From assembly GCA_015178975.1 (NCBI GenBank), contig WHVD01000281.1, forward strand, positions 1 through 64,000: DNA of 64,000 bases. The letters run 5' to 3'. Shown in pieces: positions 1 to 64,000 of this stretch. The notes under the pieces are model-generated. The model ran no database searches, was not told where the DNA came from, and worked only from the letters and a program-made list of their open reading frames with translations. The translations under genes were made by a program, and so were the position numbers. Within the stretch, counting starts at the first letter, position 1; the number at the start of each line of letters is the position of its first letter. Source of the stretch: Hysterangium stoloniferum. Taxonomy: Eukaryota; Basidiomycota; Agaricomycetes; Hysterangiales; Hysterangiaceae.

Positions 1-2
1 TC

Positions 3-2507
3 ACTAATGCCCCGTCTGTTTTTCAGCGTTTTATCAACGACATTTTCTCCGACATGCTCGATGTATGCGTCATTGTTTACTTGGACGACATTCTTATCTA
101 CTCCGAGAATCCCGCGGAACACGACAAACAAGTCCGTGAGGTTCTCCGGAGGCTCAGACAACATGGTTTATTCGCAAATGGTAAAAAATGTACTTTTGAC
201 ACGGACTCCGTGGAATACCTAGGTTTCATGATGGGACCCGATGGACTCCGCATGGACAAAACTAAAGTACAAGTCATCAAAGATTGGCCCGAACCCTGAA
301 AAGTTAAAGATATACAATCCTTCCTCGGCTTTGCCAATTTTTACAGACGTTTTATCCATGGATATTCCGACATCACGGTACCCCTTACCCGTCTTACGCG
401 TAAGGGTACTCCATGGAATTTTAACGATAAGTGTCAAAAAGCTTTCAATCTTTTAAAAAATTCTTTTTCCACAGCTCCTATTCTGTCGCATTGGAAACCG
501 GACTTCCCGCTCATTGTTGAAACGGACGCCTCCGACTATGCACTTGGAGCCATTCTCTCTATCCAGGACTCCGACGGAGAAGTCCACCCCGTGGCTTTTC
601 TGTCCCGGACTTTTACCGGAGCAGAGCTCAACTACGACGTTCATGATAAAGAACTTCTGGCAATCTTTTCAGCTTTCAAAGTGTGGTGACACTATTTGGA
701 AGGTTCAGGAGCTCCTATTGACGTTGTAACAGATCACAAAAACCTGGAATACTTTTCTACCACAAAACTCTTGACCCGTCGGCAGGCCCGCTGGTCTGAA
801 TATCTCTCCGCCTTCAACATGATTATCCGTTTTCGACCCGGCCGTCTCGGCGGCAAACCCGACGCTTTAACTAGACGATGGGACGTCTATCCTAAAGAGG
901 GGAGCAACGACTATGCAACGGTAAATCCGCACAACCTGAAACCTATTTTCACGAATCAACAACTTACCGCATCGGTCCGCGCAACTTTCCTCGTCAATCC
1001 CATTGTCCGTGGAATTATCCTTATGGATATCGAAAAGTTACATCAAGATATTCTATCGGCAATTCTGCTAGACCCAGTTACTAAAGCTCATCTGGACAAT
1101 CCCGTGGACCCCGATCAACCTCGGTGGTCTCTTGATCATCATGGTTTCATTAGACTTGACGATAGGATCTATGTACCGGACTCCGACGGCCTCCGCCTCA
1201 GGATCCTTCAATACAAACATGATCATCCACTCTCAGGACATTTTGGGTACAACAAAACTCTATCATTAATAAGAAGAGAATATACTTGGCCCGGACTCCG
1301 TGGATTCGTTAAGCACTATTGTAAATCTTGCACTACTTGTCCCCGCTCGAAATCTCAGCGACACAAGCCATACGGCCTTTTGAAACAACTCCCGGTACCG
1401 GAACACCCGTGGAATTCTATATCTATGGATTTCATTGAACACCTACCGGATTCCGAAGGCTTTTCCGCTATTCTAGTCGTTGTTGACAGATTCTCAAAAC
1501 AAGGTATATTCATCCCTACTTATGATACAATTACGTCCGTGCAGTTAGCGGAACTTTTCATTATCCACGTATTTTCCAAGCACGGAGTTCCGTCCCACGT
1601 GACTTCCGATTGAGGATCAGAGTTCGTGTCTCACTTCTTTAGATCCCTCGGAAAATCCTTGGACATGACATTACATTTCACGTCCGGACATCATCCGGAA
1701 GGTGACGGACAAACCGAACGCGTCAACCAGACATTGGAACAATACCTCCACGTATATTGCAACTATCAACAGGACAATTGGAAAACCTTGTTACCACTTG
1801 CAGAGTTTGCTTACAACAATGCACCCTCGGCCACTACTGGCGTTTCCCCGTTCTTTGCAAATAAAGGATATAATCCAAACATTACAGTACATCCAGAACG
1901 AAATCTCGCCTCTGTTCGTGCTCAAGAGTTCACCACGGACCTCCACGAGCTCCACGAGGAACTCCGGACTGCAATACTGTCCGCCCAAGAGCAATACCAA
2001 CATTCAGTGGACAAACACCGGATCCCGCCACCCAACTTCAAGATTGGCGACTGGGTTTATGTCAAAGCTCAAGTCTTCCGGACTACCCGTCCATCAAAGA
2101 AGCTTGCTGAAAAATATTTAGGTCCCTTTGAAATTATCGCACAAGTAGGTTCAGTTTCTTGGACTCTACGGCTTCCAGATAGCATGCGCGCGGTACACCC
2201 GGTATTTCATGTCTCTATGCTAGAACCTTGTACTGCTAACACTATCCCGGATCGCGTGCAATCTCCGCCTCCTCCTGTCGTCATTGACGGAGAACCCGAG
2301 TTTGAAATCTCGCAGATTTTAGATTCAAAAATTGACAAGCGTCGACGCACTTGTAAACTGCTTTACTTGGTCAAGTGGGCGGGTTACGAGGGCACCGATG
2401 AAGAAACCTCATGGATTTTGGCCACGGAACTCGGTAATGCCACGGAAATCGTTACTGACTTTCATACAGCTTACCCACTCAAACCTGGACCATTATCGTC
2501 TCTCTGA
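3..2507 (+). pseudogene. pol: gypsy pol, 3' part (RT-RNase H-integrase-chromodomain), three TGA stops
   Basis: One reading frame runs from the window edge to the stop at 2505-2507, broken by TGA at 297-299, 687-689 and 1611-1613. Visible parts: RT catalytic YLDD (about 81-92), RNase H with ETDASDY (about 519-540), integrase zinc finger HHCC (about 1220-1345), and the integrase core with the MDFIEH Asp, the TSD Asp followed at once by the third stop, and the Glu in the GDGQTER region. The last 90 codons are a chromodomain (LLYLVKWAGY, EETSW), which places it among the chromoviruses that target heterochromatin. Comparison with element C shows the first two stops replace CGA (Arg) and the third replaces an Arg codon. 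Function is lost; family assignment is firm. Confidence 0.93.
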
Positions 2508-2717
2508 CCGCACTCCGCAGACCCCGTGTTACGTTTGGACTCATTTTCACTATTCCCTGTCGCCCTATGTCTCTCTTTGCTTTTACAGGTTCTGACATGT
2601 CTTGTCAAGTCTTTAAGCGGATTCCCCGCGGACTTTGGCTTTGACTTTTAATTTTTATGTTTTTCTTTCACACTTTGCTTTTATGATCCAAATTATTTTT
2701 TATTCTATACTACTTTT

Positions 2718-3708
2718 TCAGTCTACATTTATGGGACTGTTCTTTTTCCCTGCTTCCTCAGCTATCTCCTCTGGGAGCTCCGCGACCTCCACGGCAACCC
2801 CGTCCTCATCCGATCCGGCATCCTCGGAACTCCCGACTTGCGGCTCCTTATAGACATAGCCGCCATACTCCGCCAGGAACTTCCAAAACTCCTCGCGGAG
2901 TCCGGACAGCTCCTTTGCCACCACAATTTGGACCTTGTTGCTCTTCTGGAGCAACTCATTTTGGGCCTCGATGCCCTCGGCGATCCGTCCAAGGACCTCG
3001 TCCAACCCGGACAACCCGTCCGTCCCGCTTATGTCTCGCGCCCCGGATCCCGTGGCCTGCTCGTGCACAAGCGAGCACCTCGCCTTGAGGTGCGCGCATT
3101 GATAACATCCCGGCCCCCGGCCGGCCTTTCGGTTGCATTCCATGTTCCAGTCGTTGCAACCGGAACACCGCGGCTCGTTCCGCGTCGGAAGACGGACTGG
3201 CGCCGCCTTCCTTGCCTTCTATTGATATGGTCAGTTTCTGCGGGTATTCCATGGACATGAGGCCTACCTTTTGGGGGCTCTCTGGCTCCCCCTCGGACTC
3301 CGACTCCACCTCTGTCGCTTTGCGCTGAAAATCACAAGTCAGTAAAAAAAAAAAATCGACAAGTTGAATATTGGTACTTACCTTTCCCGCAACAATGGCG
3401 GCCCTCTCCGCGGCCAACCGGGCTTTCTCCGCAGCCACCCGGGTGTTTTCCGCAGCCACTCGTGCAGCCTCCTCCGCCTCACGTTCCCTCTCCTTTGCGG
3501 CCTCTTCCTCCGCGGCCAATGCTTCCTGGTACTCTCTGTCCAGGGCCTCCTCAGCCTCCCTCGCCTCTCTCTCTGCTGCTTCACGAAGCTGGCGCTGCTC
3601 TTCTCGCCGCACCAACAATTGGGCCGCCGTCCACGGCGCCCGATACAGAGTGCCCGTGGAGGGCCCTGCTGTCGGCATTGGCTTGCGTGGTGTTGGTTTT
3701 GGTCCCAT
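2718..3708 (-). CDS. Retrotransposon-borne antisense gene: coiled coil plus Zn(II)2Cys6-like protein
   Basis: Model: complement(2718..3218, 3268..3324, 3382..3708), 294 aa, two introns (57 and 49 bp, GT-AG), both phase 0. The ATG at 3708 sits in ACCATGG context; a TATA-like box lies at 3760-3767. Residues about 25-109 are Glu/Arg/Ala-rich with heptad character (coiled coil). Exon 2 (110-128) is acidic. Exon 3 carries cysteines at about 146, 149, 156, 166, 169 and 176, spacing C-x2-C-x6-C-x9-C-x2-C-x6-C, which fits the fungal Zn2Cys6 cluster. A second amphipathic stretch (ILE-rich, LLQKSNK) follows. It runs convergent to pol, with stops about 210 bp apart. Function is inferred only: DNA or nucleic-acid binding, perhaps control of the element. 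It is open in all three exons although pol next to it is dead. Confidence 0.75.
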
Positions 3709-3759
3709 GGTGACGAAGATGGGGGTAATAAAGAAGAAGAAATTTCTATTTTTCAATTT

Positions 3760-3767
3760 TTTATATA
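3760..3767 (-). promoter_or_regulatory. TATA-like box of the element A antisense gene
   Basis: On the minus strand the sequence reads TATATAAA, 52 bp upstream of the ATG at 3708. Element C (37352-37359) and element B (25565-25572) have a TATAAAA box 50-57 bp before their own ATG. All three copies also have TCATGTGA a short way upstream. This points to a promoter for the accessory gene separate from the LTR promoter. Confidence 0.5.
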
Positions 3768-3918
3768 TGCTCGTCGCGTTTGAACCTTACCTTCCAGATC
3801 ACATGACTCTTTGACACATACGTGTAACCGACATGACTTTTGACACATGCGCGTAGCCAACAAGAACCTTATTTAGGTCTAGAGCCTCTTTGGGACTTCG
3901 GCATAAAGGGAGGATACT

Positions 3919-4751
3919 GTTACGACCGGACAAATCCCGCCGGACTCCGGGCACTAACTCGTACGCCCCCACGCGCTACAAGCACCAATCGTCTGTTTAT
4001 AGGATTTCCTGCCCGGACTCCGTTACGTCAAGACTCGTTACGTTCGACCTCATTAAGACACATATCAGTCACCGGACTTCCCCCAGACCCCGTCTCTGTC
4101 TATGTCCGTCTTCGTCCCACGCATCAGTCACCGGAACCCGCTTAGAATCCCGTCACCGCTCTAATCGAGCCCCGTTCCCGTTTTAGTCAAATGACCTGTC
4201 ACAATTTAGGACTCCGCTCCCGCTCCGTTTCCCGTTATGGGATATACTTTGTCACGATTCGGACTCTGCTCCGTTCCGTCCCGTTCCTAACACCAATTTG
4301 GTGTTTACTATTCCCATTTTATGTTTTGCTCATTTCGTCTCATTATTACTGGATTCGGTATGTCATGCATTCCACGGTCTATATAAACTGGCAGATGTTG
4401 TACATACAATCCAGTCAGAAAATTAGCTTAGATTCCCCCCAGTAATCTAATACATTTTCCTCTCTAAAACCCTACTCTTATCAGACCGCTCGCACTAGTC
4501 GGAGCCCACGGGCTCCGGCGCATCTATCTCTCTCGACTATCTCGATTCACGACTCTCGACTCACGACTCTCGACTCACGACCTACGACTCACGACCCACG
4601 AACCCCCGCCCGGACTCCCCGGGATTCCCGTCCGCCTGTCTGAAATTGGACAACACGATCTAGCGAGGGCGCAGCCTATAAGCTGAAGCCAAGTCCTACC
4701 GGATATTCCGCGGGTTTCTCCGGAAACCCGCCCTGTGTGTGTATCCTAACA
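3919..4751 (+). repeat. 3' LTR of element A (833 bp)
   Basis: Starts TGTTACGACC and ends CCTAACA, with a purine-rich tract (AAAGGGAGGATAC) just before. It holds a TATATAAA box near 4380, a short array of a 13-bp unit of the TCTCGACTCACGA type (about 4535-4600), and the conserved block described under findings (about 4633-4695). A solo LTR of the same family is at 19354-20132. Confidence 0.9.
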
Positions 4752-4753
4752 TA

Positions 4754-6212
4754 TTCCCTGACAACTCAAGAATAAAAATGCAAAAATATCAAGAATATTT
4801 GTGAATATGCTCTATCATCTCTAGATTATGGAAGTATGGTGCCATTATATAAGCTCCAAATATGAAAATATTATAAATATTTATATACAAGAGACTCATG
4901 TGAAGGGTTTTTTTGCAGGCAACTTTGATGACTATAAATGCTTATAGTCATGTGACCTTGTTGTACTGGAGTATAGATATATCCCCTTTAGCAACTAGTA
5001 ATACCCCAATTCCCAAGATGCACACTTTGTCTCTTGCCAGCCAGAATCATATCCTCTCACTGCTTGATGCTGGTCATTCAGCTAGCCACATTGCAGTTTC
5101 TACTGGTCATAGCATTGGCACAGTCTCAAAGCTTCACTCTAAGCATTGTTCTCATCTCCCTAAGTCCATTGGTGGTCATCCCCCAAAGCTTTCCCCTACC
5201 AACATTCACAGCATCTCATCAGCTCTGGGAAGGCTGACACTGCTGTTGATGTGACCAAAGCCCTTAGGAATCTCACCAACCAGTCCATTTCTACCCAAAC
5301 TGTGTGCAATCATCTTAAGATGGTTGGAATGAAGGCTGTGATGAAGAAGAAAAAGCCCTTTCTTAGCAAGAAGCATAGGAAGGCAAGGAAGGACTTTGCT
5401 ATAGCACATCAGCATTGGACTGTTGAGGACTTGGTGTGGTCTGATGAAACCAAAATCAACAGGTTAGGGTCAGATAGGAGGAAGTGGGTCTGGAAAAAGA
5501 CTGGGGAGGGCTTGAGTAACAGGCTGGTTCAGGGGACTCAGAAGTTTGCAGGAAAATCTGTGATGGTATGGGGGTGCATGCTGTGGGAAGGACCTGGGTA
5601 TGCTTGCAAGATGGATGGGAGGATGGATGGAGACCTTTATCTCAAGATTATGGAGGAGGACCTTCAAGCCAGCCTCAACTATTATGGAAAATCTGTGGAT
5701 GATGTCATCTTCCAGCAAGATAATGATCCCAAGCATACTTGCAAGAAGGCCCAGACTTGGTTTCAAAATAATAAATTCAGTGTCCTCCCATGGCCAGCAC
5801 AGTCTTCAGACCTCAACCCCATCAAACACTTGTGGGATCATATCAAGAGGAGGCTGGGGGAGTATGAGGTTGAACCAAAAGGGATACTGGAGTTGTGGGA
5901 AAGGGTGGAGGAAGAGTGGAACAAGATTGATGGAGAGGTGTGTCAGAATTTGATTGAGAGTATACCTAGGAGGGTTGCAGCTGTGTTGAAGGCAAAGGGT
6001 GGCTATACCAAGTACTGAATATAAGTAGTTTTGTGGGTCAGAGTGGTCAGCAAAAAAACCCTTCGCATAAGTCTCTTGTATATAAATATTTGTAATATTT
6101 CCATATTTGGAGGTCTTGTAATTGCACCATACCTCCATAATCTAGATATGATAGAGCATATTCACAAATATTCTTGATATTTTTGCATTTTTATTCTTTG
6201 AGTTATCAGGGA
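4754..6212 (+). mobile_element. Tc1/mariner-type DNA transposon with about 160-bp terminal inverted repeats
   Basis: Inverted repeats at 4754-4916 and 6050-6212 match closely over their whole length, including the outer TCCCTGA and inner GAAGGGTTTTTTTGC. Both ends are flanked by TA (4752-4753 and 6213-6214), the Tc1/mariner target duplication. The interior carries one transposase pseudogene. The left end lies 2 bp from the end of element A's LTR. A stray inner-repeat-like piece (GCGAAGGGTTTTTTG) recurs at about 6244-6258 outside the right end. Confidence 0.9.
5018..6018 (+). pseudogene. Tc1-family transposase, frameshifted, catalytic Glu replaced (DD34K)
   Basis: The N-terminal helix-turn-helix part starts at ATG 5018 and reads to about 5214. 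The catalytic part continues in another frame to the stop at 6016-6018, so about one base is missing near 5214-5217. Catalytic region: first Asp in VWSDETK, second Asp in FQQDNDPKH, then exactly 34 residues to the position where Tc1 enzymes have Glu in NPIEHLW. Here the codon is Lys (NPIKHLW). Two independent lesions mean it cannot cut DNA itself. Its intact long repeats could still be moved by a related enzyme. Confidence 0.9.
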
Positions 6213-6214
6213 TA

Positions 6215-7567
6215 TACATACATAAGTCTGAAGTACAAAACATGCGAAGGGTTTTTTGAGTCACTGTATTGTGTTATATGCTTTTAAAAGTCAATATTAT
6301 ATACAAAAAACTTTGTTATTGGAGTTAGGGTTAGGGTTGGGATTTACCATACCTCTATGTCTTTTCATAATTCACCCTGGGTCATTTTCTGAATATTCTT
6401 TTAGGCTGCCTCTGAAACATAGCTTCCTCACCCATTCACTCTGCTTTGTACTTCTGAGCTAATCAGAATTTTGGTCTATTTAGAGGCAAATGTGAGATTC
6501 TTGAGTGTCTGGTTCACTGTATTCACTAAACCCATATTACACAACAGCATGAGTATCAGACTTTGAAATTGATAGTGAAATACCTGATTTTCAGTCTCTT
6601 CTGGTTCAGGAATATCACATTTATTCCAAGAGTAAGGAATAAAAGAATATGGACTCCACTATTCCCAATCTCATGTCACTGTGGACACACTGGATGGCAA
6701 TGAGGAGGCAGCTCAGGGGTTTACCAATGACTACATTCACTATGATCAATATCATAATTGGTCTATATTGGTTGTAAACATGAAGGAAGGGTTAGTAACC
6801 TTGGAAATAATCCAATCATTTATCATGGATGTGATATGATTCAGATTCAACTGCCATTGTGAGAACTGTATGTGAACTTGTTTTGATATTTGGATAACCT
6901 CTTACATATTAAAATAACTCCTCTATCTATATATACATGTAGAAATAGTATTTGCAATCCAATCTGAATATGGTGTTCCATCACATTGCATTTAAACCTC
7001 CTTCTCTCTACAGAAAAACCACCATTCCCTTTCTATTTTGGCACATTGAGTAACAACTTTACTTATGGATGACAGAGGCTCTTAAAAATGTCAAATACTA
7101 TGTGTGAAATGCTTTATATTGTGTTATATGCTCTTAAAATGCAAATTATATATATACAGAAACTCTGTTTATTTGCATTAAAATATTTTATACCATCAAG
7201 TCTCTTTATAATTCAACCTGGGTTGTTTTCTGAGTATTCCTTCAGACTGCTTCTCAAACAAAGCTTCCTCACATTCCCTCTGCTTTGTGCTTCTGAGCTA
7301 GTCTGGGTTTTGGTCTATTTAGAGGGAAAATATGAGATTCTTGAGTGTCTGGTTCACTGCCTTCACTAAATTCTGGCCCATGCTATATGAAAGTATGAGT
7401 ATTAATCTGTATCAGATTTTGAAATTGATAGTAAAATACCTGATATTCAGTCTCCTCTGGTTCAAGAATATCACATTCATTCCAAGAGTAGAGAACAAAA
7501 GGATATGGACTCCAGTTATTCTGATGATTACCTGCATCCAATTATTGTTGACAGCTGGCATGCCCTG
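6215..7567. repeat. AT-rich non-coding stretch with a diverged direct duplication
   Basis: Two segments, about 6262-6660 and 7113-7520, align along their length at roughly 80% identity by eye. Shared marks are CTGCTTTGT, TTTGGTCTATTTAGAGG, ATTCTTGAGTGTCTGGTTCACTG and ATTCCAAGAGTA. The unit spacing is about 850 bp. No coding potential or known element was recognised. The short reading frames present are not supported. Confidence 0.55.
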
Positions 7568-8304
7568 TGTTAGGATCCTCACCCTTTGGGCCCCCACAAC
7601 TTGGTCTTACCTTGATAACCTTCCCAGGACCCCAACATCAGTGTCTCAGACTACAGAGCCACCACCTCAGGACCCTGACACTTGTTTTATGTTGACATCC
7701 CTGCCTTTCAGCCTCTGCAACTTGTTCTTACCCTTGTAACCCTCTGGCACCCCAAAACCTGTTTTGTTGTAAATTACCCCTTTAGGGATTCCATTCCATC
7801 TCCATTCTGATACTCTCCTTTCATCTGTTCTACATGTAAACATTATTTGCCACCTTACACCTTTTAGAATACTTTTATCACATTTAGTTCTAGCTTGTTC
7901 CTTGTTCCTTCCAATCCTTCTTTCAATCTGTCATGACTCTCACTTCTCCAATCCGCCCTCTGATCATCTGGCCCACTGTAGTATAAAGCTCTTTCTACAT
8001 ATGCTACAGTTCTCTAGTTTGAAACTTGACCTAGATTACCTTTCTTTTATTTTAAGTTCTCTTTACATTTTTCTTAATACTCTTCACTCTATGACCCTTA
8101 GTATTTTCAGCCCTCTGGTCAAATGAGTTAAGTGTCTTCTTTAGTCTTTATTGTACTATCTGCTCTGTTTTAAATACCAGAACACCCTAACAGTTCATGC
8201 AAAGGTGCAACCCATACACTACATTGAAGCCAAGCTCCACTTTGCCTTATAGAATTGGACCTCTAAAATCATCCCCTTTTGCCCCCCTTGCTTAGATCTT
8301 AACA
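7568..8304 (+). repeat. Solo LTR (737 bp), TSD CCCTG
   Basis: Starts TGTTAGGATCC, ends GATCTTAACA, and is flanked by CCCTG at 7563-7567 and 8305-8309. It has a degenerate copy of the LTR core block (TGAAGCCAAGC, about 8198-8235). A truncated inverted copy of this LTR is at 52200-52741. The element body is gone, as expected from LTR-LTR recombination. Confidence 0.82.
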
Positions 8305-8329
8305 CCCTGCTGCTTTTGAAGTCTCAAAC

Positions 8330-9315
8330 TGTTACAACCGTGTCGTAACCTGTGTCGCAACCCGATGGTCTCCGAGAATACTACTGTCTATCAATGTTCC
8401 AAGTTTTGATCAAGTCATCATTTTGGCAACCTTTGGAACACCGACACTGACGTATACCTTCATGGCGATCAAACCCCATTTACGCCCCTGTCAAATATAC
8501 TCGTACCATCTGGTTATGCTTTGATACGTCCCTTTGCATTATGATGATCTGTTTTACTCTATGTTTCACATATGCCCATATATACTTGTAGCCTGTGGAC
8601 TATTCCCTTTTCTCGTAATCCCACTCTCGGCTAAATCTCGGCTTCCGATCTTATCGTAACCTTCTGGTTTCTAGTCAAGTTTATTTGTCAATCGAGTTTC
8701 CACTCTTCCCTTAGTTAGTAGTTTCTAGATGCCAACAACTCATATATAAACCCACTGTAAATGTAGTTATTAGACAATCAGAATATCAACTTAGATCGAC
8801 TTAGATACCCCTCTAATTTCCGACTCCATTATCTATTCACGACCACCACATTCCAACTCCATCCGATTTACAATTCAACCTACATTTACGACTTCAACCT
8901 GTAATCTCTAACACTCTCAGTCTCTGACTCTCAGTCTCTGACTCTCAGTCTCTGACTCTCAGTCTCTGACTCTCAGTCTCTGACTCTCAGTCTCTGACTC
9001 TCAGTCTCTGACTCTCAGTCTCTGACTCTCAGTCTCTGACTCTCAGTCTCTGACTCTCAGTCTCTGACTCTCAGTCTCTGACACTCTCAGTCTCCGACTC
9101 TTGGTCTCTGACCCCTCAGCCCAACCATCGACTTATCCTTCGGTTTCCAATCAGTAGTTTACCGAGAGGTTTACTTGACAGGACTAGTTTCTGCCTGCCT
9201 GAAATTTAAGGACACCTGACGGTAACTTGTGAGGGTGCAGCACATAAGCTGAAGCCAAGTCGTTCCAATCAGTCCCCATCAGCCTGCCAACATCTGTCAG
9301 TTTCTGTTCTTAACA
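8330..9315 (+). repeat. Solo LTR of the C family, expanded by a 14-bp minisatellite (986 bp), TSD CAAAC
   Basis: Starts TGTTACAACCGTGTC, ends TGTTCTTAACA, and is flanked by CAAAC at 8325-8329 and 9316-9320. It has the family TATA box, the AATCAGAATAT start-site motif, and the core block at about 9191-9262. It is about 260 bp longer than its relatives because of a tandem array of TCTCTGACTCTCAG units at 8912-9105 (about 12 copies, almost perfect). The insertion lies 25 bp from the previous solo LTR. Confidence 0.9.
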
Positions 9316-11674
9316 CAAACATTTCATGTTCAACCAATCTAATGGCTTCTTTCTCAACATCTATAGCAGAAAAAGGTGGTACCTGGCTATGCTGTATGTA
9401 TATGCCATGAGTGCTTCAGTAGGTCTTGAAATAGTTGTGTATTTTTAGAAAGATCCACAAAAGGTGGGCGATCAGGCGATCAGGGGATAATTGGGTGTAG
9501 GACTGTTTGAGGATAAGAAGAGTCATTGCATGGGGTGCAGGTACTCTTTGGATCCATTTATCCTTGTTCCTTGTACCAGACTCTAGGTTTGTATGTGTCA
9601 GGGGACTCTCTGTAACAGACCCTAGGGAGCACCATTTTCTCATCTTATTGAAGTCTGTCAGGGTATTGATTTTATTTTATTTTATTTTATTTTATTATGC
9701 ACCTACAAAACAGCACAGGCAAAGGCACAAACAAAATTACATAATCACACTGCTGCCTGCATGAAAAATGGCCATGCAGCAGCACCATGATGCAATGCAG
9801 TGGTGGCATGGCCAAATGATGGTGCCAACATAAGGCCAACACGACTGCCTACACCCTGATGGACACATAGTGCTTTGCACTATGCCCATGGGGCCTCCTT
9901 GTGCACCAGCACTGCAAATGCAGTCAGCACCTATACAAGCACTGGCATGCCATGCAGGCCTACACAGCACCGAGGTGTGGCTATGCACTGTAGGGTGCAT
10001 ACATGCCATTTTTAGTATTTTTCTCATATTTCTAATAAATAAGAAAAACTAAATAAATATTAATTAAATAGTATAAATAGTAGACCTGTACATACTCATT
10101 TATTTAGTTTCAATCTCTTAGGAATCCCACTAAAACAAGTGTGATCCCCTGTCATTGAGCTGTCCCCTTCACTTCATATTTCTATATTCTATCTTGTGTT
10201 TGGTAGCCTTGTTAGTGTTGCCCTAACAATATGCAGCCAATAATGTGTCATGGCAATTTGTATGGAAGAGAGATTTCCAGAAAACAATATAAGATAGTTT
10301 TCAAGGTAAGTGGATTCAGCCTTCAACTCTGAAATAGCATTCCCAGGGTACAGGTAACCCAAAGCAGGACATTCTTCCCTTCTGACTTGTTTTGGTGTCT
10401 TCACCAGCTTGTTAAGTAATGAAAGATGAGGTTTCCGAAGAGCATCAAATATTGGAGATGAGGGATTTGTGAAAATGATGGAATAGAAACTATATAAATA
10501 ATACATCAGAATCAGTTCAAAAAGTTTTATGATAATATACCATTAGAGAAATAAGACAGACAATTCCAAAATAAGAGGAATAACTGAATAAATTTCAGAA
10601 AGTCCAGTAAGCAGTTTAAGTGATCCAGTAAGCCAAGAGTTCCAAATTACACATCTACAGAGATCCAAAGTATTCACAGATGGTACTTCTGATATGAGAT
10701 TTTACCGGCAGGGAATTCACCACAAGACAGTATAAGGATTTAAAGCTTATATATATTTATCTCTGGCTGGTATTTAAAATGTAAAAAGCAGATAAACACT
10801 AAACCTACACCTTAGAGTCTAGAGTTTAAGCCACTCACACTGTATAAGTGAAAGAAGATACAAGGCTACAGCAAACTAGAATCTTGCAGGTGTAGTTCTG
10901 ACTTAATAGTCTTGATCTATCAGTTAGGAGAAAGGATAGCTTTCCAAAGCAAGAGATTCCCAAAAGTCTTACAAAAGTGTGGAATAACTGGAAAGAAACA
11001 ATCCTCAATAACAGTGGATGAATAGACAAGCTGATCAGAACCCTGACTAGCGATTCTAATAACATTATGTAAACCACATTGGGTTCACATGTCATTGGTG
11101 GAGAGAAGGGAGGCAGCAGTGTCGTGTCTGGCGTTGAACGGGGTGACTTTGATTCAACAATCCCAAATGTGAAGGAGACATTTCGCGTGTTGGCTAAAGA
11201 AGTTTGATCCAACAGGTAGGCATGTTTATTTTCAACCTGCTATATTGCCAAAAATCTCAATACGATCTGTTTCCTTAATTCCTGTCTAGTTGCATGACAG
11301 ACTCTGAATGAGATATTTTTAGCTCAACTTAAAATCGTCGAATTTCCTGTTCCGTCTTGCGGCGGCTGTGCAGTTCCCCTTCATAGATCAAGTCAAGGGC
11401 AGCCTGTCAAATACCGCCCGCGACGATTCATTCACCTTAGGCGAGGGTTCGTGGCGGGGTCAATACAACGGCTGCGACGCGATGTTGGTTTACAAACCCA
11501 CAAGTAACAACAAATCAATGTCATCTTTGATATTTGGTATTTAAGTTTGCTGATAGAATCAGCGACGATACTATAACCTTGATTACACTCTTACTCCGCC
11601 CACTAGCTTTCCACCGAAGCTTTTCGCAATCCACGTCCCATTGACTGTTCAGTCTATCTCCTATCTTCAAAAGA
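9316..11674. other. Intergenic region, no gene recognised
   Basis: It holds a TTTTA repeat at about 9668-9697, a stretch rich in GCATG/TGCA words at about 9750-10010, and two unrecognised minus-strand reading frames (10189-10506 and 10835-11212) that I cannot support as genes. From about 11330 the base composition becomes more GC-balanced. This end is the upstream region of the gene at 11675. Confidence 0.4.
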
Positions 11675-13991
11675 ATGGATAATGCATTTGACGGTGACAT
11701 TGTGTCCACTCGTCCTGCACACGCCTTCTCTCCTTCATCCTTGCCCCATCTGTGAGTTCACTTGATCATTTTCCACGATTTGTTTGTCAACAGTTGTCCT
11801 CATTAATGTCATATAGTGACGCGGGCTCCAGTGAGAATCCACCCACGAGTGCTATCGACCTCGATTATACGTGGGTTGCGTTTATGACGACTTTAAGTTT
11901 ACGTTTATCTATTATTCTGCTGTAGGACTGCCGTGTCGGATGGGATTTCACTCATGACAGAGCCTCCTTTTATAGAGCGAGAACAGAGTGGTCATTATGA
12001 GTGAGCATTATGCTATCAACGTCTATGTCATCTCATCCATGGTCATATTGTTGTCGGCACAGCCCGGCAGCTGAAGGTCATCCTATGGGCTTCAGTGGTG
12101 TCCTGGTGCGCGCTCAACACCAGTGGGTTCCTCCTCCTCAGGGATACACTCATGATGGGTTCGTGGATAGACCTACGAACAGGGACCCATTTGCGAGTTA
12201 CCATTCCATTCCATTCGATGATGTAGTTGGTCTGGACCCCATTCATCATCATCACAGCCCTCATAATGAGTACATGCTTTGACAATCGTTATGTTCCGTT
12301 CTAGATTTTCAAATGTTGTATAGACATCCCCTCGGGAATCCTGTCTTCGATGCCAACTCATTCAGTGTCAACACTGGATTCACAAACTTCAACATGAGAG
12401 GCATACCATCACCCACTATCTGTAGTTCATCTTCCATTCGCGGCGGTAACCAGGTGTTTGAGTATAGACAGTGAGTCCAAAGCTACCGATTATTTTGTTA
12501 GGTCTTGGCTCATTCCCCGTGTTAGAGAACCGTCCTCCTCGCAAGTGACTATTGAGGATTATGATGAGCGATTCAGAATTGTCCCACCTACATTACCTTA
12601 TTCTTCCACACATGGTAATGAGTTTGAGTGAGTTTATTGCTATAAAACACGCATTATTCTTTTGACAAGTTGTTAGATCCGGCGACATCACCCCAAATCA
12701 AGACCCCTTCGGAGATGTAGATTCTTTGCAATCGTATCCCCAGGACAATTCTGGTCATCTTCAATTTGCACATCCAACCGGGATGCAGGAACCTGGATTT
12801 CTTCATATTCGTCACTCGCTGGACGGAATGGGTGTGTAAAATATAAGCTTAGTCCAGACGTGTCATTACATTCACTTCAATTGCACTCAAAACTCAGGGT
12901 TTCCAATTTTACAGTGGCCGTTAGTGCTTTAATATCTACTAACCTCGCATCTCTCTTAAATCTGGGTAGCAGTGTCCCTGCTCCCGCATTTTCAACTCCA
13001 GGTCACTCTCTCAGGTACGACAGCTGTTACTTGAGGCCCACAATCCATCTACTGATGACTGTGGTTTGTGGTGTAGCTTGACGTCCAATCCGGCTTATGT
13101 GCACGAGTTCTTAACACAACAGACGCCACACTGGACAGCGGCCTTTCCTTGGGTTGACGGGGAGCAAAGGCAGACATTATTTTATTACATGTAAATGAAA
13201 CTGTGCTAATTAAATACACCAACAGGAGCTCCTCCGCCAACCCAGCAATATACAATGTAGGTCCTGAACCGTCGGCAGGAGGCGATGGCCTTCCTGTCCG
13301 CGGACACGGGAGCCCCGGCAACCAGCGGATTGGCGGGAATTCACCCGCTGAGATTGCTTTAGTATTTCCCCATGGTCCACCACCAACATCATCCTCTTCC
13401 CTCCAAAGCTTACCCACCCGGGGCCGCATAATCCCTGACCCATCGGAAGTACCCTGCCCATATGGGCCTATATACAGCTCCACGGTGCCGTGTAGCTATT
13501 CCACTTATTTGCTCCATCCATTTATACACTGGGTGGTGCACATCCGGGATCAGTTGGAGGCCATCCACACCCGTCGCCTGAAACTTCAGGATGGGTCCAT
13601 CATTAACACGCACAAAAAGCGTAAAAACGCCAAGAACTACATCAGCGACTTCTGTCCTGCCTGTAACCAAAATTTCTTGGAGCCGCGGGAGGTCCGGAAT
13701 CACATGATTTCCAGTTCTAAGTGTTCCCAACTCGTCTGCTGCAAAGATTGCGGCAAAGGAGCGGGGCGTCAAGAGGGTTGCGGAGAGTGTACATACCTCC
13801 TGCACACAGTGACAATTCGCAGCTATGTCCAACTTGCTAAGGCAATTGGATATAGTCACCCGGACCACCCAGATCCCGCAAAGAGCGCTACCAAGCGGGC
13901 AGCGGAGAGGGGGGTGCAGAAGGTGGTGCAGCAAGAGCTCAGAACACGGGAGGTCAACCGATGGACAGAAGGAGGATCGTCATGGAGATAA
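11675..13991 (+). CDS. Ten-exon host gene, 613 aa, function unknown; Cys/His-rich C-terminal domain
   Basis: Model: join(11675..11751, 11817..11870, 11926..12000, 12063..12269, 12324..12470, 12502..12627, 12677..12835, 12898..13014, 13077..13190, 13226..13991). The sum is 1842 nt, in frame throughout, ending TAA. All nine introns are GT-AG and phase 2. The 5' two thirds is low-complexity and polar (Pro, Ser, Asp, His-rich, with an HHHH run at 12244-12258), typical of a disordered regulatory region. The last exon has a compact domain with CPAC, a His in VRNHM, SKC, VCCKDC and GCGEC (residues about 501-548), probably zinc-binding. It may be a transcription-related protein; I do not recognise the family. 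Weak points are the 31-nt intron 12471-12501 and an alternative acceptor at 12969 that would drop 12898-12969. Confidence 0.7.
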
Positions 13992-15884
13992 CTAGGACAC
14001 CTAGTAATCTTATATTTTATATTAATCATAGTATATTAAACTCAAACCAATCTCGTCGTTATGATCGATGAAAGGCTTGGCCTCAACCGCTAACATTGTC
14101 CTTCGCAGCTTTCAAGAATAGAAGGTTCGTCACGTGTCAACTTATTTCTGTGAAGCTTTAGAGGGCGCACGAAATTTTATCGGATCGGAATTATTTGAAT
14201 GATTTACATGTCAGATTTAGGACAAGAGGGGGCGAAAACAGTCTGAACAGTACAACATCAGATATTGCTTACTGAATTGTGGCCTGTGGTGTAGCATCCG
14301 TCCAATACATGGGAATTGTTGACACAACATAGATCAGGAGTCGGCGGGGCAAACTTGTCTGTTCATGGGTAGCCTTTCTTGGAAATATACATCAGTTTTT
14401 TGTGCGGGTGAAGGGGGCGACAAAAGTCCTGTAGATCAGCAAGCTATTGTAAAGTTTCATAGTCGAGAGTCCATCGACTACATTGGATATGCCACTTGCT
14501 AATATATTATAACCACAAAGAAAACACAAAGAAAACACAACAAATTGGAACCGTCCTCAATGTGCTTCCAAAACAAATATCAAGAAATCTCAACAGCCTT
14601 CACATACATAGCTCTTGTCACTCAGACCAATGGAGGAATTTGACGCACTCGGAGCTCAGTACATAATTTGACCCATAGGCAACTTTTTTTGGACGGACAG
14701 ATAATCTATCACGTGTGAAAAAAGGTTTCACCTTCCTCCATGACTTAACACGATATTTTGCCGGATCGAAGGTTGCATTTAGGACAAAAGAAATTTTTTC
14801 AAAACATCAATATTTCTCCATTAAATGATTTGAATCTTATTTGGAAATGTGGCAATGCAGCCTGCAGTGTCATAATCGAATATATGTCAGCTTGATTGAG
14901 GGGAAAAACACAGCCAACGTCAACCTCACCAATAAGACCACTTTGCTCATAAAGTTTTCTGAATTAATAGATTATCAAGAAAAAATGTAGTAAATGTCGC
15001 CGTCCCTCGATTTCGTGTGAAACTCTTGACTGGTGCTCCTACGTTCATTTGATCCAAATTGACTGCAGGGTACCAACTCGGGCATGTGACATAGCAATGG
15101 GTTAGACCCACAGCAGTTCAAGGACAGTCAAAGACATGCCGTTCACCACAATATGTATTTAATTTAAGAGTTGACATTTATTGGGATTTATTGGCATCTG
15201 TTGCGAACCCTTGAGGACGCTCACGGTCTCGCTGTACTATTTTTGGGGGTCATACTATAATGTCAGGTAAATATTTTGACGGACACCCAGTTAGGTAGTA
15301 CTTTGCAGTAGCTTGATCATCAGTTGTATTCTAAAGGAGACTCTGCCCCTTTCACCCGGATGAAAACCCGCCCTGTATTTTCATCAACATTCATTGGTAT
15401 AGGATTTGTCAAACTCGTGCATCATCAATGACAAGGTTCCAGAAAAGTCCAGCAACATACACCAACACATCTAATCCTATTTCATTGAGACTCGATCAAC
15501 TCAACTTCGCCATGACTCATCAAATCCCAACTCACCACTGCATGGGGCGGCCGGATACAAGGTAAAACCACTAACCAGTTCAGCGCCCACAAGTCATTCT
15601 GCAGTATGTCATCTGCCCCATGCTTCAGCGAGACTAACGTAATCCTCCTCAACCCTAATGACTCGCTACAGTGGCGAGCGTCCTTCAGAGCTGCGAACTT
15701 TCCCAAAAATCGCCATGAGCACAAAAAGGGTCACCTCTTCAAACACGAATTTAAGTGACACCTTGGTACGGGCATTGCGAAGTGATTTCTTTATGCATGC
15801 CTTCCTCGTCGTCCAAGTCTGCTTTTTGAAAACTCTAATAAGAGCGACGGGGACAAATGGTGCGAGAGTAATACACTAGAAACT
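13992..15884. other. Intergenic, with a degenerate copy of an exon of the upstream gene
   Basis: 14277-14400 resembles 13060-13180 (end of intron 8 and exon 9 of the gene at 11675): both have GTGGTGTAG, GTCCAATNC, TTNTTNACACAACA and CCTTTCNTTGG in the same order. The copy has no open frame. A weaker similarity continues near 14850-14890. Nothing else was recognised. About 15480-15870 may hold the tail of the minus-strand pseudogene that follows. Confidence 0.4.
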
Positions 15885-16747
15885 TACGAAGGCTCCGAAT
15901 CTCTGAAAATGATTCTTTTTGTAACCATTCACCTAATAAGTTGAAGAGCTCATCATTCTCTTCAATACATTTTTGAACATAATCACAACCTTTTTTAGGT
16001 CAGGCAGGAGAGGTGGTTTAGCTGTTTGAGCAATCCAAAACAGAAGACTGACAGCCAATTCGACATTGAACTTTTGTAGGCCCGACTGGACAGCTGTGTG
16101 GATTACCATGATAGTAGGATTCTTGAACATGTCACAATCTTGCTTCCACTTACCTTCAAGAGATTTGCTTCTTGTGGTCAGGTGGAGAAGTTTCTTGGTT
16201 ATGATTGACTAGGAGATTGCTGGGTCTCGGACATCAGGGCAGCTGAGAAGCATGGCACAGCTGCAGATTAGTTCCTTGGCTCATAAGCCTATGAATTCCA
16301 TGTCAGCTCTTCGTTCAAATTCTTTCATGCTAGGTCAGACAAAAGGTACTAGTGCTTGTGTACAATATCAGTGTTCTCTAGTAATTGGCAAGATCTGGCC
16401 GGGCCCAAAAGCCCCAGCTTGGGCTGCACACAGCTCAGGTTCAAGCCACAGCCCAGTACAAACAGTACAACAAAGCATTCATAAACTTGCAGCCTACTAA
16501 TATAATTAAATAAGTTTCTCAAACATACCCATGGATGTATATTACATATAAATGTCCTCCTCATCAGAGTATACAGTGCCTCAACTTCAAGGAATTCCCC
16601 TCCAATCAGAATTTCCCACTGCAAATTTTTTTCAATCTCTTTGTCACTCAATATCCATCTCAAACACAAAATAAGGCATTGGAGGATGGAAAAGGAGGTC
16701 CTTCCCAATTGTGCATTTGTCAACTTGAAGCATTTCAACAATGTCAC
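15885..16747 (-). pseudogene. Decayed protein-coding gene, unrecognised
   Basis: Minus-strand reading shows protein-like sequence broken several times. 16747-16349 is open for 132 codons (contains LQWEILIGGEFLEVEALY). A second stretch, about 16345-15890, reads AKELICSCAMLL, then ELAVSLLFWIAQTAKPPLLP, then CDYVQKCIEEN. It is broken by TGA near 16286, TAG near 16209, and a one-base frame change in an A-run near 15990. A possible donor (GTAAGT) follows at about 15886. Composition looks like an old host gene rather than a transposon. No family was recognised. Confidence 0.45.
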
Positions 16748-17422
16748 TTTTTAAATGGTATCAATGGTATGTGAGTGCAATACCACTAGCTGAAATGCCC
16801 TCTCTCTAGACATGAGGAGGCCATAACATTAGTAAATCAGTTTTAGCACCTGGTTGCTCCAAAAGCACTGGGGGCTTCAAAACAGTTTACTCAATCTGCC
16901 AATATCGTGGAGGGGCAGACAACATTGGAGTACTCTGCATCCAGCCCTGTCTCAGATGACACTTGAGCACCCTTGCCTCCAGTCCTATTCCATATATTTG
17001 TTGGACTTTGAGCATCACACGAGCTCAATTCCTTTGTTCCCTAATCCTATTGTCTCATTGTCCCCTTGCTTCACAGTCCCATAAGGGTTGAACCCATGGG
17101 GGGACAAGCTCCCCACATACTCCACAACTCTTCTCTGTATCAACAATGCTAAGTTTTATTAGGGCATGTGATCTAACTCAGAGAAACCTATTTTTAAGTG
17201 ATTAAAGTGTATTAATTATATATAATTATATACAATTATATATTTTTGTAAATTCTCCCACATACCCCACAACTTTTTTCTGTATAATCAATTCAATGTA
17301 TTTATAAGAACATGTGATCTAACTTAGAAACTTATTAACTTTATTAATTATTTATAATTCTATACCTTTATATACTTTTTGAAATCATTGAACCTAAAAG
17401 ACATTAAGTCAGTCTCTCTTGG
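16748..17422. other. Non-coding, with a 150-bp tandem duplication
   Basis: Two neighbouring segments starting near 17108 and 17257 share CCCACATACYCCACAACT, TCTGTAT and CATGTGATCTAACTYAGA in order. The interval is AT-rich (runs of TATATAATTATATA). No gene or element end was found before the solo LTR at 17423. Confidence 0.4.
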
Positions 17423-18145
17423 TGTTACGACCGTGTCGCAACCCTATCGGTCCTGAGGTTATCGCCACTTATCAACGGTTCAAGTCACCATCTCGGAAAA
17501 CATCGGCCCTGAAGCTGACGAATGTTTTCGCGAAGATCAAACTCCATTTACACCCACGTCAAAATAACTCGTATTGTCTGGTCAAACTTTGATACGTCCC
17601 CTTTTATTATGTTGATCCGTTCAATCTTATGTTTCACATATGTCTATCTATATTTGTAGTCCTTGAACTATTTCCTTTTATCGTAATCCTGCTCTCGGTT
17701 ATCATCGGCCTCCGAACTAATCATAAACTTCCCGTTCCTAGTCAAGCTTATTGTTAATACCGTTTTCTGCCCTTCTCCCCATTAGTATTTTCTAGACACC
17801 TGTTACTTGTATATGAACCCGCTGTAGTTGTAGTTACTAGGCAATCAGAATATCGACTCAGAATACCCTCATACGCCTGTAATAGTCTCATACTAAGAAT
17901 CCCCCCATCCGCCTCCGCGTGCGCTCACCCACTCCCGGCCCTGACCCCTTGGCCTGACGCTCGACTTGTCCTTTGGTTCCGATCGGTATCTTGCCGAAAA
18001 GAACTCTTTAGGATTAGTCTTTGCCCGCCCGAAATCAAAGGACACCCTATGGATATTTGTGAGGGCGCAGCACATAAGCTGAAGCCAAGTCCTTCCGATC
18101 GGTCCCTGTCGGCCACCGACATTAGTCAGTTTTCAGTTCTTAACA
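17423..18145 (+). repeat. Solo LTR of the C family (723 bp), TSD CTTGG
   Basis: Starts TGTTACGACCGTGTCGC, ends AGTTCTTAACA, with CTTGG at 17418-17422 and 18146-18150. It has the TATA box, AATCAGAATAT and the core block (about 18027-18095). It lies in opposite orientation to element C's LTRs. Confidence 0.93.
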
Positions 18146-19353
18146 CTTGGCAACTGGGCTTGAATACTTACTTATGGGCCAATAATACAGTAATGTCCTT
18201 AAACAGTACATCAGCAGTCATTTCTGTCTTGTAATAGTATTTTCATTCTTCTCCAATTTGTTCCTCATAAAGTATCAAAATAAAACTGTACATGTGAGAA
18301 GATAGGAGTGTGCAGATGCCAATCTGACTATTTCAGTAATTGTTGTCTGACTTATTGATAATTATGTATATTATTTGAGCCAGCCTGGACACTGCTGACA
18401 ATACAACTCAAATCACAATTCTTTCAGAGTTGGAACTTGTTATTCAAGGGATGAATGCCAGCCCCGTGTTCTTCACTCAAAGTACTCTGTGACACAGTTA
18501 CAGTCTTGCTCCATTATGACAGGTATTATTTCAGACACTCAAACATCCCTCCATCTATTATTCATCCAGCATCCTTACATTGCTCCCCCTCATGGTAATA
18601 TCTTTGTTGGTAGTGCCTCAATACTTCATTACATAACTTTGTACTACTTTCCATGACCATGTCAAATTGAGGACTTCTGCACATTCCAGCTCCCTATTTA
18701 TTCTCATTTACACTCATATACCACTTCCCTTCCATTCCCCTCATATGTCTGTCATTGAATCTTTTAGTATAAATTATTGTCTTATATTCTACTAACCTCC
18801 AGTTCAAATATTGATTTAGAACCTTCTGTTGGGAACCAAGTTGTTCAGGCCCCTACATGTGTTTTCAATCTATACAGTCCTCTGGCATCCTGACATTGGT
18901 GTTATTGATCCATTATGCATCCTGCTGCATACTTTCTTCCTTGTTTTGAAGTACTGGTGTATCTGACAATTTTGTGAAAGGGTACAACATATATTGGAGC
19001 CAAGCTCCACTTGTCTTTAGTAACTGGAGTTTCTTGTTATGTACATAATAACTTTTCAGCTCCCCATCCTTGCCCTTTCCCCTTTCCCCTTTCCCCTTTC
19101 CCCTCTTGTTCCACTCTTAACACTTCCACTTTGGGATAATCTTTTGTCATTAAGTTGTTCCATCTACATGAGTCTTTTTATATGTTATATGGTCACATCA
19201 CATTGAGGGCTCCTGTATATTCTAGACCCCTATATAGTTTGTATACATATTCCATTTTCATCTTTCCCATTCCACTCACCTCTTTGACATTGATTTCTTT
19301 AGCATAAATTATTGCTTTATGAACTACTTGTCTTCAGTTGTAATAATATTGAC
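18146..19353. repeat. Non-coding repeats, including a probable short LTR at 18827-19122
   Basis: 18827-19122 begins TGTTGGGAACC, ends CTCTTAACA and holds a weak core-block copy (TTGGAGCCAAGC, near 18995). It looks like a short relative of the 7568-8304 LTR, but the flanks CCTTC and CTTCC do not match as a duplication. On either side, about 18640-18826 and 19180-19353 are diverged direct repeats (both contain TTTAGYATAAATTATTG). The C-run CCCCTTTCCCCTTT is at about 19075-19100. 18151-18560 is unremarkable. Confidence 0.4.
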
Positions 19354-20132
19354 TGTTACAACCAGAAAACCCACCAGACTCTGGGCACTACCCTATATGC
19401 ACCTACACCCTACATGCACCAGTTATCAGTTCACTGGGATACCTGCTGGAACCTGGATGTCAGATCTGTCCATCTCCAACCCTGTCCCACACATCAGTCA
19501 CTGGACTCCACTCGGAAAGCCCGACAGCTCTCTAACTGAGCCCCATTCCTGTTATAGTCAAATGACCTGTCACATTTCGGACTCCACTCCCACCCCATTC
19601 CCATTATGGTCTAACAACCTGTCACATTTCGGACTCCACTCTGCTCCATTCCATTCCTAACACCAATTTGGTGTTTACTTATCTTGTTTCATGATTACTA
19701 GTTTGGATTTCATTATTACTGGATTTGGTATGACATACATTCCACAGTCTATATAGTCTGGCAGATGTTGTACATACAATCCAGTCAGAAAATCAGCTTA
19801 GATTCCCCCCAGTATATTTTCCACTCTAATCTCCTCTTTGAAACACACTGCTATTTACCTCGTCGGGGCCCATGGGCTCTGACCTTTCTATTACTCAATG
19901 TCCAACTCATCACTGCCCAACCCCTCAACCTCCATGGGATTCCTGCAGTCAGCTCTCTAATCCCTCAACCCACCAACTACTCCCAGACTCCCTGGGATTC
20001 CCATCCACCCATCTGAAATTGGATGACATAATCTCACAAGGGCACAGCCTATAAGCTGAAGCCAAGTCCTACCAGCTTTCCTGTGGGTTTCTCCGGAAAC
20101 CCTCTGATAATCTCTGTGTGCACTCCTTAACA
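19354..20132 (+). repeat. Solo LTR of the element A family (779 bp), TSD TTGAC
   Basis: Starts TGTTACAACCAGAAA, ends CACTCCTTAACA, flanked by TTGAC at 19349-19353 and 20133-20137. It aligns with 3919-4751 along its length, including the TATATA box, ACATACAATCCAGTCAGAAAA and the core block (about 20009-20070). Most CpG sites of the element A copy are TpG or CpA here, so this is an old, methylation-decayed copy. Confidence 0.93.
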
Positions 20133-20238
20133 TTGACTTAGAATTGGAAATATACATTGTTGAAAAAAATTCAAAATATACTCATTTCCTCTTGTCCTCA
20201 TTCCATGCCTTCCACTCCTCTTTTCTTGTCTAGTCTCT

Positions 20239-20535
20239 GTGATGAGGACACTAGTACAAGACTTTGTTGGGAGCTATGTACAGGAGGCCAAGGAGGCACA
20301 ACATTGTGAAGTTGAGCAGGAGGCCACTGAATGGAAGAGGAGGAAGGAGGAGGATCAGAGAGTGGAATTGGCAGTGAAGAGGAAGGCTCTGAGTGATTTG
20401 AGGGGAAGGACAAAAGGAAAGGGTAAGGCAGTGGCGGGGCCATCAAAGGTGTGCAGGATTATTTTTCCTTTTTATTTTTCCATTGTTACTGATAGTATCA
20501 GCAGGGCAAGAGAAAATGTAGCTAAAAATAGGTAA
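20239..20535 (+). pseudogene. Remnant resembling exon 1 of the antisense accessory genes
   Basis: A 98-codon frame whose first 72 codons are charged and helical (EQEATEWKRRKEEDQRVEL), ending KGKAVAGPSK followed by GTGTGC, a possible splice donor at 20450. The style (basic/acidic coiled coil, then a Gly/Pro/Ser-Lys end at a donor) matches exon 1 and the acidic exon of the accessory genes in elements A-C, but residue identity is too low to prove it. No Zn2Cys6 exon was found downstream. It may be a remnant of another retroelement family. Confidence 0.3.
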
Positions 20536-21704
20536 AACAAGTAGCTAGAACCTTTTACAATGTCTCACATTTTATTGTATATAAGGAACTCAGCTCCAGC
20601 ATTGAAATATAACTTATTTTTTAACCCATTTATCACCACATCTGTGTGTCACTATAGTAGCAGTTAAATTACATCCCTAGTTGGGCTGTTAGACCCCTTG
20701 TCACCTCTAGTTGAGCTTCTGACACCCCCTTGCCACCTCTAGTTGAGCTTCTGGCAACAACCCTGTTCCCCCTTGCTACCTCTTAGTTGAGTAGCTGGCC
20801 TTTATTATTTTTCCACCTCTAGTTGAGTTGTTGGCTATCAATTAAAGTAATAAACAATTTTGGTCACATTGTTTGAGATTAGAAATACAATTCTAATTTC
20901 TCCCAGTTTTGATCATAAATAAATACTGAGAATATTCTTGTAAGATCTTTGAGACTATATTAAGATCCTGATAAGTTAGTATCAAAGTTGATCTGGTAGG
21001 TTGGTTTAAATAAAGTATATATTAGTCAAATATTGTTTTACTCCATAACTAATCTTTTGACCTATTTATAAATATTTTTACTGTTTGTTAAATAGTATAA
21101 AATATATATGAACTAGCTGGAATTGAAGTTGAATCTATTTTTGTAATCAGTGAATTGTTATTCATATTTTAATACTTTTTTTCACAGAAAAAGAACAGCT
21201 TGCAAAAGCAGCTCTCAAAACCTTCTTTGCACCTGTGATGTGTTAGTCTTATTTTAATATCATCTTCTTGAAAAAGGGGTTGCTCTATCAAAATGTGCAA
21301 ATACTCAATTCACTGCAAGGTAAAATGATTCAAGTGTTTGATATTAATCAGTGGCAGCCTGAATAGACTTAGTGTAATACTGGCTGCCTTACCACACATA
21401 CAGAGCCGCATCCTGACCCCTGATCACTGACCGCACTCCTATGGTTCCCCTGATCGAGCCCAACCCAAGATCGGACTCAATAAAGATTCGAACCCTTTTT
21501 CTTTTCTCTTTCCTTCTCCTTCCCTACCATGATCTAGACTCTCGGTCCTGCTTGTCCAGAATTCCCATTGTCACGAATACTTGATGGTTCTCTATTTTAT
21601 ATATATTAGTTAGACATCACATCTGTTTGGTAGTAGGAAAAATCACTCACAACACGATACTTTTGTCCTGTCTGTTACTGACCGAGTGAGGCTGATACCA
21701 CAGC
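20536..21704. other. AT-rich non-coding region with short tandem repeats
   Basis: At about 20690-20840 the words CACCTCTAGTTGAG followed by CTTCTGGC occur four to five times at 40-60 bp spacing. The rest is AT-rich with no gene seen. The left flank of the next solo LTR (ACAGC at 21700-21704) ends this stretch. Confidence 0.4.
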
Positions 21705-22562
21705 TGTCAAGATCCGTTCCCGGAAACTCTTCGGAGTATTTCCCGGATATTATCTCTGGGTCCAAACCATCTTCCAGACCAGTATCAAGATCCGGAATCC
21801 ACTGGAACCTGATCCTCATCCCTTCAAGGTGACTTCCGGTCAGACTTCCAGTCAGACTTCCAGTCAGACTCCCGGTCAGACTTCCAGTCAGACTCCCGGT
21901 CAGACTCCTGGTCAGACTCCCGGTTAGACTCCCGGTCAGACTCCCGGTCAGACTCCCATCTCCGATCTGACTTTCTGACATCCACCTCAAAATCCGACCC
22001 GACTTCCGACTATGGAACACTTATAGTTTCCATATTTCCGAACCTCATCCTTGTTCCGTATTTAGTAACTGACAGGTTAACAGGTATTCATTTGCTTGTT
22101 TATTGTTCTTGTTGTATTCCCGTTTCGGAATCTTCATCCTAATCTGTCTTATTATACTTCTAGATTTGTAGTACAATTACTGGAACATCTATATAGTCTT
22201 CCATAGCTATGTACTTACTCTTTAGTTTTAATCTCGAATTAGTTTGTATCTCTTCTGTCTTTCTGTACGCTCAATCTTCGGAACTCTCTGGACTCCGGAT
22301 ATCCGGAACTCCCGGAACTTCCAAGTATCCATAAACATTCCGACATATATTCATCCTCTGAAATATGGACACCCGAGTGAGTGCATGAGGGCGCAGCACA
22401 TAAGCTGAAGCCAAGTCCATCTGTACTCTGGTAATATTCCGATACTCCCGTTACTAATCCCCGGAAACCCCCGGACTAATTCTCCGAAACTCTGAGGACA
22501 TATTTCTGGGAAGTGTCTGGAATATCCATCGGAAACTCTGCCCCGAGATCCGGAACTTAACA
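21705..22562 (+). repeat. Solo LTR of a third family (858 bp) with a 12-bp minisatellite, TSD ACAGC
   Basis: Starts TGTCAAGATCC, ends CGGAACTTAACA, flanked by ACAGC at 21700-21704 and 22563-22567. It contains about ten tandem copies of CAGACTCCCGGT-like units at 21832-21960 and the core block at about 22355-22419. A diverged relative is at about 23740-24290. Confidence 0.92.
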
Positions 22563-22576
22563 ACAGCCTTACACTT

Positions 22577-23603
22577 AGAACCCCTGAAGTCAAAAGTTTA
22601 CTTGAATAAATGCACCCTGCTTCACATCAAGGAGATCCATAATGAGTGGGGGAAAGTACCTAGCTTTCTTCATAACTTTGTTGAGTCCTCTAAAATCTAC
22701 ACAAATATGTAATGAGTCATCCTTCTTTCTAATAAATAAGATCAATGAACCATAAGAAGATGTGGAGGGCCATATGAAGCTTATACAAAGGTGTTTCTCT
22801 ATAGATTCTTTAAGGGCCACTAGTTCAGATTGTGAAAAGGAGTAGATATGAATAAGGGGATGGTCCTTGCCATCCACTAGGTCAATTTTGAGGTCATAGA
22901 GTCTATGAAGAGCTTAAGTGTTGGTGCACTGTTTGCTGAAGATTTCTGTGAAGTCCTGATACTTCCCCAGGATGCTGTTAAGGTCAACCGCTGCCTCTGA
23001 AAGAGTAGCCACATACACAGAGGCACTAAGCTGAGAGATATTCAAAAAGAACATTTGGGATTCATCTATCTTACTAGTGTGTAAAAACACACCAGCAGAA
23101 ACTAAAGAGATAGATGGGGTGCTATTGTGGAGGGGGTGGCCAGTGGAGCTGCCACTGCCCTGGCTGAGACTAAAGAAAAAGAAATTTGATTGTCAGAGGT
23201 CCAGAAAGTAAGCTGGCCCAATACCCAGTCAATCAATGGATTGTAGCAGGTGAGCCAGTCATATCCAAGGATGACTGTGCAACTCAAATCCAACCTTGTC
23301 ATATAGAAAGTGACATACTGAAGAGTTCAACATGGAAAAGTGACTGAAAGGTCACAAACCTGAGTGATAACACTATTGCTAGTGCCATCAAAGAATCAGA
23401 GGGGAACTGGGTCAACTGGTTGAGTCTTGAGTTTGTGAGTGGCAAGGAAATTGGTGCAAATGAAGCAATTTACCAAGGCTCTGAATTTTGAAGAGGTGAA
23501 TGCTGAGGAAAAGGTAATGAAAAGTGAATTGGGGTCCAAAAGAGTGGATGCATTGAGTCGGAAGGCCATAGGTAACAGTTAGCAAGCTTGAGTTCAAATA
23601 TAC
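22577..23603 (-). pseudogene. Element D: gypsy fragment with protease and start of RT; gag missing
   Basis: Minus-strand reading from the LTR edge at 23603 gives the region just before the protease (NASTLLDPNSLF matches NASALYDPNSLF of element C), then the protease region ending in [22 protein letters not shown], then after a gap the RT start (FSQSELVALKESIEKHL, DDSLHICVDFRGLNK) up to about 22590. The protease active-site Asp-Ser-Gly is destroyed, stops are frequent, and gag is absent right after the primer site. A deletion derivative cut short at the RT, next to the ACAGC solo LTR. Confidence 0.85.
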
Positions 23604-24290
23604 TGTTAAGATCTAGAGTCTACAGACAAAGGGGAAGGGATTTCAGAGGGCTGACAGGTATTTCATACTCAACTGGGAGGTCTGGTTCTACAAAACAAGT
23701 GGAACTTGGCTTCAACTTATGTGTTGCACCCTTGTTATGACCCATTCCTGGATACTTCAATCTTCTATAATTATCTGACTTTCTATCCCAACTCTCCAAC
23801 CTGACCTTCCAACTCAACTTCTGACCTGACTTCTGACTATGGAACATTTATAGTTCCCATACTTCTGAACCTCATCCTTGTTCTTCATTTGGTAACTTGT
23901 CAGCTGACAAGTATTCACTTGTACAGTATGCTTATTGTATTCCCACTTTAGAATACTTACCTTAATCCATCTTATTATGATCCTAGTTTGTAGTATGTAT
24001 AATAACAAAAGAACTTATATTAGTTTCCACAAATTTGTACTTTATCTTAGATCTGATATTGACTTAGTTTCTTATTCCTTCCTTCTTTCTGTACACTCAA
24101 TATTTGGAACTCTTTGGAACTCTGAATATCCATATTCTTCCAGCATAAATCCCATCTCTGAAATTAAGGACATTCTGAGTGTTTGCATAGAGATGCAGCA
24201 CATAAGCTGAAGCCAACATCCTAACCCTACCCCAAGGTTTCCAAGTTCCTGGTCATTTCCCAATAAGGTAGGTGTCACTTTAGTTCAGCA
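23604..24290. repeat. Two LTR pieces in opposite orientation
   Basis: 23604-about 23737 starts TGTTAAGATCTAG and holds the core block inverted (CTTGGCTTCAACTTATG), so it is the end of the 5' LTR of element D. From about 23740 to 24290 the sequence aligns in plus orientation with the 21705-22562 LTR (CTGACTATGGAACAYTTATAG, CCTCATCCTTGTT) and carries its own core block near 24155-24215. Neither piece has clear target duplications, so this is a junction of two broken elements. Confidence 0.6.
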
Positions 24291-24389
24291 CCTTATGTAA
24301 TCATATTACTAAGTGCCAAGAGTGGCCAAATTTGCAAATCAAATTTTTGAAAAATTTATTATGAAGTCAAAAAATGAATTGGAGGGTCA

Positions 24390-24705
24390 CTATACAGAGA
24401 GTTCTTGAATCTCTGAGTAATAATCTCTAGGATTTTTATCATTTTCATCATCTGAGTCCAAATCATGAGCAAGATCTGGTAGAGGTTCTTCCTCAAAGTC
24501 ATCAAGAAAACCCACCAAGGTGAGAGATCCATCTTCTTCATCCACAATAAATGTTTCCTCATACATCCTTTCATTGCTTTGATCTAGATTGAGAGAAACT
24601 GGTTTGCAATTGAAGTCATCATCATCTGGGACATCCTTGATTGTCACTGAGGGCTTTTTTTGTGCCTTGGATCCAAGGTTTTTGATGTGAGATTGTGCAG
24701 CTTTA
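24390..24705 (-). pseudogene. Acidic gene fragment cut off by element B
   Basis: Minus-strand reading runs KAAQSHIKNLGSKAQKKPSV, then about 80 mostly acidic residues (DVPDDDDF, VDEEDGSLTLVGFLDDF) to a stop at 24390. The frame is open right up to the LTR at 24706, so its 5' part was removed or moved when element B arrived. Similar acidic tails occur in multi-copy fungal proteins linked to transposons, but I cannot name the family. Confidence 0.4.
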
Positions 24706-25445
24706 TGTTAAGAACTGAAAACTGACTAATGTCGGTGGGCCGATGGGGACTGATTGGAAGGACTTGGCTTCAGCTTATGTATGTGCTGCACCCTCGCAGT
24801 TATCTGTCGGGTGTCCTTAAATTTCAGGCGGGTGAAGACTAGTCCTAACGAATACCTCTTGGCAAAAACTACCGATCAGAAATGAAGGATAAGTCGAGTG
24901 TCGGGCCAGGGGACCGAGAGTGGGCGAGCGCACACGAAGGCAGACAGTGGAGTACTTAGTATGAGACTTCTGGAGGCGTAAGAGGGTATTCTGAGTCAAT
25001 ATTCTGATTGCCTAGTAACTACAACTACAGCGAGTTCATATACAAGTATCAGGCATCTAAAAAAACTAACTAGGAGAAGAGCGGAAAGCAGTATTGACAA
25101 ATAAGCTTGACTAGAAACGGGAAGGTTATGATTAGTTTGGAGGCTGTACATTAACCGAGAGCGGGATTACGAAAAAAGGAAAAAGTCCGAGAGTCACAAG
25201 TATATTTAGACATATGTGAAACATAGAGTAAAATGGATCATCATAATGAAAAGGGACATATCAGAGTCCAACCAGATAGTATGAGTATATTTTGATGGGG
25301 GCGTAAATGGAGTTTGATCACTGCGAAGGCATACGTCAGTGTCAGGAAACCAACAGCTTCTGATGTGGGGACTTGAGCAATGACTTGAATCATCGATAGG
25401 TGGCGATAACCTTGGGAACTGTCGGGTTGCGACACGGTCGTAACA
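24706..25445 (-). repeat. 3' LTR of element B (740 bp)
   Basis: On the plus strand it starts TGTTAAGAACTGAAAAC and ends ACGGTCGTAACA. It has an inverted core block (about 24755-24835) and the family start-site motif. The adjoining AGTATCCCCCCATTTTGG is the inverted polypurine tract. Confidence 0.92.
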
Positions 25446-25621
25446 GTATCCCCCCATTTGGCCGAAATCCCAAGGAGGCCGAAAAAATCTAGATTCCATA
25501 CATAAAAACTTTGTCGGGTACGGTTGGTGTGTCAAAACATCATGTGACTCAGTAAAAATTTACATATAAAAATTCGAGGGGTTCTGGCGCTTGAATTTTC
25601 ACTTCTCTTCCCTCAACCACC

Positions 25622-26601
25622 ATGACCATAGGTTTGGGGTCAAAGCCATTCCCGGTTTGGTTGACGGTCGCTCCCATGTCGGTCCTGAGTGGACCACCTA
25701 GTGCACAGGAACATCGATGCCTTCTCAAGGAGAAGAGGAAGGCGCACAAGGAGGAGGAGTGGAAAGAGAAGGAGGAGCTGGTGGCCATTGAGGTGGCAGA
25801 GAAGAAGCTGGCAGTGGAAGAGGCTGCGCGCAAGCACTGGGATGTGGTGCTTGTGAAGAAGAAGCAGTGGGAGGCCGATCAGGCATGAGAGGAGGCGGCG
25901 AAGAAAAAGCGAGAGGGGAAGGTAAGTGGGTTCCCATTTCTTTTGCGAACCTTTGCTGATTTTTTCTTTTTTTAGCACAAGGCTGCAACACCTTTGGAGT
26001 CCGATGATGAGGAGGAAGAGGAGGACGAGGAAGATGTACCGGGGCAGTCGAGCCCCAAGGTGGGTTTGGTTTCCTAATTTTAAAACTTTCTAATTTTTTA
26101 CAAGCCCCTAAAATGTGGCCTGAAAATAACCCCAAGTGCAGCCAGTGCACCAAATGGGGTTGGACTTGCCATCCTCGGGCAAGTGGTCGGGGCCACACCT
26201 GTCAAGAGTGTGCCAACCAAAAACTTGGATGCGTATTCCCAGATGCCGACGGAAATGGGTCCTACCAAGAATGGCAGGCCAATGCATTAGAGGAACAAAA
26301 CTGCCTCTTGCGCACCTATTTTTCGGAAATGACTCGGTACCGATTCGAGACGCTACGACAACAAGGGCTCATGACCGAGCAACTGCAATTATTGGGTGTC
26401 GGGTTGGACAAACAAACCAGCGTGATTGAGTTGCTCGGGGAGCAACTTGAACAGTATCTGGAAGTGTCAAGTTGCGATGGAGTTGGACCTGGAGTTGGGG
26501 TATCGGAAAAGGTTGGCGAAGAGGTGTCGGTGGCCATCAGTGAGGAGGGAGGCTCGGAAGCTGGGGAGGAAGGAGAAGTTGTGGAGGAAACCTTTAGATA
26601 G
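25622..26601 (+). pseudogene. Element B copy of the Zn(II)2Cys6-like antisense gene, broken
   Basis: The ATG at 25622 has a TATA box at 25565-25572. Exon 1 runs to 25921, with a TGA at 25886-25888 where element C has an Arg codon. Introns 25922-25975 and from 26060 keep their donors. The second acceptor area has lost about 15 bp compared with C, leaving exon 3 out of frame. Exon 3 (from about 26105) still keeps all six cysteines, spacing C-x2-C-x6-C-x10-C-x2-C-x6-C, and the downstream coiled coil to the stop at 26601. Confidence 0.8.
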
Positions 26602-29015
26602 TAAAAATATAAGGTTTTTAAAACAAAACAAACAAAGCGTGAAAACATAAGGCATAGTCAGGAAAAGGTTGGATACCACATGAGAGACTTAAACAGAATT
26701 TAGAGGACCAGGTTTATTCGGATAGGCTCGGTGAAACCCTAAAACAATTTCCGAGGCATTGCCGAGCTCTGTAGCTAGGATCCACGAAGTTTCTTCATCT
26801 GTACCTTCGTAGCCAGCCCATTTAACCAAATAAAGTAATTTGCATGAGCGTTGGCGATTGTCGATTTTCAAGTCTAGGATCTCTGATATCTCGAATTTGG
26901 GTTCTCCGTCAATGATCACGGGTGGCGGTGGTGGTTGTATGCGATCCAGTATTTTGTTAGCAACACATGGTTCTAACATAGATACGTGAAATACCGGGTG
27001 CACTGCACACATGTTGTCAGAAAGCCAAAGCGTCCATGAAAGCATGCCGGCTTGTGCTATAACTTCAAAAGGACCTAAATATTTTTCAGAGAGCTTCTTA
27101 GAGGGTCTAGTAGTTCGGAAAAACTCGGCATTAACGAATACTCGGTCTCCGATCTTGAAATCAGGAGGCAGAAGTCAATTCCTATCTGCAGACTGTTGGT
27201 ATTGTTCTTGGGCCATTGCGATAGTTTTACAAAGTTCTTGATGTAGCTCATCAAGGTTTATAACGAAGTCTTGAGCATGGGTGGATGCGAGATCGCATTC
27301 CAGGTGGATTGCGATATTGGGGTTGTAGCCTTTGTTTGTGAAGAAAGGTGAAATACCAGTAGTGGCATTCGGTGCATTGTTGTATGCAAATTCGGCTAGC
27401 GGTAGTAGTGATTTCCAATTGTCTTGTTGATAGTTACAATAGACACGAATGTACTGTTCCAAAGTTTGATTCATGCGTTCGGTATAGCCCGAAGTGAAAT
27501 GTAACTTCATGTCTAGTGCTTTTCTGAGTGACCTAAAAAAGTGAGAGACAAACTCGGATCCGCAATCAGATCTGACATGCGACGGAACGCCATGCTTGGA
27601 AAATACATGGGTGATGAATAATTCGGCTAACTGTACAGATGTTATCATGTCATATATTGGAATGAAAATACTTTGCTTCATGAGCCGATCCACAACAACT
27701 AGGATTGCTGTATGACCTTCGGATGCCAGTAGGTGCTCGATGAAATCCATAGAAATCGAGTTCCAGGGTTTTTCCGGTATTGGTAGTTGTTTGAGTAGGC
27801 TATATGGTTTGTGTCACTGTGATTTAGAGTGTAAATACGTTGTACAAGATTTGCAATAGTGCTTAATGAAATCTCGGATGCCGGGCCATATATATTCTCT
27901 TCTAATGAGTGAAAGAGTCTTATTGAGGCCAAAGTGTCCCAAGATCGGGTGGTCGTGCTTATGTTGTAGGATTCACAACCAAAGGGTATCGGAATCTGGT
28001 ACATAGATGCAGTTGTCAAGTCTAATGAAACCTTGTGAGTCTAGTGACCATCAGGGTTGATCGGGGTTGGACAGGTTATCGAGGTGTGCTTTGGTGACTG
28101 GGTCTGATGGAATTGCCAATAATATATCTTGATGTAATTTCTCAGTATCCATAAGAATAACACTTCGCAAGACTGGATGAATGAGGTAAGTGGCTCGGAT
28201 AGACATGGACAGTTGTTCTGATGAAAACATAGGCTTGAAATTATGCAGATTAACCATGGCATAGTCGCTACTCCACTCTTTAGGATAGACATCCCATCGT
28301 CTAGTCATAGCATCGGGTTTCCCACCAAGGTGGCCGGGATGGAAACGGATTACCATATTGAAATTGGAGAGGAATTCGGACCATTGGGCTTGCCGACAGG
28401 TGAGGAGTTTTGTGGTTGAAAAGTAGACTAAATTTTTGTGGTCGGTAATAACATCTATTGGGTGAGCCAATCCTTCCAAATAATGTTGCCATGCTTTGAA
28501 AGCTTCAAAGATCGCAAGTAGTTCTTTATCGTGAACATCATAGTTAAGTTCGGGTGCTGAAAATGTGTGAGACAAAAGGCTACTGGGTGTACTTCACCAT
28601 CAGTGTCCAAAATGGACAATATCGCAGCAAGTGCATAATCCGAGGCATCAGTTTCCACAATGAGTTGAACATCAGGCTTCCAGTGTGACAAAATAGGAGC
28701 AGATGTAAATGCACTTTTCAATTCTCAGAATGCCGTTCAGCATTCCTTGGAGAAATTCCATGGAGCGTCTTTACGAGTAAGACAAGTGAGCGGAACGGTA
28801 ATGTTTGAGTAGTTGTGAATAAAATGACGATAAAAATTGGTGAAGCCTAAAAAGGACTGAATATCCTTAACCTTTCGGGGTTCCAGCCAATCTTGAATGA
28901 CTTGAATTTTAGAGTTGTCCATGCGGAGACCATCAGGTCCCATCATGAAACCTAAATATTCAACTGTGTCGACATCAAAGAACATTTTTTACCATTCACG
29001 AAAAGACCATGTTTT

Positions 29016-30564
29016 TGTTAGTTTTTGTGGTTACGGCTCAAGGTGCAGAATCAGTAGCGCTGTATTATGTAATAATAATAACAGAGCTTCTTTGTCCACT
29101 GCACACATCATCCGGTCAGCATTGTCATATTTCGGTCAGCCATTTCTAACAGGTTACGGGCCCCGCCAGTGCATCAACTCTCATACTCTCTTTTCTCTTT
29201 CTCCACTTTTTATTTCAACATCTCGTACTACCACATCATCATGGTACAGCCTACCATATATGATTTACTTCGAACCTTCGATGACCAAAACAAATTCACT
29301 GGTGAAAATTATGGGATCTGGACTCAGGAGTTTGAGATGACTTTTGGAGAGGACATTGACTTTATGGAGCACATAAAGAGCTCATCAAAACCACTAAAGG
29401 ATGACACTACACTCCAGGCATGGCTCAAAGCAGACCAACGAGCTAGGGCAGCCCTCTACAAAACAATTTCATCGAACGCTGTTCGGACAACCCACTTCAA
29501 GGATACAACTCCACCACAAACTGCAAACGACGTTTGGCTGAGCCTCAAATCTGAATACAAAAAGGATTCTCATGCAGCCCGTTTTGAACTCAAGAAACGT
29601 CTTTATAATCCAGTCCATGACACCTCCAAACCAGTCTCACTCTATATCCAGGACATTGTTTCGGCTGCTGAAGAACTTACAACTCTTGGGCATGCACCCG
29701 CTGCAACAGATATTGTTGACTCCATTCTCATGAACCTCGACTCTTCTTTTGCAATCGTTCGGACTCTTCTCACATCAGGATCATTAGAGCCTACTCTTAC
29801 TATTGTTAAGAAAACCTTAACTGATCAAGAAGATACGAAAACTGCACTTAATGGCAGCACTCAGACCCAGGAACTTGAGGCAGCCTTGTATTCACAGAAG
29901 AGAGCAGGAAAAGGAAAAGGGAAATGGCGCCGAAAGAAGGATGATTCAGATTTGGACTCAGAGTCTGAGGGAGAAGCCCAGTTTGACTGGCTGAACCCAA
30001 AGAACAGGGACGTCTGTCATCGGTGTGGACGTCCGGGCCATCGGTCCTCACGCTGCATTGCTGATATGCCACAGAAGATCAAGGACAAAGTCATCAGTGA
30101 AGCAAAGTCTCGAAGACGGTTACATCAGTTGTCAGAAGATAACGCTGCTTACATTGCCCACATTGCTTCCAATTCCGACTCTGCCTCAAAATGGGACTCC
30201 AAGGAAGTGAAGGCCAACAATACTAATACTTGCGGCACTGGAGAACTTCCAACCCCAAAGGACGTTGGCCGAGCCACTCGCAGGGTGTTGCTGAGGATTT
30301 AGTTCTACAGTATATCACCGGGCCTTAAGTTCAGTGGGGGTTTTGCATTTTTAGTGAGAGTTATTTCATCTTCATTTATTTATTATCTCTTCTCTACCTT
30401 TACACTGCACCTCTTCTCCAAGTGGGGGTGTTAGTTTTTGTGGTTACGGCTCAAGGTGCAGAATCAGTAGCGCTGTATTATGTAATAATAATAACAGAGC
30501 TTCTTTGTCCACTGCGCACATCATCTGGTCAGCATTGTCATATTTCGGTCAGCCATTTCTAACA
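29016..30564 (+). mobile_element. Compact gag-only LTR retrotransposon (1549 bp), TSD GTTTT
   Basis: Two 136-bp LTRs (29016-29151 and 30429-30564; TGTTAG...TAACA) differ at two visible positions. They are flanked by GTTTT at 29011-29015 and 30565-30569, inside element B's RT. Right after the left LTR is GGTTACGGGCCC, like the copia primer site pairing with the initiator tRNA-Met anticodon arm. A purine tract (AAGTGGGGG) precedes the right LTR. The only coding region is gag; there is no protease, integrase or RT. It must move with proteins from another copia element. The layout matches non-autonomous TR-GAG elements known from plants. Confidence 0.9.
29241..30302 (+). CDS. gag: Intact copia-type Gag with a zinc knuckle (353 aa)
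   Basis: The start chosen is ATG 29241 (CATCATCATGG context, MVQPTIYDLL); an upstream in-frame ATG at 29169 would add 24 hydrophobic residues and is less likely. The body is the alpha-helical copia Gag (UBN2-like) fold: an N-terminal YGIWTQEF motif, then long charged helices. A basic stretch (KGKGKWRRKKD) and one CCHC knuckle (C259, C262, H267, C272: CHRCGRPGHRSSRC) follow, for RNA packaging in the cytoplasmic particle. It has no stops or frameshifts. It is followed directly by the 3' end of the element, not by pol. Confidence 0.88.
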   Translation: MVQPTIYDLLRTFDDQNKFTGENYGIWTQEFEMTFGEDIDFMEHIKSSSKPLKDDTTLQAWLKADQRARAALYKTISSNAVRTTHFKDTTPPQTANDVWLSLKSEYKKDSHAARFELKKRLYNPVHDTSKPVSLYIQDIVSAAEELTTLGHAPAATDIVDSILMNLDSSFAIVRTLLTSGSLEPTLTIVKKTLTDQEDTKTALNGSTQTQELEAALYSQKRAGKGKGKWRRKKDDSDLDSESEGEAQFDWLNPKNRDVCHRCGRPGHRSSRCIADMPQKIKDKVISEAKSRRRLHQLSEDNAAYIAHIASNSDSASKWDSKEVKANNTNTCGTGELPTPKDVGRATRRVLLRI

Positions 30565-30597
30565 GTTTTCAGAGTCTTCGGAGAACTTCACAAACAT

Positions 30598-32006
30598 TGT
30601 AAGTTCGTTACTAGGAAAATACCTAATAACCTGCGCGCAACGGTCAAGTCTTTATGATGGTCACTAACACAGTCGTTCTTGAAACCAGTCTATAACCAAA
30701 CACACTCGGAGCGAGAGGCTAGAGATCGGACCTTGGATGATGTAATCGAAGATGAATACAAAAGGCTGATGTAAGCCCAATGTCGTAGAATGTAGAACTT
30801 CAACAATAAGAGACACTATAGTATCCCTTACTGGCCGTAGGAGTGAGACTGAGAGTAAGACTTAAGAGATTGTCCTTAAGAATGAGCTTCGAAATGAGAT
30901 ACAATGAAATTGCTTGTTCAATAGTGGGCAAAAGAGAGGCCCTTATATACATGAGAGAGCACAGGTCAAAACAAACATCTAAAAACAACGACACAATAAT
31001 GATGCGATATGGTGTGAGTCATCTCTGAGTCATCACAATAGGAGTGTTAGTAAAGCTGTGAACAATAATAGGGGGAGGCTGCGCTGAACAATAAGAGAAT
31101 GACAAACAAAAGATGAGATCAGACATGTGATACAGATAAATGGGGAAACACAATAGAACAATAGGGGAAGTGAGTCAGACAATAGGGATGATGGAGTAAT
31201 AGAAGTGATGGCTGATGAAACATCGATGATATGAGTCAGAAACACAAGAATCCCATGATAATGTGTCACCCTCAAATGCTATGCTTGATTTCAAAATCTT
31301 GACAATATTACCAATCGATGAACCGAGATTGGATGTATTGTGTTCCTAGTTTTGCAGTATAAGGAGGGGACACAATCAATCACCATTTTAGAACCAGGTG
31401 GTGAGTAGGCTCCACAACCACACAAGGAACATGAATCAACAACGACCTCGATGAGGCTCTACTTGACTTCCCTCTGGAACCGGGGTCCTAAATAACTTGG
31501 GTCCTCTGTGATCTCCTATTGGAGTGAACGTTGCCATGTAATAGATTCCTGATGACAGTGGGGAACAGTCCTGCTGGAACACTCGATCGAATCGATAGTG
31601 GAGTATTTCGGAGAAGCCATCATAGTGTTCTATACGAATGAAGACAGGATCGTCTGGAGCATATGGGAGTCAAATACCTTGTCGACGGAGGAAACGATGG
31701 TATTTCTTGGAGGAGCATGAGTGGGCTGGTAGGGGCTTGGAAATGATGTCTGAGGATGAGGAGAAGTGAGAAGTTATTGGCTGGAGTTCTATTTGGGAGT
31801 GAAGAGTCGGTTTTGAGTAGGAACTGAGGGTTACTTTGGAGGACGATGCAGTGTTGAACATGATGGAGTTTTTGGTTGTCTGTTTGATGAAACTGATTTG
31901 GCTGTGTAGAAGTCGTCTTGAGTGCCAAAGTATATATAAGAATTTGTGCTGTGACGTGACTTGAAACTATAGCCATATTAGTCTCTTTCCGATTGAACTT
32001 TCTACA
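30598..32006. mobile_element. 1.4-kb insertion in element B's RT, probably LTR-derived
   Basis: Alignment of B with C shows extra DNA between ACTTCACAAAC (about 30595) and ACGTGTTCATC (32007). It starts TGTAAGTTCG and ends TTTCTACA, with ACAT before and ACGT after, a possible 4-bp duplication with one CpG change. On the minus strand GTATATAAGGGCC (about 30945) looks like a promoter. Short reading frames (for example 31620-31976, minus) are not recognised. It may be a long solo LTR of another family; no internal repeats were found. Confidence 0.5.
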
Positions 32007-33324
32007 ACGTGTTCATCATGAAGTGTAGGGTCTTCGGAGAATATGAGAATGTCATCTAAGTACACAATGATGAAGACATCAAGGGGGTCGGAGAAGACAT
32101 TGTTGATAAAACATTGAAAGACCGACGGAGCATTGGTGAGGCTGAAGGGCATCACTAACCATTCGAAAGAGCCATAGCGAGTGCAAAAAGCTGTTTTCCA
32201 TTTGTCACCTTCAGTGATCCAAACCAAATGATAGGCGTGCATGAGGTCTATCTTTGTATAGATTTGGACCTTCTGAGGGGCATCGAGTAAATCAGAGATT
32301 AGTGGTAACGGGTACTTATCTTTACGAGTGATCGCATTTAGTCCTCGAAAGTCAATGCAAAGCCGAAGGGAACCGTCTTTTTTCCGAACGAATAGGACAG
32401 GGGCTCCATAAGGAGACTTTGAGGGACGGATAAAACCTATAGCCAAATGTTCATCCAAGAAATCTCAGATAGCCAATAACTCGGACTGTGAGAGAGGATA
32501 AACTGGGCCTAGGGGCGGATGTGAACCATCTTCAATATCAATTTTCAAATCATAAGGCCTGTGAGGGGCAAGTCGATCAGCTTTTTGTTTACTGAAGACA
32601 TCTGCAAATTCATGGTATTTTTCTGGAACACCTTCCAAATCTGCGATCAGTTCGGTCACTGGGGATGCAAAGTGACCAGTGACTTCGTCAACTTTAAGAT
32701 TGACTGTAAATGCTTGGGAGCCGTCCAACTTGATGGCTCTCATAAAAGCTGTGGCATTTATTAGAGAGACGGGTGGCAGAGAGCTCAAATTTGCCATGGG
32801 GGCCGGAGGTGCCATAGAGGCCATATTTGCTGAAACAGGTGGAAATGGACCAGTCGTATCAGGTGCCAATGGGGTTCAGAAATGGATACTGCCCAATACC
32901 CAATCAATCAACAGATTGTAGCGGGTGAGCCAGTTATGTATGTCCTAGAACCACGGAGCAGCTCGGGTCCAACTGTGTTACAAAAAAATGTAACTGTCTG
33001 AAAGGTTCCCCAGGGGAACCGAAGTCGGAGCTCGCAGGCTTCCAAGATTATGGAGTTTGAAGTACCATCGAAGAGTCGGAGTGGAATTGGATCTATTGCA
33101 TGGGTTTTTAACTGATTTTTTTGGGAGAAACTTGTATCTATAAAACAATGGGTTGAACCTGAATCTATGAAAGCTCAAAAGGTGATACTCCCGAGGGGTT
33201 CCAAAGTAAGATTTATGAACAAGGAATTAGGATCATACAGGGCGGATGCGTTAAGATGACAATTTTCTGGTGTGCCGGGGAGATTCAATGCAACTCTCCA
33301 ACTGCACGGAATCCAGAGAGTTGC

Positions 33325-35255
33325 TTAATCTTTTTTTGACTCAGTAGCCAGCTTAGCCGGTTGTGAGGTCGTGGCCGTATTGGCCGATCGGGCTTTTGTG
33401 GCCTTCAGGCATGTGGCGACTCGGTGTCTGGGATCTGCACACAACAAGCAAAGGTTGTTTCCATTCAATGTTGCTTTTCCTGTGGTAGGAGTTTGCCATT
33501 GGAGCCAATTTTTCCAGTTAAGTCGGGTTTGTCTTTATCTTAAGACTTATTCAACTGTTTGCCCTTGCCTTTCTTGTCATTAGAACCCTTGTTTTCAGAC
33601 TTTTTATCGGAGTTCGAGTTGCTACTATTGTTGGTGTTTTGATTACCAGACTTGTTGGCATTCTTATTGTCCGATGATTTGTTGTCCAATGGGTTTTCAC
33701 GACTAATTTCCGACCGTCATTCCCAGTACCGGGTGTCTGCATTTTGGGCCTTTAGACGCATGAGGGGGAGAGTCTTCGGTTTGCCAGTCTCTCCTTTGGA
33801 AACTTTGTCTTTGAGGCAAGATGGGAGGCCAGAGTAAAACTGGTAATGGAGGGCCGAATCGCCCTAGTCACAACGTGCAGTGAGGTTGTTGAACTGGACA
33901 ATGTAATCAGTGTGTGAAGAGTGGTGGAAGTTCTAACCATTCTATATACGAAGAATATTGACCATTTAGGTACGATACCAGGATGTATTGACTGTCTAAG
34001 TCTAATACAGACTGAACGCGTATTGACTGCTTAGTTCAATACAGTAGAAAGAAGTGGCTATCTAAAGTAGGTAGATAGCTAGAATGAATAACTAGAATCG
34101 ACTGTTAAGTGCGATTCTGAATGACTACTCGAGTGCAAAGTAGAGTAACTAGAGAGTCGAATAATAGAGTAGCGTGGATGTAGTCCACGCAGGTTGAGAT
34201 AAGGATTGAGTTTCGACTGGTACAGTTTGAAACTCAGATTGAGTAGATAGCTAAAGCCCGTCTGTGACAGTCGAGACGATACACCAATCACAACTTACAG
34301 GACACTAACAGGTGTCTGGGTAAGTCGTGGTTGCGGTGTAAAAGTGTCTGAGTTCTAAACTACGGGTGCTAGAATACATAAGTCTGGCGTGTGTGCGCCC
34401 ACAAGAGTCGATGTACCGCATACATAGGTCGTCGAACTAATTATAGATATAATAAAAGAGAGAAAACAGAAATAATAAAGGAAATATAGTAAGAGCTCAT
34501 CCGACTATATTTCCTGAGTGTATTTCACCATACCTCTCACACAGTGATGCACTGGGTGTCTTTCATTTTGAGATTAGAGAGTGCGGTTTCGGCATTGCCG
34601 GTTTGGTCGTAGGGACTGAAGTTTGTTTCGAGTTCCTCAACAAAGGCATCCCAATTGTGAAGCCAATTGGGATCTTCGGAGGTGAGGCCGGAGAATGCGG
34701 GTTCAAACCAGGCTGCTGTGGAGTCCTTAAGGTAAGAGAGTGCAAAATTTATCTTTCAGTCATCCATTGCAAATGCAGCCGGGCAGTCCTGAAAGTTGAA
34801 TTGACATTGCATAAGAAATGTTGGCAATTTCTTCAGGTTTGAGCCAGTAAACGGCTCGGGTTTGTTGACTTGGGTTTGCCCAGGTTCTTTTTCCTTGGTA
34901 TTGTTTCTAAGGAATTCGTTAAGGGATCCTAGGGTACCTGAGAACAATTCCCATGTCTCATCAGGACCAAGAGCCAGTTTTTGTTTTGCGGATTTCTTAG
35001 AACCACTGGCCTGAGGTATTGGTTGGTCACCATCCTCGGGTTCAGGTTCCAGAGCTGATTGATTGTTATCCCCTTCAGGTGCATTGCTTCAGTAACTTCT
35101 TCAGCATCGCCGGTAATTTCCACAAAGTGGGATTCTTTAGAGGTTCCTGGTTGCGGGGTTCTCTGAGTAGCTCGGGCTGTATACAGGAAAGGAGACTTGA
35201 GAGTGGAAGATTCTGCTTTGCCACTTGGCTTGGCATCTTTTTTTCTTGGGGGCAT
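33325..35255 (-). pseudogene. gag: Element B gag, interrupted by a solo LTR
   Basis: Starts at ATG 35255 (MPPRK, as in element C), reads the Gag body, is split by the solo LTR 33913-34541, then continues through a TGA after RYWE (near 33720; Arg in C), an Asn/Lys-rich linker and a zinc knuckle region, to TAA at 33325-33327. The end TCA AAA AAA GAT TAA is the gag-pol overlap, with A AAA AAA available for slippage. Confidence 0.85.
33913..34541. repeat. Solo LTR of an unrelated family (629 bp) inside element B gag, TSD CAGTG
   Basis: Starts TGTGAAGAGTGG and ends CCTCTCACA, with a TGTGA/TCACA inverted end. It is flanked by CAGTG at 33908-33912 and 34542-34546. Element C has the uninterrupted site. 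It lacks the core block of the gypsy LTRs and is probably copia-type. Confidence 0.88.
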
Positions 35256-35292
35256 GATTAACGGAAAATGCGAGTGTGAAATCAGAATATAC

Positions 35293-36033
35293 TGTTAAGA
35301 ACTAAAAACTGACTAGTGTCGGTGGGCCAATGGGGACCGATCAGAAGGACTTGGCTTCAGCTTATGTGCTGCGCCCTTACAGTTAACCGTCAGGTGTCCT
35401 TAAATTTCGGCCAGGCGAAGACTAGTGCTAATGAATACCTCTCAGCAAAACTACCGATCAGAAACGAGGGATAAGTCGAGTGTCAGGCCAAGGGGTCGGG
35501 GACCAAGAGTGGGTGAGTGCACGCGAAGGTGGATAGTGGAGTACTTAGTATGAGACTTCTATAGATGTAAGAGGGTATTCTGAGTCAATATTCTGATTGC
35601 CTAGTAACTACAACTACAGCGGGTTCATATACAAGTATCAGGCATCTAAAAACACTAACTAGGAGAAGAGCGGAAAGTGGTAGTGACAAATAAGCTTGAC
35701 TAGAAACAGGAAGGTTACGATTAGTTCAGAGGCCATGAGATAACCAATAGTGGAATTACGAGAAAAGGAAATAGTCCGAGGGTTACAAGTATATATAGAC
35801 ATATGTGAAACATTGAGTAGAACGGATCATCATAATAAAAAGGACATATCAAAGTTTAACCAGATAGTACGAGTATATTTTGACGGGGGCGTAAACGGAG
35901 TTTGATCACCATGAAGGCATATGTCAGCATCGGGAAGCCAATGGTTTCCGATGTGAGGACTTGAATGATGACTTGAATTGTCGATAGGAGGTGATAACCT
36001 CAGGGACCGTCGGGCTGCGACATGGTTGTAACA
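35293..36033 (-). repeat. 5' LTR of element B (741 bp)
   Basis: Starts TGTTAAGAACTAAAAAC and ends TGGTTGTAACA. The primer site just inside (minus strand, to 35292) is the same as element C's. It abuts a copia-like LTR fragment at 36034 without a target duplication. Confidence 0.92.
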
Positions 36034-36514
36034 CCCACTATATGACTCTGACTGCTTGCTTTACCCAAAAGTCTAACACACCTCCTCGAGTGAAGGAGTC
36101 GTGCGGCATTTCTATTCTGCTAAAAGGTATACTCTCAGGTACTGTACTCCCTATCTTCGTCTGTTGAGCATAATGTCCTCTATCACCACAGAAGGAACAT
36201 GTGATCTCAGACACAGGCCATTTGTCACGAATCGATTATTCTTCAATAAAGTCAAATAATATTCTACAGATCAAATCGAAAGCCTCGTTCGACAAAGTAT
36301 ATATTCGCCCTGTCGATGAAGTAAGAGGCTATTACCAGTCACGAGAACTCATGGAAGTATTTGTCGAAGAAGTTACGACAAGTTAGAATTACTAGTATCA
36401 CTAGTTTACAGATATTTTGACTGACTTCCCTTGCTCCTTTCGTAGCCCTTTTATGCTTTTCTTCATATCATTATGACTATGTTATGAACTAATAATGAAA
36501 TCATATGTACATGA

Positions 36515-37235
36515 TGTTAAGAACTGGAAACTGACTAATGTCGGTGGCCGACAGGGACCGATCGGAAGGACTTGGCTTCAGCTTATGGGCTGCGCCCTCG
36601 CAAATATCCGCAGGATGTCCTTAAATTTCGGGCGGGCGAAGACTAGTCCTAGTGAGTACCTTTCGGCGTGATACCGATTGGAATCGAAGGACAAGTCAAG
36701 CGTCGGGCCAAGGGGTCGGGGCCGGGAGTGGGCGAGCGCACGCGAAGGCGGATGGGGGAAGTCTTAGTATGAGACTGATACAGGTGTATGAGGGTATTCT
36801 GAGTCGATATTCTGATTGTCTAGTTACTACAATTACAGCGGGTTCATATACAAGTAACAGGCGTCTGGAAAATACTAATGGGGAGACGGGCGGAACACGG
36901 TATTAACAATAAGCTTGACTAGGAACGGGAAGTTTATGATTAGTTCGGAGGCCGATGATAACCGAGAGCGGAATTACGATAAAAGGAAATGGTTCGAGGA
37001 CTACAAATATAGATAGACATATGCGAAACATAAGATTGAACGGATCAACATAATAAAGGGGACGTATCAAAAGTTTGACCAGACAATACGAGTTATTTGA
37101 CGTGGGCGTAAATGGAGTTTGATCTTCGCGAAACATTCGTCAGCTTCGGGGCCGATGGTTTCCGAGGGGACGGCTTGAAACGTTGACAAGTGGCGATAAC
37201 CTCGGGGCCGATAGGGTTGCGACACGGTCGTAACA
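36515..37235 (-). repeat. 3' LTR of element C (721 bp)
   Basis: Differs from the 5' LTR at about 36670 (GATTGG for GATCGG) and about 36822 (TAGTTAC for TAGTAAC). The inverted core block is at about 36570-36640. Confidence 0.96.
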
Positions 37236-37351
37236 GTATCTCCCCTTTTGGCCGAAATCCCAAGGAGGCCGAAAATCTAGATCCCGTACGTAAAAACTTG
37301 TCGGGTACGGCTGGGTGTGTCAAACATCATGTGACTCGGCAAAAGTTTGCA

Positions 37352-37359
37352 TATAAAAG
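37352..37359 (+). promoter_or_regulatory. TATA box of the element C accessory gene
   Basis: TATAAAAG, 50 bp before the ATG at 37409, with ATCATGTGACTC at about 37327-37338. The box lies in the element interior, about 115 bp from the LTR edge. It is at the same distance in elements A and B. Confidence 0.5.
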
Positions 37360-37408
37360 TTTGAGAGTTCCTGGCGCTTGAAATTCCACTTCCCTTCCTC
37401 TAACCACC

Positions 37409-38384
37409 ATGACCATAGGCTCGGGGGCAAAGCCCTTCCCGGTTAGGTTAACAGTTGCACCCATGTCGGTGCCGAGTGGTACGGCGAACGCGAAAGAGCG
37501 TCGGCGTATACTCGAGCAGAAGAAAAAGGCGCGTGAAGAGGAGGAGCAGAAAGAGAAGGAGGAGTTGGCGGCCATCGAGGCCGAGGAAAAGAAACAGGCG
37601 GCAGAAGAGGCCGCGCGCAAGCACTGGGAAGCAGTGCTTGCAAAGAACAAGCAGCAGGAGGCCGATCGGGCACGGGAGGAGGCGGCGAAAAAGAAGTGGG
37701 AGGGAAAAGTGAGTCGGCTCTGGTGTCTTTTGCGAACCTTACTGACAATATCTGTTAGCGCAAGGCTGCAACGCCTTCGGAGTCCGATGACGAAGAGGGA
37801 GAGGAGGACGAGGAGGATGCACCGGGGCCGTCGAGCCCCAAGGTGGGTTCGGTTTCCTAAAATAAAACTTCCCAAATAATTTTTTATAGAAACAAAAGCA
37901 GGCCCCCAAGGCGGGGCCCGAAAATGACCCCAAGTGCAATCGGTGCACGAAACGGGGCCGAACCTGTCATCCCCGGACCAATGGTCGGGGCCGCACTTGT
38001 CAAGAGTGCGCTGATCAGAAGCTTGGGTGTGTTTTTCCGGGGGCCGATGGCTCATTCCAGGAGCGACAGGCCGATGCTCTAGAAGAGCAAAACCGCCTCA
38101 TGCGGACCTACTTCTCGGAGACGAGCCGGTACCGATATGAGATGTTGCGACAACAAGGGCTCGTAACTGAGCAATTGCGACTCTTGGGCGTCGGGCTGGA
38201 GAAACAGACCAGTGTTATCGAGTCTCTCGGTGGTCAACTTGAGCAGTATTTGGAAGTCTCGAGTTGCGGTGGGCATGAAATTGGGGTTTCGGAGAAGGTC
38301 GGTGATGTGGTATCGGTGGCTGTCGGTGCGGAGGTGGGTTCGGAGGTCGGAGAGGAGGGAGAAGTTGTAGAGGGAGAAAATTAG
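37409..38384 (+). CDS. Intact antisense accessory gene: coiled coil plus Zn(II)2Cys6-like protein
   Basis: Model: join(37409..37708, 37759..37842, 37890..38384), 292 aa; introns of 50 and 47 bp, GT-AG, both phase 0. The start is ACCACCATGACC. Residues about 28-100 form a Lys/Glu/Ala coiled coil; exon 2 (101-128) is acidic (SESDDEEGEEDEEDAPG). Cysteines 144, 147, 154, 165, 168 and 175 give C-x2-C-x6-C-x10-C-x2-C-x6-C with basic residues between, as in Gal4-type Zn2Cys6 domains. A second coiled coil follows (about 190-250: LEEQNRLMRTYF, GLVTEQLRLLGVGLEKQ), the usual place for a dimerisation helix. It is convergent to pol (stops 96 bp apart). The family is not known to me. A role as a DNA-binding regulator of the element or of target choice is inference. 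Confidence 0.82.
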
Positions 38385-38480
38385 ATAGTGAAATATATCG
38401 GTTTTTCTTTTTAAACAAACAAATCATAGCGTGAAAACATAAGGCATAGTCGGAAAAAGGTCGGATACCGCGTGATAGTC

Positions 38481-41400
38481 TTATAAGGAATTGAGAGGAC
38501 CGGGTTTGTTCGGATAAGCTTGGTGAAACCCTAAAACGATTTCCGAGGCATTACCGAGCTCTGTAGCTAGGATCCATGAAGTTTCTTCATCTGTACCTTC
38601 ATAGCCAGCCCATTTGACCAAATAAAGTAATTTGCATGAGCGTCGGCGATTGTCGATTTTTGAGTCTAGGATTTCTGATATCTCGAATTCGGGTTCCCCA
38701 TCAATAATCACGGGTGGAGGTGGTGGCTGTATGCGATCCGGTATATTGTTAGGAACACAAGGTTCTAACATAGATACATGAAATACCGGGTGCACTGCAC
38801 GCATGTTGTCGGGGAGCCGAAGCGTCCATGAAAGTGTGCCGGCTTGTGCTATAACTTCGAAAGGACCTAAATATTTTTCAGAGAGCTTCTTAGAAGGTCT
38901 AGTAGTTCGGAAAAACTCGGCTTTAACGAATACTCGGTCTCCAATCTTGAAATCAGGAGGTGGAAGTCGGTTTTTATCCGCAGACCGTTGGTATCGTTCT
39001 TGAGCCATTGCGATAGTTTTACGAAGTTCTTGATGTAGCTCGTCGAGGTTTGTAACAAAGTCTTGAGCACGGGCGGATGCGAGATCGCGTTCCGGGTGGA
39101 TTGCGATGTTGGGGTTGTAGCCTTTATTTGCGAAGAAAGGCGAAATGCCAGTAGTGGCATTTGGTGCGTTGTTGTATGCGAATTCGGCCAGCGGTAGTAG
39201 TGATTTCCAATTGTCTTGTTGATAGTTGCAATAGACACGGATGTATTGCTCCAAGGTTTGATTCATGCGTTCGGTTTGTCCATCGCCTTCCGGGTGATAG
39301 CCCGAAGTGAAGTGTAACTTCATGTCTAGTGCTTTTCCGAGTGACCTAAAGAAGTGAGAGACAAACTCGGAGCCGCGATCGGATGTGACATGCGACGGAA
39401 CGCCATGCTTGGAAAATACGTGGGTAACGAATAATTCAGCTAACTGTACAGATGTTATCGTGTCATATGTTGGAATGAAAATACTTTGCTTTGAGAGCCG
39501 ATCCACAACAACTAGGATTGCTGTGTGACCTTCGGATGCCGGTAGGTGCTCGATAAAATCCATAGAAATCGAGTTCCAGGGTTTTTCCGGTATCGGTAAT
39601 TGTTTGAGTAGGCCATATGGTTTGTGTCGCTGTGATTTAGAGCGTAAACACGTAGTACAGGATTTACAATAGTGCTTAACAAAATCTCGGATGCCGGGCC
39701 ATGTATATTCTCTTCTAATGAGTGAGAGGGTCTTATTGAGGCCGAAATGTCCTGAGATTGGGTGGTCGTGCTTATGTTGTAGGATTCGCAGCCGAAGGGT
39801 GTCGGAATCCGGTACATAAATGCGATTGTCAAGTCGAATGAAACCTTGTGAGTCTAATGACCATCGGGGCTGATCGGGGTCGGACGGGTTATCGAGGTGT
39901 GCTTTGGTGACTGGGTCTAATGGAATTGCCGATAGCATGTCTTGATGTAACTTTTCGGTATCCATAAGGATAACACTTCGCAAGACTGGATGAATGAGGT
40001 AAGTGGCTCGGATAGATGCGGACAGTTGTTCCGATGAAAACATAGGTTTGAAATTATGCGGATTAACTGTGGCGTAGTCGCTACTCCCCTCTTTAGGATA
40101 GACGTCCCATCGTCTAGTCATAGCGTCGGGTTTTCCACCAAGGCGGCCGGGACGGAAGCGGATTACCATGTTGAAAGCGGAGAGGTATTCGGACCATCGA
40201 GCTTGTCGACGGGTGAGAAGTTTTGTGGTTGAAAAGTAAACTAAATTTTTGTGGTCTGTAATAACATCTACCGGGTGGGCCGAGCCCTCCAAATAATGTC
40301 GCCATGTCTTGAAAGCTTCAAATATTGCGAGTAATTCCTTATCGTGAACGTCGTAGTTGAGTTCGGGCGCCGAAAATGTGCGAGACAGAAAAGCTACTGG
40401 GTGTACTTCACCATCGGTGTCCAGAATGGACAATATCGCGGCAAGCGCATAGTCCGAAGCATCAGTTTCCACGATGAGTTGAACGTCGGGTTTCCAGTGC
40501 GACAAGATAGGGGCGGATGTAAACGCACTTTTCAATTCCTGGAATGCCGATCAGCATTCTTCGGAGAAATTCCACGGGGTGTCTTTGCGAGTAAGACGAG
40601 TGAGCGGAACGGTAATTTTTGAGTAATTGTGAATGAAACGGCGATAAAAATTGGCGAAGCCTAAAAAGGATTGAATATCTTTAACCTTTCGGGGTTCCGG
40701 CCAATCTTGAATGACTTGAATTTTAGCGTCGTCCATGCGGAGACCATCGGGTCCCATCATGAAGCCTAAGTATTCGACCGTGTCGACATCAAAAGAACAT
40801 TTTTTACCATTCGCAAAAAGACCATGTTTTCGGAGTCTTCGGAGGACTTCACGGACGTGTTCATCATGAAGTGTAGGGTCTTCGGAGAAGATGAGGATGT
40901 CGTCTAGGTACACAATGACAAAGACGTCAAGGAGGTCGGAAAAGACATCGTTGATAAAACGTTGAAAGACCGACGGAGCGTTGGTGAGGCCGAAAGGCAT
41001 TACTAACCATTCAAAGGAGCCATAGCGAGTGCGAAAAGCCGTTTTCCATTCGTCGCCTTCGGCGATCCGAACCAAATGATAGGCGTGTTTGAGATCTATC
41101 TTTGTATAAATTCGGGCCTTCCGAGGGGCGTCGAGTAAATCGGAGATTAATGGTAATGGGTACTTGTCTTTTCGAGTAATTGCGTTTAGTCCTCGAAAGT
41201 CAACGCAGAGTCGAAGGGAACCGTCTTTTTTCCGAACGAATAGGACAGGGGCTCCATAGGGAGACTTTGAGGGTCGGATAAAACCTATAGCCAAATGTTC
41301 ATCCAAGAAATCTCGGATAGCCGATAATTCGGACTGCGAGAGAGGATAAACTGGGCCTAGGGGCGGATGTGAACCATCTTCAATATCAATTTTCAAATCG

Positions 41401-42293
41401 TAAGGCCTGTGAGGGGCGAGTCGATCGGCTTTTTGTTTACTGAAGACATCTGCAAATTCATGGTATTTTTTAGGAACACCTTCTAAATCTGCGATCGGTT
41501 CGGTCACCGGGGATGCAAAGCGACCGGTGACTTCGTCAACTTTAAGATTGACTGTAAATGCTCGGGAGCCGTCCAAATTGATGGCTCTCATAAAAGCTGC
41601 GGCGTTTATTAGAGAGACAGGCGGCGGAGAGCTCGGATTTGCCACGGGGGCCGGAGGTGCTGTAGAGGCCATATTTGCCGAAACAGGCGGAAACGGAACA
41701 GTCGTAACGGGTGCCGACGGGGTTCGGAAATGGATACTGCCCAATACCCAATCAATCAACGGATTATAGCGGGTGAGCCAGTTATGTCCTAGAACCACGG
41801 AGCAGCTCGAGTCCAACTGTGTTACAAAAAACGTAACTGTCTGAAAGGTTCCACACGGGAACCGAAGTCGGAGTTCGCAGGCTTGCGAGATTACGGAGTT
41901 TGAGGTACCATCAAAAAGTCGGAGCGGAATCGGATCTATTGCATAGGTTTTCAACTGATTTTTTCTGGAAAAACTTGTATCTATAAAACAATGGGTTGAA
42001 CCTGAATCTATGAGAGCTCGAAAAGTGAAACTCCCGAGAGGTTCCGAAGTAAGATTTATGAACAAGGAATTAGGATCATACAATGCGGATGCGTTAAGAT
42101 GACAATTTTCCGGTGTGCGAGGAGATTCAACGCAACTCTCCAACCGCACGGAATCCAGAGAGTTGCTTAATCTTTTTTCGACTCGGCAGCCAGCTTGGCC
42201 GGTTGTGAGGTCGTGGCCGTGTTGGCCGATCGGGCTTTTGTGGCTTTTGGGCATGCAGCGACTCGGTGTCCGGGATCTGCACACAACAAACAA
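38481..42293 (-). pseudogene. pol: Element C pol: protease-RT-RNase H-integrase-chromodomain, one TGA
   Basis: A single frame from 42293 to 38481, interrupted only by TGA at 40551-40553 (after NFSEEC). Protease active site ALIDSGSTHCFID (about 41990). RT has LRLCVDFRGLN and the catalytic VIVYLDDIL (about 40910). RNase H has [11 protein letters not shown]. Integrase has H-H-C-C, the MDFIEH Asp, TSDRGSEF and GDGQTERMNQ. The chromodomain ends the protein (LLYLVKWAGYEGTDEETSW). Pol opens in the -1 frame relative to gag at the overlap near 42173. Only the one stop separates it from a full product, so read-through or very recent loss are both possible. Confidence 0.92.
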
Positions 42294-43466
42294 AGGTTGT
42301 TGTCCATTCGGCGTTGCTTTTCCTGTGGGAGGAGCTTGCCATCGGAGCCGAGTTTGCCAGTTAGGTCGGGTTTGTCTTTGTCTTGAGACTTATTCGACTG
42401 TTTGCCCTTGCCTTTTTTGTCGTTAGACCCTTTGTTTTCGGACTTCTTATCGGAAGTCGAGTTGCCAGTTATATTGGTGTTTTGGTTACCAGACTTATTG
42501 GCATTTTTGTTGTCCGATGATTTTTTGTCCGACGGGTTTTCGCGACTGATTTCCGAACGTCGTTCCCAGTATCGAGCGTCTGCGTTTTGGGGCTTTCAGG
42601 CGCATGAGAGGGAGGGTTTTCGGCTTGCCGGTCTCTCCTTTGGAGACTTCGTTTTTGAGGCGAGACGGAAGGCCGGAGTAAAACTGGTAACGGAGGGCCG
42701 AATCGCCCCAGTCGCAACGCGCGGCGAGGTTGTTGAACTGGACGATATAATCGGTGATGCGCTGAGTGTCTTTCATTTTGAGATTAGAAAGCGCGGTTTC
42801 GGCATCGCCGGTTTGGTCGTAGGGGCCGAAGTTGGTTTCGAGTTCCTCGACAAAGGCATCCCAATCGTGGAGCCAATCGGGGTCTTCAGAGGTGAGGCCA
42901 GAAAATGCGGGTTCAAACCAGGCTGCTGCGGAATCCTTAAGGTATGAGAGTGCGAAGTTTACCTTTCGGTCATCCGTTGCGAATGCAGCCGGGCGGTCCC
43001 GAAAGTTGAATCGACATTGCATAAGGAATGTCGGCAATTTCTTCGGGTTTGAGCCAGTAAATGGCTCGGGTTTGTTGACTCGGGTTTGCCCAGGTTCCTT
43101 TTCCTTGATATTGCTTTTAAGGAATTCATTAAGGGATCCTAGTGTACCTGAAAACAATTCCCATGTTTCTTCAGGGTCGAGAGCCGGTTTCTTCTTTGCA
43201 GACTTCTTGGAGCCACTAGCCTGAGGTTGGTCGCCATCCTCGGGTTCGTGTTCCGAAACTGGTTGATTGTTAATCTCCTCAGTTGCTTCGGGATCGGTTG
43301 CTTCAGTTACTTCTTCAGCATCGCCGGTAATCTCCACAAAGCGAGATTCTTCGGAGGTTTCTGGTAGCGGAGTTTTCTGAGTAGCTCGGGCTGTATACAG
43401 AAAAGGAGACTTGAGAGTGGAAGATTCTGCTTCGCCGCTAGGCTTGGCATTTTTCCTCGGAGGCAT
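42167..43466 (-). pseudogene. gag: Element C gag, one-base insertion
   Basis: ATG 43466 (MPPRKNAKPSG). The Gag body (PEPFTGSNPKKLPTFL, a Ty3-type capsid region) is open to codon 323, but a one-base insertion near 42585-42597 relative to element B shifts the frame and gives a stop at 42495. In the shifted frame the Asn/Lys linker and the knuckle CLLCADPGHRVAAC (near 42290) continue to TAA at 42167-42169. At the end, TCG AAA AAA GAT TAA precedes a switch to the -1 pol frame. Confidence 0.85.
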
Positions 43467-43491
43467 GTTTAGACGGAAAATGCGAGTGTGA

Positions 43492-43502
43492 AATCAGAAT
43501 AT
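43492..43502 (-). promoter_or_regulatory. Primer-binding site, self-priming type
   Basis: Two bases inside the 5' LTR, the element strand reads ATATTCTGATT. This is the exact 11-nt complement of AATCAGAATAT, which occurs in the LTR at 43797-43807, about 33 nt after the TATATGAA box (43833-43840), just where transcription should start. No CCA-type tRNA complement is seen. Element B has the same pair. Confidence 0.65.
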
Positions 43503-43504
43503 AC

Positions 43505-44225
43505 TGTTAAGAACTGGAAACTGACTAATGTCGGTGGCCGACAGGGACCGATCGGAAGGACTTGGCTTCAGCTTATGGGCTGCGCCCTCGCAAATATCCG
43601 CAGGATGTCCTTAAATTTCGGGCGGGCGAAGACTAGTCCTAGTGAGTACCTTTCGGCGTGATACCGATCGGAATCGAAGGACAAGTCAAGCGTCGGGCCA
43701 AGGGGTCGGGGCCGGGAGTGGGCGAGCGCACGCGAAGGCGGATGGGGGAAGTCTTAGTATGAGACTGATACAGGTGTATGAGGGTATTCTGAGTCGATAT
43801 TCTGATTGTCTAGTAACTACAATTACAGCGGGTTCATATACAAGTAACAGGCGTCTGGAAAATACTAATGGGGAGACGGGCGGAACACGGTATTAACAAT
43901 AAGCTTGACTAGGAACGGGAAGTTTATGATTAGTTCGGAGGCCGATGATAACCGAGAGCGGAATTACGATAAAAGGAAATGGTTCGAGGACTACAAATAT
44001 AGATAGACATATGCGAAACATAAGATTGAACGGATCAACATAATAAAGGGGACGTATCAAAAGTTTGACCAGACAATACGAGTTATTTGACGTGGGCGTA
44101 AATGGAGTTTGATCTTCGCGAAACATTCGTCAGCTTCGGGGCCGATGGTTTCCGAGGGGACGGCTTGAAACGTTGACAAGTGGCGATAACCTCGGGGCCG
44201 ATAGGGTTGCGACACGGTCGTAACA
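43505..44225 (-). repeat. 5' LTR of element C (721 bp)
   Basis: TGTTAAGAACTGG to GTCGTAACA on the plus strand. It appears identical to the solo LTR at 50911-51631. TATATGAA box (inverted) at 43833-43840. Confidence 0.96.
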
Positions 44226-44246
44226 CATGACGTCGAAATGAGACAT

Positions 44247-44999
44247 TGTTACAACCGTGTTGCAACCCGACAGTCCCCAAGGTTATCGCCTCCTATCGAC
44301 AATTCAAGTCATCATTCAAGTCATCATTCAAGTCCTCACATCGGAAACCATCGGCTTCCTGATGCTGATGTATGCCTTTGCAGTGATCAAACTCCGTTTA
44401 CACCCCTGTCGAAATATACTCATACTATCTGGTTAAACTTTGATACGTCCCTTTTATTATGATGATCCATTCTACTCGATGTTTCACATATGTCTATATA
44501 TACTTGTAACCCTCGGACTATTTCCTTTTCTCGTAATTCCACTATCGGTTATCTCACAGCCTCCGAACTAATTGTAACCTTCCCGTTTCTAGTCAAGCTT
44601 ATTTGTCACTACCGCTTTCCGCTCTTCTCCTAGTTAGTGTTTTTAGACACCTGATACTTGTATATGAACCCACTGTAGTTGTAGTTACTAGGCAATCAGA
44701 ATATCGACTCAGAATACCCTCTTACATCTATAGAAGTCTCATACTAAGTACTCCACTATCCACCTTTGCGTGCACTCGCCCACTCTCGGTCCCCGACCCC
44801 TTGGCCCGACACTCGACTTATCCCTTGTTTCCGATCGGTAGTTTCACCAAGAGGTATTCATTAGGACTAGTCTTCGCCTGCCCGAAATTTAAGGACACCC
44901 AACGGTTAACTGTGAGGGCACAGCACATAAGCTGAAGCCAAGTCCTTCCGATCAGTCCCTGTCAGCCCACCGACACTAGTCAGTTTTTAGTTCTTAACA
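44247..44999 (+). repeat. Solo LTR of the C family (753 bp), TSD GACAT
   Basis: Starts TGTTACAACCGTGTTGC, ends TAGTTCTTAACA, flanked by GACAT at 44242-44246 and 45000-45004. It lies 21 bp from element C in opposite orientation and is more diverged, so it is the older insertion. Excising both restores a continuous gag remnant of the old copia-like element. Confidence 0.95.
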
Positions 45000-45339
45000 G
45001 ACATGTCGAAAGAGATTCAATGTTGTTGAATAATGTTCAGGTTTGTCGAGTCGAATTTGATGTGTCGAAGAGTTGTCAAAAGTTACCTTTGAATATTTGT
45101 GACAGTTTTGTGACTTGTGATGGTTGTGACACCATTTACCGTTGCTGCGAACGACAAGTGCAGTATCTGGGTTGGGACAAATTCTGGTGGATGACCTTTG
45201 GTACACCTCCTCATTCGTGAGATGGGTGATGACACTATCGAGAGTCAGTTGGTCAAAGGGGGGGAATCGAGTCAAGGGTGACAATGAGGGTGGAGTAATC
45301 TTCTGGGATGTTCCAGTGTGCTTTCAATTCAGGCTTCAG

Positions 45340-45690
45340 TTTGGGTTAGGTGCACGCTGTTCAACAAGGTGTGGCTGACAGTTTGGTTCGATGTGTGATG
45401 CTTTTCAATGAGGCCTCCACGGATTCAGGTTTGGGTTCAGTGTGCAATGCTTTTCAATGAGGTATCCACAGTTTGGGTTTGGGTTCAGTGTGCGACACTT
45501 TTCAATGAGGTGTCCACAGGTTCAAGTTCAGGTTCAGTGTGTGACGCTTTTCAACAAGGTGTCCATGGGTTTGGGTTCAGGTTCGGCATGCGATGCTTTG
45601 CAAGAAGGCATCCACGGTTCCGATTCAGGGTCGATGTGCGACACTTTTCAACGAGGTGTCCATGGTTCCAATTTAGGTTTGACTTCATAG
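45340..45690. repeat. Tandem repeat, 48-49 bp unit, about six copies
   Basis: Units begin AATGAGG or AACGAGG, then TGTCCACRG, then GGTTCAGTGTGCGAYRCTTTTC. Lengths by count are 48 or 49. On the minus strand a 16-codon unit with EPEPKP and a TSLKSVAH-like part can be read, but the 49-bp copies break the frame. It lies just 5' of the old element's gag remnant. Confidence 0.7.
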
Positions 45691-46222
45691 CACAAGTGTC
45701 GTAATGGATTGGTGTATGATGTCTGTGACGATAAAGTGAGCAGCTAGTCAAAGCCGTGCAAGTCTAGTGGTTTCAGCCCCACTCAGCATTGCTTGATGAT
45801 GTTAGAAAGTAAGACCTAATAATAGCTCAGTCTCGTATAGTAGTATAATGGACTATATTAAGTACCTAATAATAGCTAGGTACATATAAGTATATCATAC
45901 AAATTAGCAGGAATAAAGTGGCTCACCTCAGTCTCGTATAGTAGTATAATGGACTGAGGGATAAGAGCACTATATCAATCATATATATACTAAAAGATAA
46001 CAATGGGTGACGTGAACAAAAGGCGACACAACACAAAGGGAACTTAGAACAAAAAGAATAATGAGTTATGGCCACACTTCGGTCCCTTATGTGGCCATGT
46101 GGTCCCTTTTGTTATTTCAAACTGCATAGGCCTTGTTCGTCCAAATATAGTAATGGATTTTTTTGCAGTGTTATCCAACACTCCTCCTCACCATGGAAAC
46201 TCCTCCTCACATGGAAGTCCTG

Positions 46223-49200
46223 TCATTTGAGTCCTAGAAATCCTTGGAGCTTAATGAATTTTGAGGGATCCAATGCCTTGGTGAAGATATTGGCAAGGTT
46301 ATTTGAAGTATGGATATACCTAAGAGAAAAATCACCAGCGTGAACGTGTTCATGAAGAAAGTAATATTTAATATCGATATGTTTGACTTGGGAATGTAAA
46401 AGGGGGTCTTCCGACAGGTTGATAGCGGCGTTGTTATCACAAAAGACAGTAGTAGACCCGGGACAAAGAAAAGAGATACCCAAAAGTAATGAGCGAAGCC
46501 AACTACCTTATTTGACAGCCTCAAAAGCAGCAACATATTCAGCTTTGCATGAAGAAGCGGCGACAGTCTTTTGTTTCTTCGTGGCCCATGAAATGACACC
46601 AGATCCCAAAGTAAAAGTGTAACCACTAATGCTGTGACAGGTATCAAGACAGTTAGCCCAATCTGAATCTGTATATCCTGTGAGGTGAATGTCATTTGAA
46701 CCACCCAGGCACAGTCTGAGACTCCGTGTTCCTTTTAAATAACGTACAACCCGAATTGCTGCGGTCCAGTGAATAGTAGAATAACTATCAAGGAACTGCG
46801 ACAATTGTTGGACGGCATAGGAAATGTCAGGGCATGTAGAGATAGCTAGATAAAGTAGACAACCAACCAATGACCTTTATGGTAGTTTGAGTAAGTCGTC
46901 GGTTTCAGATATTGACAGGGAAGTGCGGTCAAAATGGCGAAGCTTCAGACTGTGATCCATCAGAGTAGATACAGTTGATGCGGTACTCTGTCCAAATTGT
47001 TGTATTATCCTGTCAATTAATGCAGTTTGTGAGAGATATGCCAAACGATTGGGTCTATCCAATTCTACAGCAATACCGACAACAAAGTGGACAGATCCAA
47101 GATCAGATATAGTCCAGACATGGCGCATTTCATTCTTGAAAGCTTCATTTTCGGCGGCCATACTAGCAATTGAAAGAAAGTCATTGACATGTACGGCAGC
47201 AATAATAATACCAGTTGCTGTGTGTCTGTAATAAATGCAAGGCTCGGAGGTAAGCCTGGTAAAGCCCCATTTCAACATTTGGTCGTTCATTGTTTGATTC
47301 CATATCCGTCCGCTTTGTTTCATACCATATAGGCCCCGTAAGATCATCCATACACAGTCCTCTTTACCGGGTTCAGCAAAACCGGTAGGTTGCTCCATGT
47401 ACTGCACTTCATCATCAGGTAGTAAACCATAAAGAAAAGCAGTTTTAATATCAATCTGCTGTGCATCCCAACTGAGAGTAGCGGCAATGTGGAGTAAGAT
47501 ACACCAGGACTCCATGCATGCAGTAGGTGAAGTCATCTTGTGATAATCCTTGTCATATACTTGTTCAAAACCTTTAAATACCAGTCGTACTTTCCACTGT
47601 ATAGCCTTACCAGCTTCATCACGTTTAATATGAAAAACTGGTCGTCCTTTTCGAACTTTGCAACCTTGAGGGACATCAGACCGTGGGACGAGCTTATAGA
47701 CTCCCATAGCTTTCAGGGAGTCAAGTTCTTCCTGGAATCCCGCCTTCCATCGTGATGCATCACCAGATTTGAGAGCTTCTTCCCAGGTCTGTGGTTCATC
47801 ATTACAAGTCAATGGATCAATCCCAAGGGTATCAGATATAGTGGCAAGGGTTATATTATTATCTGGCAGCCCTGGATCAAATGGGATGGACAATAAGGCA
47901 CGTTGTAGTTCATTGTTATCGACATTTGGAGTAAAAGGGAGTATAGGAATGTCATGTAGATCAGCAATGGCACGAAGACGTTCTTGCTTTTCCAGTCATA
48001 GTCATTCAGCACTATCTTTGGATTCCTGAATTGCACGGTCTAGTCGTGTACTTGAAAATGGCAATCCTGCTGTGGGATGGTTTGAATGCCGAAGGGTAGG
48101 TAGTTCATCTAGTGGTGCAGTAGTTGAGTCCAGAGAAGAATCGAGTTCTCGATGTGGTAGAATTGGGGGAATATTATCCATGGTTTCGTCAGGTGTATGA
48201 GAACAATACAAGTTAGGAGGAATTTCTGACGGATCAGTGGGGGTGGTGGTAGTCTTAGGAGTTTCAATGATAGGGGTCCGTGGGTGACCATCATGGCTTT
48301 CAAGGAAACGAACATGATAGGAGCTGTATATCTGTCGCGTTTTTGGGTCATAGCATCTGTAAGTCTTGGCATGACTGTCATAGCCAACAAGGATGCATTC
48401 AATGGACCGTTCATAAATTTTCGGATTTGTTTTATTCTGGATTAACACAAAAGCACGACAACCAATTTCTCGCAGGTAAGAATAATCAGGTGTTTGACCA
48501 TACCATGTTTCCCAAGGTGTTTTGTCCATTAGGGACTTAGTAGTTGTTTTAACATGTAAGTGAGCAGCAGCAAGGTAGAATTCATCCCACAAGTGTGCAG
48601 GCAATCCTGCGTATATCCTCATGGTCTGTGCCTTGGCCATCAAAGTACAATGCAATCGTTCAACACGCCCAATGTGCGCTGATGTGTAGGGAGCTGTAAA
48701 CTGATGAGTAGTCCCTCTTGAATTAAGCCAACTTGCCATTTCATGGCTTTTAAGTTCCCCATTGTCCGTCCTATAGGTCCCAACTTTTAATCCAGTCTCG
48801 ACTTCCCGAGTGCGTTCCCAAATCTGAAGTTGGGAAAAAGCATCACTTTTGAGTTTGAGTAGGATAGTCCAGCAAAAGCTAGAGTAGCCGTCTACGATAT
48901 TTATAATATAATTATATCCAGTGCGTGAAGTGACAGGGCTAGGTCCAGATAAATCTATCCACACTTTTTCTAGCTTCCTCACTGCTTTATGCCCTATTCC
49001 TTCCTCCCGTATCTTTGGAACAGGTGTTTTCATCTGTTTTCCAAGAATACAGGAGTCACATTTTGAGGGTATACTGGAGGATTGAGCTGTCGCACCTTTG
49101 ATGAGACCGTTGTTGAGCATGTCACAGATGGCTTGATAATTTGCATGTCCGAGACAACGGTGCCATGTCTCAATGGTGGGAGAACGATGAGTGACCAAAG

Positions 49201-50260
49201 CATGTTCTGCATAGGCTGAAGAGATTGTCAAGGAGTATAGGTGCTTATCCAAGAGTAGGTTTCCTCTGGCTATAATGGATCCAGATGACTTTGTGCTAAG
49301 CCAACAAGATGTGTCATCAAAGTGTGCGATAACATTAGAATCTTTTGTGAAGCATCGAATTGATATTAATCGTACTGTAGCGTCTGGGATATAAAGGACA
49401 TTTTGTAAAATTAGGTGTGTTCCACGACCAATTCGGAGCTTTATATCTCCAATACCTATTGCCCATACAGATGAGCCACTCAAGCCTTTAACAGAACGAG
49501 GAGTGACAGCTTTTAAGGTTAAAAAGTCATTACGGTCGGGAGATATGTGAACAGAAGCTCCACTGTCCATCCAGAATGGGTGCGATTCGATGGAAATGGG
49601 TGTGTGATGGGGTTGAGATACTGGGGTAATATCGGTCGTGTTGATAGCAGCCATGGTTGATGGATGGCTATGCTTGGACCAATCCATGTTAGTTACCAGC
49701 TCCTCCTCAAGGACCAGCCAGCCATCATACTCAATGGTGTCCTGCACAGATGCAGGTGGAATATGATTGGGCAGACAGAGAGCCACCTCGGCAGCAGGGG
49801 GGTTGGAAGAAGACAGATCAGATGAGTCCATATTTACAACATAAATACAACCATCCACACCCTGAACTTTGACAGGAACCTTTGGTTTTACAGGAAGGGG
49901 ATTGGACTTGGGGGTCAGGTATGGTAGTGGTGCCCTGCTTTGAGTCACGATCCCGCTGCCGAGCCTGCCTAGTTTCATCAATGGTTTTGCCTGCCATGCC
50001 ACCACCAGGAGCAATGCAATAAGGAGCTTCATGATGTGGACGCTTGCAATTGGAACAAAAAATAGGTGGAGCAGACGATTTAGAATGAGCTGACAATGCA
50101 ATGGAGTCTGAATTGGGGGCTTTCTTGTTGTCAGAGTTGAGGAGATTTTGCTCATTGTCGAGATAGCTTCGAAGCTGGACTGATGTGAAAGGAGAAGAAG
50201 GGGTAGAGGCTGAAAGATCCTGTGTGATGATGGACCGTACATTTCCAAACTCAGTGCCAA
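46223..50260 (-). pseudogene. pol: copia pol: protease-integrase-RT-RNase H with stops and an altered RT active site
   Basis: Order is that of Ty1/copia. Protease WMDSGASVHIS (about 49550). Integrase zinc region (HRCLGHANYQ, CDSCILGK) and core (VWIDLSGP, YRTDNGE, GRVERLH). Two TGA codons at 48002-48004 and 47996-47998. RT (KVRLVFKGFEQ, QQIDIKTAFLYG, GLYGMKQSGR) has VHVNDFL where the family has a V-D-D, so a catalytic Asp is Asn. A TAA lies near 46874, and RNase H is split by another TAA near 46505 (EAVK stop GSWLRS). Gag is in a different frame, so a frameshift lies near 49900. Confidence 0.9.
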
Positions 50261-50777
50261 GGGGACCTAATAGAGCGATGCATTTCAACAAATCTTGAGA
50301 AATATCCCCCATTTCATAAGCACAGTCAATCAGAGAACAAATCTTCTCTGCCGTGGTAGGTAAAGGAGTTGTACGTGAGCATCGGATTGTGAGGGCTTCT
50401 TGGAGTAGTTGAACCTGATGAATAGGGCCCTCACTTTGGTGACGTAGTCGGAGAACTTCCCAACATGCTGTAGCACCCAACTTGCGGTCAAGATATTCCT
50501 GTTCAGAAGACTGGACCATGGAGATTATGAGTGCAGCAGCCAGGGAGTTATTGGCTCGCCAGTTGGTATGAGCGTGGGGTTCATCTTCACCTGGTTCAGA
50601 AATGGTTCCATCAATATATCCCAAAAGTCCGGTGAGGGTAAGGAAAAGGTCAGCAGCACAAAGCCAGGGGCGATAGTTCGACTGGAGTTTGTCAAGTTTC
50701 AGGCCAGTATATGTGATATTGGTACGAATAAGGGTAACAGAAGGTGCAACAGCATCCGTAGGGATTGGTGTAGCCAT
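49818..50777 (-). CDS. gag: copia Gag (319 aa) with zinc knuckle
   Basis: ATG 50777 (MATPIPTDAV); the frame is also open to an upstream start at 50807. Copia Gag features: YRPWLCAADLFL near the N-terminus, a long helical middle (LDRKLGATACWEVLRLRH) and one knuckle FCSNCKRPHHEAPYC (C-x2-C-x4-H-x4-C). It ends at 49818 in a frame one base away from the protease frame. Whether the shift is programmed or a mutation cannot be told from one copy. Confidence 0.8.
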   Translation of the reverse strand: MATPIPTDAVAPSVTLIRTNITYTGLKLDKLQSNYRPWLCAADLFLTLTGLLGYIDGTISEPGEDEPHAHTNWRANNSLAAALIISMVQSSEQEYLDRKLGATACWEVLRLRHQSEGPIHQVQLLQEALTIRCSRTTPLPTTAEKICSLIDCAYEMGDISQDLLKCIALLGPLGTEFGNVRSIITQDLSASTPSSPFTSVQLRSYLDNEQNLLNSDNKKAPNSDSIALSAHSKSSAPPIFCSNCKRPHHEAPYCIAPGGGMAGKTIDETRQARQRDRDSKQGTTTIPDPQVQSPSCKTKGSCQSSGCGWLYLCCKYGLI

Positions 50778-50910
50778 AGCAAAAAAAAATTGGTCGGTAA
50801 GCAACAATAGTGGTCCTACTTGTCAAATTATAGGCCCATAACCTGTCAGAAAGTAAGACCTAATAATAGCTCAGTCTCGTATAGTAGTATAATGGACTAT
50901 ATTAAGTACC

Positions 50911-51631
50911 TGTTAAGAACTGGAAACTGACTAATGTCGGTGGCCGACAGGGACCGATCGGAAGGACTTGGCTTCAGCTTATGGGCTGCGCCCTCGCAAA
51001 TATCCGCAGGATGTCCTTAAATTTCGGGCGGGCGAAGACTAGTCCTAGTGAGTACCTTTCGGCGTGATACCGATCGGAATCGAAGGACAAGTCAAGCGTC
51101 GGGCCAAGGGGTCGGGGCCGGGAGTGGGCGAGCGCACGCGAAGGCGGATGGGGGAAGTCTTAGTATGAGACTGATACAGGTGTATGAGGGTATTCTGAGT
51201 CGATATTCTGATTGTCTAGTAACTACAATTACAGCGGGTTCATATACAAGTAACAGGCGTCTGGAAAATACTAATGGGGAGACGGGCGGAACACGGTATT
51301 AACAATAAGCTTGACTAGGAACGGGAAGTTTATGATTAGTTCGGAGGCCGATGATAACCGAGAGCGGAATTACGATAAAAGGAAATGGTTCGAGGACTAC
51401 AAATATAGATAGACATATGCGAAACATAAGATTGAACGGATCAACATAATAAAGGGGACGTATCAAAAGTTTGACCAGACAATACGAGTTATTTGACGTG
51501 GGCGTAAATGGAGTTTGATCTTCGCGAAACATTCGTCAGCTTCGGGGCCGATGGTTTCCGAGGGGACGGCTTGAAACGTTGACAAGTGGCGATAACCTCG
51601 GGGCCGATAGGGTTGCGACACGGTCGTAACA
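50911..51631 (-). repeat. Solo LTR of element C type (721 bp) inside the copia LTR, TSD GTACC
   Basis: Same length as and apparently the same sequence as the LTR at 43505-44225. Flanked by GTACC at 50906-50910 and 51632-51636. The uninterrupted site is in the other copia LTR (AAGTACCTAATAATAGC). This is the youngest event in the nest. Confidence 0.97.
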
Positions 51632-52199
51632 GTACCTAATAATAGCTAGGTACATATAAGTATATCATACAAAATAGCAGGAATAAAGTGGCTCACCTCA
51701 GTCTCGTATAGTAGTATAACGGACTGAGGGATAAGAGCACTATATCAATCATATATATACTAAAAGATAACAATGGGTGACATGAACAAAAGGCGACACA
51801 ACACAAAGGGAACTTAGAACAAAAAGAATAATGAGTTATGGCCACACTTCGGTCCCTTATGTGGCCATGTGGTCCCTTTTGTTATTTCAAACTGTGTAGG
51901 CCTTGTTCGTCCAAATATAGTAATGGAGTTTTTTGCAGTGTTATCCAACAGATGATGCCCTTCAAGCTAGGTCATGCATTTATGTTAACTTTTCAGCGAA
52001 AATATGACCAGACCTATAGAGGACAAGTGCAATACTGTCTGAGTAATATTGTTGGTTATCAACGCATAGGGGAGTCTCATGTGTAACTACAGGGTTATAT
52101 ACTCAGAAACAAGAGCAGTAATGAATGTGGATCATAATAACCCCGGTCACTATATGACTCCGACTGCTCGCTTTACCTGAAAATCTAACATTAATAACC

Positions 52200-52741
52200 A
52201 TCACATGAACTGTTAGGGTGCTCCAGTATTTCAGGAAGACCAAGTAGTCTGATTTTAGACTGAAGATGATACTTAGCTGAATCAACTGGAAAGCCAAAAT
52301 GCTAAGGGTCATGAGGATAAGAGTTGCAGCTGGCCAATGACATCTTCAAGAGAATTACAGTAGGAGTAAGTAAAGGGGCTTAAACACAAAAGGGATAATC
52401 TAAGTATGATGGAGATCAGAAGGCCAATCAAGGAAGTGGGAAGCTGTGACAGGTTAAAGGAAGTGGGAAAAAGAACAAGAATCAAACTAAAACTAAATGT
52501 GATGAAACACAAGTATTCTAAAAGTTGTGAGGTGGCAAATAAAACATACACATTGAATGGGTGATGGGAGAGCATCCGAATGGAGATGGGACAGGATGGC
52601 CAAAAAAGGTAATCTACAGAGGAACAGGTGTCAGGGTGCCACAGATGGTGACACTGTGGTCAGGGATACCAATCAGGGGGTGCCAGAGGGTTACAAGGGT
52701 AAAACCAAGTTGCAGGGGTCTGAAATGATAGGATCCTAACA
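52200..52741 (-). repeat. Truncated LTR, inverted relative of 7568-8304
   Basis: The minus strand starts TGTTAGGATCCTATC and follows 7568-8304 as far as CACCCTAACAGTTCATG (about 52204), about 110 bp short of the true end and so without the core block. It abuts the end of the old copia-like LTR at 52190. Confidence 0.65.
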
Positions 52742-53271
52742 TAATCCAGCAAAACACAAGACAAAATGGGCAAACAAGAAACAATGCAGGGGTAGATATG
52801 ATTACTATGTATGCTGTAGTAGTTGCCTGTTTGAACCCCATTATCATATTAATATCATGTATTTTCATGAAGTTGTATCACCCTCTGCGGAACAATTGCG
52901 GAAGTATTGGTGATGAAGTTGCAGGACCATTCCTATTACCCTTACGCTGGGTATGTAATGAAATAATCTGTTGTTTATTTAACGCTAGTTTCTTGCAATG
53001 CGGGCAGCTGTTGGAGTGACAATTGCGTGACTATCAGCTGTTGTGACCTCGGACGCTTGTGCGGTGTACCAATACCGCAATTTCTCCATATACCCATAAG
53101 TCAATACACAAATACAAATACATTGTCGGAAGAGCTTCGTGGGAATCACTGGTCATGACCGGGACTCACCCGAACTAATGTCACAAGGGGCGGCGACTCG
53201 GCGTTCATGACTAGTATTGGCAGGGAACCACCACGGTCTTGAATTCACCATTTTCTCAGCCAAACCTGCTC
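52742..53271. other. Intergenic, upstream of the P450
   Basis: No gene recognised. From about 52990 the sequence becomes GC-richer. This is the likely 5' region of the P450 at 53272; no clear TATA box was found. Confidence 0.4.
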
Positions 53272-55152
53272 ATGGCGATTTCAACCTACATCATCGAATA
53301 TCCCCTCCATTCTCTCTTAGTGTTGGTGTTAAGTGTTCCAGCCTACCACCTATTCCTATGGCTGCGTGACGACCACGGAATTCGAGATATACCTGGGCCA
53401 GGGCTGGCCGCCTTATCAGATGCATGGCTGGCGTACTGGGCTGCTCAGGGATGTAGGTCGGAACATGTCCATGAAGTTCATAAGAAATATGGTTAGTGGG
53501 CATTTGGGACGGACCTTTCACTTGAGCGCTGAATGTAACATTACTCCCAGGGAAGTTCCTACGCATTGCACCAAATCATGTGTCAATTAGTGAGCCAGAT
53601 GCGCTGCAGATAGTATATGGTCATGGTAACGGTACTATGAAGGCAAGTAGCGTTGCGCGGTCATGATCCTGTGTTCGCACTTACCGTTGTATTGACACCC
53701 TCAGAGTGACTTCTACGATGCGTTCGTATCTATTCGACGAGGTCTTTTCAACACCCGATCCCGTCCGGAACACACCCGCAAACGTAAAATCGTAGCACAC
53801 ATATTTTCTCAGAAGAACGTCATGGCCTTTGAAACGAACGCACAGGCAGCCCTGAAGAAGCTCATAACCCAATGGGACAAGCTCTGTGAGGGCGGACTCC
53901 AGGGTCGTTCAGGGGAAGATGGAGAAGGCGGTTGGGTGGGGCGAAAAGGTCGCGTATGGTTCGACGTGCTCCCTTGGTACAACTACCTCGCCTTCGATAT
54001 CATTGGCGACCTAGCTTTCGGCGCTCCATTCGGTATGCTGGACGCAGCGCAGGACATCGCCCCCGTCGCTATCTCTAAACCGAACGAGCCTCTGAAGACG
54101 GTCTACATTCCTGCTGTCCAGATCCTGAACTCAAGAGGAGATTTTTCAGCGTCTATGGGTGTTATTCCGCCGTGGCTTCGACCCACGATCAAACGGTTCC
54201 CGTGGTATGCTAAGGGCCAGCAGGCTGTAAAGCATCTGGCGGGTATCGCAATTGCCGCGGTAGAGAAACGGCTTGCAGATCCTTCGGCAGCGGAAAGGGG
54301 TGATTTATTAGCAAAATTGCAGGAGGGTAAGGATGAGAATGGCAATCCAATGGGGAAAGAGGAGTTGATAGCCGAGGCTTTGACTCAACTTATTGCCGGC
54401 AGTGATACGACCTCCAAGTGTGTATCTCAGGCATGCTCCTTCCTTGTCCCTTTTCTTAATAGCTCTTTAGTTCTTCGTGTGGCATCACATATTACCTTGC
54501 ACGCCATCCAGAAAAACAACGCAAGCTTCAGGCCGAGCTTGACGCTGCGCTTGGATTTGAAGAGGGCGTCATACCATACGAATCGGTGAAGCGACTTACC
54601 TATCTTGATGCCTGTATCAACGAGAGTCTCCGTCTCCAATCCACATCCTCGATGGGTCTGCCGCGTGTTGTGCCTGATGGCGGTCTCGAGGTCTGCGGAC
54701 GATTCTTCAAAGAAGGGACAGTTCTCAGTGTACCCAGTTACACTATTCATCGAGACCCTGATATTTGGGGACAAGACGTAGATGATTACAGGCCTGAAAG
54801 GTGGTTTGAGAGAAATGAGGCTGATATACTAAAGACGTTTAATCCTTTTTCGTACGGGCCAAGGTGCGTGCTGCGATTATTAACTTGGGCCTTAATTGAC
54901 TAAAAGGTTTCATCAGAGGGTGTGTGGGTAAGAACCTTGCCACTATGGAATTGCTTATTATCATTGCGACCGTTTTCCGCCGGTATGAGTTTGTATTGGA
55001 GGATCCCAATACCCCGGTAAGCCTATCTGTAAATCCATTGATGAAATTCGCTTTACAACCTAACGCGCATTATCGTGCAGTTCCTATGCAGAGAAGGCTT
55101 TTTAAGGAAACCTCTTTACACTCGTGTCGGAATGAAGCGCCGGGTCATTTGA
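53272..55152 (+). CDS. Cytochrome P450 monooxygenase (529 aa)
   Basis: Model: join(53272..53491, 53551..53642, 53705..54417, 54471..54863, 54917..55016, 55081..55152), 1590 nt, in frame. Intron 2 (53643-53704) is GC-AG; the others are GT-AG. Hydrophobic ER anchor at residues about 10-30, Pro hinge DIPGPG, I-helix AGSDTTS (about 335-341), ExxR at E393-R396 (NESLRLQ), PERF region YRPERW, and haem loop FSYGPRGCVGK with Cys475 as the iron ligand. The C-terminus EGFLRKPLYTRVGMKRR resembles benzoate-4-monooxygenase-like fungal P450s. It should oxidise a small lipophilic substrate using NADPH-P450 reductase; the substrate is unknown. All hallmarks are intact, so it is probably functional. Confidence 0.92.
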
Positions 55153-56207
55153 ACGTTATATTTTTAGTGGCACGCCAAACGCTTCGGAGCTATCTATAGG
55201 TTGTCCGGCGGATCGTTTAACTTTTTTTTTCCATGAATCTTGTATTACCATCAAGACTTTGGTACTCATAAAAGTTTCAGATCCTCCCAGGTATCTTGGA
55301 ACTATGTAGACTGTTAACTGTACCCTGTATATACTATTTAAAACTGGCCTCAGCTTTTCGACCATTAAGCCACTGTAAATTGCAACTCCTAAAAACTATG
55401 GCTTTCCGTTGTTTGATGACTAACCCACCTTGCTTATTGCTTTGTAGAAACCCTGACATCGCATCAACACCAACCCGAGACCACCTAGGAAAACTGCTTT
55501 TAGGATACCTGATTCCTCCCCGATCAGTGGCGCAAAATCATTGCATGATGATGTGATGGTGACAGTCGGGGAAAACTTGATAACAGCTAGCAAACGGTTT
55601 GGGCTTGTAATAGCGTGTATTTAGCTCGTGTTTTGTTTCCCCAGGCTACAAATACCGCCACGCGTATGGCCCCATGGGGCTGTGTCACGGTTGCTGTGCG
55701 TTCGCTCCGCTGATATGCTTCCATCAATACGTAGCATCTATTTGGAGTGTCCGTAAAAAATCCATATGTAAATTGAAAGCCGCAAATCCCGGATTCAAAT
55801 CCTCCGAGGACCGCGAGCCTTACTGATATTCGAATACTAAATCCAACAAATACTCATCTGGCTGCAAATATCGTCGACATTCTCTAAAGCAAGTCAAAGC
55901 ATCTTTGATCCCTCCAATTAGACTATGTTGAACAGCCGTGCCAAAAAGACAGTAAAGCGAATTGATGGCAATGATCATTGATCGTGGGAGCTGTGTACGT
56001 CGGTGCTGCTTGTCAGCGATGCTGACCGGTAGAGCCGGTATTGTATCTTTAGCTAGGAACACCAACCACACGATTATGCGATGTCCGTTTATCTTATGTA
56101 CATACTTGGAGTGCTCTATCCCATCTCTATCCCTTACCTTTACCTTAGGACTCGTGCTAGAGGCCGAGACGTGTCGCGATTCTTTCCACGTATACCACGT
56201 ATAGTTG
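55153..56207. other. Intergenic between the P450 and the seven-TM gene
   Basis: No coding region is supported. A minus-strand frame at 55820-56368 overlaps the start of the next gene and looks like a shadow. 55775-55800 has a T-loop-like word but no tRNA fold. Confidence 0.4.
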
Positions 56208-57716
56208 ATGGCTATAGGAAATAATGCTGGTACTGCTCTATACCCCCAAGACGCTACCATACGCGTCCTTGACTTCGCTGTGAATTTTGTCAGCACGATA
56301 TTCCTAGCGGCTCTCCTATTCACGGTCAATCTCTCAGAAAGGATCCATCGACATCCTGTATTTATCAATCTATTAGCAACGCTCGTGATGTATTCATCGA
56401 TGGGGACCTATGCGTGCGTGGCTGGTTTTGTTTGATTTGATAGCTGAGAAAATGTGCAACTGACCAGCGGTTGAACCTATAGGAGGCTGGCCGAACTAAG
56501 CTGGGCGACTGCCAAACAAGACATAATGAAATTCCACGGACATAATAATACAATGGCTCCCCCTGGTCTTGGGATGGCCGAGGACATGAGCGATACCATT
56601 TTTGACCTATTTCAGACTGCTCTGCAGGACATTCTATGGATGATGTGAGCCGTTCTGTGCCATGTCGGTCTGGGTGCAAAAAAGCTAATGCTATTACAGT
56701 ACGCAGATTGCAACATTAAATCTGATCCTTCATGTAAATTCTGCTCGGAGTGTTGTTTCGGTGAAGACTCATATGTTTATTTTAGGTCTGGTTTACTATG
56801 AAATCGACCTTGCGTGCCGAATCTCCACGGACAGAAAAGCGACGAACAGCAATCGTGCGTGATATAAAACAACTATAATCTCTGTATTAACGCCAGCCCT
56901 TGTGCAGCTCATAATAACACCATATATATTGGGATCTATTCCCCTGGTTAGCCATATCTCTCTAAAAGCCAGGTCATAAGCTGAAAACAACGATAACCAG
57001 ATTGAATTAATTCCAGCTGTTGGGATTTACGGGGATATCACAATTAGTATCGCACAGGTGATACTGATACTTCTCACATCGACCTTTGACAGTAAGTTAA
57101 ATGACTGCCATTCGGAATTTACCTGGTTACTGAGATTTTCAGTCATTGTTCTGATCAGTTTCTGGCGCCGTCAACGGCTTATGAAGCGGGTCAATATGGA
57201 AAACGTAACATCGTTCGCTGTAGTAATCAAACTTCTTGTATTCTCTCTGTACGGTGTAATCCTTTCTGCGTAAGTCCATACCCAATTACTCCTGCAAAGG
57301 CTTCTTGAACCCTCTCGTTTCTCTGTAGGATTTTGCTAGCTTCTGGGCTTGCGGGTGGAGTTGGTTTGACATCCATCAATCTAATCGCACAGAGCTTTGG
57401 TATGTGAAAATGCTTTTCTTCCTATCCTCAAGCTCGTCCCGCTTACCTCGCCGTTATCTGCACTGTAGCGCCTATGTTAGCATTCATTTTACTCGGCCTA
57501 GGGCGCGTAAGTAACAATATTTTAACTCTGTAATACTGATCTTATATTGCGTTACAGGATATTCTCGAAGTCTGGTTCCCTTGCCTGATTAAGAAGTCAG
57601 ACGGAAAATATATGCAAATGAGCGAGTCCTCTGGTCGGAGCGAAACTTATGGACAGGGACATATTCACAACCAAGAGGACCCTTTCGATGCATCTCCTCC
57701 TCCGGAGTTGTCATAG
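56208..57716 (+). CDS. Putative seven-transmembrane receptor-like protein (331 aa)
   Basis: Model: join(56208..56413, 56483..56644, 56700..56733, 56786..56854, 56908..56946, 57001..57091, 57143..57269, 57329..57399, 57469..57506, 57558..57716), 996 nt, in frame, all introns GT-AG of 51-69 bp. Seven hydrophobic segments follow: FAVNFVSTIFLAALLF; FINLLATLVMYSS; IFDLF to TLNLILHVWF; AILLIITPYILGSIPL; ISIAQVILILLTSTFD; VVIKLLVFSLYGVILSA; LIAQSFAPMLAFILLGL. A short polar tail ends DPFDASPPPELS. Topology and the many small exons fit the large family of GPCR-like membrane proteins in mushrooms. Ligand and partner are unknown. Neighbouring exons are too short to be recognised alone, so the model rests on frame and hydrophobic pattern. 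Confidence 0.68.
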
Positions 57717-57718
57717 GC

Positions 57719-57861
57719 AGCGGGAAGTCAGACGGAAAAACATATGAACATATGCAAATGAGCGCGTCCTCTGGTCAGAACGAAACACTTATGGACATGG
57801 ACATATTCACAGTTAAGAGAAGCCTTTTTGATGTATCTCCTGTTCAGGACCTGCCATAGAT
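57719..57861 (+). repeat. Tandem duplicate of the last exon of the seven-TM gene
   Basis: 57724-57861 repeats 57593-57716 (AAGTCAGACGGAAAA, ATGCAAATGAGCG, GTCCTCTGGTC, CATATTCACA, GATGYATCTCCT) with about 85% identity and small indels. It lies after the stop and probably in the 3' UTR. Confidence 0.8.
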
Positions 57862-59203
57862 AGGTGGTTACCACAGTCGTGCTCGGACATGAGGATTGAA
57901 TTACTAGTAATTAACATATCGCTAGACTATTTTTGTAATATGTAACAATATAATGACTATATATAATCAACCCTTTATGACAGCAGCCAGATATACCAGA
58001 TGCGGCTGTATTCATGGGAAAAAGCCTCGGTCCAAAAACTCAAAAAGGGATCCTTTGTGGAGCTGAACGCACTTGCGTTGATTGTCGGCGGTCCGATCTG
58101 GAGTTTCACAAGCGATGTGAGGACTCCGGAAGAGTTGCCGGTCCCCGCAACTGAGTCTGCAAATAGATTCTACTATAGCAGCCGGGTGTGCCCAGTTGTT
58201 AATGCCTTCATTTTACACCTCATTATATTCCTCATCCCTTGATAAAGATAGCTAAATATTAAATTTTTTATGTCTGTTTATGATGGCTGCAAATGTTAAT
58301 GTCCGAAATGATAAATAAGCCATTGTTGTATGATCATTTGTCCTCCGGGGACACGATGTAACGTGCCGTGCAAACTACATAGGCCACTCAGACTATCTAA
58401 TTATGTTCATTACAAAGTACTCGAGGAAGTGGTTACTGTTGAAATTTGGGAATTCAGTAAGCGAGCAGCAAGGACTCGAACCATAGGGGGATATGAGTAA
58501 GCAGTTCCTAGGACGTATAGATGAGACTCCTCATCCGTTTACGAGTTAACCGTCAACTACTCAGACAAACGGAAGGTTATTCGGTCTAGGAACAGCACCC
58601 ACGAAAACTTCAACGGTTACCTTGTGAGAATTAAATATAAGCTAGATACAAGATAATAACTCAGTATTTGCACGATAGATGTCAAAAATAGCTAAGGTGT
58701 GAAATCTACGAAGCTCGTATTTATGTTAACTAAAGCGACCATGTTCGGGGGGACAAAATAACTGTGAAAACAAAGGAAAGTAATAGAGAGGAATGAAAAG
58801 AACATGGTGGAATGTTCTATGAGACAAAGGAACAATTGCAAATCTTTATTCTGACTCTGCATGAGTTTCCGGCTATACCCGAGAGACCAGCTTGTTATTC
58901 TAACATACTTTATCATTATCAAATAATCCAACTGAACTAGAGGCTGCATAGCTATCACTCTTAGAAAAGCTACTAGTAGCGGTGTCATAATTTCATTTCC
59001 TGACGGTCATTCAGATCTCTTCATTGCCAAATTTTGCAATGAAAATTTCAAAAGGCTAACAGACTACATCACACAATCTAATATGATGCAGATAATCAAA
59101 TGGTTCCGGGAGTGATATAGAAAGGAAGAAAAAAGCATATTCCCTACCCCAAGCATAAAGGGTATGCCCGGGGGGTTAAAAAATGACGTAAAATAGTACC
59201 CTG
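57862..59203. other. Intergenic, between convergent genes
   Basis: One unrecognised frame of 80 codons is at 58000-58242 (plus strand, MRLYSWEKASVQ, hydrophobic end), not supported as a gene. The rest is AT-rich. GGTTCGAGTCC on the minus strand near 58470 looks like a tRNA T-loop, but no cloverleaf forms around it. Confidence 0.35.
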
Positions 59204-61336
59204 CTAATCCTTGTGGTATTCATCCCAAGAGCATCCAAAAGCTGCATTCCCCTCCCGAGTGAATGTAACGATATGAAGTCCCAGTAATCGATGGGCATAT
59301 CCCGCTTCACAATAATCACTGCACGCAAGCGGCATGAATACGAGACCGCGGGAAAACATGAGTAAATGGGCTCACAAATAGTCTGAGGAGAAAAGTAATG
59401 AGAGATCAAAATACACACAATGAGTTCGAAACGTACATATCCATTTCCTTCTAAAGATCTCCAAGTCTTCTGTTGAGAGGCTATATTGTTCTTGTAGCGC
59501 TGATGCAATGACACTTGAGAAGTTCAAAAGGAACTTGCGCTTCCATTCTCGCAATGTCCGAGCATAATGCGGACCTATGTTCGAGACTGAGTCGATAGTG
59601 AGACGGCCACTTGTTCCTTTGTTCATGCTGGAAGCAAGGAGGTTGAAGCTTGGAAGATATCCTCCCGGAAATACTTAACGGATGTCAAAATAAATAAATA
59701 TCCCACTTATGGAACCATGACATACTCTAGGAGTTGAACAATCCAGTTCATCAGGAATATGCAACTGTCAGGATATCTAACGTACCCATTTATTAATAAA
59801 ATCTACACCTTCCCTATCATATTGCTTGACTCCTGTAGGTGAAAAAGTAAGTCAATGAGGCACAGAGCGACGTCTATTCTAATTGAAACATACTGGCTTC
59901 GGGCAATGTGGTGCAATGCATCGTTCCTACAGCGTCATCTTCCTTCAAAGCCCAATCGATAACGTCCCAGAAAGTTTCCAGATAATCTTTCCCGACATGT
60001 TCTGCCATTTCTAAACTTACAAAGCGATCGAAGGCATGCTTCCAGTCAGGTCGAGATTTGCAGGCTCGATAGTCCATCAAATGAACTGTGATTTTATGAG
60101 AAAGGCCAGCCGCCTTAATGCGTGCTACTGCAACCTCCTTCTGATCCGACGATAATGTGAGTGTATCAATGGTGCAGCCAGTTGTTTGCACGGCTAGAAT
60201 CGCAAATGCCCCCCACCCGCTGCCTAGAAGAGAACATCGTTGAGACTTGCTAAGTTAGAGCCACCAAAGGTGATGTACCAAATTCTAAGACTCGATGCCC
60301 CGCTCGAATATCGGTGCGAGGAATAGCCTGTCTAGGGGAGAGATTATGATAATTTTACTTCCAAGAAGATAAGATTTTAAAGAAAAAACTAACCTCATTT
60401 TACGTAATTGAGCTTCTTCCAAAGTTTCATGGAAAGAGTCGGGGGACAAGAGGTCCTCGTTAAAGTCCTTAAAGATTGCAGATGAGTAGTTCATATCTTC
60501 ACTAAGGAAAGCAGAAAACCTTCCATGTAGATTTGTTAAGTGCTAATAATATGAAGGCGAATATAGGTATTTGGAGACATACATTATGTTTCCTATGTCA
60601 TAGTGGGCAGAGATATTTGCCCGAGAGTTGGAAAGGCTCTGAAGAAATTTGGCCAATGACAAACGTTGGGGAATAGCGAAGATAGCACTGGCGAGAGTGT
60701 TCATCGTAACGCGTTGCTGATTTGCTATAAATAGCTAAGAAATTATCAGACACGGTATGCATACATAACGCAAGGACAAGTTACCTCCAGAAAAGTGTGA
60801 AGGTCGTCACATTGCACTAGATAAGACACTCAACACATGTTTAGTAACCACTAGTGTGCACCTTACCATCTCCATACATAAATGCTTCAGCAAAACCTAG
60901 ATCTTTATTAAACAAAACCCTCGGCCAAAAGGAGGCTCGTTTGACATGGATCTCGGCCTTCGGATGTGACGCGTTGAGGTCTCCAAATGTTAGAACTCTA
61001 GATGGGGTCACAACACGGAGCTGACCAATGGTGAGCTTCTTTAACTCCCTACAAAATCCACGTATCAAATAAACTTATATTTATTGCTTGTGGAGGATGG
61101 CGGAATGAACTCTACCTTACAACGATAGACTGCGCTAGCTTTGGAAATAACACAGACATCAAGGTGCTGAGGCTGTCAGACGTTTTATTCCAGAACCCAT
61201 CAAGAGCCCCTGCAAGAGAGAGTTTATGAGTGGCAGGAGTCTTGAGGAGTTGTGTGGAATAGAGCGTCATGGGGGTAGTGTGCTGGGTGGGCCTAATGCT
61301 AAAAATCCGAGTGAAGTGGGTATTTATTGAATGCAA
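59204..61336 (-). CDS. Cyclopropane-fatty-acyl-phospholipid synthase-like methyltransferase (487 aa)
   Basis: Model: complement(join(59204..59318, 59376..59382, 59437..59673, 59782..59832, 59894..60223, 60279..60331, 60394..60519, 60583..60724, 60867..61048, 61116..61336)), 1464 nt, in frame. It uses S-adenosylmethionine to add a methylene or methyl group to unsaturated acyl chains of membrane lipids. Evidence: SAM-binding loop VLEFGSGWGAF (residues 238-248), VHLMDYRA, FDRFVSLEMAEHVG, FPGGYLPS, SNIGPHYARTLREWKRKF and the ending YYFDYCEAGYAHRLLGLHIVTFTREGN, all family hallmarks in order. Exon 9 is only 7 nt, yet it restores the conserved WIYYFDYCEAG. ATG 61270 is an alternative start (465 aa). 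One donor (59781) is a choice between two options; this one keeps the frame. Confidence 0.88.
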
Positions 61337-61891
61337 GTGTACTCCTTCGAGTCAGCACCATACTACATACCGATAATCGGTAGGAAATAAATACTGTAAT
61401 AAGCGAAGCCTATTGTGCATGAGGCAGGGCGCGACCCGGTACGGTGTCCCAACTGTATCAGGTCAATTTTCTTTTTTTTGAATTTGGGGTTTGACATTAG
61501 CGCTAGTGCCAAGGGGATATGTCAGCCCAATGCTTGCCGTTTTGGGTAAACCAGCCATTCTCAGCCAGTCGAGTTCTATAACATAAAAATATTAATATAT
61601 TTAATTTAGTAGTATAACAAGGCCAGAAAAAACCAATTTTGAACCTCTGTACACTGGTCAAGTCCCTGGTGCAGATCCATATGTTCCACTGTACTCATTG
61701 CCACTAAATACATGAAACACATCACTGCAGTAACCATGATTTGGCAGTTTTAAATAAAATCAGGGGATTTACCAGTACTTTCTACAAAATTCGGAATCTA
61801 AAAATTAAATTATGCGATAGTAAATACATGTATATATAATATGTAGGACTTCCTCTAAAATGTTGACAGCCTATCTGTTAATCTGCTTGCT
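61337..61891. other. Intergenic, divergent promoters
   Basis: Lies between the start of the methyltransferase (minus) and the zinc-ribbon gene (plus). AT-rich; no other feature recognised. Confidence 0.4.
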
Positions 61892-64000
61892 ATGCCTCAT
61901 TGTCCAGGCTGTTCTAAAAAGTTTCCCAATCTCGAAGAGAAAGTTTTGTGTGGTTGATGTTGCAAACTTGATCAAAACCCTTCTGAACCCGAGAAAAAAA
62001 AATATACTAGTGAGTTCAGTACTAATCATTTATGAGATTAATAAATGATGGATAAAAAAAACAGGCAAAGCCACAATGTGATGGATGTGGTGTAATTTAT
62101 GCATTTTTGACTGAACCCATTTGTGGTTTTTGTGTAGATAAAGCAGACAAAAGTGTGTTTCTTTTGAGAATTGTTTGCGTTGTTCAATGAACTTATAAAT
62201 TTTAGGGCCCCATTTATCTGAAGGTATGTTCTCATACTTTATTACATAATGATGTTGAATTTGTCATTTACTGATAGATATAGGTGATCTTGCAGAATTC
62301 CTGACTCAGCGTACATTGGACTTTGAGGAGACTGCATCAAAGCATCATTTGCATAAGCCACTACCCCAAATGGTAGCCTTCTCAAAGGATATGAAGTGTG
62401 TGAGAAGACTTGGGCTTTGTGTTACGACCGTGTCACAGCCCTATCGGTCCCCGAGGTTATCAACACCATTCGACGATTCCAAGTTACCGTTCAAGTCATC
62501 ACATCGGAAACCATCAGCCTCCAATGCTGACATACGCTTTCATGGTGATCAAACTCCATTTACGCCCACATCAAAATATACTCGAACTATCTGGTTAAAC
62601 TCTGATACGTCCCTTTTATTATGATGATCCGCTCTATCCTATGTTTCACATATGTCTATATATATTTGTAACCCTCGAACTATTTCCTTTCTTCATAATT
62701 CCGCTCTCGGTTATTTCATGGCCTCCGAACTAATAGTAACCTCCCGTTCCTAGTCAAGTTTATTTGTCAATACCATGTTCCACTCTTCTCCCAGTTAGTA
62801 TTTTCTAGACGCCTGTTACTTGTATATGAACCCACTGTAGTTGTAGTTACTAGGCAATCAGAATATCGACTCAGAATACCCTCTTACAACTATAGAAATC
62901 TTGTACTAAGTATTCCACTTTCCGCCTTTGCGTGCGCTCGCCCCTCTCGGTCCCTGACCCCTTGGCCCGACCCCTTGGCCTGACACTCGACTTATCCCTC
63001 GATTCTGATCGGTAGTTCCACCAAGAGGTATTCATTAGGACTAGTCTTCGCCTGCACGAAATTTAAGGACACCCAACAGATAACTGCGAGGGCGCAGCAC
63101 ATAAGCTGAAGCCAAGTCCTTCCGATCGGTCCCCATTGGTCCACCGACATTAGTCAGTTTTTAGTTCTTAACACTTTGAAAAAGCAAAACAAAGGAGAAA
63201 TAATTAATATTAGCTATTCACTTGCTCAGATCATCCTGGGCAAAAATAAACCTGTCCAGGTTTGTATATTTGATTGTATTTTTCATATTAAGATTAAATA
63301 ATTGTCTGGTGACCACAGATTTCACTACCAATGCAGAAAGAGCCTTTTGATGTACAGGATGATGCTGATGAAGTTATTGACAAAATCCTGTCAAATGGGA
63401 AGAGTTATTATAATCACTACAGTAACTGTGATATTAAATTGATATGGGACCGGTAAGGATATTATTTATACATGAAAAAATTCCACTAATTTATTGTGTA
63501 GGGAAAGAGTTATTTTTGTTGTTGTAAATGGAACAAATTTGCAGGACCATAACTTTGTGGATGTTAATGTGATAAAGTTTGGGGGGAAAAGTATTGGTGA
63601 ATGGCAGACAGATCTAATCAATTGAGACTTCCTTTCAGTTAAAGATATCAAGAAAAATGATCTCACACTTCAATTACGGTTTCATGAAGATGTGTGCCCA
63701 TAGTGAGTCATTGTGATTGAATTGCAATTACAGTTATATTTATATGTAAATCACAGATCAGTGATGAAGAGCTAAATGCTAGTGGTAGAATGGATGATAA
63801 TAAGAAAATAACCAGAGCATATGGTATTAGAAGCCTTGGAGCAAAGTATAAGAATCCTTCTTCCGAAAAAGATCAGTTTTGAATTTTTATATATTTGTGT
63901 ATTTTATTATGCTTATAAATTAATCTAAAGAAACAGGTGCAACAGATAATACATGGCCTAACAAACATTATACTGGTGCATATGTTAGCCACTATGCAAC
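61892..64000 (+). pseudogene. Zinc-ribbon gene disrupted by a solo LTR and stops, continues past the window
   Basis: From ATG 61892 the frame reads MPHCPGCSKKFPNLEEKVLC, a TGA, then CCKLDQNPSEPEKKK (first zinc ribbon). A later exon near 62063 reads QCDGCGVIYAF...CGFCVDKADK (second ribbon). 62290-62418 reads LAEFLTQRTLDFEETASK, then the solo LTR interrupts. After it: GEIINISYSLAQIILGKNKP, an intron, FDVQDDADEVIDKILSNGK, an intron, VIFVVVNGTNLQDHNFVDV, another TGA near 63622, LTLQLRFHEDVC and SDEELNASGRMDDNKKITRAYG. The paired ribbons recall the N-terminus of multi-copy basidiomycete proteins that carry an alpha-kinase domain, but that domain, if present, lies beyond 64000. That link is tentative. 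Confidence 0.6.
62420..63173 (+). repeat. Solo LTR of the C family (754 bp), TSD CTTTG
   Basis: Starts TGTTACGACCGTGTCAC, ends TAGTTCTTAACA, flanked by CTTTG at 62415-62419 and 63174-63178. It has the TATA box, AATCAGAATAT and the core block (about 63050-63120). It sits in the coding part of the zinc-ribbon gene. Confidence 0.95.

Follow-up and report, generated by a model that had tools for sequence, protein, structure and literature searches.

An antisense gene conserved in gypsy retrotransposons of Hysterangium stoloniferum is predicted to encode a Zn2Cys6-like DNA-binding protein

Is a spliced frame on the strand opposite gag and pol a gene of the retrotransposon that carries it, and if so what might its protein do for the element? 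The question arises in a 64,000-nt stretch of the Hysterangium stoloniferum genome (positions 1 to 64,000 of contig WHVD01000281.1, assembly GCA_015178975.1; the window, as we call the whole stretch analysed), in which a complete Ty3/gypsy element containing gag and pol occupies 44225 to 36515 of the minus strand (Table 1). The identification of this element as a chromovirus in an earlier note on this DNA was borne out, as RVT_1, RNase H and rve exceed their Pfam cut-offs in pol, with Chromo just under its own (24.3 bits vs a cut-off of 25.1, E 3e-5). The pol of the window copy is split into its two open pieces by an in-frame stop at 40551-40553.

Several further repeats were seen around this element. 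An apparently solitary LTR match at 50911-51631 is identical over 721 nt to the chromovirus 5' LTR, which suggests that an element was lost by LTR-LTR recombination very recently. Directly beside the chromovirus, in opposite orientation, is an LTR that belongs to another subtype (44247-44999), a tandem array with a unit of 48-49 nt is also beside it at 45385-45674, and positions 44314-45000 are 93% complementary over 687 nt to 35292-35978, forming a potential large inverted repeat. At 29016-30568 two 140-nt direct repeats (98%) surround about 1.4 kb whose single 406-codon open frame is by eye Copia gag-like with a CCHC knuckle; this unit has the look of a non-autonomous LTR element with gag alone, inserted into an older gypsy copy. 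A 284-codon open frame at 5164-6018 on the plus strand resembles, again by eye, a Tc1/mariner-type DDE transposase.

The earlier note had described the antisense gene as three exons encoding 292 aa and located past the end of pol, before the 3' LTR, and we reproduced both the coordinates and the strand, with pol ending at 38481; the six-Cys spacing of 2-6-10-2-6 and the acidic linker were likewise seen in the spliced translation. The protein runs from a short N-terminus through a charged stretch, GKRKA, the acidic linker, SPKKQK, the six-Cys cluster and a predicted 73-residue helix to an acidic tail.

Table 1. Positions in the window of the chromovirus, its antisense gene and related features.
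Feature	Position	Strand	Basis or detail
Family B gene, 294 aa; exons 3708-3382, 3324-3268, 3218-2718 with stop	2718..3708	-	beside plus-strand gypsy pol
Decayed copy of the antisense gene in an older nested element (24705-36034)	25622..26538	+	exon 3 about 75% aa identity
Target-site duplication CATGA	36510..36514; second copy 44226-44230	.	flank letters
3' LTR of chromovirus	36515..37235	- (sense = minus strand)	721 bp; 99.72% vs other LTR
Candidate operator 1, TCGG-GG-CCGA, in U3	37146..37155; 5' LTR copy 44136-44145	.	motif search
Candidate operator 2, TCGG-GG-CCGA, in U3	37202..37211; 5' LTR copy 44192-44201	.	motif search
Leader block GGCCGAAATCCCAAGGAGGCCGAAAATCTAGAT, adjoining presumed polypurine tract; partly common to family B	37250..37282	+	upstream comparison
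Leader block TGTGTCAAACATCATGTGAC, partly common to family B	37316..37335	+	upstream comparison
TATA box of antisense gene, in CATATAAA	37352..37357	+	57 nt upstream of ATG
Exon 1: N-terminus and charged, probably helical stretch, residues 1-100	37409..37708	+	spliced translation
Intron 1, GT-AG (GTGAGT..TTAG), 50 nt, CTGAC branch-like site	37709..37758	+	sequence
Exon 2: acidic linker, residues 101-128	37759..37842	+	spliced translation
Intron 2, GT-AG (GTGGGT..ATAG), 47 nt	37843..37889	+	length compared among 34 intact rows
Exon 3 with stop: zinc cluster, long helix, acidic tail	37890..38384	+	translation, model
Six-Cys cluster CX2CX6CX10CX2CX6C, residues 144-175	37935..38030	+	translation, profile, copies
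Predicted 73-residue helix after cluster, possible coiled coil	38046..38264	+	AlphaFold
pol: protease, RT, RNase H, integrase, chromodomain; two open pieces	38481..42389	-	ORFs and Pfam
Chromodomain at pol end; DNA within exchanged block of L046/L047	38526..38687	-	Pfam, locus comparison
gag open frame, Retrotrans_gag	42498..43466	-	Pfam
5' LTR of chromovirus	43505..44225	-	99.72% vs other LTR

The antisense frame is a real gene under purifying selection and more than a chance frame. Across 50 copies compared with the window copy without any filter for intactness, differences at codon positions 1, 2 and 3 number 691, 856 and 1783. The third position carries the most differences in 39 of the 50 copies; among the 21 copies with 40 or more differences it does so in 20. 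Of these unfiltered copies, which belong to the family of the chromovirus (family A), 48/50 retain every one of the six Cys codons. The antisense frame is also the coding one in a per-pair six-frame comparison. For dN/dS we kept rows with a frame of at least 280 aa and all six Cys (34 of 52 rows, equal to 33 of 51 places since L002 is the window copy itself), a proportion that is not an intactness rate because the loci were the 30 best matches plus 20 hand-picked ones, many of them stop-free. Against the window copy, nine divergent intact copies (L033, L034, L035, L036, L038, L039, L043, L045 and L046) gave dN/dS of 0.10-0.37, where choosing rows with open frames and six Cys lowers dN somewhat; among them are L034 (0.12, dS 0.61), L035 (0.17), L043 (0.29) and L046 (0.11, at a dS of about 2, near saturation). 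Very close copies scatter from 0.12 to 1.19 because few of their sites differ. In the same kind of comparison pol gave 0.06-0.23 in 14 of 15 loci, with part of the L034 pol poorly aligned, and the value of 0.68 at L045 arises because its pol alignment breaks off.

The splicing signals are conserved as well: in the 34 intact rows the length of intron 2 ranges from 46 to 63 nt, distributed 16/7/11 over the remainders modulo three, and the spliced frame holds; 31 of them contain CTGAC or CTAAC in intron 1, and the TATA, ATG and GT/AG sites are present again even in copies whose spliced proteins are as little as 64% identical. One copy (L001) is without the 5' part of the gene. In older copies (e.g. 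L034-L043) several changes of R to W, Q or H were noticed by eye, and these look like methylation-linked C-to-T decay at CpG.

A search of the genome (111 Mb, 554 contigs) returned at least 225 exon-level matches to the gene, which are matches and not copies. Considering the best 100 pol ends, that is the closest pol copies among the matches listed, a listed exon 3 lies on the opposite strand beside 73, at a median distance of 106 nt. Three of the remaining 27 were fetched and all three proved to have the gene or a remnant of it, divergent at L084 and L085 and internally deleted at L086. The gene thus shares with aORFs between pol and the 3' LTR both its antisense position and strand and its presence in most copies; as a putative promoter of its own it has a conserved TATA box and leader.

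The earlier note assigned the six Cys to a Gal4-type domain, and this reading held in part. The Zn2Cys6 pattern CX2CX6CX5-12CX2CX6-8C is satisfied, with X10 in family A and X9 in a second gypsy family (family B, below). However, the whole protein gave no Zn_clus (PF00172) match against Pfam, and three protein pieces scored 12.5, 10.4 and 14.9 bits against a gathering score of 21, which is why we name the domain Zn2Cys6-like and do not file it as a member of PF00172. When a profile of 37 distinct cluster regions was aligned by hhalign to 11 host Zn2Cys6 domains (those of 18 host Zn_clus stretches with the pattern in one open frame), the probability was 89% and the score 32.2 with all six Cys aligned, and none of 100 shuffles of the columns that preserved the Cys reached this score (mean 16.6, maximum 30.7); family A alone gave a probability of 87% and family B alone 67%. 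Judged from these profiles, the similarity to fungal Zn2Cys6 domains extends beyond the Cys spacing. A profile of three sequences searched against the PDB gave 13 weak rows: LAC9, LEU3 (in two rows), RSC3 and S. pombe C27B12.11c were among them at E 0.84-8.7, and a cytochrome P450 ranked first (E 0.12). In support of the Gal4-type reading, then, are the retained Cys, the profile similarity and the PDB rows, and against it are the PF00172 scores and the AlphaFold models, whose Cys region is mostly of low confidence (pLDDT <50) in both families. Within this low-confidence region the models of both families place one short helix behind the first Cys and another at the fourth, and Foldseek searches with these models found no useful relative. 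As to the coiled coils proposed on both sides of the cluster, the C-terminal one stands as the predicted 73-residue helix, which is of high confidence in family A (pLDDT 89-94, exon-3 residues 61-120) and of low confidence in family B.

Family B is represented at 1-4 kb of the window, where another gypsy pol on the plus strand has about 76% nucleotide identity to that of the chromovirus. Its gene, with an ATG at 3708, a TATA-like box and an unchanged exon order, encodes a protein about 30% identical to the family A protein and containing all six Cys (CX2CX6CX9CX2CX6C); the two introns interrupt it at the corresponding positions (GK|RKA and SP..K|). Upstream, the two families have common blocks beside the presumed polypurine tract and TGTGTCA..TCATGTGA, and their U3 regions do not align in this comparison. 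The gene is therefore older than the split of the two families or has passed between them. Family B has 201 exon-level matches in the genome, and among 15 fetched copies several have the full exon structure, others being broken or left open by the splice search. Many of these matches lie within a few kb of the first base of a contig (e.g. C33:513, C545:844 and C103:971, without a formal count), which may reflect subtelomeric clustering or assembly breaks at repeats.

Comparison of loci within family A indicates that the gene can part from its pol. Compared with the window copy in 100-nt steps, L046 has 96-100% identity in the pol stretch covered (about 38.8-41.2 kb). Identity is lower where pol ends in the chromodomain (84-93%) and drops to about 72% in exons 1 and 3; it is 71-86% near the U3 edge and 80-95% in the remaining LTR. 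L047 resembles L046 in pattern, with pol at 94-100%, and its gene is outside the dN/dS set as it failed the frame and six-Cys filter. Synonymous divergence between L046 and the window copy rises from 0.036 in pol to 1.07 in the chromodomain and reaches 1.96 in the gene, and the chromodomain protein is nearly unchanged (dN 0.016). With pol dS so low and gene dS near saturation, one pol backbone occurs with two long-separated gene types, and L046 has a swapped module in which the gene was exchanged as a block with the U3 edge. Comparisons within each gene type (dN/dS of 0.16 for L045 vs L046, and of 0.20 and 0.37 for L029 and L033 vs the window copy) show purifying selection in both. Gene dS also lies above pol dS, by up to about threefold, in L034 (0.61/0.22), L035 (0.39/0.14), L039 (0.35/0.16), L043 (0.30/0.13), L038 (0.29/0.17) and L036 (0.17/0.14), L033 being an exception (0.12 vs 0.14). 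Since the gene lies next to the U3 edge, a single recombination event could transfer the two together and a functional link is not needed. In fungal crapaud elements U3 diversity with recombination is reported in the available text of PMC10787394.

If the protein binds DNA, its sites might be sought in the U3 edge that was exchanged with it, and repeated CGG-type motifs there are candidate binding sites. Counting over rows with a pattern-fitting LTR edge (none from L001, L050, L084 or L085), both candidate N2 sites are present in 24 of the 29 loci L002-L030 and at least one in 28; the three loci L045-L047 all have TCGG-N4-CCGA, in which the half-sites are kept and the spacers are GGAA, GGGT and GAAA; L048 has an N4 and an N3 site, L086 both N2 sites and L049 no N2-4 site. 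Among the 14 older copies L031-L044 three have both sites, six have one and five no N2-4 site, and the eight LTRs of the window divide into three, one and four, respectively. Family B instead has GTCCGG four times within the last 170 nt of its LTR, at the U3 edge. By order-1 resampling, reuse of a CGG-armed palindrome with one spacer in the A1 U3 edge has P 0.0018 and the four GTCCGG in family B P 0.016, both for motifs chosen post hoc; with unrestricted arms and a spacer of 2-4 the A1 value is P 0.06, and k-mer repetition over the LTR plus leader of A1 and A2 shows no clear excess (15-31 and 39-115 of 200 resamples reach the observed number). The TCGG-Nx-CCGA form resembles known targets of Zn2Cys6 factors. 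The candidate sites of the window element lie between the antisense TATA box (37352) and a TATA-like box at 37005, which probably drives the LTR promoter.

We infer that an element encoding its own DNA-binding regulator is the best explanation of the locus, and on balance we lean towards a conserved gypsy-family gene whose product, a predicted Zn2Cys6-like coiled-coil protein, likely binds CGG-type sites in its own U3 and switches the promoters of the element. In this scheme a rightward RNA would start from the TATA box at 37352 and be spliced, and the protein would dimerise through the helix downstream of the cluster, enter the nucleus by means of the basic runs flanking the acidic linker and bind the paired TCGG-N2-CCGA sites. 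Given the location of these sites between the two TATA boxes, one factor could act on both the antisense and the LTR promoter. Activation, which would amount to self-amplification in trans across copies, is our first choice over repression because of the acidic stretches; such stretches are commoner in activators, and fungal Zn2Cys6 factors are mostly activators. The introns may survive because, being antisense, they would not be spliced out of genomic RNA. A more tentative proposal, which we hold to be possible though not probable, is that transcription factor and matching U3 operators form one exchangeable specificity module, such that a swap would give the same pol backbone a new, separately controlled promoter and families could escape each other's control or that of the host.

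Other roles for the protein have to be set against this self-regulating activator. We consider it unlikely that the gene is a negative regulator or copy-number control of the HTLV HBZ kind, in which a product of the 3' end would lower transcription from the 5' LTR and spare the host, for the acidic stretches and the usual activity of the fungal factors speak for activation and Pfam gave no bZIP at E up to 10; the gene does match hbz, as described in the consulted part of PMC10186651, in its position, strand and predicted splicing, and transcription convergent with pol could add interference. Less likely again is an anti-silencing or chromatin-targeting factor, comparable to the VANC protein of Arabidopsis VANDALs or guiding site choice by the chromodomain integrase. 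Each family has a CGG-type motif of its own in its U3 edge, the protein is much diverged where pol hardly differs (L046), and VANC acts through short motifs in the non-coding DNA of its own element (PMC5735166, in the section available), all of which would fit such a factor. The chromodomain DNA also moves together with the gene in L046/L047, but the chromodomain protein hardly differs across the exchange, and at this dN its specificity is probably unchanged by a swap. Quite improbable, finally, is that the protein assists replication by binding nucleic acid (in packaging, nuclear import or RNA export), its Cys cluster contacting RNA or cDNA: the basic clusters and charged helices fit, and Cer1 requires its CERV protein to export genomic RNA from the nucleus according to the accessible text of PMC10309623, yet the nearest domain by profile is the DNA-binding Zn2Cys6 and a separate antisense promoter would be odd for a packaging protein.

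How does this gene compare with known systems? The earlier note knew of no described Ty3/gypsy accessory gene of this kind, which is too broad, as plant Retand/Grande/RIRE2 and fungal Boty elements have an antisense gene in this very interval, from pol to the 3' LTR, according to the parts of PMC11963269 and PMC7264820 available to us; what remains of the claim is that the zinc-cluster version looks new, none having been found in our literature searches. An antisense gene at the same position and strand is thus already known, and what is new is that the predicted protein has a zinc cluster, that the gene has introns and that it is exchanged together with U3. The plant aORF-3R genes (Retand/Grande, TRP28 PF04195) share place and strand, presence in most copies or clusters and predicted DNA binding (same sources, same parts); they differ in host kingdom, while the gene here has a six-Cys cluster, two introns and a chromovirus backbone, and its protein is without TRP28 (PF04195) in Pfam at E up to 10. 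The brtn gene of Boty-like Ty3/gypsy elements in Botrytis cinerea is of the same kind by position and strand, a likeness taken from the description cited above. HTLV-1 hbz is likewise antisense, spliced and at the 3' end of the provirus, and encodes a coiled-coil (bZIP) factor that lowers 5' LTR expression; it belongs to a retrovirus, a zinc cluster is unmentioned in the portion of PMC10186651 consulted, and its transcripts start inside the LTR, whereas here the TATA box is internal, beside U3. VANC is similar in that an element-encoded protein is paired with family-specific short motifs in non-coding DNA (PMC5735166, likened by description from the same section), but it belongs to a plant DNA transposon and its binding is shown, where ours is only predicted. 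The function of antisense genes beside the 3' LTR is called unknown in the available parts of PMC7264820 and PMC11963269, and the question why many Ty3/gypsy elements keep such a gene becomes testable here, because the protein is near a well understood fungal DNA-binding family, its candidate sites are short (about 10 bp), and both a second family and a naturally swapped copy can serve for comparison. With the fungal Zn2Cys6 factors themselves (PF00172; LAC9, LEU3, RSC3) it shares the six-Cys spacing, a profile beyond the Cys and a predicted helix after the cluster, and it differs from them in scoring below the Pfam cut-off, in lying antisense in a retrotransposon and in having hundreds of exon-level matches in one genome; if our reading is true, a retrotransposon with a dedicated transcription factor would be a route for the spread of such factors in fungi.
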